Part shown: positions 1-64,000 of the stretch, piece after piece
Layout of the letters: each line of letters opens with the position of its first letter
How positions within the stretch are numbered: the first letter of the stretch is position 1
NCBI GenBank assembly: GCA_963930775.1
Contig: OZ005689.1
Location: forward strand, 36,963,351-37,027,350
Reading direction: 5' to 3'
From: Cliona cf. orientalis
Lineage: Eukaryota; Porifera; Demospongiae; Clionaida; Clionaidae
DNA: 64,000 nt
Translations under genes and position numbers: made by a program
Notes under the pieces: generated by a model
Database searches by the model: none
Told to the model about the DNA's origin: nothing
The model's input: only the letters and a program-made list of their open reading frames with translations

Positions 1-3000
1 CACGGCCAAACTCTCTCAGAAATATTGCTGAAGTCAAGACACCAGAAATAAAGAGTAAACGAATAAAGCCTCCTGAAGACAAGGTTGTGGCTAGTTCAGT
101 GTTCACAAATCCTCCTGCCAATGTTTATGGAGTGAAGGGAGGTCATGACAAGGACATCAAATGTAAGTATATTTCTCAGTTGCTCCTGTAGTCATGAACT
201 GATAAAGGTTCTCCTCGTAGATAACTTAATAAACGTAAGAAACTTACCTTGTCCACATTTTAATTAGAATGCTCTAATCTTCCTTGCCTTGAGGAGGATA
301 AGAGCATTCTAATTGAAATATTAGCAAGATGATGTTCTTGTGTTCAAGTTATCTACGAGGAGAAGCATCATTTCAAATACAAGTATTGTAATCATGCAAA
401 TGTATAGCACATTTTTTCTCCCTAGATGCATCTGTCCAGTGTTTTGTTTGCAAAACGAAGACAGTCGTTACGTTTAAGCCTTGTGGGCATTCTGTGCTTT
501 GTGAAGCATGTGCAAAACGCGTCAAGAAATGTCCCACCTGCAAGGTATTTAAATTTTGTATATTGTACATTACTGTATGTTATTACTGCACTTACAATTA
601 CATGTAGAAACATGTGAAGAGTTTTGCAGCTGTGTGCTTGATGTGTGATGAAGCTCACACCTTGTATCCAGTTGAACCTTGTGGTCATTTGTTCTGTTCA
701 GGTGTGTATATATAATATATTATGTACATGTATGTAAACGAGCATTTTTGAAGCATTATGTGCATTAACCTTTGTAGACTGCTCCAGAAGAATGAAATCC
801 TGCTTTGAATGTAGAGCTACAATTCTACACAGCTGTTCATGTATGCTTCATATTATTGTTTCATCTACAACTGTACATGCAACCATATACTGTTAGATCA
901 TTTCGAATGTAGCTACACAATGTGAAAGTATCCATATTGCCTTAGACACTAGTTCTCACCCTCCTGAAGAGAGTGATTCCCCTACTGCTGGTGCTCCTGA
1001 GTCTAGAGGACCTAACAAGAAGGGTACTGCTAGCAGCAAGAGGAGTCTCAGAGGTGTTGTTAATTATTTTATGTAACTGCATAAGGTAAAGTATCCATAT
1101 TGCCTTAGACTCTGATACTGACTCCTCTAAAGACAGTGACCCCCCTCTACCCAAGTCTAGAGGAGCAACTGTGAAGTCCAAGAAGGGTGTGCACACCAAG
1201 AGAAATGTCAGAGGTACATGTATCCTTATATTATGTAATTACACTAGGTAAGTATCTACATGTATATTGCTTTAGGCTGTGTTTCTCGTCCTCCTGAAGA
1301 GTGTGATCCCCCTGCTGCTACTAGAAAGTCCAAGAAGGGTGCTAGCAGCCTGAAGAACCCTAGAGGTGGTACATGTATATTAATTATTGCATGTAATCAT
1401 ACGGGGTGAAAGTACATGTATCCATATTGCCTTAGACTCTGATACTGACTCCTCTAAAGACAGTGACCCCCCTCTACCCAAGTCCAGGAGAGCTACCATA
1501 AAATCCAGGGAGAGCAAGAGAGATGGTAAATTAATTATTGCATGTAATTACACTCTACAGTGGCTACTAGTTACAATTACCTAGCTATTAACCATTGTCT
1601 CAACTAGGTAGCTAGTGTCGTCATATCAGGCCATGCAGCCTATAATAATATATTTTATGTGCATGTCTACATGTCTTATCCATATGGATAGTTGAAAGCT
1701 AACATACTGTACCAAACTTTATAGTGCTTTTCATTGCCACAGGTGACTTTTGGGACAGTGACAGTGTTCCTCAATTTCCTGTTGGGAGTAGTATTGTAAA
1801 AACGTCTCAGAGGAAAAGTAGTAAGAAACTTCATTGATTGATGCATATTGTTTAATGTGAACCTATTTGTTTTTTGTTTTTATTTAAGGTGGTAGACTAC
1901 ACATTCCATCCACAAGACTTCAAGATTCAATATATAGTACGCTTCTATAATTAATAGAACTTATGCAAATAAATGATCCTTTTTTCTCAGGTTGGAAAGA
2001 TTTATCCACCCTCTCATTGCCTGGTATTGATAGTCTTTCTGAAGATATTATATACAATGGTTAGATAATGCTTAAGAATTTACAAGTATTTCTAAGTTAA
2101 TTAATTTCCTGAATGCAACATTTGTGACAAGCATCATCTCTCTACATACAGTATTAATTATTTAATCTGTATTTCACATCAGGTGATCACCCATCTGCAA
2201 TTAGTGTATCGTCTGACTCGCTCCCTGAGAGCCCTGAAGTTTGTTCCTGGGTCAATGATCTTGGCTTGTCAGTTGCTGACGAACAAACACTTTTAAATGG
2301 TGGATGGTTGACGGCAACACATATGTCAGCTGCCAATTGCCTGTTAAGATCTCAATTCCCGACTCAGAACGGCCTACAGGATACATGTAGATTGAAAGAG
2401 CGTGGCATATGGTCATCCACCCCTGATAGATTTGTTCAGATCATACATGTATCTTCAGACCACTGGGCTTGTCTATCAAACAAATTTTCGTCTCCAGGCC
2501 ATGTTGATTTATTCGATTCAATGCACACTGTACCTGTAGAGGACGGCACTATATGTACACAAGTGTGCAACATTCTACAAACACCTAAGCCAACCATATC
2601 TACCAGTGTTGTGAATGTTGGTCATCAAGAAGGGTCTAGTGATTGCGGATTATTCGCTATAGCGATGGCATACGACTTGTGTGCTGGGGTAAATCCCGTT
2701 ACCAGGAAATATGTGCAAAGTGAATTGAGGAATCATCTCCACTCATGTTTCAACAACAACCTGCTTAAGCCATTTCCGAGCACTGTTTGCAATATTGAGA
2801 AGAGAACACTCTATACAGTCACATTCAATATTTACTGCAAATGTAGAATGCCAGAAGGAGAAAAGTGGATGGTTTGTTGTGATAAGTGCAACGTTTGGTA
2901 CCATGAGGGTTGTGTCCCAGTCCCAACTGAGGTGCGCAACGACAAATGGAACAAAGTTCCTTGGCAATGCCCTCAGTGCGAAGAAGGTACATGTACGATA

Positions 3001-6000
3001 AAATTATTTTTTGTGCCCTCTTCTAAGTTTGTATCTTTAGAATATTGCATCCTAATCTTTGAAAGAATCAATGAAAGCATTTTTCACATATTATTATTGT
3101 CACTGTGGCAATGATCCCCTAATTAACATTATTATCGTCACATACAGATTCTGCTTCACACACTCCTGTCAAATCTAACTTCCCTACTGCTAATCTACCC
3201 AAGTCTAGAGGAGCTGGTGTAAAATCGAAAAGGGATGGTAGCCAGAATCCCACATGTGGTAGGTTATCCAGCATGAAGGGCAAATAGGGAGAGGGCTTGT
3301 ATCGAGAGCGACATTTACATACCTTGAAATAATTTTTGGTGGTGCCTTAATTAGTGCTAGTATCCATATTGCCTTAGACTCTGATACTGACTCCTATGAA
3401 GACAATAACCCCCCTCAACCCAAGTCGAGAGGAGCTACTGTGAAGTCCAAGAAGGGTATGCACACCAAGAGAAATCTCAGAGGTACATGTATTTTTGTAT
3501 GTAATTACACCAGGTGAAGTGTTTATATTATTGATTTACATGTAGGTTGTATTTCTCGTCCTCCTGAAGAGTGTGATCCCCTTGCTGCTAGTCTACCTGA
3601 GACTAAAGTAACTACTACATGTAGAGTATCCAAGAGAGGTACTAGCAGCCAGAGGAACCCTAGAGGTGGTATGTTAATTATTACATGTAATTACACGGGA
3701 TAAATTATGCTGTACAGGCACATTGCTATGTACATGTAGCTACATGTAATTACTGTACATGTATACTGAACTTTTTGCGAGCATTTGACATAGCATAAAA
3801 TTAACATCAATACTAGTGTAGTACACAGGATGTACATGTATACTGCTTCAGGCTGTGTTTCTCGTCCTCCTGAAGAGTGTGATCCCCCTACTGCTAGTCA
3901 ACCGGAAACTGAAGTAACTACCAGAGTATCAAAGAGAGGTACTAGCAGCCAGAGGAACCCTAGAGGCGGTATGTTAATTATTACATGTAATTACACAGGA
4001 TAAAGGCACATGTACATGTACATGTATACTGCTTCAGGCTGTGTTTCTCATCCTCCTAAAGAGTGTGATCCCCCTACTGCTAGTCTACCGGAGACTGAAG
4101 TAACTACCAGAGTATCCAAGAGAGGTACTAGCAGCCAGAGGAACCCTAGAGGTGGTATGTTAATTATTACATGTAATTACGAAGGATGAAGGCACATGTA
4201 CATGTATACTGCTTCAGGCTGTGTTTCTCATCCGCCTGAAGAGTGTGATCCCCCTACTGCTAGTCTACCGGAGACTGGAGTAACTACCAGAGTATCAAAG
4301 AGAGGTACTAGCAGCCAGAGGAACCCTAGAGGCGGTATGTTAATTATTACATGTAATTACACAGGATGAAGGCACATGTACATGTATACTGTTTCAGGCT
4401 GTGTTTCTCATCCTCCTAAAGAGCGTGATCCCCCTACTGCTAGTCTACCGGAGACTGAAGTAACTACCAGAGTATCCAAGAGAGGTACTAGCAGCCAGAG
4501 GAACCCTAGAGGTGGTATGTTAATTATTACATATAATTACGAAGGATGAAGGCACATGTACATGTATACTGCTTCAGGCTGTGTTTCTCGTCCTCCTGAA
4601 GAGTGTGATCCCCCTACTGCTAGTCTACCGGAGACTGAAGTAACTACTAGAGTATCAAAGAGAGGTACTAGCAGCCAGAGGAACCCTAGAGGCGGTAAGT
4701 TAATTATTACATGTAATTATTGCATATGATTACACAGGTGAAGGCACATGTACATGCATACTGCTTCAGGCTGTGTTTCTCGTCCTCCTAAAGAGTGTGA
4801 TCCCCCTACTGCTAGTCTACCGGAGACTGAAGTAACTACCAGAGTATCCAAGAGAGGTACTAGCAGCCAGAGGAACCCTAGAGGTGGTATGTTAATTATT
4901 ACATGTAATTACACAGGATGAAGGCACATGTACATGTATACTGCTTCAGGCTGTGTTTCTCGTCCTCCTGAAGAGTGTGATCCCCCTACTGCTAGTCTAC
5001 CGAAGACTGAAGTAACTACTAGAGTATCCAAGAGAGGTACTAGCAGCCAGAGGAACCCTAGAGGCGGTATGTTAATTATTACATGTAATTACACAGGATG
5101 AAGGCACATGTACACGTATACTGCTTCAGGCTGTGTTTTTCGTCCTCCTAAAGAGTGTGATCCCCCTACTGCTAGTCTACCAGAGACTGAAGTAACTACC
5201 AGAGTATCCAAGAGAGGTACTAGCAGCCAGAGGAACCCTAGAGGCGGTAAGTTAATTATTACATGTAATTATTGCATATGATTACACAGGTGAAGGCACA
5301 TGTACATGCATACTGCTTCAGGCTGTGTTTATCATCCTCCTAAAGAGTGTGATCCCCCTACTGCTAGTCTACCGGAGACTGAAGTAACTACTAGAGTATC
5401 CAAGAGAGGTACTAGCAGCCAGAGGAACCCTAGAGGTGGTATATTAATTATTACATGTGATTACACAGGGTGAAGGTACATGTACATATATACTGCTTCA
5501 GGCTGTGTTTCTCGTCCTCCTGAAGAGTTTGATCCCCCTACTGCTAGTCTACCGGAGACTGAAGTAACTACTAGAGTATCCAAGAGAGGTACTAGTAGCC
5601 AGAGGAACCCTAGAGGTGGTATGTTAATTATTACATGTAATTACGAATGGTGACATGTATACTGCTTCAGGCTGTGTTTCTCGTCCTCCTGAAGAGTTTG
5701 ATCCCCCTACTGCTAGTCTACCGGAGACTGAAGTAACTACTAGAGTATCAAAGAGAGGTACTAGCAGCCAGAGGAACCCTAGAGGTGGTATGTTAATTAT
5801 TACATGTAATTACGAATGGTGAAGGCACATGTACATGTATACTGCTTCAGGCTGTGTTTCTCGTCCTCCTGAAGAGTTTGATCCCCCTACTGCTAGTCTA
5901 CCGGAGACTGAAGTAACTACCAGAGTATCAAAGAGAGGTACTAGCAGCCAGAGGAACCCTAGAAGTGGTATGTTAATTATTGCATGTAATTACACAGGGT

Positions 6001-6235
6001 GAAGGCACATGTATACATGTACATATATACATGTATTGCTTCAGGCTGTGTTTCTCGTCCTCCTGAAGAGTGTGATCCCCCTACTGCTAGTCTACCGGAG
6101 ACTGAAGTAACTACTAGAGTATCCAAGAGAGGTACCGCTACCTTAGTCTCTAAACCTGATCCTCCTCTACCCAAGCCTAAAGGAGCGGCTACTACTGTTA
6201 GGAAGGGCACTAGTAGCAAGACTGAGGGTAACTAA
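1..6235 (+). CDS. Tandem-RING / Ulp1-protease / PHD-finger protein with repeated basic exons (5' end outside window)
   Basis: Multi-exon gene read through about 30 short exons, nearly all joined in phase 1. The first exon (to about 170, GT donor) leads to a RING finger at 426-544 (C-x2-C, PCGH, C-x2-C, CPTC) of the Mind-bomb style. A second RING is split over 608-701 and 779-839 (VCLMCDE, PCGHLFC, CFECRA). Small exons at about 952-1530 encode Ser/Pro/Lys-rich modules. Exon 2183-2986 carries a Ulp1/C48-type protease: DHWACLS gives the His, VDLFDS the Asp, HQEGSSDCG the Gln and Cys. A PHD finger follows at about 2825-2980 (CKC, CCDKC, WYHEGC, CPQC). Repeat exons then run to a TAA at 6235. A role in ubiquitin or SUMO control at chromatin is inference. 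An exon at 6290-6333 could replace the last codons. Confidence 0.72.
209..364 (+). ncRNA. Intronic long hairpin, microRNA-precursor-like candidate
   Basis: Inside the first visible intron of the RING/Ulp1 gene, TTCTCCTCGTAGATAACTT (about 209-227) pairs perfectly with AAGTTATCTACGAGGAGAA (about 346-364). An inner block, TTAGAATGCTCTAATC, pairs with its near complement around 298-316 across a short loop. The two paired blocks are separated by an internal loop. Demosponge pre-miRNAs are known to be long and often intronic. A MITE relic is the main alternative. Confidence 0.35.
426..839 (+). other. Two consecutive RING finger domains over three exons
   Basis: Exons 426-544, 608-701 and 779-839 encode two C3HC4-like RING fingers back to back. 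The first has FVCKTK, FKPCGHSVLC and KKCPTCK; the second has CLMCDE, VEPCGHLFCS, DCSRRM and FECRA. RING fingers usually recruit E2 ubiquitin-conjugating enzymes, so an E3 ligase activity is expected. Intron borders are plain GT-AG and the second RING is interrupted after its CGHLFC segment. Confidence 0.75.
3852..6161 (+). repeat. Tandem array of 13 near-identical 117-nt exons, unit about 180 bp
   Basis: Exon copies start at 3852, 4038, 4218, 4398, 4578, 4770, 4950, 5130, 5322, 5502, 5671, 5851 and 6045. Spacing is mostly 180 bp, with 169-194 bp variants. Each unit holds its own acceptor (GCTTCAG), a 117-nt exon of symmetrical phase 1, and a donor (GGTATGT or GGTAAGT). The exon encodes 39 residues beginning GCVSRPPEECDPPTASLPE and ending SSQRNPRG. 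Every copy is open, so units can be gained or lost without changing frame. Diverged relatives lie at 1275-1368 and 3546-3667. The last copy (6045) is longer, with a new tail. Confidence 0.85.
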
Positions 6236-6239
6236 GCCA

Positions 6240-6948
6240 CTGTAATGGCATTATATTGGTGTAATATCAAACACTAACCTATAATTTAGGGAGTTTCCTG
6301 GCAGGCAAGCTGCAAACACTCAGGCCAAGGTGAGCAGGAATTTGATTCTGTATACCCCAGATTTACCTCTGTTTCATGTACAGAACATGATAATCCTCCT
6401 AGAGAATCTTGTGGAGAACTGGGACCTTTGCTGTTTGTACAATATCTTGTTTTTATCTGTATGCATGTACAATTATTGCTGAGTCAGCATTTCTCCTGCA
6501 ACGTTTTCGTCATGCTCTAGGTGGGCGGGGCTCGACTTGTAGCTGATACTGTTGCGCCTCCTAGTAGTGCGCACTAATTAGAAAGAGGTTCTGTTAGTGC
6601 CCGTAGTCTCAACGATTGATAAGCATGCAAAGACGAAGATAGATATCGGACTGACGAAAATCGAAGTATTCGGCAGCTCACTTCTCGTGATCGCCATTCT
6701 GTCTGAAAGGGAATAATTCTCCCCAACTTTTTGGACGCTATTACACTCATACTCACCTGTAAGCCCATGCAGTTTTTTTGTGAAAGATCGTCTTATGCTA
6801 AGTGTAATACCTGCCGATTATAGATGTGCGGCGAAGTTTGGTTACTTACTCTAGCTAATAAATTAAAACTATCAGTCTTCTTCCCAAGTTACGCAGCTTT
6901 AATTTATTCCGGTGATTAGACTCAGACCTGTGAGTCTTCTATTTACTA
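6240..6948. other. Intergenic, no gene seen
   Basis: A possible extra exon at 6290-6333 and a weak one near 6385 lie just after the RING/Ulp1 gene. The remainder shows no convincing coding frame or repeat before the MITE at 6949. Confidence 0.4.
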
Positions 6949-7817
6949 GCGTAAGACCTCGACTATCGGCCGAGTTATAAGTTCGGCTCATAAGTCGACT
7001 TAGGAACACTTCCATGGAGACCTTGCTTCAAAGTTCTACAGACAGATCTTCACCTCCTCTACAAGATGATATCCAGATGAAGACGACACGACAATCAGAG
7101 ACGACGCTATAGTCCTCCAAATCCCGATGGTCGGGCCTCGGTTACCGTCCACGGACATTTATTATCGGCCACTCATACCGCATGAATGCAGCAATTATCG
7201 GCCAAATCGAGCCTTTTAGTCTGTCGACACTTACCTGTTCAAAATTGCCACTTCTGGTCAATAGTACTGAAACCAGCAGGTGTGATTACCCTTTACCAGT
7301 TACAACAGCTCGTTCTTATGCAGCATTGCTGAGATACAGTGAAAACGAGCTATGAATAATCATTACTGCATTGTATACAATACATTTTATGATTGATAAT
7401 GGCATGATATAAATGCTAATATTAACTTCGGCGATGCTTTCTGGGGTTCATATGAGTACTGTCTCCTTCCTTCTGATCTGGAAAAAAGTAAGTAAAGTGT
7501 CTAATATCAGATTAGGCCATGTAGCTAGCTTCCAGCCCTCACGATCTGCCACCGTTCAGTACACCATATCACGCCCATTCAAATTGGTTCAACACCATTC
7601 TATACCCTTCTCTCCCTTGTATTTTCGTTGTAGAAGTAGGTTAAGCCTACCTGGTATCTTCAAACGAGTCTAAAACCTCTGATCCAGCATAAACGGAGCT
7701 CCGCATCACCTTTGTAAATTTTTCCGTATAAACGCGTAAATGTCCGTAAAATATAGGTCGATAATCGATGTGCATTCAGCCGATAATCGAGGTCGGCCGG
7801 TAATCGAGGTCTTACGC
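6949..7817. mobile_element. Non-autonomous DNA transposon, TA target duplication
   Basis: Left end GCGTAAGACCTCGA and right end TCGAGGTCTTACGC are inverted copies flanked by TA on both sides (6947-6948, 7818-7819), as in Tc1/mariner-type insertions. Inside, TATCGGCC-like motifs repeat near both ends (about 6964, 7152, 7196 on the left; ATAATCGA or GTAATCGA on the right), resembling subterminal transposase sites. No transposase frame is present. Length is 869 bp. Confidence 0.7.
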
Positions 7818-7819
7818 TA

Positions 7820-8930
7820 ATAGCTAATAGTTTCCCACAGGTAGCTAGCTACAACAGCTAGTTTAAGATTCTCACTGCCCCAATTATCTGGACAAGTTCC
7901 TTACACCTGCAAATGACAGGTGACATGGTTCTTATCAAATTGCATATTAAACATCATCCACCTAGAATGGCTTGATAGTGTTGATGGTGTAACAGATCTA
8001 GCACTGAATCATTCACATGTAGCTACCGTAGATTCAGTCAGTAGCTAATTTAAAGGATTATCTTGGACACATAAAATATTATCAGCAACAGCACTAAGTC
8101 TTACAGAAAGAAATATGACTGACAGAACTCACAATGTCATGGTAATGAAAAATCACCATTAAATTTTCATTAAATTAACTCGATGCATGCGCAATAAGAT
8201 ACACAATATCCTCCGAGGACGGTCGGTATGGTAGCTATGGGGTGCCAAACGAGACAAAAAGCCACTTAGCTACATGTTGTTCGCCGTCTTTTTCAGTGGA
8301 TGCATCAGTCTATAGCTATTAATTTTATATCCTAGTTGTAACAAATACTGTTACGGATCTGATTGGTCAGGACCAGGTATCTAGCTATTTCTCATTTCTA
8401 GCTACCACGGTTGTAGCTAACATTCTGACCAATCAGATTGCTCAAATGGAGGTTGATAAATCACTTATCCAACCTACAAGAGATTTATCAACCTAACAAG
8501 TTATCAAATTTTATCAACCTACAGGTTATTTATCAAAATGCGAGTGGGGCGCGCGCGCTTGAAGGTATTTATTAATAAGTGGGTGGAGTAATTGGATGCA
8601 TGCAAGGTCAGCAATTTTTCTAACTGTTACGTGGCTGCTTCGATACTTCAAGAAGAACCGTCGTTTTTATACTTGATCAGCGAGATATCGCTGCAATAGA
8701 TGACGAAGGTCGTGCTCACTGTATTTCAGGTTAGATTCTGGGAGCCTTGAAGGACGGAAAACGCTTCAATCATCGATGACTATCGCGGTCGCTCGATCAC
8801 AGCCGCGTTCGAGCGGCTCTAGTGCTCTTCATCGATACAGAAGGCCCTGATTGGCGAAGCGAACGGCAGCGTAGGTACTCTAGCTACAGTATTAAATACT
8901 ATTGAGCATAGTTTTAATACCATGATAGAA
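7820..8930. other. Intergenic, repeat remnants
   Basis: No gene seen. ATCTGATTGGTCAG near 8358 and its inverted copy near 8435 suggest a small degraded inverted-repeat element. TTTATCAACCTACA-like motifs repeat at about 8470-8540. Confidence 0.35.
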
Positions 8931-8935
8931 GTCGG

Positions 8936-9030
8936 TTATACACCTCGGTTACGGTAGCTATGGTGATTTATCATACCTCGTGCCCTCGGTATGATAAATC
9001 CCATAGCCACCTACACCTCGGTGTATAATT
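8936..9030. repeat. Hairpin-forming inverted repeat
   Basis: GATTTATCATACC pairs with GGTATGATAAATC around a short TCGTGCCCTC loop, and the outer TATACACC/GGTGTATA and TAGCTATGG/CCATAGC pairs extend the stem. This is probably a small palindromic MITE. Confidence 0.6.
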
Positions 9031-9137
9031 ATAATCTATACTTATATCCCACCTAGACCTTGTATTTTAGTTAACAGGGGTGTATTAAGTATGATATTTC
9101 CCTCCCTGAGGCACTTATATTCCCTTGTTATGTAAAG

Positions 9138-9554
9138 TTGCCCTCGCCCCCTACTAGTTTCTTCATTGTCTTCAAATCAGGCCCAACTCTCCACTCACTA
9201 CTCACCAAAGTGAAGGACCCCCTCCCCAAGGAGAAATTGGCAGGTGTGGTCTACCAGATCCCCTGCCAGTGTGGTAAGGTGTACGTTGGGGAAACGCAGA
9301 GGCGCCTAGAGACGCGAGTCAAAGAGCACCGGGATGCATGCAACAAGGGGATTGCGTGGAAGTCTGTCATAGCCGAGCATCAGTGGGACCAGCAACACCA
9401 AGTGGATTGGGACGGAATCAGACTGCTGGATAGGGCCGCCCGCGCCAGACCTGTCCAGCTAAAGGTAAAGGAAGCCTTGCACATCGAGAGGATCTTGCAC
9501 TTGCACTTCTATAAATCTGTAACCGATTTGACTGATATAAACAGTGGAAAATAA
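9138..9554 (+). mobile_element. Penelope-like retroelement 3' fragment with GIY-YIG endonuclease
   Basis: An open frame of about 138 codons contains VVYQIPCQCGKVYVGETQRR followed by LETRVKEH. This is the GIY-YIG nuclease signature typical of the C-terminus of Penelope-like elements (Tyr, Tyr-x-Gly, Arg and His positions recognisable). No reverse transcriptase is seen upstream, so the copy is 5' truncated, as is common for this class. A host GIY-YIG gene is less likely because the frame lacks other domains and exons. Confidence 0.65.
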
Positions 9555-10330
9555 TTATTATTTATTGATATATAATAATAGATATACACAGGAAGACTAT
9601 AGCTATTGGAGCATACAGTACACATTTAAACAAACAATTTCATTACTCCAGTCATGTTCACAGACCAAAGAAGATTCGTGTAAAAGTTTTTCTCTTTCAA
9701 TAGTTGTAGCACTTGAATTTGCCTCCAAAACACAGAATTTGTGCCCCACATTACTTCATTGTGGAATGGTTTGCCTGATAATATTGTAAGTTGTACATCC
9801 TTCTATTCTTTCAAACGTTCTTTAAAGCTTTTTACATCCTCCCACACATTCTAAGTATGTATGTATAATATTATAATATTAATCATAATTATCATTATTC
9901 TTTATACTTAAACTCATGTACTTACTAGCTGTTATTATGCTATTCCATGCATGCATGTGCTCTTAATAATAATATTATCTTCGCGTAAAAAAAAGAACTA
10001 TAATAGCACACTCGTGTACAACAGAAACAATGATCTTGGAGTTGCAAAGTATGAAGCCTTTGTCAGCGATAAAAGCGGACAGTAAAAGTCATTTAGGATA
10101 TAGCTAGCAGAATCACCATACACCATATATTCCAATTGATTAATGATGCACAGTGTCTGGAAACAACTGCCATCAGGAACCCAATTCTTTCTTAGCAATA
10201 TAATTTATGTGTCAGCAACAATCAATAGTAGCTAGTTAATAATGTTATTCAACAACAATTACCTCATTAACTCCTGTTCGCCATTAACTAGCACAACACC
10301 AATCTGTACATCGATTGGTTGTATTTGGTA
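9555..10330. other. AT-rich intergenic stretch
   Basis: Mostly AT-rich sequence with ATT/ATA runs. I see no coding exon or clear repeat pair. Confidence 0.4.
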
Positions 10331-10397
10331 AATGGTGATACGGCTGGGCTTTTGCTGCTGTGGGAGGGTCACGCCCTCCCACTCTGCTTGCACGCTA

Positions 10398-11150
10398 CTG
10401 CTGCTGCATGCTTGTGCTGCTGCATGTGCCATTGCGTGTGCTGCTGCATGTGCCACTGCATGTGCTGCTGCACTGTACTGCATGTGCTGTAGCATGTGCC
10501 ATTACATGCATGTGCTGCTGCCTGTGCCACTGCATGTGCTGCTGCATGTGCCACTGCGTGTGCTGCTGCATTGTACTGCATGTGCTGCTGCATGTGCCAC
10601 TGCATGTGCTGCTGCATTGTACTGCATGTGCTGCAGCATGTGCCATTACATGTGCTGCTGCCTGTGCCACTGCATGTGCTGCTGCATGTGCCACTGCATG
10701 TGCTGCAGCACATGCCATTACATGTGCTGCTGCCTGTGCCACTGCATGTGCTGCTGCATGTGCCACTGCATGTGCTGCTGCATTGTACTGCATGTGCTGC
10801 AGCACGTGTCATTACATGTGCTGCTGCCTGTGCCACTGCATGTGTTGCTGCATGTGCCACTGCATGTGCTGCTGCATTGTACTGCATGTGCTGCAGCACG
10901 TGCCATTACATGTGCTGCTGCCTGTGCCACTGCATGTGCTGCTGCATGTGCCACTGCATGTGCTGCTGCATTGTACTGCATGTGCTGCAGCACGTGCCAT
11001 TACATGTGCTGCTGCCTGTGCCACTGCATGTGCTGCTGCATTGTACTGCATGTGTTACCGCATGCGCCACTGCCTGTGTTGCATGTGCTGCTGCATTGTA
11101 CTGCATGTGTCGCTGCATGTGCTGCCTGTGCTGCTGCATGTGCTGCTGCT
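10398..11150. repeat. 12-bp minisatellite with 94-bp higher-order unit
   Basis: Built from the unit TGTGCTGCTGCA and variants (TGTGCCACTGCA, CGTGCCATTACA), with an occasional 10-bp variant TTGTACTGCA. In the right half the 10-bp variant recurs every 94 bp (about 10782, 10876, 10970). Several frames on both strands stay open because the unit is a multiple of three and lacks stops, so open frames here are no evidence of coding. Confidence 0.85.
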
Positions 11151-11159
11151 AGGGAGATA

Positions 11160-11660
11160 TATGCCCGTACATACTCTCCCTACTACTAGTTGCTACTGCT
11201 GGGTCTGGGAAGGGACCTGCATGTCCCTTCCTTCGTCAATTGATGGCAGTGGAGTGTGTATGCATGCATGCTGTTGCTATGGTGATTATTAATTTGCTTG
11301 CAATTACAATATTTCTTGCCTCATTAAATACCCTGTTATCATCAAGTCGACATTGCCGCAAGTGCATCTGCTGTTGCCGGGGAATCCCCTTTTAATGAGG
11401 TGTGTTCCCCTTTAATTAGGTGGCTGGCTGTTGCAGGGGGTTTACCCATTTGCAAATTGCTGGTACAATAATTATTGCCATTTTCAATACTCCTGTGATG
11501 ATGGGGAATACCCCAAGTAGACCCTATCACCCCAAGTGATCTTTCCCCAAATCACAGGGAACCAGAATCATAGTAGGTAATAACAATTATGAATAATCAC
11601 ATCATTGAATCAAGATATTGTGAGTATGTACAAATGCACTGAAGGTCCACTGAATCCCTG
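11160..11660. other. Non-coding flank downstream of the DIRS-like element
   Basis: Contains CCCCTTTTAATGAGG-like short repeats and GGGGAATACCCC-like inverted motifs around 11380-11550. These may belong to the terminal region of the adjacent retroelement, but no end could be fixed. Confidence 0.3.
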
Positions 11661-11662
11661 AG

Positions 11663-12745
11663 TTACTCTTGGATGAGCTGGGCAGATATACTTGCCAGTT
11701 CACTGCGAGGCAGCCGGATGTATCTTTTGTATGCGTCGCTGCTCCACCTCCCCAGCGTTTGTATAGTAGTTTCTGGCACTCCTTTGGCTGAGGCCGTCGT
11801 GGCCGCCCCTATACGGAAGGAGTGGCCTGAATAATAGGAGCAGTCGATGCCTGCCTTTGTGAGTGTGGTTCGGAGAGATGATACGAGAGCTTGTTGGGTG
11901 AAGGGGGAGCCTTTTCTATCAATAAAGAGAGGCCCTTCTTTAAAACCTCTTACTCCCATGTAGGCTAGCACCGCCTTTACTGGGCAAATATGGGAGTGGG
12001 TATGCCCGACTACAAGGAATGCTCCTTGCCTCCATTGGTCTGTCTTAGAGCCCTTAATATGAATTTGCAGTACTGTTGGCTTAGACAAGTTGTCAGTAGC
12101 GATGTCCTTGACCGATAGGTGCCAATTGGGGTCGAAACGCTCCCCTTGTTTTAGAGTGAATTCGCCGGAGCGGAGAAAGGCGAAGAAGCCGAGGCAACAA
12201 GCTGCCCAGAGGAGTTTATTCTCATAACTGTCCGGATTCTGGTTTAGAACGTCGAAAATGCGGCTTAAGATAAGCGGGGTAATTGGTAGCCGACAATCTT
12301 TGCGAGACGGTTTTGTTCTACGAGCACCCCTCATGAGGAGCTCAAGTTGCGTTGAACCGCGTAGTGGGTCCTCGTATCCTTCGGAAATGTGCAGGTGCCG
12401 GACTGCAGAGAGGTACGTCCTCATGGATGTGTATGCTATAGTCTGGGAGAGGTCTGCTGCAAATAGTATCAGCTGCTGCTGGTTCGCTGGAAGTGGGTTA
12501 ACTTGCATACGTGAACAGAAGTTCAAGTATCTTGCTTGCGCCGAAGTGTAGGTTTTCCTGGAATTGGGGGCTAGGCTGTTGTTAATGAGGCTATTAGCGA
12601 TGTTCGCCAGATGTCCGACAGCCAGTCGGGTTGCCGAATCACTAGAATATCCCATAGAGGCTCTGGGATTGGAGTGGGTTGTGGTTCGGCCTCCGGTGCC
12701 TGGGAGAATAAACCTGTGGGAGATTGCGAGAAATAGCATCAGCAA
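11663..12745 (-). CDS. Tyrosine recombinase of the DIRS-like element
   Basis: Frame of about 360 residues with the phage-integrase-like C-terminal box (HSFRIGAATTA, LGRW, YKRYIR). In DIRS elements this enzyme integrates the circular DNA intermediate in place of a DDE integrase. A stand-alone Crypton was considered, but the overlap with the RT frame argues against it. Confidence 0.85.
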   Translation of the reverse strand: MLMLFLAISHRFILPGTGGRTTTHSNPRASMGYSSDSATRLAVGHLANIANSLINNSLAPNSRKTYTSAQARYLNFCSRMQVNPLPANQQQLILFAADLSQTIAYTSMRTYLSAVRHLHISEGYEDPLRGSTQLELLMRGARRTKPSRKDCRLPITPLILSRIFDVLNQNPDSYENKLLWAACCLGFFAFLRSGEFTLKQGERFDPNWHLSVKDIATDNLSKPTVLQIHIKGSKTDQWRQGAFLVVGHTHSHICPVKAVLAYMGVRGFKEGPLFIDRKGSPFTQQALVSSLRTTLTKAGIDCSYYSGHSFRIGAATTASAKGVPETTIQTLGRWSSDAYKRYIRLPRSELASISAQLIQE

Positions 12746-14480
12746 TAGAGTTATTGCTACCAGCGATATGTTTGGCGATTAAGTGCACGTTATAGAATGC
12801 CAGAATGAAGTGTAGTGTACGCAAGAGGTGCATTACTAGGGGGTCCCGACTGGTAGAACTAGCCAAGATATTTACTACTGCCATATTATTGTCGCATTTG
12901 AACAGGATGTGGGAGTCGCGCCAACATGCGCCCCATGTAGCGGCAGCCAGAAGTATAGGCAGCAATTCCTTTGTGTGGATTGGTACGTGTTCCCACCGTC
13001 CCAGCCAAGGGCGTTGCAGCCACTTATGCGTTTCTAGGCAGTATGCCCCACAGCCCCAGCTACCTGAGGCGTCCGTAGTGATTGTGAAGGCTGGGGGCTG
13101 TAGAGGTGTGACCACGTGCATCATTGATTTGCCGTTCCAAAACTGCAAGAAGGTGCGCCACCACGCGAGGTCAGATTTGAAGTCCGCTGTCAGGTGTATC
13201 CAATGGTCTAGTTGCTTCGCTTTGTTGGCTGTGTCGATCATTCGACGAAGAAAAGTTCGGCCTGGGGTCACGATCTTAGCTGCATGCGATAGCTTCCCGA
13301 TTAAGGAGAGGAGTTCCCGCTTTTTCCCAGCCCGCTTGGAGGACCATTTGGCTATGAGCTGCTGTAATTCTGCCACTTTCCCGTCTGGGAGACGCATTTC
13401 CATTGCTACTGTGTCCAACAGTATCCCCAGGAAGACAAGCATCGTAGTGGGCCCCTCGACCTTTTCATACTTGAGGGGGAGTCCCAGTGTCTTGCAGCTA
13501 GATTTAGTGATTTGCAAATTGTTGAAGCACTCTTGTGATGCGGGTGATCCTAGGAATAGAAAATCATCTAGGTAGTGTAGGAGGTCGGTAACCCCTTCGT
13601 TGGATAATATCCATTCTAACGCATCTGCAATCGCGTTAAATATCTTTGGTGCCGACCTCAGCCCAAAGGGGAGAACAGTATCTACGTACACGAACCCATT
13701 CCATGACATTCCTAGGAACTTTCTGTCGGCTGGGTGAATCGGGATGTTACGAAAAGCATGCTGGATGTCAATTTTTGCCAATAGTGTGCCTTGGCCAAGA
13801 TGTAGGATTCGCCTGACAGCCTGGTCTACTGTAGCGTATGTGAGTGAGCATAGGTCTTTTTGTATAGCATCATTGACACTGTTGCCGTGTGGGCTGGAGA
13901 GATCGAGTATCAAGCGCCACTTTCCAGGCTGCCCAGATTTGGGGATAACCCCAAATCTACTAATCTGAATGAGTGGGTTATCAGGGACTGGACCCCTGAT
14001 CCGGCCGGCTTGTAGTTCTGTGCGCAGGTAGTCTTCTACCGGAGTAGGGTGTAGTAACGCCGAGTGCATGTTTCCTTTTGCCCTTTTACAGGTGAGGAGC
14101 CTGTTGACGCCAATGTGAAAGCCTTTTGCGATACCTGACAGTATGTACTGTGCAAAGTGTCTGTCGGGGTGCAAGGCTAGGGCCTTCTCCCATTGATGGT
14201 GGCTGAGGGGGGTAGTAATGTTGCAAGCCGAGGGTGGCAGTGGGATTGGTTCTGCATCTGTGTGAGATTCCAATTCTAGCAAGTGTTGGGTATAAGGGTA
14301 TAACTGAGGGTTATTGCTTTGCTCATTTAGATAGATATACCAGTCTTTATACAATATTTGTAGCGAATTATCCTGTGTAGCCAAATGCGATTGTAATCGG
14401 GTCCTATGGGGGGAGGGGGGCGAAGAAGAGCATGAATCAGCCAAATGGTGATGTGCATGGGGGAGGGGTGGCGGCCGCAC
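12642..14480 (-). CDS. Reverse transcriptase / RNase H of the DIRS-like element
   Basis: Frame of about 612 residues. RT motifs are recognisable (RLILDLSSPHG, LPFGLRSAPKIF, YLDD), followed by an RNase H start (TTDASGSWG). It overlaps the recombinase frame by about 100 bp, as in this family. Confidence 0.85.
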   Translation of the reverse strand: MRPPPLPHAHHHLADSCSSSPPSPHRTRLQSHLATQDNSLQILYKDWYIYLNEQSNNPQLYPYTQHLLELESHTDAEPIPLPPSACNITTPLSHHQWEKALALHPDRHFAQYILSGIAKGFHIGVNRLLTCKRAKGNMHSALLHPTPVEDYLRTELQAGRIRGPVPDNPLIQISRFGVIPKSGQPGKWRLILDLSSPHGNSVNDAIQKDLCSLTYATVDQAVRRILHLGQGTLLAKIDIQHAFRNIPIHPADRKFLGMSWNGFVYVDTVLPFGLRSAPKIFNAIADALEWILSNEGVTDLLHYLDDFLFLGSPASQECFNNLQITKSSCKTLGLPLKYEKVEGPTTMLVFLGILLDTVAMEMRLPDGKVAELQQLIAKWSSKRAGKKRELLSLIGKLSHAAKIVTPGRTFLRRMIDTANKAKQLDHWIHLTADFKSDLAWWRTFLQFWNGKSMMHVVTPLQPPAFTITTDASGSWGCGAYCLETHKWLQRPWLGRWEHVPIHTKELLPILLAAATWGACWRDSHILFKCDNNMAVVNILASSTSRDPLVMHLLRTLHFILAFYNVHLIAKHIAGSNNSIADAISRNLPQVYSPRHRRPNHNPLQSQSLYGIF

Positions 14481-14481
14481 T

Positions 14482-15288
14482 CTATCGCCTGGCGGCGTCA
14501 GGCCGAAAGGGTGGTCCCCCTCCGACCTGCCTCTGCTGGTTGGTTGGGCAGGTATGTGCTTTGTGCCGTGTAGAGCTGCACTTTAAACAGCAGTGCCGGT
14601 ATCTACAAAATCGAAGGTTGCATCCCTCTGGTGAATTCCATTTTCTGCAGATGGGGGCGGTGGTGTATGGGTTAGCCCGTGGCTTGTCCGTAGACTTGGC
14701 ACTTTTTCCACCCGCCTCTACCTTTTTTAGGTTAGTGTCCTCTTCTAACTGCGGGGTTTTTGCCTTAGCCCGTGTGAAGTATATTGTCCACAGAGCTGCA
14801 TCGAGGCGAGCCCATGGCTCATTGGGTTTTGTTGCTGCTTGTCGGCGGAAGTGCGTGTCGTAGTGAAGCCATGGCATATCATCATAGTCTATGCTTGCTT
14901 TGATGATGATGGAACAATATGCTAGGAGGTCGGCTGTGCGCTCTGGCTCACGCATGAGGATAATAGAGGAGTACGTGTTGAAGCATATCACCCATTCCTG
15001 GATGGATGATATTTGCTTTTTGGGGCGTGCTTTATCCGTCTTTCCAAATAGATCAAAAACGGTGGGCTCCGGAGCGCCTAGCTGCGATGGGAGCAAGTCT
15101 CGAAAATCAACGAATTCCTTCTTCCAAATCCGCTCGGCCAATTTTTTGGGCACTGGGGGAGAGTAGGGGCCTACGCTGATAGCCTCTGTGGACTGTGTAG
15201 TTTGAGGGGCATTGAGAGCTGTCAGGGGGGTGGTAAGGGGGACCAGCAGTGGGGGGTCTGCTGCACCAGACGAGGTAATGGTTTGCAT
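14482..15288 (-). CDS. Gag-like protein of the DIRS-like element
   Basis: Frame of about 268 residues ending in a cysteine/histidine-rich zinc-knuckle region (CRKWNSPEGC, CRYRHC, CLKC). It stops directly before the RT frame. A short upstream frame at 15605-15874 with coiled-coil-like composition may be its leader part. Confidence 0.6.
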   Translation of the reverse strand: MQTITSSGAADPPLLVPLTTPLTALNAPQTTQSTEAISVGPYSPPVPKKLAERIWKKEFVDFRDLLPSQLGAPEPTVFDLFGKTDKARPKKQISSIQEWVICFNTYSSIILMREPERTADLLAYCSIIIKASIDYDDMPWLHYDTHFRRQAATKPNEPWARLDAALWTIYFTRAKAKTPQLEEDTNLKKVEAGGKSAKSTDKPRANPYTTAPICRKWNSPEGCNLRFCRYRHCCLKCSSTRHKAHTCPTNQQRQVGGGPPFRPDAARR

Positions 15289-15855
15289 GCCGGCTAGGGT
15301 ACGGGGATCAGGGAGTTGAGCAAGTGGGGTTTCTGGCGTGCTGCGTGTTTGCTCAGCCCCTGTGGAATACGAATGACTATATCATAGGCCGCACATAATA
15401 TGATAATTGTGTATTCGAGGTTATGGGACCATTGGTATTGCTTTTTAGTGCTATAGCCACAGCGGTGTTATTGCCTTGCCATGTGGCCCCGTCACTGTAA
15501 ATACTATGGTAGGGCGCAAGCCTTGTGGTACTGCTTGGCCCGCACGTGATTGGCGCGTGCGTATTAACAATGGCGCCAATAATTATTTATATGCATGCCT
15601 GGCCTTATAATTTTTTAACTTGCTTAAACATACATAGCAGTTTACCTTGAGCCTGGAGGGACTGAGTCACTTTTTCGGCGATCGCGTTTTCCAGAGAAGG
15701 CAGCGCCGCCTGTATTGACCCTGTTATCATAGACTGGAGCTGGTCCATGGATAACTCGGCTCTTCTTGGCTGCTCGACTCCCCCTGTCTGGTCGTCAGGA
15801 CTATGAGGGTTGCCGTCCGAATCGTCCTGCGACATCTTTTTCCCTTGGTATCCGC

Positions 15856-16146
15856 TCAAGCACCGAAATTGCAAACTTCCACTGCTGCCTCAATATGGGC
15901 AGTTCTGGCAGCCAACAACTCAGCGTGGCAGCTAAAGCAATCACGTGTCCCTGTATGCCCTACAAATGCGCATGCGCCCAGCCCTATCACTGCTTCTAAG
16001 CTGGCAGGCTGCTCCAGGGTTAACATTGTTTTACCTATAGTAAAACGTCTATTTTCGACAAAGTACTTCATGCAGTTTCTTGTATTGATAGCATCCTTAA
16101 TTCCATAGACTGCTCCATATGAAGAGACTTTTTCTTCCAATGACAT
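15856..16146 (-). CDS. Unrecognised short open frame next to the retroelement
   Basis: Frame of 96 codons starting MSLEEKVSSYGAVYG, with several Cys (FSCHAELL). I do not recognise a family. It could be an exon of a host gene interrupted by the DIRS-like element, part of that element, or chance. Confidence 0.2.
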   Translation of the reverse strand: MSLEEKVSSYGAVYGIKDAINTRNCMKYFVENRRFTIGKTMLTLEQPASLEAVIGLGACAFVGHTGTRDCFSCHAELLAARTAHIEAAVEVCNFGA

Positions 16147-16149
16147 TGG

Positions 16150-17280
16150 ACTATCTATATTCTATCTATATTCAGCAGACCTTCAGCCAAGTGAAGGAGC
16201 AGTTTTAACAAAGAAGGATTGCAGTTGGATATCTTTGAGTGGTAGCTACCGTTCATGCAGTGGCAGATTGCTTCTACCTCTTCTTATCTGATTCCAAATA
16301 AGGGAGGGGATTCGAGCTATAGGGAGTAAAACAAAGATTTTTTGGTGAGGGGGGGATGGGTATAAACTCATAGAAATACTGCTAACCTTTGTGAGATCAC
16401 CACATTTTGAAGATTTATCTCGAGTAGCTTGTCCACCACTAAGAAACATAAGAACTTGTGGGTTCTTAAATGAATCCCTGAGTCCATCATCACATCTATA
16501 ATATCATACACAGGTCAATTAGACAGGTATATTATTTTATTATTAGGATTTGTTTGCAAACAGACCTTTTTTTCTCTTCTAAATCTTCCACCACTCATTA
16601 TAAACCTCTGTACCTCTCCGTGTTATAATAATTATTATGCTGAAGGGGGTCCATAGTCACAAATAATAAATATTATTATTGTATAGTAAATGGATGAGCA
16701 AGTGAATCTTTGGTTTCTTCATGAATTCTGGACAACCCTGCTTTGTTGCTTCAACAGATGACTTGCAAACATCTAATTGAATCACTGTTAACAACTTGAT
16801 GAAGGACACTACCAATATTATCGGGAAATTAGCACATAAGTAGGGTTCTATAATAATATTTGCCAATAACGTGTCGATATTATAGTCATGACATTATAGT
16901 TACTCAAGAACCTTCAACTTCTGCGCATATTCCCCTCCCACACCCATCCCCAGATATATAGAACCCTGATAAAATTAATGTGACCTGCTATGGAAAAACG
17001 GACCATTAGCAATTTTTCATAAAAAATTGAACTTTAGTGTGAATTAATAGCTCTCTCTATGTGATACTGTGCTGAATCCAATGTATAGTCCTAATGGGTC
17101 GGGTTAAAAAATCATTTTTACACATTTTAGCTATTATTGGATCCGGACAATGATTTTGCAAATTGTCTGTTTTCCATAGTAGGTCACAAATGCTGCAGGT
17201 GCAATTCATGTGGTGACTGAACTGCTAGGACCTCCACCTGCCAAAACATGCATCTATAAAGAAGATGTATAATATTATGC
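16150..17280. other. Intergenic, no gene supported
   Basis: A minus-strand frame near 16246-16449 contains FLSGGQATRDKSSK but has no clear splice context. The rest is AT-rich with no recognised repeat pair. Confidence 0.35.
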
Positions 17281-17283
17281 CGC

Positions 17284-17600
17284 ATGCATTAACTAGTATA
17301 TCATACGTGGCTTAATGTCCCAATAATATGATTCTTGAGTGTGATGAGATTCTGTGTACACAATCTTATAGGAAATTAAGTTTGCCTTCACATTGGATCA
17401 TTATAGTTTATGCGCTCATCGCACTCAATTATTGGGCACATTATGCCACATCTGATATGCATAAACTAGTGTAACTTAATGTCCCAAATAATTCAGTGTT
17501 AAGTAACTTCTTACAAGATTGTGTACACAGAATCCCAATTATTGGGGACATCATGCCACATGTGATATGCATAAACGAATGTCTCAAATAATTTTTGTAA
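17284..17600. repeat. Dispersed copies of an about 115-130 bp satellite (left block)
   Basis: Motifs ATTGTGTACACAGAATC, CACTCAATTATTGGG and CCACATGTGATATGCATAAAC recur here in both orientations. The same unit makes the larger block at 18619-19345. Confidence 0.65.
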
Positions 17601-18177
17601 TAATGATACTCACATAATGGGTTAAAAAACAACGTAATAGGATAAAAGAATGATACAAAGCAATAAACTAGCAATAGGTGTTAGTAAAACATGGTAAAGA
17701 TAAGTTACTCAGTGAATTTGACCTTCCGACAGTTGGAGGTCAATTGGCCCCTGGGTGGTCTTCAATGCTGCATGCATGATGTCTTGATGACCTTGATCGA
17801 GGCCCTCAGCAGGGCAAAACTCAGCTTGCAACGAATCCAGTTCACAGTTCGACTATACTCAGTATCCCTTAATTTTTCTCGCTGATCATGAAGGCAAGTC
17901 TTTTGCAGAATGGGTTCGGAACCAATCAGTATGTAAGATAGCTATACTATTATTATAACAAAATATAGGTACAAGTTCATGTCTTCCTAGTCTGGGTGCA
18001 GAGAGGGCTGTTTCAAGTGTCACCGGAACAACTAAGCAGTATTTCCATTATTTCCCTCAATGCAAGTTCACAAAAGTATAATAGCCATGCACTGAAAATA
18101 AATCTATAGATTGTGCAATGTGCGCGCGGGGTATGTGCTCTACAGAGCTCTAGTTGTCTCTTTTTCTCCTGTTCATG

Positions 18178-18617
18178 TCACCCATAAACAGAACTAATAG
18201 GACTCCGGCGATTCGATTGGGCAAATGGGTTGAACACCCTAATGTCCACAAATGCCTTCTCGAAATGGCCTCCCCAAAAACCGTACATGGCAACATCTAG
18301 GCAGGCTTCATCATCTATGATAGCTGAGTTGTAAGACATAACTTCTCCTGTGAGTGGCTGAAGGTGTGGTTCAATTGTCACTCCATGTGAGAGTAAGGAA
18401 GTTGTGATGTCATGCACCTCGTTATGCTGCATGAATGGCAGGAAAGCCACCTGTTTTGCAGGTCAGTGCATGTTCAATGCTGAATGGATGACTACAGGTG
18501 CAGTGAGAGGGTGGATTCTGGAGTGACCAGCCATATCGGAGGGAGAGAGCATCCCTGAATGCAGACTTGTGTAAGGCAAACCCATGGTCATCAATCGGCA
18601 ATGAGGTAAGCCAGGTG
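18178..18617 (-). mobile_element. Fragment of a retroelement-type ORF with nuclease-like C-terminus
   Basis: Minus-strand translation gives a CTC/HALTC cysteine-histidine motif, then HNEVHDITTSLL, EPHLQPLTGE, YGFWGGHFEKAF and DIRVFNPFA. From memory, this string of motifs occurs in repetitive ORFs of corals and sponges, and the D-x-RVFNP end looks like a PD-(D/E)XK nuclease core. The exact family is not certain. It lies between the two satellite blocks. Confidence 0.5.
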
Positions 18618-18618
18618 C

Positions 18619-19345
18619 AATGATTCAGTGTTAAGTAACTTATTATAAGATTGTGTAGCTACACAGAATCTCGTCATACTCAATTATTAGGGACATTATG
18701 CCACATGTGATATGCAGTAACTAGTGTAACTTAATGTCCCTGAGTGTAATGATTCAGTGTTAAGTAACTTCCTACAAGATTGTGTACACAGAATCTTAAT
18801 TGTCATACTCAATTATTAGGGACACGTGTGATATGCAGTATCTAGTGTGCACGTGGGTGTGTTACAGTAATGATTTAGTGTTAAGTAATTTCCTACAAGA
18901 TTGTGTATATAGACCGATTACTGGGGACATTATGCCACATGTGATATGCATAAACGAATGTCCCAAATAATTGAGTGTAATGATTCAGTGTTAAGTAACT
19001 TCCTACAAGATTATGTACACAGAATCTTGTCACACTCAATTATTGGGGACACGTGTGATATGCAGTAACTAGTGTGCACGTGGGTGTGTAATGATTTAGT
19101 GTTAAGTAATTTCCTACAAGATTTGTGTACACAGAATCCCAAATATTGGGGACATTATGCCACATGTGATATGCATAAACGAATGTCCCAAATAATTGAG
19201 TGTAATGATTCAGTGTTAAGTAACTTTCTACAAGATTGTATACACAGAATCTTGTCACACTCAATCATTAGGGACACGTGTGATATGCAGTAACTAGCTA
19301 GTGTTTACGTAGTGTATGATTTAGTGTTAGTAATTTCCTATAAGC
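18619..19345. repeat. Tandem satellite block, unit about 115-130 bp
   Basis: At least five imperfect units share GATTCAGTGTTAAGTAACTT, CTACAAGATTGTGTACACAG, TCACACTCAATTATT and GTGATATGCAGTAACTAGTG. Units alternate between a GGGACATTATGCC and a GGGACACGTG form, suggesting a dimeric higher-order repeat. Confidence 0.75.
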
Positions 19346-19529
19346 AGGCTATATATAATATCACAGGTCACCAAATCAACCCACTAGCATTTGTTTTTTG
19401 ACCCAAAACAATCCTGAGGAATTAAAGAAAATACTTCCCAAGAACTTGGTGTGCTGAATACACCCACTCATTTATCCCAACTTTTTGTCACTAGATGAAA
19501 CCCTGATAGGGGTAGTGATGGGTGGGGTC

Positions 19530-19745
19530 ATGTACTGTATAGCGGGAAACATTCGTGGGAGAAAACTTTCGCAGATCGGTAGGAAGGGAGCATTTCACAG
19601 AGAAACCTTTTGCGGAATGTAAAATGATCGCATAATGGGTGTGGCAAGTCTAAAATTTCGTGGACAAAACTTTCATGGGTGGCTGTAAACTCGCATAATT
19701 CGTGAAAGTTTTTCTCCCTCGAAAGATTACTGCTATACGGTACAT
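19530..19745. mobile_element. Small MITE with imperfect inverted ends
   Basis: Left ACTGTATAGCGGGAAACATT and right TTACTGCTATACGGTAC are inverted copies; GGGAGAAAACTTTCG at about 19557 mirrors GAAAGTTTTTCTCCC at about 19703. No coding content. Confidence 0.55.
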
Positions 19746-20056
19746 TAAGCATACCTCAGCACTGGAAGATCGAGTTTATAGAGTTCCTAGCGATATTGCA
19801 GTCAGCATTCTTCTCTCTTCTTGCCTCTATGATGCTTTCTTTGAGCCTGTCTGGTCTTGATAGTGCTGACGAGCCCCGGCCAATGTGTGATGACCAGCAC
19901 AGGAAACAGACTCAGCTCTGACAAACGAATAACCTTTTGGGGTGTACATTAGATATATAGAGCAATAATTATAATAAGATTATTATAGAAATATTAGAGA
20001 CTACAATACAAATAAGGGGGAAATGAACAATACCATAATAATAATATGTACACGAG

Positions 20057-20095
20057 CAGGAGCTTATGAGCGCTGCGAAGCAGCGCGATGGAGCG
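20057..20095 (+). repeat. Left terminal inverted repeat of the P-like element, contains a hairpin
   Basis: 39 bp, identical in inverse to 25093-25131. Inside it, GCGCTGC-GAA-GCAGCGC forms a 7-bp stem with a 3-nt loop, so each end could fold on one strand or present a dyad to a dimeric DNA-binding protein. Confidence 0.9.
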
Positions 20096-20267
20096 CTTTA
20101 CTACTAGAATCACGTTTCAGCTACAACCACTTGCCTTATATGGCATCACACCTCGCAGGTGCTAAGTGGCATGCGGTTGTGGGTGTACGCGGTTATGTAA
20201 TCAATACCGCTTGCGCGTGACGCGACGAATTGCAGCGCTAGCGCTGAGTCAGCTACAAGCAGCGTCA

Positions 20268-23200
20268 ATGATGGACCCTAGAACTGGCGTGAAGCGCTCT
20301 CTGCCTCTGAGAACTCCCGACCGAGAAGCCGGCGCTCCCAAGAGACGACGACTAGTACTTGATACTGCGAGTCGTACTGGACGCCGACTTCCTCCTGAGA
20401 TGGCTGGGCAGATGGCTACCTTCAAGTTGGCAGGGAGTCCAAAAAGGAAAGCGTACAAACCTCGCAAACGCCCATCTCTCAGCAAAGGTAATCCTGTTTA
20501 AAATCTACAATCGGCTAGCCCTATTTTACACTCGTAATTATTTAGTGATTGTTACTGCTGATCCGGTGCCAGCTCCCTGTAATCCAATGATGCTTACTGC
20601 ACAAGATAAAGTGCTGCGTTTGCAAGCCACATTTCCCTCTGTTCCCAGTTTCACCCATATAGATGCTAGCACAACCTGGTTGGTTTTCTGCTCTCCGATT
20701 ACGACAGTTAACCCCGCTCAAGTTCCCTACTCTAATCCTAGAGTTGTTGTTGAACTCACTGCCACCTCGGGACATTTCCATCTTGAAGCCAACTTCCATC
20801 TGGTGAAAAGTTTTACCCTTGAGGGAAACAAAGAGCAGCTACACTCACTCATCATGTCTCTCCAGAAAGATAGTGGCTATGTACTCTGCCCTGGCCTACC
20901 ATCTTCACTTGCACAGTCAGTGACATTTGGAAGCAAGAAGCTACGAAGGTGGGGCCCCATGCTTCAACGGTCAGATCATGCGGACTGCTTAATGTGGTAC
21001 CATACCTCTCATGCTAGTACCTCAAGCATGTGCTCTAAGTGTAGTCGTCTTTCTTATCACCTGCAAGATATGATCAAACGAAAGCAGTCCATGTCTCCTG
21101 CAACGAAACGAAAGAGAACGTCAGCGGGAAGCAGATATCCTAAAGTGTATTTGACACCGAAGTCCCTAGCAGAGCGAGTGAAAAATGAGAAAGTACAAGC
21201 AATGGCTGACAAGAAAGCTGCAAGGAAGGTTCGAAAGTTTGACATTGATGTTGACAACATCACAAGTGAAGATCTCATTGCTGTGGTGGCTGAGCTCGAA
21301 CGTACTTCTAAAGATACCTTGGAGCAATTGTTAATTGAAGCTGACCGTGCAGGTATATCTTTAATTACAATAACTTGGGATACATTCAATAACGTGCATG
21401 CCTGTAGGTACTGGGGACATTCTCCGGCAAAAATGGAAACAGGATGTTACGGACAGGATTGACTTTACAAAGGACCAGGAGAAGAACTGTAAGTTGCTTA
21501 TTCTAGGTACACTGTTGATGTCAAGTTGGTGTGTACATGTGTAGATTGTGGTTCACGTGGAAATCGTTGGAGTATGATCACCATTCGAATGGGTATGTGA
21601 TTTTATTATGCTGGGTAGCCATTGCAATTGTACACATTTCACATAAATGTAGCTCTTGCTGTATATGCCAGGAGTCCTGCTGCTTACCATGCTCTTCGAA
21701 GTTTCCGGCTCTTACAGCTACCATCTGTTTCAACCCTGCAACAGTTTAAATCCAGTTACACTGAGAGAGCAGGTGAAGTTGAGTCACGACTCAAGGAGGA
21801 GTGTGACATCTACCACCAGAGACAGCAGGAAGCTAAAGAAAAGGGAAAGTTGGTACCTCTTGGTGAAGGATCGCTCATATTTGACGAGGTCAAAGTGACA
21901 GCAAAGCTGCAATGGAACAGTCGTGACAACTCTCTTGTAGGGTACGCTATGACGGGTGATGAGATGGCCTCCATGAATGATGTTTACCAGTACTTGGACA
22001 AGGACGAGTGTGTTCCTAAGACAGACTACGTCATGCAGACTATGTGGCGAGATCACTCCTCAAACTGTGACATCATTGGGCCATATTATACGAGTAGTGG
22101 TAGCATGACAGCTAGTTTCACACTTTCCTGTGTCATGGATGCCATGAGGAAATTTCATGCGTACGGATTTAAGGTAGTTTAATTAAATCACTTTCAATTA
22201 ATGTTTTATTGTACAATGTCATGACTATTATTGTTTAGGTCACAGCCTTGATTTGTGATGGTGCTTCCTCCAATCTCACAATGTTGAAGATGCTAATTGG
22301 ACGGCGTGGTATCTTGGGATATGACAAGTTGCAAGCTGATATTCACAGTATTCCAGCCAAATTTACAAATCCCTTCTCTGGTGAACAAGTGTTTATTATT
22401 GTTTGCCCTTCACACCAGGTGTGTATTACTTGCTTCTAAACCTGTTAATAGTGTACAAATGAAGTTTCCCTCTTCTTTTGTAGCTAAAGTCAATGATTGC
22501 TGCTCTGTACAGCTCCCGAGCAGATGGTTCGAAACCCAACCGTTTCAGGCAGGGAAACGATGCAATACCCTTTGGGTGGGAGGCCATTGAAGGGATGTTA
22601 AAAAGAGAGGTACAAAGGATTCAGAGTGGTAAATTGGTCCGAGTTCCAGGATTGAAAGAAAGTTTTGTACACCGTGACACCTGGACTAGACTCAATGTAA
22701 AGCCAGCTAAGATCATGCAGGTAATACATGTTGAATACATCACTGTTGTGTATGTTATGTGCTTACATGTATAACAATGTATTATAATAGCAAGAGTATG
22801 TGTTGAGTGAACTTGAGGAATACACCATGCAAACCCCCGCTCCAGAGGACAGTGCAAGTGTTCAACATGTTGTGATGTACCTGAAGGCATGCAATAAGGT
22901 GTTCGAACGGGGAATTCTGGAAAAGAAAGGCTTCATCAAGTCCACACAGAGTCCACTCTTAACATCAATAAAATCAGGGTTTAGTTTTTTCTCGGAGTGG
23001 GCAGACAAGGCAATCAATGAAGGTAAAGTGCACATGTGTACGTCCACTCAAATAATATAACACATCGTAATAATTATTAATTTTCATCACTTGATGTAGG
23101 GTACTCATTTTCGGAAACATCGGATCGCATGTTCCTTTCATGGCAGACGTGGGATCTTTTACGTTTTATGCACTATGGCTTCACTGGATTTTGTGAGGAG

Positions 23201-23437
23201 TTCTTAAGAAAACATCCAGGTTACACCATCTATCCCATACGCCTTAATGGAAGTGCTGTGGAGACACTTTTTAGTCAATTTAAGTACGCCAGTGGTGGAA
23301 ACTTAATGTCAACTAACTATGCATCCGCAAGAGCTTCAGTGCTCATCAAAGGCTGTATTTCTGGCAAGTACAAAGGTGATGACTACAGAGATGCCCCATT
23401 GTTTGTTCGACAACATCAATTAAAGAGATCCAAGTAA
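20268..23437 (+). CDS. P-element/THAP9-like transposase, eight exons, apparently intact
   Basis: Exons: 20268-20487, 20546-21352, 21408-21488, 21653-22173, 22239-22418, 22484-22720, 22791-23022, 23100-23437. All introns are GT-AG and the total of 2616 nt gives 871 codons plus TAA. The N-terminus is basic (PKRRR, PKRKAYKPRKRP), likely a nuclear signal. A Cys/His cluster (ADCLMWYH, MCSKC) may bind zinc; no canonical THAP domain was recognised. Catalytic region: SLAVYARSPAAYHALR and LPSVSTLQ are the usual P-type lead-in, LIFDEVKV gives the first Asp, ALICDGASSN the second, and RLNGSAVETLFSQFK the likely final Glu. The HRDTWTRLNVKPAK block fits the P-type C-terminal region. I chose the ATG at 20268; a second ATG follows directly. 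Confidence 0.82.
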
Positions 23438-23495
23438 CTTCAAAATTAATTATACATCCTAATGTATTGCTGTATAACATGTCATGACAGTCTCA

Positions 23496-24864
23496 TTAAA
23501 GCCTAATACGAGATTCTTTCTCAGATGCATACAACTTTAGTTTATCTCTTAATGCTACATCAGCATCTACACCTTTATTTGACTCAATACGGTTTACCAC
23601 AGCGGCACACTGAAGTAGAGAGTTCATCATAGTGTTAATTACACGGGAGAGTAACTCTGAGAATATTTCATCTATGAGTGACGGTGGACACTCAATTGGT
23701 TGCAATGAATCTTTCATCAGATGGTCACACATTGCACGAAACTCTTCCTTCAAACTGTCATCTGCTAAAATACTATCCTTGGTAACCTACAAAAGAATAG
23801 TTTGCATCACACATCTTCCCTGTTTGCACATGCACATGGATGTTTCACATGCATGCGCACACACACACACACATTCACACTTACATTATTGGAACACACT
23901 CCTAATCACACTTTCATACCCCCCCCCCAATACACACACACAACGTTAACACTTATGTGCATGCACAAACCCATACAAAGTGCACTGAGGTTGTTAATGT
24001 GTAAATCACCTTTGATATCGTTCGACCATCTTTCAGTAAAGCCTGCATGTTGAGGGTATGTTTGATTTTCACCGAACATCTACGGCAAAATGGCAGCAGG
24101 CTCTGTCGGGGGAACTTCATTCGTCCTCGGTCTTGCTTCTCTAGAATGGCAGGAATGACTGTTTTATCCTTCTCAAGTAACAATTGCAACAATGACATTT
24201 GCTTCCGAAAGTTCTGCTTCCTCGTGAGGGTGTAGTACTTTGCCTTTCTCGAGCGACTCCAGCAACTTCGTGCACGAAAACGTATACAAACATGCAGACT
24301 GAACCCAAAAAGGCGATACAATGTTACATCGTCATCGGCTGCTACTGGCATGGATGAATCTTGATGAATCCCTGACTCACACCTTGTTCTTAAATTGTCT
24401 AAAATCATATCTCTTTGCCGAACTATGTATGTCAACAGAGCTGAAAAGACAGATGACATCACTGCACTCCTACACTCATCAGAAATACCACAAGAATATC
24501 CACTGGTAAGCTTACTCCATTCTTTACGAGTCGCCTCTGTAGTCATACTAGCAACAGCATACGTTGCACTGTAGTTATTCCACGCAAGGAGCAGACGTAT
24601 ATGACGTTCAGCTCCTTTAGAGCACTCACCTACGTACAGCGAGCAGAACTTATTCACCCCATCCTTGAGTAGTTCGCGAAAGACTGGGCTACGTTCTCTA
24701 ATTAGGTAGCACCATAGGGCTTGTCTCTCTGGGAACACGTAAATGTGTCGTTCCTTCTGAACCTCCTTTACCACCACCGCTTGGATCACATCGATATCGG
24801 CCTTTCGTAGTTCTCTGGCGATGCTTCTGAGTTCACTTAGTGCTAGTCGCTTTCTTTTAGGCAT
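23496..24864 (-). CDS. Second gene of the P-like element, two exons, function unknown
   Basis: Exon 1 24864-24010 and exon 2 23786-23496, with a GT-AG intron of 223 bp; 285 codons plus 97 including the stop, about 381 residues. An in-frame ATG at 24966 would add 34 residues, but MPKRKRLALSE at 24864 looks like the better start. The protein is basic and helical, with Cys pairs late in exon 1 (PFCRRC). I recall similar unnamed proteins in sponge and cnidarian genomes but cannot name a family. Lying inside the TIRs and convergent with the transposase, it is probably an accessory DNA-binding or regulatory factor, or captured cargo. Confidence 0.65.
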
Positions 24865-25221
24865 ATCAAAAGTTACTGCACAACGGTTCACACATCGTTT
24901 ATAGCGTACAGGATGGCATACACGGTACGCGCGAGTTGTGCAATCGCGACCGCGTATATACGTCATCGTTATTCACAGCCACTTGTCGACCACTTACCGT
25001 ACATCCCCAATGCGGATCACACCTTCCTTATAAGGCGTTTCATGATGCGCGTGGTTTACGAAACGTGAATTCCACCCCATACCAGAGATAGACGCTCCAT
25101 CGCGCTGCTTCGCAGCGCTCATAAGCTCCTGACACGAGTAACATACATAAGTGAATTACATGTCCAAAATGATAGTTCATAATACCGTGCTTAATCAGAC
25201 TAGTACTATGTATGGGAAAAT

Positions 25222-25672
25222 GTGGTAAAGGTCGTCAGTCACTCATGTACAATATTATATAGACGTTAATGAGAATTCATAAAATGCGGATCATAATTAT
25301 TATGATGTGAATTGTATGATTAAGTGCACTATGCTCAAAGGACCTTTGGGGGGAGCATTTCCAAGTACTATAGTTTGCATCACGGGCCAGGAACGTAGTG
25401 TACACGGCCATGGTAACATTTACAATAGTCAATTCCTGGCAGTGAGTAGAGCTTTGATAGACAGTGTGCACTGTATATTGGTAAGGAGTTTCCCAACCAA
25501 TCATCATTATCGACAATGATTAATTTTAGGCTGACAATAGCTTCAGTACAGAGCCACAGCAACATGTGGTCCATAATAATTATACTGTAGTTAATCGAAT
25601 ACAACGCATGCAAGAAATTAGCATTTTTACGAATTCTCATAACGTTTATGTATGGAGCGATTGACGACCTTT
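25222..25672. mobile_element. MITE with about 70-bp imperfect inverted ends
   Basis: Left GGTAAAGGTCGTCAGTCACT and right AGCGATTGACGACCTTTCCC are inverted relatives; further in, GTTAATGAGAATTCATAAAA mirrors TTTTTACGAATTCTCATAAC. A related end (AAAGGTCGTCAATCGCTCCA) is at 44813-44832, and GTTAATCGAATACAACGCATG at 25585 recurs at about 43879. Confidence 0.6.
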
Positions 25673-25679
25673 CCCAGAA

Positions 25680-26580
25680 AAATACGCATTTTTTTAAATT
25701 GAAAATTTTTTTCCATGCATTGTATACGGTACCTCCCAGCCTAACGCACATTAATAGTGGAGTTAAATAGGATTTTAAGTCTGCTAAACGCCGGGGTACA
25801 TACATATATACTTCTCTCTCTCTTTCTCCTTCATGCACACATTCTGGGGCAGACTCAAAGGAATTCCTTAACATGTCATTGAACGATTTTTGTGTGGCAT
25901 GGAAAGGCAGCTAGCTACTGTAGGTATACATCACATGATCACATTTTTGGAGTCTTTAATCTAACTTAATACGGTGTTGTTTGCTATCCCACTTCACAAC
26001 AGCCGCAGTGTGAAAGTTTAACCGTCCACCAGTGACAACAAATTGATGTACTAATCAACTAATTGATGTTGTGTGTACAGCAAATTAACTGGGCTAGAGC
26101 ACATGAAAACTGTGCAAGAGTCTCCAGAGTTTTTAATGCAATGCGTGCACCCATGGGTGCTGCAGAAATAGGAGTGCATGTAGTCTATGTGCTTTTATTG
26201 GAAGCATTTTGAAAATTTTGATATTTAGGTCTTCTGAGATTGATTCTAAGGCACTCTAAGAGTTGAAATCACATCAGTAAAAAGCCTAGGTAGCTAATTG
26301 TTCTCTGCACATGAAGTCAATATGTAGTGAACGTCACTACCAATTGAAGCAGTTCACTACTATTATTGGTGGTGACATCCTATTACTGGTGAACCTCACT
26401 ACTTTAATATCAATGACACGCATGGGCATATTTAGTAGCTATGTGGCAGCTGCACTTTAAGTTTGAAAATGGAGAGTTTCTAGCTGTCTTTTACAGTGGG
26501 AAACACGAAACAAAACTTTGAAATCACTAAAATAAGTACAAAGGTAAGCTATTTTTCTTATTTTGGAGATAAATTAGCTA
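25680..26580. other. Intergenic, short GTTCACTAC repeats
   Basis: Around 26320-26420 the motif (G)TTCACTAC or CCTCACTAC recurs several times, as it does at 28745-28910. No coding sequence seen. Confidence 0.4.
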
Positions 26581-26990
26581 GAAAAGGCCAGGAAAAGAAA
26601 ATTTTTAGTTTCTCAGGCTTTTCCAGCTAAGAAATGATGCGGGCGGGCGGCTTTTTATTTTATTATTTTTTTGGGGGCGTGGTCCATCACTAACCACGCC
26701 CACTTACAGCCGACCTCGTGCAAAAAAAGTTTGAAAAGTGACTGGTCTTAGTTAATCTATAGTGTTTTATAGCTTAGCCATCAAAGAAGCAGTTTTGAGA
26801 AGTCAGATGTCTGCCAGAGAGTGCCAAGGCTGATGCTCAAACACAGCCAGCCAACGAGATCGAGCGGTAAGCTAGCCGTTAATTTAATTACCACACCCAC
26901 TTAATTAAAAAAAAAAAAAAAAAAAAAAAAAAGGCCCAGCAGCCAAAAAGTGATGCGGGCGGGCCTGAGAAACTAATATTTTTTTTTACC
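26581..26990. mobile_element. MITE with TTAGTTTCTCA ends
   Basis: GGCCAGG plus A-rich plus TTTAGTTTCTCAGGC on the left mirrors GCCTGAGAAACTAATATT plus T-rich plus CCTGGCC on the right. GATGCGGGCGGGC occurs at both inner borders. A 27-bp poly(A) run lies inside. Confidence 0.55.
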
Positions 26991-27790
26991 TGGCCAAATA
27001 TTGGTTTTGGAAGGCTGTTACAGTAGCTAGCTAGCCGAGTATCATAAGTACTATTGAGCTATGCATGCTGGCTACTTTTTTGTTTACCACTACTTGAAAA
27101 GATTTCTAAGCTAAATCATCCCAAGCATAAAGCTATTTAAAGACTATAGCAAGGTAATAGCCTATTAGGGGCACAATTTTAAGCTTAATTACAATGCAGG
27201 TGTCAACTGAGATAGCTCGAAGTTTGCCATTTGGACCATGACACTTCTTAGGAACTGTATCTGTCAACTACCTACACCAAGGTGAGAATTTCAATAGCTA
27301 GCTACTTACTGCATGCATGGAGCATGTCTGTTTTAAATTTGTAGGTCTACACAACTTTATATGCAGCTACATCTGAAGTTAGGCTGCCAAATTTCGAGCT
27401 GGAACTTGATCGACCTGGTAAGTCTCTCATCTCTCTCAGGATTTCCCTCCCCATCTCTTCCACCCTTTGTACAATCAATTATTCTTTTTTTTTCTTTTAC
27501 TCCACACACAATTTTTATGATCTCTGCATCTCAAAATTAAGTCACCAAGTTTCAAGCTGGAATGCAGATGGTAAGCCCCCCGCACACTAGCTAAAATTAA
27601 TCATGGGATTTAATATAGTGTTCGCTGTTTTAGTAGGTAAAGGTCGTCGAAGTAATGAAATTCAACCAGCTACCACAGGAAAAGTAGTCCACGTAAGCGG
27701 ACTAACGCGGTCCACCGTAGTGACAAAACAAACGGGCACCACACTACAAGTGGACGGCTTTCCTTTAACGCGGACTCAGTCAGTGGCCCG
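26991..27790. other. Intergenic, no gene supported
   Basis: Short GT-AG-like segments around 27280-27560 resemble exons but are too short to assign. A GC-rich patch at 27640-27790 has an open frame without recognisable content. Confidence 0.3.
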
Positions 27791-27792
27791 TA

Positions 27793-28521
27793 TAGACGGG
27801 TTGCCTTAATGTGATTCATGACATGAAAGTTCAAACCACATGAACATGCGGCCATGATTAGGAAAATCAATACCATCAAGGCTTGTTGCTATGGCAATGA
27901 ATGTTTTTAAGGTAATGCTATTGACCCATGTAATCATCACACCAACTTTGAGACTTGTCTGATCTATTGCTGATTTTATAAAAATCCTAGAAGTGAGCAA
28001 TTTCCCATATGTTTGTATGGCAGTAGGGCAAAATGTGCCCTACCGCAATACAAACATATGGGAAAATTGCTCACTTCTAAGATTTTTATAAAATCAGCAA
28101 TAGATTAGACAAGTCTCAAACTTCAGTGTGATGATTACATGGGTCAATAGCATTATCTAAAAAAAAATCATTGCCATAAGGCCAAATAAAATTGAATATT
28201 AGTTTCTCATCCCCGCCCGCCTCTAGTTTTTCCTCTGCCTGACCACATTTTAATTCATGAATATCATTAAAACTATCATTTAAAAATGCTCGAGGCATTA
28301 CGTCATAGACTCGCCCATTTTTTAATGAAATTCATGATGACATTTAATGATATTCATGACAAAAAATAAAATAAAAAGCCGCCCTCCCGCCTGGGGAAAT
28401 TCCTGAATATAGGATGAGAAACTAATAATCAATTTTGCTTGGCCTAACGACATATCTTGAGGGTACTGATTTTTCTAATTTATGACCTTGCCATGCTAAT
28501 CATATTAAGGCAACCCGTCTA
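27793..28521. mobile_element. Foldback-type MITE with central long palindrome and nested MITE
   Basis: Outer ends TAGACGGGTTGCCTTAAT and ATTAAGGCAACCCGTCTA are flanked by TA (27791-27792, 28522-28523). A central palindrome of about 260 bp (27905-28160) has arms of about 120 bp, e.g. ATCTATTGCTGATTTTATAA against TTATAAAATCAGCAATAGAT, around a 7-nt loop AAAATGT near 28034. A second MITE with TTAGTTTCTCATCC ends lies at about 28170-28445. Confidence 0.7.
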
Positions 28522-28524
28522 TAT

Positions 28525-29030
28525 GCACAGCACGGTAGCCTACGGTCTCCGTTGCTTGCGCGGACACCGTACCGTCCCCGTACGTGGCGAATGACGGACT
28601 CCGTTGCTACACCTAGAGTGACTCCACCCTAATGCCACGCCTACATATTATAAGGATATGCTGGGCGTCTGCGCGCGCTGCCACATCAAGCATATCTGCG
28701 CATGCGCATGTACATTGCCTGCCACACTGTAAAAAATGACTAGTGACCGTCACTACAAATACGTAGTGAAATGTTTGCCACAGATATCACCACTTTTGGT
28801 GTAGTGATGTTCACTACACAGGCTCTCACTACATAAAAATTAGGTGACGTTCACTACCAAATGTTGTGAGGTTCACTACTAGATAATATGATTTTCACTA
28901 CATAACTTTGTTTTGACAATCCAACTCAATAAAATTAATGATAAAAAAGAAGTCAGCAACAGTTAAGCAAGTATAGACAAATAGCATTTTCTAGAAATCA
29001 GAAAGTAGTGTTTGTCACATTTTATTGCTT
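28525..29030. repeat. Intergenic with GTTCACTAC short repeats
   Basis: Between 28745 and 28910 the motif TTCACTAC or TCACTAC occurs about seven times at irregular spacing. The rest is GC-richer unique-looking sequence with no coding frame. Confidence 0.45.
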
Positions 29031-30850
29031 CACTAACATTGTTTTCAACAGTTTTGTTAACCTGAATTCTTGTTACCCGAGCTGTAGGGATAAAAATGGA
29101 TAAAAAAATTAATCTTTTGCAGAGAAAAAGGGAGAAGAGAAAGAGAAAGGGGAGTGAGACAAGAGTTAAAAGAGAGGGAGCAGAGACAAGGGAAGAGGGG
29201 TGGTGAGACAGACAAGAATGAGAGAAGGAGAGGGAGAGAGAGAGATCTAGGGTGAGAGAGAGAGGAGACAAGAGAAAAAAAAGAGGGGGGGGGGCAGAAC
29301 AGAGAAAAACGAGGGAGGAGAGGTGGTAAGACAGACTAGTCTGGCGGGCCAGCCCATTCGCAAGAGGGAGGAAGCAGGGGTGCAGGAAGATGGTTTGGTA
29401 AAGGGGGGCTATAAAATTGAGTCTAGCTATGTAACTATCAGAAAACGTAGGGGGACACCAGCCCCCGGAGCCCCCATGGTTTCTACGCCTATGGGAAGGG
29501 TCTGGTGTCACGCCTATACGCGATTTTTACCGCTGCAGCCAGGAGTGCAGCCCAATCAGATCTCTCCACGTCACCACCAATATTGTGGAGCTATCTAAAT
29601 ACTCATACTGACCAATCAGATGCCTGCTCTTCGTTTTTAATAAATTGTTATGATCGCCAGCCTCATGAAGATCTAGCACCTGGTTGGTCAGAACGCATGG
29701 TAGGGACTGATTGGTCGGCCTGCATACCAGTAGCCACACAATATTAGTGGTGACGTGGAGCGATCTGATTGGGCTGCACTCCTGGCTATAGCGGTATAAG
29801 TCGCGTATAGGCATGATACCAGACCCTTCCTCCCTCTTGCGAAGGGGCTGGCCCGCCAGACTAAAGAGAGACAAGAATGAGAGGAGAGGAGAGGAAGGGA
29901 AGGAGAGAGCGAGGGAAAAGACAGGGAGAGAGGAGACGAGAGGTGGAAACTGACATACCTGCATACTGTCAACAGGACCACCATCATACCAGCTTAAAAA
30001 TTTGACAACTGAGCTGCAGAAATAAAGATGGTGATACAAATCAGAGAGAATGAGGCCGGGCGGGGGGGGGGGAGGTGGAGAGACAGACAGACAGAGAGAG
30101 AGAGAGAGATGAGATGAAGTAAGAGGAAAAACTGACATACCTACATGTTGTCAACGGCTTCATCATCATATCAACTTAAATTTGAAGGCTGAGCTGCAGA
30201 GATTAAAATGGGGAGGCAAATCAAAGGAGAGAGAGAGGAATAGGAAGAGAGATATGTGATAAAAGATAAAAAAAAAGAGAGGGGAGCAGGAACAGAGAGA
30301 TGAGGGAAGAGAGTTAGCGAGACAGACAAGTCTGTACGACAGAAGGGGAAGGGAGAGGGAAAGAGATAAAAGAAAGATTAGAGAGAGATAAAGAGGAGAG
30401 GTAGAAACTGACATACCTGCATGCCATCAACAGGTCCCACCATCGCATCAGCTTAAAAGTTTGACAACTGAGCTGCAGAGATAAAATGGGGATACAATCA
30501 TAAAATCATTATAAAAGAGAGGGAGGAGGAAGAGGCATTAGAGAGAGCTAAACGAGATGAATGAGAGAGACAAGACATGAGAAAATAAGCAGGAGGTGAA
30601 GGGGGCAGAAACAGAAAAAGACGAGAGAGAGAGAGAGAGAGAGATGAGATGAGGTAAGAGGAGAAACTTACATACATACATGCATTAACAGCTGTATCAC
30701 CGTAGCAGTTTAAATTTGAAGGCTGAGCTGCAGAGATAAAGTTTGGGGAAGCAGATCAAAGGAGAGAGGGAGAAGGAGAAGAGAGAAAGGGAGAGAGAGG
30801 GGAGGGGAGGGAGGGAGAGAGTGGATAAAGAAAGAGAGGGGGCAGAATCA
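29030..30850. repeat. Purine-rich dimeric tandem repeat
   Basis: Four clear copies of GAAACTGACATACCTGCAT ... GAGCTGCAGAGATAAA begin near 29942, 30127, 30406 and 30661, with a diverged one near 29040. Each is followed by a long GAGAGA-type tract. Copies 1 and 3 share TTGACAACTGAGCTGCAG, copies 2 and 4 share TTTGAAGGCTGAGCTGCAG, so the true unit is an A-B dimer of about 465-535 bp. Minus-strand Ser/Leu-rich frames are composition artefacts. Confidence 0.7.
29339..29861. mobile_element. MITE with long inverted ends, left end split by another insertion
   Basis: Ends GTCTGGCGGGCCAGCCC and GGGCTGGCCCGCCAGAC are flanked by TA (29337-29338, 29862-29863). The inverted match continues through GAGGGAGGAAG and GGGTCTGGT ... 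AGGAGTGCAGCCCAATCAGA. On the left these two blocks are separated by about 120 bp (29376-29497) absent from the right arm, i.e. a nested insertion ending CCCCCATGGTTTCTACGCC. A relative of that inserted end is at 31823-31885. Confidence 0.7.
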
Positions 30851-31248
30851 GGGAGAAAGACAAAAATGATATAAAACATGTAGCAAGGAGAAGACAAGTA
30901 GCTAGTATTTATCACTCCCCAAAAGCTTAGCAGAACAGCCTTTAAATCTAAATGTGATATGGGAGGGGTGTACTTCGAACCAAAAGTGTCAAACTTATTA
31001 ATAGCTACCTGGGACACCAATGGACAGCCAGGAGATTCTGGCCCTTTTGCTGATGTAGAAGAAGATTAGAACTTGTTCTAGACTGTTTCTCGTATACCTG
31101 CCATCGAAAACGAGTCGCGAGGCATGTCCACGTGCTGGTGTTCTCGAATAGTAGGCGTGGCGCGGCTACTATTCGAGAGCGACGACTATTTCGTTCAGCA
31201 CTTCCGGAGGTGCGGCGACTATTCGAGAGCGGCGTCTGATCGAGCGAA

Positions 31249-31490
31249 TACGGTATATACCAAATTTCTTCTAAAAATTCGGCATGAAAATAATATTACT
31301 TTAGCTTTGCCGAATTTTTAGAGGTTAATATTCAACATTCTGTTTACGTGCGCGTGCGCATTCTATTCCCGTTTATAGCATATACGAGTGACGACCTTTG
31401 CCCCAAAATTAGTGACTATTTTCAATCATTTGGTAAAGGGTGCCAAATAATAAATTATTAGAAGGGCCAAATTTTTAGAAGAAATGCAGT
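31249..31490. mobile_element. Short MITE
   Basis: CCAAATTTCTTCTAAAAATT on the left is mirrored by CCAAATTTTTAGAAGAAAT on the right, with an inner GAATTTTTAGAGG copy near 31310. Just upstream CGAATAGTAGGCG and CTACTATTCG form a small hairpin (31144-31176). Confidence 0.5.
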
Positions 31491-32690
31491 ACTGGTTGAT
31501 TACAATCATTGATTTTGTCTCTTCAGATTTCCCGACCAGTGGAATATGGGAAGTTACTGGCCTTGTTCAATCTTAAAAATTCAACGTATTCACCTACCAG
31601 CTATAATGGGTCAACTACAGGTACTATTTAAGTACAGGGATACTCTGATGGCTGTTCTGTTGGAGCTACCATAGATTTTGTGGAGGCAAGGCAACCATGC
31701 ATTGTCCAATCAGAGGCCAGTCAATTGAGGGTTTCTGTATTATTACTGCATGCAGGATGGTGCATATAGGTTTAGGAAGATGGCTCTCTATATAGGCAAG
31801 GGCAGTATGATCAGTATAAAAGCTATGTAACTCTGACAATATAGGGGGCATCAGCCCCATGAGCCCCCATGGTTCCTACACCCTATATGGTGCAATTAGA
31901 ATTTATTGCAACTTATCTGATAATAATAAAGGCAAGTTTGTGGGAGTGGAGTTTCTATTAAATTTTGACTACACCATACATCTGGAAATTTGTGTTTTGT
32001 ATGATACATTTTCGTGTAAAAATTTTTCGTCTCTGCCTGCCTGGCCTTTGTATGCTGACAAACTGCATAATATACAAATCAAATAAGTTGATCAGGTTGT
32101 ATATCAAATTACTTCCCTGAGAGAAAAAAATCCATCTGGAGGGATACTTGACATCACCTGACCTCGGCAGGGTAAGAAAAGATGATAAATAATTAACATA
32201 TGCACGCTACAAAAAAATCAGATTACTTTGAAATTCCAAAAAAAAATTACTACTCAAATTGCTTCCCTCTGATGGGATACTTATCCCACCCACCCTGCAT
32301 GACCTAGGAAGGGTGAAAATAAAATATAGCTACACCAGAAAACTCATCAGTTACTACCCTGAGGGAACCTGTTGGATATTCCACCTCCTCACCTCTGTAG
32401 GTAGGTAGGTAGGTATGTAGGGCTTAGCACTGCAGAATTGGTAGCTCTGCAATAGCCAGCTAATGAGCATTAAATGTGAATTGGAGCAATAGAGTAAAAT
32501 TTAAATAAGTCACTACACTGAAAATAAAAATCTTCATCTTGTTGCCATATCTATCTCACGCTATACTAGTAGTTATTAATATTGGTAAGGGGAAAAATGC
32601 ATAAACATTACACATCACATATGCAATTATTATCTGCTATTATGCTGTCAATGTCTTAACCTCAATCACAACAAAAATTAATGTACATCT
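31490..32690. other. Intergenic, repeat fragments only
   Basis: Contains the repeat end at 31823-31885 shared with 29420-29495, a GTAG microsatellite at 32396-32415, and a half-copy of a TCTGGAAATTT...TTTCGTGTAAAAATTTT repeat near 31980-32025. No gene seen. Confidence 0.4.
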
Positions 32691-33819
32691 TAGCTTTTCA
32701 CTGTGAGTAATATCTTCCCAATGTTTTTGTTGTCTTTCATACGATCGTACGTGAGCTTTGCTTGCTTCTTAAAGGGAAAAGGTGCTATCGACTGGTATGG
32801 AGTTCACCATTAATTTTGCAAATTTGGGAGACATTCCCAGAAAACTGCAGGAATTGAAAATATATCTAATGCTCTGACAACGACAACAAAGCAGCACACA
32901 TACAACTAACGCTATACTCCAACGACAAATTTAATTTAGTTACGTACATCTTTGACCAGCTGTTCTCTGTAGTGAAGTGATCTGCTCCTCAAAGTGGAGA
33001 AGATGTGTGTCACCCTCTTTCTCAGTTCAGCCAGAAGATTTGTTGAGTTCAGCACTGACCCACCCAGCTGTGTAAGAAACATGGAAATAAGATATCCTGT
33101 TATCATTATTTTAATCTTAGATTAAAAGAAAATGTGCTTACAAAATTTAATACAAGATCCACGACCCTTACATCCATGGCAACACATTTGCTGTGGTTGT
33201 CCCAGTAAGGGGCGCCGACAAAGTCCAGGATATAATATCAGCCCCTGCACATAATTATTATGACCAAGAAAAAGTGACCCCCTTGACATTTTCAGGTATT
33301 CAAATAGAAGGAATGTAAATTTGAGAATCTATACACATGTATGCAATTTCATTTACCTTGGTCAGCAGTGGCCGACAGAACTTTTGTAGCAAAGTCTTGA
33401 GTCTTGTAGTTAATGGCAACATTAGCTCCATACTCCCTACACACCTGTAGCTTTTAATTTGAACCTGCAGAACATATACATGACATCTAATTATGGTTGA
33501 AAGTTATGTATCTATAATCATTCAGATTTTTTTCATGGTGTAGCTATTTAAACCTTTCCAGTCCATATTGGTCAATGGCAGGTATTCTAAACAACATGCA
33601 TAGAAAACCCACAGAATAATTCAGAATTTGTAAATCTTCATGATCAACATACTCCAAATATTTCTCCATGGCATGACTAAATATGTATGCTACAGTGATA
33701 AACTTGTAATTATAGACCCTTTACACCAGTAGAGACGGTTTCTGTGTGATTTTGAAGCCTTTACATTGAACATTAACACTACTTCACTATCATTAACTGA
33801 ATTTAGCATTAGACTACAC

Positions 33820-34790
33820 CAGGGGCGGATCTAGGGGGGGGGGGGTTTGCTGGGTTTGCAACCCCCCAAACGATTTTGAACAGCCCCTCCCACTCATATA
33901 CAAGGCTTACTATAGTTTCGCACAGTAGCTGCCACTCTATGGTTAGCAGCAGACAAGCTGTGTAGTACATAATTGGCCTCCAACCAACAGGTGGTGCACG
34001 GTGGTTAGTGGTACACCCTGAACATGGCTTCAGCTATGAATAATCTACTTTGTTGCATGAAGCCGTATAACATCAAAGGCGCCGCTATGCCAATAATATT
34101 ATTATATGCAATACTGGCACGGGTCACAGATATTGGCACAGTTCACGCAGAATATGGCACAGGTCAAAGTTCACGAAGCACACTTATGGCAAAATCAAGC
34201 TACCTAGCGAGGCCTATCGTAGCCATACCTCGCCATCTGTCTGTTCATGGATCGGTAGTAACTCGGTCTTGGTCTTGGAGACAATCCAGCTCTGCCTTCG
34301 GTCCAAGTAAGTTTTGAAATCGAGCAGCCCGTTCTTTTTAGAGCGCGGCCGAGTAAACTCGCCGCGCGATAGGCTTTTCCGAGGAGTCTAGTTTCTCTCT
34401 GGGGCACACAGCATCGAAAGAGGTCCTTCGCTAGTTGTTCATGCAACAAATTAGTTATTACACGGGCTTCTCTCGTGCCACACAGCAGATGTTGGCATGT
34501 AGCTCCGTAAAGCACTCGGGCCTGCGGCCCTCGTGCTTTACGTCACTTCTGTGCCAATATCTGCCGTGTGGCACTCGAGCCCGTGTAATAACTAATACGT
34601 AGACCACAAGAGTCAGCTGTGGTGCTAGGCTCTATACCATAGTACCTTACTAGGTCACTGGAGTGCGAGAAGACGATTAAAAGTGGGGCGTGGCTCATTA
34701 AAAATGGGCGTGGTCACCAAAATTTTCGCGCGCTTTGCGTGCAATTATACCTACAACTCCACCATACTAAAAATCCTAGATCTGCCCCTG
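33820..34790. mobile_element. hAT-like MITE inserted in a duplicated segment
   Basis: Ends CAGGGGCGGATCTAGG and CCTAGATCTGCCCCTG. The flank is TACAC on the left and TACAT on the right. The paralogous segment near 36460 reads GCTACACAATTTATATTT without the element, a natural empty site. No transposase inside. Confidence 0.75.
34450..34596. repeat. Nested long hairpin
   Basis: ATTAGTTATTACACGGG on the left is mirrored by CCCGTGTAATAACTAAT on the right; GTGCCACACAGCAGAT and TCCGTAAAGCAC pair inward with their complements around a GC-rich loop. It lies inside the 33820-34790 element. Confidence 0.7.
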
Positions 34791-34925
34791 TACATAATTT
34801 ATATTTTTAGTTTCCGTAGACACCACAAAATTTGCCATTCTATCTAAACCATGTTTCAGCAGGTCTCGTAATACAATAATAATAATACCATCATACACAG
34901 TACCTTGCTCCTTGCCTTATTGGCA
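34791..34925 (+). pseudogene. Promoterless duplicate of the cysteine-rich gene's exon 2 start
   Basis: Matches 36668-36815 but lacks the TATA box and first exon. The hydrophobic signal segment runs into a TAG (CCTGCTAGTCTGTC against CCTGCTGGTCTGTC) and similarity ends soon after CAGCAAGTT. A dead partial copy. Confidence 0.65.
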
Positions 34926-35372
34926 TTATCCTGCTAGTCTGTCAGCAAGTTAACAAAGGGGTATGGCTCGCTGTCAATTGTCAGGAGTAAGGAAGTATTT
35001 AGCTACCTCTCAGAGCTTCTATTTCTGTAGCAATAAATATTAGGGGTATGGCATTAGAGTTTGGTAAGTCTCATTATATAGCAGCACATGGCTGAACATT
35101 TCATTGGACAAATGTTCACCCAACCCAGAAACATACACCCTTGAAATAAGTTTTTGTCCATGTGGTAAAGATCACCATAGAAGAGTATGCAGGACAGAAT
35201 TTTGCCCATTATTGCGGAAAGAAGCTTAGAATTTTTGGCCATAATATTATGGTTATACTGTACTATAGTACAAGTATAAGGTATTAATTTGGTCAGGGGA
35301 GGGGGGAGGGAGTTCATTCGAGCCATAGAGATGATAACTCATTTATTATGGTATTATTGTATACTATTATAG

Positions 35373-35793
35373 GTGGAGCCTTCAATGGTTGAGCTGGTTC
35401 CAGGGTATGGTGTGCAACTCAAGATCAGTCAGCGACAGCTTAATGTGGCGATCGATAACAGCTCCAGCAGTGCTACTAAATTGATCAGGAACTTGATGAG
35501 TGTATTCTTTTCCAGAGAGACACTTGCGTCATCAAGTGCTCTTGGGGGTCGCCAAAATCTAGCATCGGACCAGAACATTGTTGGAGCATGCATACGTAAG
35601 CACATTATTTGTAAAACTAGACCTTTTAATAGGATTTGTACTGTCCAAGCATGATGTTGCAAAGTCGACACTCATCGATTTCATTGATGACAAGTGTGCT
35701 AATGTAAGACGTAATTCTAAGAAACCAAAAGAGAAAATAATTTATTATGTACATAAACATGCAATAACTCCATCATTCATCATAATATTATAA
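35373..35793 (+). CDS. BEN-domain-like gene fragment, two exons
   Basis: Exon 35373-35595 and exon 35633-35793 are joined by a 37-bp GT-AG intron in phase 1 and end in TAA. The protein reads KLIRNLMSVFFSRETLASSS, then GACI, then FVLSKHDVAKSTLIDFIDDK and CANVRR. This resembles the core and end of a BEN domain, a DNA-binding module found in chromatin factors and some mobile elements. No upstream exon or promoter was found, and it sits in an intron of the decayed oxidoreductase on the opposite strand, so it may be a transposed fragment. Confidence 0.5.
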
Positions 35794-36564
35794 TTATCAA
35801 GTGTATTTGATTCATCTATTTATTCTTGTGTTGCCATGTATTTCCCTGTTCTTGTATTGATGACAAACTTATTATTACGTGCGTATATAATAATAATATT
35901 ATGGTACCTAAAATTAATGCGTACAATGTAAACACAAGGTTGTGGCAACCTGGTCACAGGCATACAAGGTTGTTACAAGATAGTAAATGCACACCTTTGA
36001 CACACCCATTCACAAGGTACTCATAACCTGGTGATACACTTGCTACAAGGTTGAAACAGTTGCAATTCCATGGATTTTACAACCTTATCACAACCTCACA
36101 ACAAGCCTGTGACAGCCTCGGTACAACCTCAAAATACATCCTAGCCACAACCATGTTACAACTTGGTAACAACCTTGTCCTTTCTATATGGGAAACCTTT
36201 CCAGTCCATGTTGGTCAATGGCAGGTATTCTAAACAGCATAGAAAACCCACAGGATTTGTAGATCTTCACCAACATACTCTAAAATTTAATGTTTTCTCC
36301 CTGGCATGACTAAATATGTATGCTACAGTGATAATCTTGCAATAAGACCCTTTATACTATAGTAGAGATGGTTTCTGTGTGATTCTGAAGCCTTTAAATT
36401 ACCTTGAACATTAACACTACTTCACCATCATTAACTGAATTTAGCATTAGGCTACACAATTTATATTTTTAGTTTCCAGGTAGCTACACGGTCCGTCTCA
36501 AGGTCACACACGATCACAACATGAACCTATAGCTATACATGCACAAAGCGTTCTAGTCCAAAAC

Positions 36565-36571
36565 TATAAAA
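36565..36571 (+). promoter_or_regulatory. TATA box of the cysteine-rich gene
   Basis: TATAAAA at 36565-36571, about 95 bp before the ATG at 36660, leaves room for a start site near 36595. The duplicated copy at 34.8 kb lacks this stretch. Confidence 0.5.
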
Positions 36572-36659
36572 TGAGTGCTCGATCTTCTGTTCAAGTTAGA
36601 CTGGTGAACTGCAGCTTTGCACTCCACTTAATTAAGTGAGTAAAGGCTCCAAGCACAAA

Positions 36660-37351
36660 ATGAAAGGTATGGTAGACACCACAAAGTTTGCCATTCTATC
36701 TAAATCATGTTTCATCAGGTCTCGTAATACAATAATAATAATACCATCATACAGAGTACCTTGCTCCTTGTCTTATTGGCATTATCCTGCTGGTCTGTCA
36801 GCAAGTTGCCAGCGAGGAACCAACGTACTCTTGCAATACCGAAGAAGCAGCTATGTCGCTACTGGAGTGCAAGACCAACTTTATGCATAAGGCTGGTCAG
36901 AAGCTGAAGGATGATTGTAAAAAAGGCATTGTGCAGCAGTTTGTCAAGTGTGCAAGTGCGGAAAAAGACTGCCAAAATACTTCAGCATTCATAGAAGAGA
37001 CATTCAGCGATCAATATGGAGGTTTGGAAGTGACCATTGCAAAGGAGCCAACTCGCGTCAAACGCGGCTATGTTAACCGCTATCGCTGTCGTACTGAATG
37101 TAACCCTAATAATTGCCGTTATGGTGAGTTATTCAAATTCCTATAAAAACTTTAGTTGTCACATTAATTTCTCCAATTATGCAGTTTGTACGTATGTTTT
37201 TCGCCGGCCAATATGTCATAGGGACTGCTCTCGACAATGCCACCGAAAGTGTGGATTGGAATTGGTATATGAACCGGACCGCGGCCGCCGTGATACATCC
37301 ACAATAGAGACGGAACAAGAAATAAAGGATGTTTGTCTCACCATTGCTTAG
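36660..37351 (+). CDS. Small secreted cysteine-rich protein with a furin-like site
   Basis: Exons 36660-36666, 36755-37123 and 37185-37351 (GT-AG, phase 1, 543 nt, 180 residues). Exon 1 codes only M-K plus one base. Joined to exon 2 it makes a signal peptide (MKEYLAPCLIGIILLVCQQV), which supports this tiny first exon. The middle is Cys-spaced and acidic (CKTNFMHKAG, CASAEKDCQN). A dibasic RVKR-GY site precedes a basic cysteine cluster (CRTECNPNNCRY, CHRDCSRQCHRKCG, i.e. C-x3-C-x3-C-x3-C). I do not recognise the family. Architecture suggests a secreted pro-protein cut to release a disulfide-rich C-terminal peptide. A promoterless partial duplicate lies at 34791-34925. Confidence 0.65.
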
Positions 37352-37705
37352 GTACGGGATGACTACATGATTTCATGATCATGCCCCAGGGCAAAATTGA
37401 ACCAAATCACACACTCACACACTCACACACTCACACACAGATGCAAGACACAAATGAGAAAATTATGGAACCCAGAATGTTAGATTATGATTTAGTTGTT
37501 TCTTATCCCCAATGTTAACAACGGTTTAGATTACATTTGACACTATAGCTAGCTTTATCCCTTCAACATGTGTCAACAATATGCCATTGTTATGACCTAT
37601 TATCGATCATGCTAATGTTGCATGCAGTGCATGAAAGCCAAAACGTAATCTACATTATACCTAGAAATGTTAGTAAGAGTAGATCCAGTATTAACATACA
37701 TAATC

Positions 37706-38064
37706 CAGTGGCATATCCAGGATTTGATGTAGGGAGTGCTGAAGTATGCGTGCGAAGCGCGCGCAAAATTAAGCCACACCCATTAATTTACTCGAAAGTT
37801 CGAAGTTCGCCCTAGTAGCACGCTGGGCAGAAGCGTGTTGTGAGGCTAGCTACTCGTTTCTACTCTATTGAAACTTAGTACTGGTAAGTTTATAGCTATA
37901 CGTTTTTAACTGTTGTAGGTTAAAGCTTATGATTTAAAGTGATCAGGGAGGTGCTGAGGCTGTGCCATTGGAGTAGCTATTTGCACATAGAATACTGTAC
38001 TTTTGTCAGAGCCGAGGGGGGTGCTCCAGCACCCTGAGCACCCCCCCCCCTGGATACGCCACTG
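37706..38064. mobile_element. hAT-like MITE, CAGTGGC ends
   Basis: Ends CAGTGGCATATCCAGG and CCTGGATACGCCACTG are flanked by CATAATC on both sides. Non-coding, with a C-rich run near the right end. Confidence 0.75.
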
Positions 38065-38088
38065 CATAATCTATGTATTGGCTATACT

Positions 38089-38413
38089 CATGGGCGTAGG
38101 AACAGGGGTGGCCACAGGGGCCAGGCCCCCCCCCCCCCCCCCCTTTTTGAGCTGACATGTTTTTCATAGCTACCTGCAGTTCAGAATGAGATTCAATCCA
38201 GCTAGTCTGCAGTGACTGAGTGAATGTGCCTCAATTGCTTTCCGTTCGACTTACAGTTCATTTTTTCATCGAGAAACTCGCGATAGCAGTCTCGATCGTG
38301 CAAAAATGGGCGTGGTTTTACACAAAGTGGGCGTGATCATAAAATTTCGCGCGCGTTTCGCGCGCCACTGGATATTGGACCCACCCAACCTTCAATATCT
38401 TCCTACGCCAGTG
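38089..38413. mobile_element. MITE with CATGGGCGTAGGAA ends
   Basis: Left CATGGGCGTAGGAAC and right TTCCTACGCCAGTG are imperfect inverses with ATACT on both flanks. Contains an 18-bp poly(C) run near 38128. Confidence 0.55.
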
Positions 38414-39221
38414 ATACTATTTACTTACTTACCAGCTGTAACTATGACCTTTGTATCCTTGAAGAGCACCTTAGCCAACTGAATAGCTGCCAAGCCTATC
38501 CCACTGGCACCCTGGATATAGCTACCAAAAGTTAAAACTGATATAATCATTAACAAGGATAAAGATGGACAAACTGCATGAATAAGCACAGTCTCTCCAT
38601 CCTTCATCCCAGCATTGGTCACCAGAGCCTGGTAGGCAGTCAGGAATACTTCAGCTACAAGAAACAAGTTATTAATTTTATATATACACTACAATTAATT
38701 AACCGCCAAAAGAAAATCTTCCATCTTATATGCTACTAAAAATGCCCCATAATACACTCACGTATGCCAGCTGCATGAGTAAGGGACACTCCACTTGGTA
38801 CCTTCATCACTACCTGGTAGGGAGCCCGATAATACGCTAGTTGGAAAAAAGAAGCACTATGGTTACATCGCAAATGCATAATTATACTCAGATGCTCACA
38901 ATACCATGCATGTAGGACTATACGTAGCTACCGCATATCCTCCACCACCAAGAGCCATGACTTGATCACCTGTTTTGATGTCAGACTTGTCAGCAGCTAA
39001 TGGAGTGACTTCAACTATAGTCCCTGAGACTGATACAACTTAAGATTTATCTTTTAGCTAGCTACCTTAGGTTTTACACAAGCCTTGTTTAATAGCCACT
39101 GTTGTGTAATATATAGCGTCATGTAAACCACATCACGTTGTCACTTTACAGACAAATAGGATCATCACTAGCTTGCATATAGCTGCGATTGATGAAATCA
39201 AAATGCCATGGAGGGCTAGTA

Positions 39222-39971
39222 CAGTGGACTCTCCGAATAACGGACACCTTGGTAGCTACATAGGCTTCTGTCCTTTATTCGGGGTATGTCCTTTATTGGG
39301 GTGTTTTACTTTAGTCACCCCCACTTCATCTAATATTAATTTAAAAGCCAATAATTCATTGTTATAAAGAAATTCATGACATATTCAAGTGTTTTCATAT
39401 ATGGCTAGCTACTTACCATTTGAGCAAGTAGCTAAAACAGTGGCTGCTGTCATTACTATAGCTAGACTAAGTACTACCGTTTTTAGAGTGTCTAGATGTA
39501 TTACTGTCTATAATTATTTTTGTACAGATTGTTAATAATACCATGAACTGCATGTAAGAAGGTCGTGGGCGGGGTTAGCCACACCCACCGCCGTCCGTTA
39601 GTCGGAACATTTTTTGGGTTAGACTGACTTTTAGGATCTAGCTACCTGCAAAGTTCTAACGTAGACAAACCCTCGAAACCAATCCTGGAGACTAACCCTT
39701 GAGACTAACCCTGACAAACAATCTTACCCAAAACCCAATCATGACCCCTCATGTCCGGGATGCATATGACTTTTGGGTAGATCCTAAAAGTCAGCCTAGC
39801 CGTTTTTTGTAGTACTGTATTACTTCGTGCAAGCTGCTGTGTCCGTTATCCGGAATTCGGAGGTTGTCCGCTATTCAGGTGCTGCTACTGTATTAAACAT
39901 ATGGAGATATCGGTTGGTACATATAGCAGTATCCATTATTTGGTAGAGGTCCGTTAATAGAGAGTCCACTG
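39222..39971. mobile_element. Pogo/Tigger-like non-autonomous element
   Basis: Ends CAGTGGACTCTC and GAGAGTCCACTG are flanked by TA (39220-39221, 39972-39973). Inner subterminal copies read AACGGACACC, GTCCGTTATCCGGAATTCGG and AGGTCCGTTAATAG. The ends match pogo/Tigger termini. It lies in an intron of the decayed oxidoreductase and has no transposase. Confidence 0.75.
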
Positions 39972-40666
39972 TAGTAGGATCTAGGACCACTTAGCTATAG
40001 CTAGCTACTCTTGTCTAGTCTGCATGCTTGGAATGGGTAGGGCTTGTAGATATACAGGTAGTACCTTCTACTTCTAATATGATAGACTCTCCTGGAGGTG
40101 GTGGATACTTACCAACAGCCTGGATCAAATCTAACCTGTTCACTCCCGCTGCTTCAACCTGCACGATTGTATACAACGTATTATAATGAAGGGGACAGCA
40201 TTCATGGAAAATATAGACTAGTAAAATTTAAACTAGGGTGTTTCGACAATAAATCATGAGTAATTGATTGATTCTAATTAACACACATCAGGGTACTCAG
40301 ATCATGTGCAACGGCATCGGTCTTGCTCTGCAGCTGCTACACCATTTTGATACTGACCCATCATTTCATTTTGGTAGCCAAAACAATGTAGCAGGGATGC
40401 TCCATGACATTAGTGGCCACCAACCTACCCTTGTCCCCTTCCTTTTTGGTACTGCTATCCCTACTTTCCTGAACAATCATCAAGTTTGTAATTGTTTTTA
40501 TACTTGTTTACATTCATTTTTGTGGAACAATTATCAGTCCTTCTAGATATAAATATTTCATGAGCTATATGCATGCGGGTTGTGTCATAGAAGATATTAG
40601 GCTATGTTGATATAAGCAGTTCAAAGCTCAAGCTCAGCTGCTGATATAGCTATAGCTAGTCTATCG

Positions 40667-40728
40667 AACTAGACTCTTCTCTTTGCTTGATTCCATACGC
40701 GTGTGGAATCAAGCAAAGAGGAGATAGA
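40667..40728. ncRNA. Short near-perfect hairpin
   Basis: CTCTTTGCTTGATTCCA and TGGAATCAAGCAAAGAG pair around a TACGCGTG loop, with AGTCTA-type outer pairing. The length suits a small-RNA precursor, but a degraded MITE is equally possible. Confidence 0.25.
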
Positions 40729-40734
40729 CTACTG

Positions 40735-43370
40735 CTGATACTTCTAACTTCATAATGTTGATAATATTGGTACATGTAATTCTTCCCAAAATGCATCTTC
40801 ATGGTCTGTACATGTATATATGCCTTTCGGGGAACACTGTAGATTGGGTAATGGCATTGAGTGCCTGTTCAGTGCTGCCACATTCTTTACCTCCCAAGTC
40901 GCATGAAAGGATGCTGGAGTCATTGTATACATTATAGAACTGGCTTGGTTAAGGTTACATGTACATGTAATCGCAAACACGGCTGTAGCTAGTACGGCTC
41001 TGAAGCACGTCGACCGGTAACTAGATTAGAGTAGTCGCTTTTAGGAAGAGAGCATTGTAGCTATGTCCGAGGAGCTAGCATGTGTTGCTTATGCTCTACA
41101 TAATAGAAGTGCATGTATTTGTATGTGCTTACATTGTACATTGTACATATTATATACACCTACAGCCAGCCTCATACATTGTGAATACTTACAGGTACGC
41201 ATCCTTGTAAGGTTTTTTCCAACGGCTTCGTTCATGGCCTACAGATGGTATTCCCTATATGTAGCCTTAGTAGTTGTATGTGGCCCTGTGCTATGCATGC
41301 AGCATTCGTTAGTCTGATGCAACTGTGTGTAGTGCAATGTGCATTAGCTCACTCTACTATTGTGTGTCTGTACAGGTAGCTAGGCATGACATTGTAGAGT
41401 ACCTAATAAGGCCTTGAGGGTAGGTTCAGTGGGGCAAAGTTAATTATGTTTATGCTTGGATGATGATGGTGCATGTACAGTATGCTTACTTGCTTTGTAT
41501 AGTCTCCTAGAATATGTATACATATATTATGCATTACGTACACGTGTACATGTACATGCATAATATTATGTACATGTATAATTATGTACCTCTCTCTTGG
41601 TGCTTCTGATGTTTTGTACATTAATTTTTTACATTTGCTCGTACATTGTATGTACTGCATGTAGGTTCGGAAGCACCTGAGCAGTAATTGGGTGAAGTTT
41701 CCCTTAGTTTATTTGGGTCTGAAGATGTTCTCTAGTTTAGAAGTTTAATAAGTACACTGTGTATGAATGTGAGTACATCTCGTGTGTTATGGTTCTGTCT
41801 AACAAAAAGTGCATGTTACATTGTATGTATGTATCTTGACCGATAATTAATTGTGACATTTTGAGACATCTACATGTAAGCTCCCTCTCCCCTCCTTCCC
41901 CTCAACTTATATAATGCATTAACATCCATTCGTCTCTGATTCCACTGTGTCAAATACCAGCCAGTCCTCCCTGTCCATTTCCTTTGTCATCTATTCAAGA
42001 GAACATCGAATAATGACGTTCTCAATAACTGTTTAATGTCTCACTATCAACTTATGCCATATTCGTACATGCAGTCATAGTGTGTGCTTATACACACAGT
42101 CTGCTGGTTTAGGCTAGCTAAGGAATCCCATACGGTAATACATGTATATCAGTTCACGAGTGCCCATAAACTATACACTCCATGGTAAATGATGCCTTGG
42201 GAGTAGCAGTTTTTTGTCCTTAGTAGGGAGATGTCCCCTTCTCGGAGGTCTGTAACACATTGGGCATTGGGAAAGTCATCATTAATTTTGGGGAACTAGA
42301 AGATTTGTACTTTATATTATGGAGTTTTGAGTTCTCAATATTAGCAACACAGGCAATTAACCCATAGCTACATGTAAATGTATCTTCCATTGAGAATGAA
42401 GTCTATTACATGTATTTGTGGTGCTTGCCGTGAAATTCTGCAGAAGGGTTAATCCTTACAGGTCGGGGGAGGTGGGGGGGGGGGGGGGAGGGGGAAGGCA
42501 GAGGCAGTTAATCTAGTCCAGCCAGTTCTTTTCAAATGTGCATGCAACAATGGTCCTGTAAGAGCTAATAGCTATATAGCTGTACCAAGAATCCAATAGG
42601 GTATACGATTTAATGTAGATCATTCACGAGGTACATAAGCCTTTACTGTGTGATGTGCTGACATATTACATATTATGTAGGAGTAGCTATCCTTGTTTGT
42701 AATTGTTCATCCCACACCAATTATAGTCAATGTGTGTTACTACTGTGCATCTCATAATAGCACTGCTCTTGCACTCGCTTGGGCTCACCTCAATTGAGTA
42801 TGTACATGCATTGTGTGTGTGTGTGATCTCTCCGGTGTGTTAATTTAAGGACCAGGACCAGCACTAAAACAGTGATAAGTCCCTTGTATACAAGGCCTTA
42901 GATCTCCACTTGTGAGCATGTCAGAGACATGAAACAAATTCCACATGAATGTTAATCTTTTACCACATCAAAGGTACTTACTAATTGACCATGCCCACCA
43001 TCACCTTGGAGGGCGTGGCTGATCTCATACGTGCACTATTACAGCATTAAAGCCAAAATATGGAGAACAAGCACCCTTGCTAGCATCATGATAGGGCATT
43101 CATAAGAATGTACACATCCTAGTCTACAATATTGCTTTTTGTAAGCTGTCTTAGTTTAGGCGCTATAGCCTATAGCTATGCACTCCATCTTTACTGAAAC
43201 TCATTGTACCCTTTTCTTTATTCTTTATACATGTATAAACCATTGTTTTAATAAATATTATATATACCTTTACTGCCACCTCAGTGCTTAGCCTCACACT
43301 GAAGTATTGAGTTGGCCAGCATCTCTGGCTGATTTACCAATTTGCCTCGGAGCCTCCACTAAACGTTATT
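40735..43370. other. Intergenic, no complete gene; possible first exons
   Basis: An ATG at 41063 begins a short open stretch (MSEELACVAYALHNR), and an AG-bounded open stretch lies near 41193-41250; both could be upstream exons of the gene at 43997. A G-run (42466-42494) could form a quadruplex. Frequent ACATGTA motifs, no repeats resolved. Confidence 0.3.
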
Positions 43371-43377
43371 TTTTATA

Positions 43378-43557
43378 CAGTAGAACCCCTGTCTTCCAGA
43401 CACCCTTGGGACTGTTTATGTGTCCTGATTAAAGTGAGATGTCCTCGTTTCAGGGATAGGTTTATTTATTTCTCTGTGAAGCTGGGACCATGCATAATGT
43501 CCTAATTAAGTGAGATATTCTCATTTAAGGGGTCTCCTCACTAGAGGGATTCCACAG
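43378..43557. mobile_element. 180-bp MITE, TA duplication
   Basis: CAGTAGAACCCCTGTCTTCC and the inverse-like AGAGGGATTCCACAG ends are flanked by TA (43376-43377, 43558-43559). Internal AAAGTGAGATGTCCTC and TTAAGTGAGATATTCTC are a short direct repeat. Pogo-like ends. Confidence 0.6.
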
Positions 43558-43607
43558 TAATTACCCCTTTATACTAATTTTGCACATGTACACAACATGT
43601 ATGTATT

Positions 43608-43732
43608 CACTTGTGTCTGTATTGATAACAATCAAACTGTACCAGAGCATTACAGCTCTCAACCTATTCATGTGTAGGAGCTGTAATGCTCTGGTACAGT
43701 TCGACTTATATCAATACAGACACAAGTGAATA
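43608..43732 (+). ncRNA. Long hairpin, microRNA-precursor-like candidate
   Basis: ACTTGTGTCTGTATTGATA on the left pairs with TATCAATACAGACACAAGT on the right. The inner arm CTGTACCAGAGCATTACAGC pairs with GCTGTAATGCTCTGGTACAG around a loop of about 22 nt. A small internal bulge separates the two perfect blocks. One stem of about 50 bp with a single small loop is what sponge pre-miRNAs look like; a palindromic MITE is the alternative. Confidence 0.4.
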
Positions 43733-43996
43733 ATAAAGGGTTTTAGCATAGTATACATGTAGATCTAATAGAGTATCTTTCATTAGAGGCCTCAAGGCAA
43801 CTAATAAATGGCAAATCTGTCAGAGATGCTGCTTTGTGAGGCCAAGCACTGAGTTGGCAGTGATGGTGGAATATACCATAGTTAATCAAATACAACGCAT
43901 GTGGTAATCGTTTCATAGAAAGATAATTTGAAATCCATTCTCTTGTGAATAATGTTTCCATGTATGTGTGCTTGTGTGTTTGTGAATTTGTTGCAG

Positions 43997-45499
43997 TGTT
44001 CTACACGTACAGTAGCGATGGTCGGCTCTACAGGAGACACAGCAGGAGGCACCACCACCATCACCATCTCAACATCACCATGGCAACGAACAGGTACAGC
44101 GCTACATGTACATGTAATAGTAGCTACATGCATGCATAATCAATACCAAAATTAATTAGGTTTGATTTGGGGGGGGGGGCAGTACATGTGCATGCCGTAC
44201 AGCCGGAAAATTTGGCAGGGAATTAAATTTGGTGGTCTACAATGTATGTTACAACTGCCAAAATTTTCTACTCGCATATGGCAATCCCTGAACTGCCAAA
44301 TTTACATGTAAATCTGCTAATATTATTGCAGTAGTGATTTTGGGCTCAACCGTCAAATTTAATTCCCACCAATGTTTCCGGCTATACGGTGTGTAATAAT
44401 TTATAATACTCAGCAATCTACCCTCAATTATAATCTTTATAAATGTTTTACATATGTGAGCGTTTTTGCTAAAATTTCCCACTAATGTACATACGTGTAC
44501 TCTTTCTCTCTCCCCCTCTCTCTATCTCTCCTTCCCTCTCTCTCACTCTTTCTCTCTCTCCCTCTCTCTCTCTCCCTGTAGTCTGGTGGTTTTTCTTGGA
44601 TTGGTCTCAGTCAGTTGCTGCCTTTGATAATGATTCTACTTCATTCTCTCTTCTCTAATGTATTATTTCAGCAGCCCCCTCCTCCCTATGCCCTGCACAG
44701 ATCACAGTAAGTTCACTCTCTTGCTCCAGACACAGTGCTATCGTTTACTTAATCTAATATAATGCATGGATAAAAAGGTTTCAATTTTGAAAAACGTGTA
44801 TTTTTCTGCTAAAGGTCGTCAATCGCTCCATTAAGAATCCTAGAATGCTAATTTTCTTGCGCTAATAATAATATTAGATCATACTTTTTATATATTAGCA
44901 TAAACACGGTATAAAGCTTATTGACAGTGTTTTCCCTGTGAAAAAATTCAAGGCATCACAGGAGGGGTGTGGTTTGGGTGGAGCCTGGCAAAATATAGCT
45001 CTTGGATTTAAGACTACAATACTATGGTAAAGGGTCGATAATGTTATAAGTTGTAATGACTTATTCTCTCTGCAGCACACACCAAGTGAAGCGAGTCACC
45101 CAAGAGTTCAATATTCCCTACTACGTCCAGGTAAATAGAGAGAGAGAGCATGGCTCACCTAGGGGTACGCCAGTGTTCTTCCCTAACTAAATTCAAGGCA
45201 TGACAGATTGGCATAGTTTGGGTAGAGCCTGTGGCCACAATAAAGCTTACGGATTATCCGGCCATATTCCCACATTAAAGGGAATTCTGTACTGAAGGCT
45301 TTGTTAGACATACCTTAGGTACATGTACATGACATCGTATGCTAGGGAGAACACTGTACCATAATAATATTATAGCTAATAATGGCCAAATGTATCACTA
45401 GGAGATAATACTGATCTCAAGGCTGCATATAGTCCACTGTTCTCCTGTGTACTCTCTCTCTCTTGTTCGGTATCTCTCCCCTTCCCTCCCTCCCTCCCT

Positions 45500-45536
<37 letters not shown>

Positions 45537-46209
45537 TCTCTCTTTCTTCAGGAATCATTCGTGTCTCAGTATGGTAGTAGATCCAAGCTTTGTCACATTG
45601 AGAAGCAAGTGTTGGAAGATTATCATTGGGAGCTCAAAGTTTCTTGTAACAGACATCGGCTATCAGGACATCCTGGTAAGTGTGCATGTGTTGGGGTGTT
45701 TGAGTGTATGCACTATTATTCATAGTTTTATTGATCTATGCACTGTATACCAAATGGTTGGTAATTTTTGTAAGCATTAAATTTGGTGAAATGGCTCTCC
45801 GTTGGTACATGTATTGGCAAAATTTGGCCATCTACATGTACATGTAAATACTTACTGCCATAGGTGTACATGCATTAAATTCATTTGGCAATCTATACCG
45901 AATTCGCCTAATTGCCAAGTTAAAAGCCTCACCAAACTTCCCGCTATAATAATAATATTATTATTATTATGGTATTTTGTGTGTGAAGGAGAGAGGGGGG
46001 AAGAGAGAGGGAGGGAGAGAGAAAGAGAGAGTAAAGGGAGAGAGAGGGAGGGAGGGATGGAGAGATTGAGAGGGAGAAAGAGAGGGGAGAGAGATATCTC
46101 TGAAAATTTCAATACTGTCATGATTGTATGCTTCTATCTTTTAGATAGTACCAGCAAATCTTGTCAAAGACTCACAAAGCTTCATCAAGAACTTCAGCAA
46201 AAGACTTAG
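43997..46209 (+). CDS. 3' exons of an unrecognised gene
   Basis: Four exons join in frame: 43997-44093 (VFYTYSSDGRLYRRHSRR then a six-His run and LNITMATN), 44673-44707 (SPLLPMPCTDH), 45076-45130 (THQVKRVTQEFNIPYYVQ) and 45552-45675 (ESFVSQYGSRSKLCHIEKQ, then DYHWELKVSCNRHRLSGHP). They end with 46145-46209 (LTKLHQELQQKT, TAG). Phases 2, 2, 0 and 1 agree across every GT-AG junction, which is unlikely by chance. Upstream exons were not found. I recognise no domain. An alternative last exon at 46885-47066 also fits phase 1. Confidence 0.5.
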
Positions 46210-46884
46210 CCACAACGAGCTTTTAGCAATCATTAATAATAATTATTTATTGTATTGTGCAAACATATGTACTTATGTTAACATTACCTGCACTAATTAA
46301 CACTACTGAAATATTGGTGATAATGATTAATAATTATTTAGCGGGTGGGTACCAAAATTAAATTTTTGATAATAATTAAAATTAATTGGGTCCTGTTACC
46401 ACCAATCAGCACTGTAAGAGAAGAAAAGAAATACCGGTATAATATATTGTGTCGTATAAAATATCTGAGAAGCACTGCTGTACACTATAGGCTCAGCGTT
46501 TACACACACTCACACACACTTGTATACATGCAGTACCACTTCCATTATGTACTGAATATATCACACCACAGCCACTACATCTGATGGCCTGATTCTCGAG
46601 ATTTAATGGATCTACAATAATTTATCCAGTGAGCTGATTTTTTTTCTGTTGTGAGCTGATATTATTATTGGGTGTTTTTAATTATTTGTCGTGGATATAA
46701 TATAATATCCATGTCTAATAATCAAAGCTCAAAGGATCAAGCACTGAAATACAACAAAAAAAGAATAATAATTTCTCCTAGTTTCAGCTATAGCTATGAT
46801 GTAGCTATTCCTATACAAATTAGTTTAATGATAATAAAAAGTTAATAACAGAGATCTTTTTTATTTATCCCCCTCATTATCTAG

Positions 46885-47066
46885 GTCAATGTAAATCCCA
46901 CCACGTGCAAGTATCATCTGATTGGCTGCCCCAGGACGTTTCCATCGTAGAGCATGATGGAACAGCACCTCCTAGAGGATGTCCAACATCATCTAGATCT
47001 GGCCATTGGAAAAATAGAACAACTCATGGACATCATACACCAATGACCAGCCATAGTGGACACTAA
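46885..47066 (+). CDS. Alternative terminal exon candidate of the preceding gene
   Basis: AG-bounded stretch open for 60 codons to TAA at 47064-47066 (QCKSHHVQVSSDWLPQDVS at its start). It is in phase 1 and so compatible with the donor at 45676 in place of the exon 46145-46209. It could also be a real exon of a longer isoform or chance. Confidence 0.3.
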
Positions 47067-47289
47067 GACTAGTAGTTTCCATAAGTATTATTTAATTTTG
47101 CTATACTATAGCTAATTAGGAATAATTTTAATGTTGTAAATAAGTATTTTGTAGTGTTGCTAGTTACGTACGGTTAGCATAAATTATTATAATATTATAA
47201 AATCACTCTAAAGTATCCACACACATAAATACCAGCAATTAAAAATGTTTAATAATAACTTTAAACTATATCTCATTCAGTATTGTTGA

Positions 47290-47539
47290 ATAACTTGTAC
47301 ATCTATTCACTGAGAAGTGAGGTAGAGGTCGTCAGCCTATCATGAATATACGCATGCGCAATACGTCAATTGCCTAATTAGCTCATTTCCCAACAGGCAG
47401 TTTCCGCCACACCCAATTTTGTGAAAAGAAACTTTCTCTACTGATCTGGCTATAGCTAGTTAGCTAGCTCCGTCGTTGTCGCCTCGCGCGCCAGCCCTGG
47501 CGCTCGAGACTAGATAGTCTCTGCGTTGGAGCGTAAAAT
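47290..47539 (+). promoter_or_regulatory. Likely promoter region of the death-domain/Roco gene
   Basis: The 250 bp before the ATG at 47540 turn GC- and CpG-richer (GTCGTTGTCGCCTCGCGCGC) than the surrounding DNA, as expected at a TATA-less start. No TATA box was seen close to the ATG. Confidence 0.3.
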
Positions 47540-50500
47540 ATGACGGAGAGCAAAGAAAACGCGATCGGCGCTACCGCCTTGGACAGCCGGGATCAACTAT
47601 AGTAGACGGACCAGACCTTCTAGAAACTCGAAAATGCTGAAATATGAATCTGCTCATCATGTGGGCGTGTCAGACCAGCCGATCACGATGTAGGCGTGTC
47701 CAAACATGACGTGATTCATGGTCACATGTACATGTACGTATATGGATAAAAATCGCTTGCTACAATGAATGAAAGGTGATTGTCGTAAATGGAGTGGAAA
47801 GAAAGGCCAGGATGCGGCAGCCAATCAAACAGGATACCTTAGTGCAATATCTCGGCACAAGCTGTGCAAAGCTGCTGAGGCTGTCCTACCATGACACTCA
47901 CGCCACATGAACTCGTCAAGATAGGAGCTCATCATCTGGTCATGGCAACCTCTCATTCTCTTTATCTTGATTTTTACTCTGTTCCAATATGACTCTATAT
48001 TTTGAGTGTGGACCCCAGTTGTAGAGTTGACGAACTCAATACTGTGGTTTACCGTTTGGTGTTGAGCCACAGGAGGGAGGTGTTGCACATTATTGTATGC
48101 CGCCCACATATCACTCCACACTACTGTTCCTGGATGAACATGTCGCTGGATTATGGGGAGGAGAGTGGCAGCATCACGGGAGGCAACTAGCTCCATTACT
48201 CCAAGTGCTGGACTCACGCTCGTGTCTACCATACCAAACATCCATATCTGCTGACGTCTCTGCCGCATCAGTCACCGGATACTCCCTAATCCACCAGTGC
48301 AACAAGACAAGCCACTTCTGGAGGGATAACTTTGACTTCTCAAAGAAACTCCCATGGCGCAGACTCTGTGTCTTTCTGCAAGTGGTCACTGGACACCGCC
48401 ACCTACAATTAACCATTGCCTGTCTATATATGCTGTGTATACTACTACACTGCCTCAGTGGCGTACCCAGAGGGGTGCTCAGGGTGCTGGAGCACCCCCA
48501 TCAGCCCTGGCACAACAGCCAGTTCTGTAGCTCAGTGACAAATATTGTTACTGATAATCGATGACTGGAAGCTACTACCAATAATAAACTTACTGGCCTC
48601 TAAAATTCGCTCCCAAAACAGAACAGCTTTCTTTGTCAGCCAGCTACCTTCAAGAATGCGTTTAATTGGGGGTGTGGTCAATATTTTGGGGGCGTGGCAC
48701 CCCCTCCCTCAAATCCTGGGGACGCCACTGCTGCCTAGGGTATAATCATTTACCTCCGTTTATCCTGGATATCGTTTTGTGTATGTATGACCATTGCAGT
48801 ACCACAAACAGAGCAATTGGGCTGAAGAGATAGCAAGTTCTTCTGCTGAAACCAGGCAATCTGCTTGTCAAGATCACCAAAAATAACCTGCCCAAGATCC
48901 AAGATGCTCATCTTTCCGCCAGAAGTGCACAGTAGCCTGCTCAACTTCCCTGCGCTTGCTACTGATTGGCCATTGAGCTATCATAGGTGCATTCCCGAGA
49001 ATTTACTTATATTAACTCTCAAAGTGCGCATGTGCGTGCATAATGATATTGGGCTTTTCCATTTAATAGCCATACACCCCCACGGAAGAGCCATAATTAC
49101 ATCTGAGGGGTCTAAATTTATGCCATTTTAATGAGTTCTTGATGGGTAAAAATAGGTTTTTAATGAAATCTTGATGGGTAAATACCCACTTTTAATGAAA
49201 TCTAGATGGTTACCATGAAGACAATAATGAATCCTGGGGGATTTTCATGCAAATGATACTGCATCTTGTTGCATTTTAATGAGTCTTGGAGGGGTCAAGC
49301 CCTCTTTTTAATTGGTTCTTGATGGTTAAAGTCAATAATTAGGCTTCCTGAGGGGGTAAATCAAAATTTAGTCTTCCGTGGGGGTGTATCTTGGAATAGC
49401 CCATTATTACGCATGCGCATAATATAATTATATTCAATACTGATATTACTGAACGGATCGCGGACACGCCTAGTACACGATGAGCGGATTCCTGAAGTTG
49501 AGTACAGCATATTTCAGCATTTTCGAGTTTCTAGAAGGTCTGGTCCGTCTACTATAGTTGATCCGACAGCCGTCTCGCCGAAGAAGCTGGCTACAGTGAC
49601 GACTCCACCGCAAAGCCTATCGCGAGAAAGAAGAAAAACACTCGAAAACGACGTCATGGTGAGTCGACAGAGAGTAGATACAGTAGCGCTATAGTTACGC
49701 TAATTATCTTGGCTTATTGAAGGGACTTCCTCACAATTAGATTGAACGGAAGTGAGCCCTTAATTAATTTATCCTGTTTCCGGGGTGGGTGTGGCAAACC
49801 TAATGAGTAGGGTCTGGCTCGACTGGTGAGCATGCCCAGACCAACCACTTCCTGTATCTTAATGAGATTCATGCTCCATTGATTCAGACATTCCTGTGGC
49901 TTTGTTTAATATGGAAATGGACAGTAAATTTGTGTACCGCGAAATATTACCCTGCTTATGAGACTGCATGGGCAATCATGGCCATAATGCATTATAGAAT
50001 ATTTTCAAAGACTTAATCCAGTAGTTCACCAATTATCCCTGAGAAAATTGAATATTTATGTACCGTATTTATACTAATAGAATGTAAGTGAAGAAAATAA
50101 TTACGATTTCAATTTTAGTGTGATTTTCTGGTTAAGTTCGTCACACCTTACATTAAGATGGACCGTAGATCTGGAAATTTTCGTGTAAACAATTTTTGTA
50201 GGAACGACCCTTTACTGCATTTGCGTTAATGGTGCGTGCTAATTTTTGTAAGATTAACTTTCGTAGCCACCATCGACTACGAAAATATTTTTACAACGAA
50301 AATTTCCAGACTTACGGTAGTATAAGAATTTTCTTGTGTTAATTAGATCTTGCGTTTTATTTGCATAAACACAGTAATTCATTTTACGAATAATTTTTTT
50401 AGATAATCTAACATTCATGTGGAAATTTAGATATTATTTTAATACCCTAAATAGTGGTTATTTATTTGTATGGATACTGTCCGTCAGGTAAACTGTTTCC

Positions 50501-53500
50501 CTTTCCCTGCCACAGCTCTAACACACGACAATGTTCTAAAGGAACTCAAAGAGCTCAACTGGAAGACACTTGGCAGGTTTAATGGTGTCCTGGAGCTCCC
50601 TGTGTCTGAGCGGCAGAGGATTGAGGGGATGTACATTTCAAAGGAAGAGCGTAAGAGTGCAGGAGTGTTGTGGTGGGTGGATCACCACCCCCTAGCCTCC
50701 TGGAGGCTACTAATAACGCGACTGGACATATGGGGGGAACATTCACTAGCCAACCGGATTCATCAGTATACAGAGAAAGTGACTGGTATGTTGAGCAGTG
50801 TCTTGTATTGTCATTGACAGCTATACAATTCCAGTTAATATACTCAGATATAAGCATGTGCACTCCAGTTAGTGGGCGTGAAGATGAGGTACACATGTAC
50901 AAGGTTGTTCTATCCATATCATGTGTATAAAGTGTGTAGCCATGCAGCCAATGCATAAGGTGAATAGTATCTCATAGTAGATCCAGTCACTAGACCATTC
51001 TGCTGCTCTGCTTGCATGTAGCATAGTAATGTGCTCAGTGTGCACCTCGATCTGGTAATGGTCGTCAATTTGTATGTAAGCATGTGTATGGGGGCACCAC
51101 ATGAGTGTGCAGTATGTGTTGGCTGTCACTCCCTGTCCTGGTTGGATCAGCTCAGAGTTGTAATGATGATTATGGTGTGTGCATAATGTGTACATGATGC
51201 AGATCCTTTGTCTCCTTATTCCTCAGACCACAGCTTCACCCATCAAAACATCTCCATGGTCACTGCCACAGTTGACGATTATAAACTGGCTGAGTTCATT
51301 CTGCAAGTACCAGGATCCATACAGTACGAGATAAGAGAGAAAACCTCTACTTCTGCTGACTTTAGGGAGGGGGCTATAGAGTACTACATCCAGTACTCCC
51401 CCCGAGCTACCTGGGCTGAACTGGCAGGACGACTCTACTTGATGGAATGTGGTGAAGCGTTGGCTGCAGCTAGGAGGTATATTGAGAGAACACCTGGTAA
51501 GTGTGTGTATATACCTCTCTCCAACAGTCCCAGCTCTAATGCAACTGTGACTTAGTAGTTCCAAGTCAATGATATGAGAACAAAATAGTTGTTCATTTAT
51601 GGCATTATTGAATAATATTCATTATTTTTGGGTACTAATTAGCCTATCAATTGATCTATGTGACCTTCTATGACTAAACCAACCATATTGCGCTGACTAC
51701 CGATTTTTAGTTAAGGCCACCATTACCAACTACAACCTTTGAACTATCGCTCCTGCAAATTTGAAGTCTCTAGTCATGGAGATATGAGCCAAAATGTACC
51801 CGGATTGTCCGTAATAAGAATGTGCAGCAAGCACAATGAAGCATTGCTACGTACGTTGCACGCGGAAGTCCGTATACTCGCTGTTTATGCAAAATACGTG
51901 GCCACGCCCACTAAGTCAAGGAGCCAGATGGCAGCCAAAACGTTGGAAAGAAAGCAGCAGCCTGCGTTTCGATGGAAAAGAACGAAAAGATAAGCGTGTC
52001 TATAGATCGTTGGTACACAAAATCGAAGAAAGAAGTGTCCGGAGAGCTTTTTCTGTGCAGCTGCCGTGCTTGCCTACCTGCAACTATGGCAACGGCTCCG
52101 TATCATGGACGGTCACTGTTAGCTACTCGGCCGACTTCTTCGAGCCATAACTCAGTAAGTATAGCGTTCTAGAAGCTACGAAGCAGATTTTTGTGTAGAG
52201 GAATTATGATTGTGTAGAGGAATTATGATTCCTCTATCGATCTATGCCAAAAAGTGAAAAATGATAATTATCACCTTGGGCAACTAAACAGGCCTGTATC
52301 TCAGATTGATATCCAGCGCAATATGGTTGGTTTTGTCGTGGACGGTCACCTATGTGATAACTATCTAAGGAGACAATAACTATGGCACATGAATCTAGTT
52401 CCTTTGGAAGCTAGTGTTGTGGTCATGTGCAAGTCTTAGCATGTGATTATTGCCATGTAGTGTATCTTGTAGAGAGAGGAAGTGGAGTAGGTTTGTCTCC
52501 AGCCATGTTATAGTGAGGGACACAGGTGTTGTACACTGTAGTGTGGGAGCAATGCTCAGTTTGGCCCATGCAGAAATTTGTAGTCATTGTTGATGTTGGT
52601 GTAGTGATGTTTGGGAGTGGTGGAGCAAACTGTTGACTGTTGATACTAATATGTGCGTGCACAGGTGGCACTCTCAATACCTATCATTATTGTATTGTCC
52701 ATTGATTCATTTCAGAGACAACTCTCAATCTACCAAACCTCAACACTCTGTTGGAGAGAGTCAATCATGACTGGTATGATATTGGAGCATATATCAACAT
52801 ACCTCCATCAAAGCTTGATGAAATAAGGAAGCAACACCCTTATAATGCTCGACGCTGCAGCCATGCATGTTGGGAACTGTATCTCAAGGATCATCCCTCC
52901 CCAACATGGCAACTAGTGGCCTATGCACTCTATGAGTGGGACCACCTTGAAGAGCTGGAGGTGGTACTAAAGAAATACCTCAAAGGTGAGTGAGCAATGA
53001 TCATCTCATGCTATCCATAGTTTGTTATTATTTTTGCCAGGAGAAAATTTTTACCACCTGCTCTCACTGGCGAGAATAATTATAAGGCCACTGTAACTTA
53101 TATACTTGTTTCCCGTCCCGAGAGCATGCGGGCGGGCGGTCATTATTCAATATTCATTGTGTATGAATATCATTATGTAACCACGAAAACCTTGCCCACT
53201 TCCTGTTGTTTACAATGAGCATGACTAGCCTAGCTGGCTTGCTGTAGCAACGCATAGTGAATTTTGAGGCAGCTACAAAATAAGCATACGGGTGGGTGAT
53301 GGGTAACAAGGAATCAAGTTACAGTAGCCTTGTTATTTTCTTCTAACTTCTTCAAATTTTTCTACAATACAAAAGTAGCTAAGCTTGGTGAAATTTATAT
53401 CTAGTGTAAATTTTTACAAAAAATAATGATAATTGGTGCTTTTTATGCACTCAGTAACAATTTACTTTTTTGCGGTTATTAGGTAATTATGAGGTAATCT

Positions 53501-56500
53501 ATGAGGTAATTATGAGAAAATTCAGGGCCTCGATGGAGCCCTTCTGGGACTTGAAATTTAGTGAAATATGTAGAGTATCTTGCGCGTGTATCCAGCGAAT
53601 GCCTTACAAGCAGCGTGTTGCCTTCTCTGACGAGCAGCGACGGCCGAACTTCACACGTTTTCTAGGCTGATGTAATCCCGTGGATATATAAATAGCCCTG
53701 CGCTATATATAGCACATGAGTAGCGTGCCGCCGGACCAATCTAGCTGTACTGCGCTGTTGAGTTCTTCTTAGCTTTGAAATTTTTCACTATCGAGGTCCA
53801 GAGACACTCTCAGATTCCCAATGATCCTAGGCTAGTCTGTGACTGAGGCGCTGGCATCGAACTGTACAGTGAAGAAAATCCACTATATTGACGACCATTA
53901 CCATATGTGACCGTATCTGACAAAACCCGGCATATGGGATCCGCGCGCTATTAGCGCAATGCGCGTTTTTAGTACCTCAAGTCAAAAAATGTCAAAGTCG
54001 AGATTTTGTCATATACATGTCGAACAACCCTTCTTCTAATTGTTGCCGTCTTCTACAGAGGCTAATCGTGCTATACGAAGGCGAAATATGCCTTCATTTT
54101 GACCCACCTAGTTGGCACAGCCGCCGTACACAGAGCCCGTTGCTATGGGCGGTAATTAGAATTCTCTACCTAGAGACAGCTAGATTCATCGAACTACTGT
54201 ATGTTTGCTCACCTTTTTAGCTTCTTAGGCATCTAAGAACAATCGGCTGTCATTGTCAACAACGAAATTCAACTCTTGCTCGATCTTTATGTTCATTTCA
54301 AACGGCTCCGCCCAGGTCCATTTAATTGATTTCCGGGTCACGCGTAGTATGCAGAAATGCCTTCCGCGTGCCTAGTAACGCCTTTAGACCGTAATTTCTC
54401 GATTATTGGGGGTGTGGTGAGATCGCAAACAAAGCGCTGTATCTCCATAACGAAGCGCACAGTCGCTCTGAAACTGAACGCGGATTAGCTCCATGTTAGA
54501 GCTTATCAACCATACACAAAACTCAACTTTCACAAAAAATCCCATATGCCGGGTTTTCTCAGAGACAGTCACATATACACCATTTCAACTATGCAGCTAC
54601 TGAGTGCATGGTCAAGTGTTCATTGTATACTAATTAGGGTAATTAAGTACTGCATTAGTATTATCCCAGTGCATTAGACACTTACAGTAATCAAAATGGT
54701 AGTGCATAGCAACTCAAGTGGACGATGTGGTGGTACATGTTATGAATGTCATTAAGTATCCCATGTTGCTGCATTCGCTTTGCCATGGTGAAACTAGGTG
54801 TACACGTGATAAATGCTTATTCAGCGTCTCTGTGCCCTTGTTTGATGCATCATGTGACTAACTAGTATCAGATTATGATTTAGTTTCAATCTCCTACCCA
54901 TCTCATTCACTCATTTATGGCCACCTTGATTAATTTTGATTCCCCAGGTAGTGCTGAGAATCTCCGTCAATTTGAAGAAGCAATGAAGCACGGACACATC
55001 CGATCGTGGATGTGGAAGCTTCTCCTATACGGAGCAGCCGGCTCTGGCAAGTCTTCCGTGAAAGAAATGATTTTGGGTAACCCTCCGCCAGTGAATAGAA
55101 CCAGTACACCTCTAGCAATGAGGCCAACTGCTGTCTACCGAATCAACCTCGACGGCAAAGAGTTCACTACGATCACTACTCTCCAAGAGCGCAGAGCATT
55201 TCTTGCACGAGCATTACTACAATCTGCTCCCAATTTGAAACATCGTTTGCGTGCAGCTCGAGCCAAAGTAGCCTCCTCCAGTAGCGACCAACCCGTCTCC
55301 ACTGTAGCTGTGTCCCAGGTCCAATCCAAGGACCAGGCGTCACCTGACCAGGGCAAGACTCCACCTTTAGATGACCAACCTCCTTCAGCCTCACTGCTAG
55401 AACCTGCTAGTTTAGATCACAGGGAATCGGATGAAGATATTGATAGTGAAGTAGATGACATTCTCCGATCGATATCGACTGATCGGGAGCTTGTTATGCT
55501 GATGGGCCGTATCTCCACCACTGTAGATCAGCCAGCTTCCTTTCGATTGCTTGAGATAGTTGATGCTGGGGGTCAGCCCCAGTTCCATGAAATTTTGCCT
55601 ATATTTCTTCGACGTCTTTCTTTCTATGTCTTTGTCTTTCGACTCATCGATGACCTATCCACCCGGCCTGTGGTAGAATACTATAGTGAAGCCAAAGCAA
55701 TAGGTAGTTCCATGATCTCTTCTCAGACCATTGAGCAGCTCCTTCAGCACTGTGCTAGAACCATGCACTCCCATAGAGCATCCCAAGGCAGCGAAGGTGA
55801 TTGTCCAAAGATTATAGTTATTGGCACACATGCTGACAAAGTGAGGTACTTCAAAGATTCAAAGTATGATAAGAAAAATGTACAAATCTTCCAGCTTCTT
55901 CAGCCAATGCTTGGAAAACAGATTATCTATTATGACGTATCCACCCAGAGAGTTGTCTTCCCAGTAAATTCCAAGATTCCCGAGAGCAAGGACTGGAGTG
56001 TCATCGAACAGGTTCGTGACGTGCTTTTGGGTGAAACATCGATCCCCCCAGTTGATATTCCAGCAAGGTGGTTTGCGTTAGAAATTCTTTTAGAAGAGAT
56101 GGCCCAAGCTCTTAAGCGAGGTGTCCTCAGTCGACAGGATTGCTTCGCTGCTGCCATCGAAAAGCTTCACTTTGAAGAGGATGCTGGTGAGTTTGATGCT
56201 GCCATCCATTACCTTGATGAGCTTTCTGTTCTCCTCTACTATCCCCATATTCTTCCGGATGTTGTCTTTGCTGATCCCCAGGTGGTTCTAGATAAGGTCA
56301 CTGAGCTTGTCATTGCTTCCTTTGAAAGAAATGCCTCAAAATCAAAAGGTCATAATGATAGCTGGTGCAAGTTTTATCAATTTGCATTAGTTACGGTGGA
56401 GTTTCTCTCGCAGTCTGATTTCGATAAGCATTACGTGCCAGGGCTTTTTGATGTTGACGATCTCATCAAGCTTTTCAAAAAGTTGCTGATTTTTGCTCAT

Positions 56501-57448
56501 TTCAGCGCTACTGAGCTCCTTGTTCCCGCACTCCTTCGAGATCTCGATAAAAAAGAAGTCATCAAAATTCGTCGTTCTGCTCGCTCGAGTGCTGCCAAAC
56601 CATCCTTCACTGTAGTCTTTCCAGACGGAGGCCCAAGGAGAGGTATCTACTGTTCTCTCTTGTGCTGGCTGGTTTCAGACGAGGAAAACTCCCCAGCTAC
56701 ATGGTCCATTTTGACAAACAAATTTGGCGTACCAACATGTCTTCATCGCAACTGTGTGCAATTCAAGCTTCACAAATCGCCTGCTGTGGTAACGCTAATC
56801 GATACCTACACACATTTTGAAATCCACGTCAATGCTCCAATCGATATCTGTCCAAAGATAATCCCTATGATTTGCCAGACCATCTTCAAGGGATTAGGTA
56901 AGGTTGCCCTCAATCTGAACTACGATGGGTCCAGCCCTTCTCCCGCTCTGGTCTGTCCTTGTGGTAGAGGAGATGCTCATGTAGCAACAGCCAACACAGA
57001 ACTTGGTTACTGGACATGCACACAGAATGTGACAAAGTATAGTAAGCTGACCCCACTTCAACTTCTTTGGCTTGAACAAGTAATGGCAGATCCCTCCGAA
57101 GCTTCTGAACAAGTAACAACAGACCCCTCCGAAGCTGCTACAGTAGCACTCGCTTATGATAGAAATACTATTTTCAGTGATCGTGATTTTTCGAACCTTC
57201 TAACACAGCTCAAAAAATATGCAACTAAATGGCGAGACATTGGTACCCACCTGGGATTTTATTCTTGGGAGCTTGACAACATTCAGGCTAGACCTTTTCT
57301 GATGCAGACTGCTCCTGAAAGCTGGCTTGGAGCCATGTTGACAGAGTGGCTTCAAAGAGCTCCAAATGACACTCGAGGGAGCTCTTCTATCGAATCGTTA
57401 ACGCTCGCTCTTAGTAAATGTGGAATTGGAATGAAACTTGAACAGTAA
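47540..57448 (+). CDS. Death-domain / Roco-type GTPase protein, first exon interrupted by a Merlin element
   Basis: Exon 1 is 47540-47589 continued at 49573-49658 around the transposon. Then come 50516-50785, 51227-51496, 52716-52985 and 54948-57448. All junctions are phase 1 and the sum (3447 nt) is 1148 codons plus TAA. Domains: a basic N-terminus (ARKKKNTRKRRH); three death-domain-like exons of about 90 residues each (about 46-315, e.g. LNWKTLGRFNGVL, HPLASWRLLI); a Roc-like GTPase (P-loop GAAGSGKSS near 345, DAGGQ near 520, IGTHADK near 610); a COR/winged-helix-like stretch; and a C-terminal death-like region (KWRDIGTHLGFYSWELDNIQ). Such proteins act as cytosolic signalling or innate-immune scaffolds. 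With the insertion this allele cannot make the normal N-terminus unless a later start is used. Confidence 0.75.
47825..48944 (-). pseudogene. Merlin transposase, internally deleted
   Basis: Exon 1 48944-48754 carries half of a zinc ribbon (CSVCGTAM); exon 2 from 48402 continues it (WRCPVTTCRKTQSLRHGSFF). The catalytic part follows in another frame from about 48268: MFGMVDTSVSPALGVMEL, WSDMWAAYNN (second Asp), HQTVNHSIEFV, TGVHTQNIESYW (Glu). The stretch that should carry the first catalytic Asp (DES-type motif) between DAAETSA and QIWMFGMVD is missing, about 40-50 residues by family comparison, and the frame shifts there (about 48240-48268). It is therefore not autonomous and was probably moved by a transposase made elsewhere. 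Its intron (48403-48753) houses a MITE. Confidence 0.75.
48456..48730. mobile_element. hAT-like MITE nested in the Merlin transposase intron
   Basis: Ends CAGTGGCGTACCCAGAG and TCCTGGGGACGCCACTG are flanked by CTGCCT on both sides. Same end family as 37706-38064. Confidence 0.75.
49052..49405. mobile_element. MITE nested in the Merlin element
   Basis: GGGCTTTTCCATTTAATAGC ... ACACCCCCACGGAAG on the left mirrors CTTCCGTGGGGGTGT ... TTGGAATAGCCC on the right. The interior repeats TTTAATGA(A/G)TTCTTGATGGGTAAA-like segments three to four times. Confidence 0.7.
50145..50325. mobile_element. MITE in intron 1 of the Roco-type gene
   Basis: ACCGTAGATCTGGAAATTTTCGT on the left (only its first 20 bases are needed to see the match) mirrors ACGAAAATTTCCAGACTTAC on the right. 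Non-coding; related half-copy near 31980. Confidence 0.55.
51650..52350. mobile_element. MITE in intron 3 of the Roco-type gene
   Basis: TATGTGACC ... AAACCAACCATATTGCGCTG on the left mirrors CAGCGCAATATGGTTGGTTT ... GGTCACCTATGTGA on the right. Open frames inside are not convincing. Confidence 0.6.
53911..54580. mobile_element. MITE in intron 4 of the Roco-type gene
   Basis: CATATGTGACCGTATCTGAC ... AAAACCCGGCATATGGGAT on the left mirrors ATCCCATATGCCGGGTTTTC ... CAGTCACATATA on the right. No coding content. Confidence 0.65.
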
Positions 57449-58260
57449 CTAGTGACTTAGCCTTGTTTTTTTATAGCTTCTTTAACTTCTTAACTCATAG
57501 CAAAAGTCGAACAGTAGCTAGTTTGTTGGTCTTATTTTTTCGTATAGCCTCTGTTAATTTCTTCACAACTTACTACTTCCTCTTATCTCACACACTCGCT
57601 TCTCTGTTTTATTTCCATGCATCATAATTCAATGTCATGCACTCTTGTGCTAATCTTTCCCATTGAATCTCTATTGTATCACAACTATAGTTTCTTTAAC
57701 TTCATTGCTATTCACTCGTCTTATCTCATACAATCTTTTTGGTTTAAATAACATTAATTTCCATGCATTGTAATATTTTGCTAACTATATCATTGTACAC
57801 TTGTATTAATTTTCTCTACTTGTGATTACATTGATTTTTTGTACTTCTTAACTAATTTGTATTATCTCAGACACAATCTTTTCAGTTTAGTTACAATATT
57901 AGCACTAATTTTCCATGCATTGTAATTATACACTTGTGCTTTTTCCCACTGAATCTCTATTGTAACAAAACTAGTTTCTTTAATTTTTTCATTCCTTTTC
58001 GTCTTATCTCACATGACCTCTACGGTTTAAAGAACATTTCCATCCTTTATGGTTTAAATAACATTTTCATGCATCATAATTCTTACCAGCAATAATTATT
58101 TTATCATGGTCACTTGTGTTAATTTTCCCTCTTGTGATTATATTATTGATTTTATGCTTTCTATGTAACTGTATTGTATTGTTTTTGTTGGAAATTCAAT
58201 TTCAATTATAACTTTTCTCTTTGACCTGAGCTACAAGTTGGTTTCAGCTATGCATAGGCT
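57449..58260. repeat. T-rich repeated 3' flank of the Roco-type gene
   Basis: Imperfect units share GAATCTCTATTGTA, TAGTTTCTTTAA, CGTCTTATCTCA and GGTTTAAATAACATT; two clear copies start near 57665 and 57950, period about 290 bp. It may include the 3' UTR. Confidence 0.5.
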
Positions 58261-59530
58261 ATGGGGTTGGACAAAATTGCATGAGTACCAGGGTTTCAAT
58301 TAGGATTTTTGTCAAGAGGGGGGGGGGGGGGCAAACGCGACAATTGCGGAGTTAAGGGGGTGGGAAGACTAGAGTATATTTTCCATCCATGAAGAATGAT
58401 GTTGTGCTCATTATATTAGGGGGTCTGGGGATATGCTCCCATGGAAAAATAATTTTCAACCTCTGAGACTGTTTCTGGTGGCTTCTGAGCACTTGAATAG
58501 GGAAAGTCTGTCAGTAATAATATCCACTGGTTCCCCTCCATTTTAAGTCAAATGTTGCAAGGATGTGGGATGTGTCTCCTACCATGCGTAGTGCGAAGCT
58601 TCAGCTAATTTGTGGGTAAAAATGAGCAAAACTGCCACTTTGGACACTTTCACCGTTTAAACCTTTTACTTAATGGCGGCTACTCTCAAGGGGGGGAAGG
58701 AAGCCAGCTTCCAACCCTGAGTACAACTTTCACCCACACCCTGTACCCAGCTACACATCATACATGTAGCGCAGATCTGTAAACAATAGAGGGTTATCTA
58801 CCAGTACAAGTAACAGTATTGTGATGTGGGTAGTTCCCTAAGCTGGTGTGTGCACATGAAACCACATACCCCACTGGCCCACTGGCTGGTTGCACTTGAC
58901 ATCACCTTTTACCCAGCAACATGCACACACATACCTTCAGCTAGTTGCTAGGCTACAAACTACAACATGTATGTAGAGCAAAATAAAAGAGTCAAGAATC
59001 TGACAGCATACAAGTTTCTACTAACAGTCTCACTAATTACTAAGTCATTTGGTGAGGGGCTCCCTCTTCCGTCTGGCCCCCACTCTGAGGCTGCTTCTGC
59101 ATAATAATATACAACTCCTATAGCAACTGACCCAAACAACTTGGAGAACAAAAGTGTCGTGAAATGAATATATATAGCACCTAAGTAGCTACAACAGATA
59201 AAAACAATAGTGTATAAAATCTCTCACATAAGGCAGAGTCACTGTTAGGTACACACATAATGTACAAAAACTATAAGGATAATTACACAATCACAGTGTT
59301 TAGTGGGCACAATCATGCACATCTGTGAAATTTAAACCACAAAAACTTTTGAAAGTGGCCTTTCATAAAAATTAATATTATATATTATGATATAATAATT
59401 ACATGTATGTAACTAATAATATTTTTCAATATCAGTGGCACAGTGGACGAACTCGTGCTTCCAGAAGTTATAGGTGGGGTTCTTTATGAGCTCGATGAAT
59501 GTAATGAGCAGCCCCAAGGGTGGGACAATT
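58260..59530. other. Intergenic, no gene seen
   Basis: Low-similarity AT-rich DNA with a 13-bp G run at 58319-58331. No exon-like frame with splice sites was found. Confidence 0.4.
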
Positions 59531-59534
59531 GATG

Positions 59535-60200
59535 TCAATGGTAATGTTGGCGAGATTGGTAAAATTGGTAGTAATTTTGCACTGTAGGTGACAGCAGTGA
59601 CAAGGGTAATGTTAGTAAAGTTGGTAAAATTGGTAAAATCAGTAATTTTGGTGCCGTATGCAATGCTAGCGTCAAGGGTAATGTTGGTAAGGTTGGTAAA
59701 ATTGGTAAAGTTAGTAATTTTGGTGCCGCATGCAACGGCAGCATCAAGGGTAATGTTGGTAAAGTTTGTAAAATAATTATTGGTGAAGTTAGTAATTTTG
59801 GTGCTATATTAGCTATATAGGCGACAGCAAGGTCAAGCTTAGGGTAACGTTGGTAAAGTTGGTAAAATTGATAAAATTAGTAATTTTGATGCAATAGACG
59901 ACGGCAGCGACAAGGGTAGCTAATATTGGTAAAATTGGTGAAGTTAGTAATTTTGGCACTATAATATATAGGCGACTGTAGCAGCGTCCAGGGTAATTTT
60001 GGTAAAATTAGTAATTTTGGTGCCATAGGCAACGGCAGCGATAAGGGTAACATTGGTAAAGTAAAGTTGATAAAATTGATGAAGTTAGTAAGTTTGATGG
60101 TATATATAGGCGACAGCAGCATCCAGGATAATTTTAGTAAAATTAGTAATCTTGGTGCCATAGGCGGCAGTGTCAAGGGTAATGTAATGTTGGTAAAGTT
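59535..60200. repeat. Minisatellite, unit about 72 bp made of GGTAAAATT sub-repeats
   Basis: The unit contains GTTGGTAAAATTGGTAAAAT, AGTAATTTTGGTGCC and GGCAGCATCAAGGGTAATGT. Clear copies start near 59608, 59680 and 59751, with longer variants after. Leu/Pro-rich minus-strand frames are by-products. Confidence 0.75.
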
Positions 60201-60354
60201 AGGAATTTTTTTCGGAAAATAAGGTCTGGATGTGCGGGTCTGACTGGGTGGTTAACAAAAAAACGTTGACTTTTGTCCCCTCGAAAGGCCGTTTTGTTGT
60301 GAAAATTGGCTTACCATGTTTTGTTGGTAAGGGTTCGCACATGCACATGCAGTC

Positions 60355-60418
60355 AGTTGTTAGCTACCAGGCTCTCTTTTCCCCTCCCCCAAGAGAGCCT
60401 GGGGACGAGGCTAATGTA
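60355..60418. repeat. Short hairpin related to the Mutator-like MITE end
   Basis: CCAGGCTCTCTT and AAGAGAGCCTGG flank a C-rich loop, followed by GGACGAGGCTAAT, the same terminal sequence as the MITE at 61476-61947. Probably a solo end. Confidence 0.55.
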
Positions 60419-60599
60419 TATTATGACAGTCATCAGGGGCTGATCCGGGGTAGGGGTCGGGGGGATAGGGTGGCTATAATATATAGTCACCCTCCTTTAC
60501 TGGTTCTTTTCTGCAATGTCACGACACCAAATTTACTATGGGAATAAAGCCTATTGTATCCAGCTGCACAGTATTACTGAACGCATATCCCAATTTAAT

Positions 60600-61440
60600 T
60601 TCTAGATATGATGGCTACAACCAGACGTAAGAAAACTTCCCTCATACCTTAAATTAAAGATATTACTGATTTCCTAAAACTAATCGAAAGTACAAATTAC
60701 CATTACCGGAGAAATGTTTATTAGCTAGCATCCATAGATGTATCCTCACTTTACACAAACATATTCCCTACGAGGATGGGAAACAAAGCATACATTATTA
60801 CCTACAAGCCAATCCAGACACATAGCTAGCTACACACAACCAGAATAATCATTGCCAGAAATTTTAGCTGAACTAACTGAAGTCGTCTAATGTTTTCGAA
60901 TTTAATAATGATTATTACCTACAAATCCAAGGAACGGCAATGGGTACAAAAATGGCACCTGCATATGCAAACCTATTTATGGGAAAACTTGAAGAGAAAT
61001 TAAGAGAACTAGGTGAACGAAATTAAACATACTAATATGGAAACACTTCATCAATTGATGATATCTTCATCATATGGAGCAGCTCCGAATCTGAATATAC
61101 CACGTAGCTATATGACTACAATTAAGCAAATCCACAGAATAATCAAATTCACACAATTCTGTGACAGTGCCAATAGACTTAAACAAAATTAATAACTAGC
61201 TAAGAAGCATTGGAAATTAATAAAAAAGTAACCAAACGCTTAAATTTCCCTGAAACAAAAGTTAGTCCGAGCTAAATTAAAACCAATAGCAGAAATTACT
61301 GAATTAGAAGACACACAGCCAAACCAGAATACACAAGAACACACCATACAATCTATATAGATACAGAATATCCGTACACTATATTCAAAGACGGTCTCCA
61401 AAAGTTTAGGAATCCAATAAAACGATGGTGCCATGTATGT
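60600..61440 (+). mobile_element. Decayed Penelope-like reverse transcriptase
   Basis: In broken frames one can read ASIDVSSLYTNI (RT motif A region) and [19 protein letters not shown] (motif B region), typical of Penelope-like RTs, then a remnant near 61380-61440 (KRWCHVCALCP). Many stops and frame changes; old copy. It may continue beyond the MITE at 61476. Confidence 0.65.
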
Positions 61441-61475
61441 GCATTATGCCCCCTATTAGAAGTCAGATGCTTTGT

Positions 61476-61947
61476 TAGCCTCGTCCCCAGGCCTTCTGAG
61501 GGGGGAGGGAGAAGGAAGGCCTGGTATCCACTGCATGCGCATGCGCTACATTTTCCGTATAATTTATCGTAAAGTGTCCGTACACTAATTTCTACCACGT
61601 GCTGATAAATGAAACGGTCCATGTGTCTAAAGAATACGGAATGACCTCCCGACCTTTGTACTAGCGATCACACTAAACGCGTGCCCCATGCTGTTCAGAG
61701 GCCTTTGTCGATCGATGGACAATATCGCTCGGGCCACCTCGAAATCTCGCTTGAACTTCCAACTGTCTAAGCCTGCCATTACTAGGTACGTTGAGCACGA
61801 TGCATTAAGGTCAAAGGACAAGTATACTAAGCAGTATCCGTACGTAATCGGATTATTCAGAATCTGAATAATAACAGCGCATGCGCATGCAGTGGATACC
61901 AGGCCTTCCTTCTCCCTCCCCCCTCAGAAGGCCTGGGGACGAGGCTA
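61476..61947. mobile_element. Mutator-like MITE with 9-bp target duplication
   Basis: Perfect 72-bp inverted ends begin TAGCCTCGTCCCCAGG, and ATGCTTTGT occurs at 61467-61475 and 61948-61956. Long TIRs with a 9-bp duplication fit Mutator-like elements. The 472-bp copy has no transposase and appears to sit in the old Penelope remnant. Confidence 0.8.
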
Positions 61948-61956
61948 ATGCTTTGT

Positions 61957-62580
61957 AGAAAGCACAGTATTTAAACGTAAATTTCCGATCAGTCAATCCC
62001 ACCCCTAGCAATTTTTCAACTGCCAAACCAGTAGCATAGAACAGTGTATGAATTGTATCAACCTGCAAGTCATGAGCAACATTTAATGGTGTATAATATT
62101 ATTGCACGGCACCTGTAAAGTCTTGAATTTCAAGTAAACTGAGGATTATTATTGTACAGTAGAACAGCTACTCATTCACTATACTATTAGCAACTAACAG
62201 CATATCAAAGAAAGTGTTATTAGATGCATGGATCTATATATTATATGTATACTTATTAGGAATCCAAGGTAAAATTTGTAGATGTTCCACGCTTCGAATA
62301 GGCTGGGGAAAAAGAATCAGGCAGACTACTACCGGGAATCGAACAATGATACTGAGTAACAAATTTGTCCTTAAGCTCAAGTATGAGTGTGGAGGACAAA
62401 GTTAGCTACAACAAAAAGTTATAATAATATTATTATTATATTTGCTCAAAGACAGAATCATTCACAAACATAAAATATGGCTGAATTAAAACTTGATAAC
62501 TCCTCACATTATAGTAAAATTAATGTACTTGAAGCTAATTTGACACTAGCCTACAAAATTAATGTACTTGAAGCTATTCA
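61957..62580. other. Intergenic, possible Penelope remnant
   Basis: Sequence right of the Mutator-like MITE may continue the Penelope copy but no motif is secure. ATTAATGTACTTGAAGCTA occurs twice (about 62518 and 62557), a short direct repeat. Confidence 0.3.
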
Positions 62581-62587
62581 AGTTAGC

Positions 62588-64000
62588 TTATTCAGTCTGA
62601 ATAGAGACATCAACTCGGTCACTTTTGTTGGAAGAGTATCCTTGATTATGAAGGACACTGCTTGAACTGACTTGCTTCTTACTAGTGTGAAATGTGTCCA
62701 AGGTTGTGGCATGGTTTTGATCGCTTTCTTTCTTCTTGTTTGAAAACAGGAAGTAGACCTTTGGTACTAGTAGGCAGCAGAGAGTTACAGTGGCACTTAG
62801 AATAATGGCAATAACAAGAGAACCGGTTTGGAAACTGGTTCGAAGCGCAGTGGTCACAAAGTATGTTGGAATGAAAGCAAGCCACAGGACACACAGGGTA
62901 TACACAGTCAAGTTGATGAATTTAGCCTCATTAAAGTTCTGTGGTACTCTCCTTGTTCGGAAGGCAAAGTACGTAGTCACAGCTAAGAGCAGTATGTTGT
63001 AGGCTAGTGTCACAGAGAGTCCAATGTAGGGATTTTCACTACAAGTCAAGTCTGTGGTCAAATCATCATATGTGAAAAGAGTACTGGGTTGTTCTACAAC
63101 TAACCAAACTGTAGCGATAGCTACTTGGACAGCAACCAGACAAGCAGTGAAAAACTGCTGACTCTGTGGACTGATGAAAGGAGGAGTTTGACCAGATGCA
63201 GAATCTCGATTGAAGATACGATGTATTCGATTTGTCTTGATTAATAAAGCACTAAGAAGCAAAAACCAACTCCAAGACGTCGAATAGCACATGATGCTGG
63301 AGAAGGTTTGGCTATGTAGATGAAAGGCATGAGATAGCAAAGCATTATGCCACAGAGGAGCACAGCATTGAGTTCTCGACTTGATGCCTTTATGAGATGC
63401 TTGTTATGATAGACTATGAACACTATAGTCACAAAGGTGGTAGCAGCAATGCCAAGTAGGGCCAATGCAATAATGATGATAGCCAGAGGGTTGGACCATG
63501 TGAGAAAATCCGGTTGTATGTAAATACAGTTTGTCTTATCTTTGTTTGGTCTAAGACCTAGTTCACATTCGTGACATACAAATCCATTGCTGATCTGTCT
63601 ATTCCCTGCACACTGTTTGCAAGTCCAGCAGCACTGTGCCTGGTTAACCACTGGCTGGGAATACTCACCTCCATCACAAGATCGGCTGCAAATCGACTCT
63701 GGCACATCGCTGCTATTAATTATAAGGCTATGCTTCCACTGGATATTTCCATACATTAGTAATGGTGATTCTCGCTCTGTAGGGAATTTGTCCCACTTTC
63801 CAACAGTGACATATAAAAAGTGTTCATCGGAATCCATTTGGAGATTCATAATATCATAACCACCTTGCTGATCTCCATTTTCATCAAACTGTATCCTCTC
63901 AGCTGAGGTGCCATTGAAAGATACATTGTGCAAGTACTGTAAAAGTAGTTCACCATTTATTGCTGTTTCCTTCAGCTGAGTTTCAAGTACTTCTGGACAG
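62588..64000 (-). CDS. Class C GPCR, metabotropic-glutamate-receptor-like (N-terminus outside window)
   Basis: Minus strand, running off the window edge. First comes the end of the ligand-binding region, then the cysteine-rich NCD3G segment (CSRSCDGGEYSQ, QCCWTCKQC, NGFVCHECELG). TM1 (about LAIIIIALALLGIAATTFV), TM2 (LLCGIMLCYLMPFIYIA) and TM3 (CAIRRLGVGFCF) follow. After a frame break near 63244-63253 the chain resumes with SALLIKTNRIHRIF, TM4-TM7 and a Ser-rich tail ending VDVSIQTE. KTNRIHRIF is a hallmark of mGluR/CaSR-type receptors. The single break lies in otherwise well-kept sequence, so it may be allelic, an assembly slip or a very young pseudogene. Confidence 0.8.

What the first reader, a model, noticed from the sequence alone, without database searches (positions are those of the whole stretch)
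47540..49658. Recent Merlin insertion splits the first coding exon of a death-domain/Roco gene
GACAGCCG flanks the element and both sides read as one exon: the 50 nt before and 86 nt after it give 45 codons plus 1 nt, matching the phase of the next exon. The five exons close at 1148 codons. Element plus duplication is 1983 bp, a multiple of three, though stops lie inside. With 57-bp perfect TIRs this looks like a young, perhaps still segregating knockout of an immune-type signalling gene.
Basis: partly seen in the sequence, partly recalled or inferred. Interest (0 to 1): 0.85.

Follow-up and report, generated by a model that had tools for sequence, protein, structure and literature searches.

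The report
Jumping gene splits an immune-like gene
A cut-and-paste DNA transposon has landed inside the first coding piece of one member of a large family of cell-death-type signalling genes; the insertion is real and probably disables the normal start of this one gene copy, which is an ordinary event, though the gene family around it looks unusually variable.

Summary
A 1975-bp Merlin element (47590-49564; TIRs 57/57; GACAGCCG on both sides) interrupts a 136-nt first coding exon. The same genome gives the control: with the flanks joined, 23 of 33 matches run through the insertion point and none of the 23 carries the element. The five exons close at 1148 codons. The gloss is partly supported. 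The TIR is nearly invariant in the family, so it does not show youth. This copy has 13 private substitutions in 1326 sites, lacks about 270 bp of transposase and holds two nested elements not seen in the copies compared: recent, not brand new. No empty allele is in the assembly, so segregation cannot be judged. Knockout is likely but unproven: translation stops after 20 codons, yet everything downstream is open; a start at residue 84 or a weak in-frame splice could rescue it. Wider: exon 1 of two relatives is split by other transposons; one of these is clearly broken downstream. Exons 2-4, death-domain-like, vary at matching positions while exon 5 is conserved: a possible diversifying repertoire, not proven.

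The parts
47540..47589 (+). first half of coding exon 1 (ATG, 16 codons and 2 nt)
   Evidence: Aligned with 15 relatives' rows from 13 loci; ATG and frame shared by the 11 relatives aligned in frame (L011, L012, L015, L021 not in that set; L015 has CTG in place of ATG)
47582..47589 (.). target-site duplication copy 1, GACAGCCG
47590..49564 (-). Merlin DNA transposon, 1975 bp, transposase remnants on the minus strand
   Evidence: TIRs; DDE_Tnp_IS1595 E 2.2e-19; copies
47590..47646 (+). left terminal inverted repeat, 57 nt
49508..49564 (-). right terminal inverted repeat, 57 nt
47825..48268 (-). [quoted passage not shown] beside it, near 48257/48258, 197-278 bp present in 11 of 11 copies that reach both sides is missing, including the stretch with IDESLF
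48456..48730 (.). nested miniature element, CAGTGGCG...CGCCACTG ends, 6-bp duplication CTGCCT (48450-48455, 48731-48736)
   Evidence: no match to it in any of the 16 copy loci, 10 of which reach both sides
49051..49402 (.). nested miniature element, GGGCT...AGCCC ends, 3-bp duplication ATT (49048-49050, 49403-49405)
   Evidence: no match to it in any of the 16 copy loci, 10 of which reach both sides
49565..49572 (.). target-site duplication copy 2, GACAGCCG
49573..49658 (+). second half of coding exon 1 (86 nt), donor GTGAGT follows
50516..50785 (+). exon 2, 270 nt, death-fold-like by alignment pattern only (Pfam 0 of 11 members at E 0.05; not folded)
51227..51496 (+). exon 3, 270 nt, death-fold-like by alignment pattern (Pfam Death 0 of 12 at E 0.05; five helices in a low-confidence model, pLDDT 56)
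52716..52985 (+). exon 4, 270 nt, death domain (Pfam Death in 6 of 11 members at E 0.05, window copy below cut-off; six-helix model pLDDT 77; best PDB match a FADD death domain at E 0.2)
54948..57448 (+). exon 5: P-loop/Roc-like GTPase region (Roc in 3 of 6, COR-A in 1 of 6 members at E 0.05) and C-terminal death domain (4 of 6), stop at the end

Best explanation
A non-autonomous, transposase-deleted Merlin DNA transposon was inserted by cut-and-paste into the first coding exon of one member of a large clustered family of death-domain/Roc-like genes, duplicating 8 bp of target (shown by sequence). It parts the 5' flank, the start codon and the first 16 codons and 2 nt from the rest of the gene (shown). 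Most likely the normal full-length protein is no longer made from this copy: a transcript from the old promoter would stop after 20 codons (shown for DNA; RNA inferred). The remaining 3.3 kb of coding sequence is still open because the insertion is fairly recent, at most about 1-1.6% divergence ago, or because a shorter product is still used (inferred).
For: Perfect 57-nt TIRs and 8-bp duplication; other copies with the same ends, 6 of 9 cut out with exact 8-bp duplications; IS1595/Merlin transposase domain; empty site in 23 of 33 genome matches to the joined flanks, none of the 23 with the element; shared ATG, frame and donor in relatives; 1148 open codons; stop after 20 codons; private divergence 13 of 1326 and terminal branch 1.6%; missing stretch with IDESLF.
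Against: No RNA. Everything after the element is intact, while at least one relative whose exon 1 is split by another transposon (C18) is broken downstream, so this copy may still be in use. The element shows 10 private small length changes against its five closest copies (one of those five, L030, has 12, the others 0-4), a loss of about 270 bp and two nested inserts, but the 3297 nt of downstream coding sequence examined show no disabling change. If all those changes arose in place, drift of a dead gene fits poorly. Nonsense alone does not decide (chance of none 0.11-0.54).
Confidence: 0.8

Rival explanations
1. The gene still makes a shortened protein from a start downstream of the element (first in-frame Met in exon 2 at 50629, residue 84, leaving 1065 residues), with transcription from the element or intron 1. 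It would lack the basic N-terminal stretch and part of the first death-like domain.
For: Downstream exons intact with no stop or frameshift. Exon 5 of this lineage has 58.5 synonymous to 52.5 nonsynonymous changes, like L010 (35.5 to 30.5) and L040 (33 to 31). Private length changes in the element beside an intact coding sequence.
Against: Most exon-5 changes must predate the insertion, so they do not test it. No promoter evidence. No in-frame Met remains in exon 1 after the element.
Confidence: 0.2
2. The element is spliced out as a new intron: donor GT at 47602-47603 in the left TIR, acceptor AG at 49568-49569 in the second target-site copy, which keeps the frame.
For: This is the only GT in the 100 donor positions scanned, and two of the acceptors within 200 positions give an open frame with it. 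Splicing of DNA transposons out of exons is known in maize (recalled).
Against: The donor (ATA|GTAGAC) is weak; no RNA; with one donor and 200 acceptor positions a pair can arise by chance.
Confidence: 0.08
3. The insertion is a polymorphism: the assembly shows one haplotype and an empty allele still exists in the population.
For: Private divergence of 1-1.6% is within the heterozygosity known for some marine invertebrates (recalled).
Against: No second copy of either flank in the assembly; the next best match to the joined flanks is a different gene at 92%. Two nested inserts suggest some persistence, unless they came with the donor.
Confidence: 0.35
4. The true first exon lies elsewhere and the split stretch is untranslated.
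For: No RNA seen. One relative, L015, has CTG in place of the ATG.
Against: ATG and the 45-codon frame are kept in the 11 relatives aligned in frame, with length changes in multiples of three, and the donor in the 13 rows that reach it; pN/pS is 0.48.
Confidence: 0.05

Closest known systems
Merlin DNA transposon superfamily (eukaryotic kin of IS1016/IS1595), PMC8101967 (passages seen)
   Same: GG...CC ends, TIR length in the stated 24-462 bp range, 8-bp duplications, DDE_Tnp_IS1595 domain
   Different: This copy has lost about 270 bp of transposase and carries two nested miniature elements. That paper reports only 3 sequences in Porifera (Amphimedon).
ROCO (Roc-COR) proteins with death or CARD domains, e.g. 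DAPK1 and the placozoan set (PMC4104024 and PMC11378527, passages seen)
   Same: P-loop/Roc-like region, a weak COR-A match, death domain
   Different: Three death-like domains in single 270-nt exons before the GTPase region; the window's Roc score is below its cut-off and COR-A matched only 1 of 6 members. No kinase match in the Pfam scans.
Brown-algal LRR-ROCO candidate immune receptors (PMC11378527, abstract and passages seen)
   Same: Large ROCO family with one repeat or domain per phase-symmetric exon and variable positions in those exons
   Different: There 72-bp LRR exons with reported positive selection; here 270-nt death-like exons, positive selection not established.
Amphimedon Death + TRADD-N expansions (PMC8195603, passages seen)
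   Same: Very large animal families with 1-3 N-terminal Death-like domains in most architectural types, suspected immune use
   Different: There TRADD-N follows and the C-terminus varies; here a Roc-like exon follows and is conserved, and the N-terminal exons vary.

Membership tests
Merlin superfamily | TIRs beginning 5'-GG, 24-462 bp | tested here: met
   57 nt, GGATCAAC...; range from PMC8101967
Merlin superfamily | 8- or 9-bp target-site duplication | tested here: met
   GACAGCCG here; 6 of 9 other copies cut out have exact 8-bp duplications
Merlin superfamily | DDE_Tnp_IS1595 domain | tested here: met
   E 2.2e-19, 70.4 bits against cut-off 27
Merlin superfamily | complete DDE triad | tested here: not met
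   In this copy the stretch with IDESLF is missing; WSDMW and NIESYW remain (which residues are catalytic is recalled). L023 and L025 show all three motifs, so the family meets it and this copy is a non-autonomous member. None of the ten copies has one long open frame; longest minus-strand ORF 150 aa
Merlin superfamily | no Zn_Tnp_IS1595 domain | tested here: inconclusive
   No such Pfam match on three ORF fragments of this copy, but its N-terminus is fragmentary
Death domain family | Pfam Death above gathering score | tested here: not met
   Window exon 4 18.9 bits and exon 5 18.3 bits against 22.6; at E 0.05, 6 of 11 and 4 of 6 members match, their bit scores not shown
Death domain family | six-helix death fold | tested here: inconclusive
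   Exon 4: six helices, pLDDT 77; best PDB match FADD death domain, probability 0.96 but E 0.2, TM about 0.5, no match at E 0.001; exon 3 pLDDT 56, five helices; exon 2 not folded
ROCO proteins | Roc and COR domains in tandem | tested here: inconclusive
   At E 0.05 Roc in 3 of 6 and COR-A in 1 of 6 (E 0.001); window Roc 17.2 bits against 27; no PDB sequence match at E 0.1
Diversifying immune-receptor family | positive selection at specific sites | tested here: inconclusive
   Neutral star simulations reaching the observed number of columns with 5 or more residues: exon 4 0 of 500, exon 3 3 of 500, exon 2 55 of 500; at a 1.5-fold higher rate 63, 406 and 499 of 500

The most novel reading that the evidence does not exclude
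The gene belongs to a large animal repertoire in which each death-fold domain sits in its own interchangeable 270-nt exon. Residues on one face (second and third helix and the loop before the last helix) are diversified between copies, while the GTPase exon is held constant and the 5' parts are swapped between otherwise old paralogs. Specificity would then lie in death-domain assembly surfaces rather than in LRR-type sensors. Repeated transposon hits in the shared first exon would be one way copies are silenced.
Probability: 0.25. Interest if true: 0.7.

Novelty: new member of a known kind. Interest (0 to 1): 0.35.

Why it matters
The insertion itself is a clean natural disruption with an internal control: many relatives in the same genome keep the empty site. 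It gives a roughly datable event for studying birth and death in a large cell-death-type gene family. The wider pattern, if confirmed, would be an animal counterpart of the exon-shuffled brown-algal ROCO genes, with death-fold domains as the variable part.

Tried and rejected
A whole-element alignment paired the 270-bp loss with a nested insert and gave a false 220 private differences; replaced by segment-wise alignment. The length being a multiple of three was considered and dropped as meaningless. PDB sequence searches with the exon-5 and exon-4 profiles found nothing useful (none at E 0.1; one chance-like match at E 0.46). The exon-3 model was too uncertain to search. A positive-selection claim was tested by simulation and not upheld firmly. 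Paper searches for 'Merlin transposon' with 'sponge' and for death domain, Porifera, sponge genome, tandem duplication, ROCO, immune listed nothing; some searches gave the papers cited or nothing close. That the genome is a sponge's is my guess and was not tested. Rows left out before counts: exon 1 of L011, L012, L015 and L021, exon 3 of L014 (partial), exon 4 of L014 and of L040 (same gene as L017); L026 and L027 hold the same Merlin copy.

Full report
Observation. The element at 47590-49564 has 57-nt perfectly complementary ends, is 1975 bp long and is flanked by GACAGCCG at 47582-47589 and 49565-49572. The two exon halves make 136 nt; with exons at 50516-50785, 51227-51496, 52716-52985 and 54948-57448, all in the same phase and, within the gene, with GT/AG borders, the frame is open for 1148 codons. 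Read straight on from the ATG, translation stops after 20 codons, and the frame just upstream of the second half is closed by TGA at 49559-49561 (read by eye).

Empty-site control. The window lies in a 216.8-Mb assembly of 149 contigs. The joined flanks (243 nt) gave 33 matches: 23 cover both sides of the insertion point without a break (22 loci), 2 are the window's own halves, 8 do not cover both sides, and none of the 23 contains the element. In the alignment of 15 rows from 13 fetched loci, 13 continue through the exon to its donor (L014b lacks 3 nt at the point and L021 a stretch before it); L011 and L015 pass the Merlin point but break off a little further on. L015 has CTG in place of the ATG. 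In the 11 relatives aligned in frame, ATG and frame are kept and length differences are multiples of three. The nearest match, L009, is 92% identical and a different gene; no second haplotype of this place was found in the assembly.

What the element is. The minus-strand remnant matches DDE_Tnp_IS1595 (E 2.2e-19), the domain that marks Merlin and its bacterial kin (PMC8101967, passages). Of nine other copies cut out, six have exact 8-bp duplications; L022 does not, and for L025 and L035 one end was truncated or misplaced in my cut. The 57-nt end is identical in six other copies and 98% in two, so end-to-end identity says little about age. The window copy lacks 197-278 bp that all 11 copies reaching both sides have near 48257/48258, including the stretch with IDESLF. 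It carries two inserts, 48456-48730 with CTGCCT duplications and 49051-49402 with ATT duplications. None of the 16 copy loci matches either insert, and for each insert 10 of the 16 reach both sides. None of the ten copies translated has one long open transposase frame (longest minus-strand ORF 150 aa).

Age. Aligned segment by segment against nine copies, this one differs by 2.4% from its nearest relative (L029) and has 13 private substitutions in 1326 sites, 11 of them transitions; its terminal branch is 1.6%. The nested inserts have 5 of 276 and 7 of 352 private sites, against 11 and 6 copies (the second count includes some end-alignment artefacts). These are upper limits, since some changes may have come with the donor. 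So the insertion is recent relative to the paralogs but probably persisted long enough to collect two inserts here, unless it arrived with them from a donor now lost.

Effect on the gene. The simplest reading is loss of the normal start. Against a long-dead gene: none of the 1148 codons is broken, while 10 private small length changes are seen in about 1.33 kb of the element against its five closest copies (of those, L030 has 12, L024 4, L023 and L025 2, L029 0). Nonsense alone would be absent by chance with probability 0.11-0.54 over the divergences considered. Of the two relatives whose exon 1 is split by other elements, the C18 gene keeps open exons 3 and 4 but its exon 5 lacks most of its middle; for the C1 gene at 37.388 Mb exons 2 and 3 are open and exons 4 and 5 were not found in the 9.9 kb fetched, so its state is unsettled. 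L012, with unsplit exon 1, has a frameshift and stops in exon 5, so a whole exon 1 does not guarantee a whole gene. Exon 5 of L009, L010, L019, L040 and L041 showed no stop in the stretches aligned. Possible rescues are a start at residue 84 in exon 2 and a weak in-frame splice, 47602 to 49569; neither has RNA support.

Other hits in the same exon. L015 (C18) has a 5.4-kb insert with GGGCTATTCC...GGAATAGCCC ends. L011 (C1) has an insert with CCCATATAG...CTATATGGG ends, after which the exon seems to resume about 13 kb on, in L042; the insert was not read through, and since that right half exists in five near-identical copies the pairing rests on order and orientation. With the window this makes three different elements within about 26 nt of one short exon. 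I did not compute a firm expectation.

The family. Exon 5 gave 60 matches, from 53 scored of 674 candidates. Exons 4 and 3 each gave 150 matches, the scoring cap (of 847 and 401 candidates). At E 0.05 Pfam finds Death in 6 of 11 exon-4, 0 of 12 exon-3, 0 of 11 exon-2 and 4 of 6 exon-5 members, Roc in 3 of 6 and COR-A in 1 of 6; the window's own scores are below the curated cut-offs. The exon-4 model has six helices (pLDDT 77); its best PDB matches are FADD death domains at E 0.2 and above, TM about 0.5. Exon 3 gave a poor five-helix model.

Variation. Between the window gene and L009, exons 1-4 have dS 0.07-0.16 but exon 5 has 0.96; introns 1-3 match at 75-98% in pieces and the 3' flank not at all. 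I infer that the 5' part has been exchanged more recently than the 3' part. Exon 5 has dN/dS 0.24-0.31 over 15 pairs, exons 2-4 0.6-2.0 in the 15 pairs with the window. Variability profiles of the three death-like exons correlate at aligned positions (Spearman 0.42-0.51). In exon 4 the columns with five or more residues are 21, 24, 30, 34, 38 and 74, which fall in helices 2 and 3 and the loop before helix 6 of the model. Neutral star simulations at the observed pS reach the observed number of such columns in 0 of 500 (exon 4), 3 of 500 (exon 3) and 55 of 500 (exon 2); at a 1.5-fold higher rate in 63, 406 and 499 of 500. Columns were chosen for being variable, so their pN/pS of 1.2-1.4 is biased. 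A relaxed surface over a conserved core would also give the correlation. I therefore treat diversifying selection as open.

Comparison. Brown-algal LRR-ROCO genes have one LRR per 72-bp exon, exon shuffling and positively selected sites (PMC11378527, abstract and passages). Placozoan ROCO proteins with CARD and death domains are known (PMC4104024, passages). The sponge Amphimedon has 357 TRADD-N proteins, most architectural types with 1-3 Death-like domains (PMC8195603, passages). I found no paper on a ROCO family with exon-sized variable death domains in the searches, which cover open-licence papers only.

Verdict. Real, well controlled, and ordinary in kind: a non-autonomous Merlin insertion into a coding exon of one member of a large family. 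The more interesting lead is the family itself.

Noticed in passing
L042-L046 (C1:37388348, 37457665, 37451268, 37221021, 37215230): The right half of exon 1 with a transposon end and intron recurs five times; the other four match L043 at 99.9-100% over 1168-1284 nt. All lie near the end of contig C1, two pairs inverted: very recent segmental duplication or an assembly duplicate.
   Followed up: partly
L015:1111-6480: Exon 1 of the C18 relative is split by a 5.4-kb insert whose ends resemble the GGGCT...AGCCC element nested in the window's Merlin.
   Followed up: partly
L014:1021-1320; L020:821-1200: Partial tandem duplications of exon 1 inside two relatives.
   Followed up: no
window gene against L009: Mosaic gene: exons 1-4 and introns 1-3 close to L009, exon 5 about 0.96 synonymous changes per site away; change-over near intron 4.
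   Followed up: partly
11663-15381, minus strand: ORFs with a phage-integrase-type recombinase and a reverse transcriptase, as in tyrosine-recombinase retrotransposons (classification recalled).
   Followed up: no
2158-3111, plus strand: ORF with a PHD finger near its end and, by eye, a Ulp1-like protease stretch; possibly transposon-derived.
   Followed up: no
3830-6135: Tandem array of a 180-bp unit, 12.6 copies at 91% match.
   Followed up: no
10402-11149: Tandem array with 12- and 24-bp units, open in several frames.
   Followed up: no
62588-63403, minus strand: Fragment of a seven-transmembrane class C receptor (7tm_3, E 5.8e-41).
   Followed up: no
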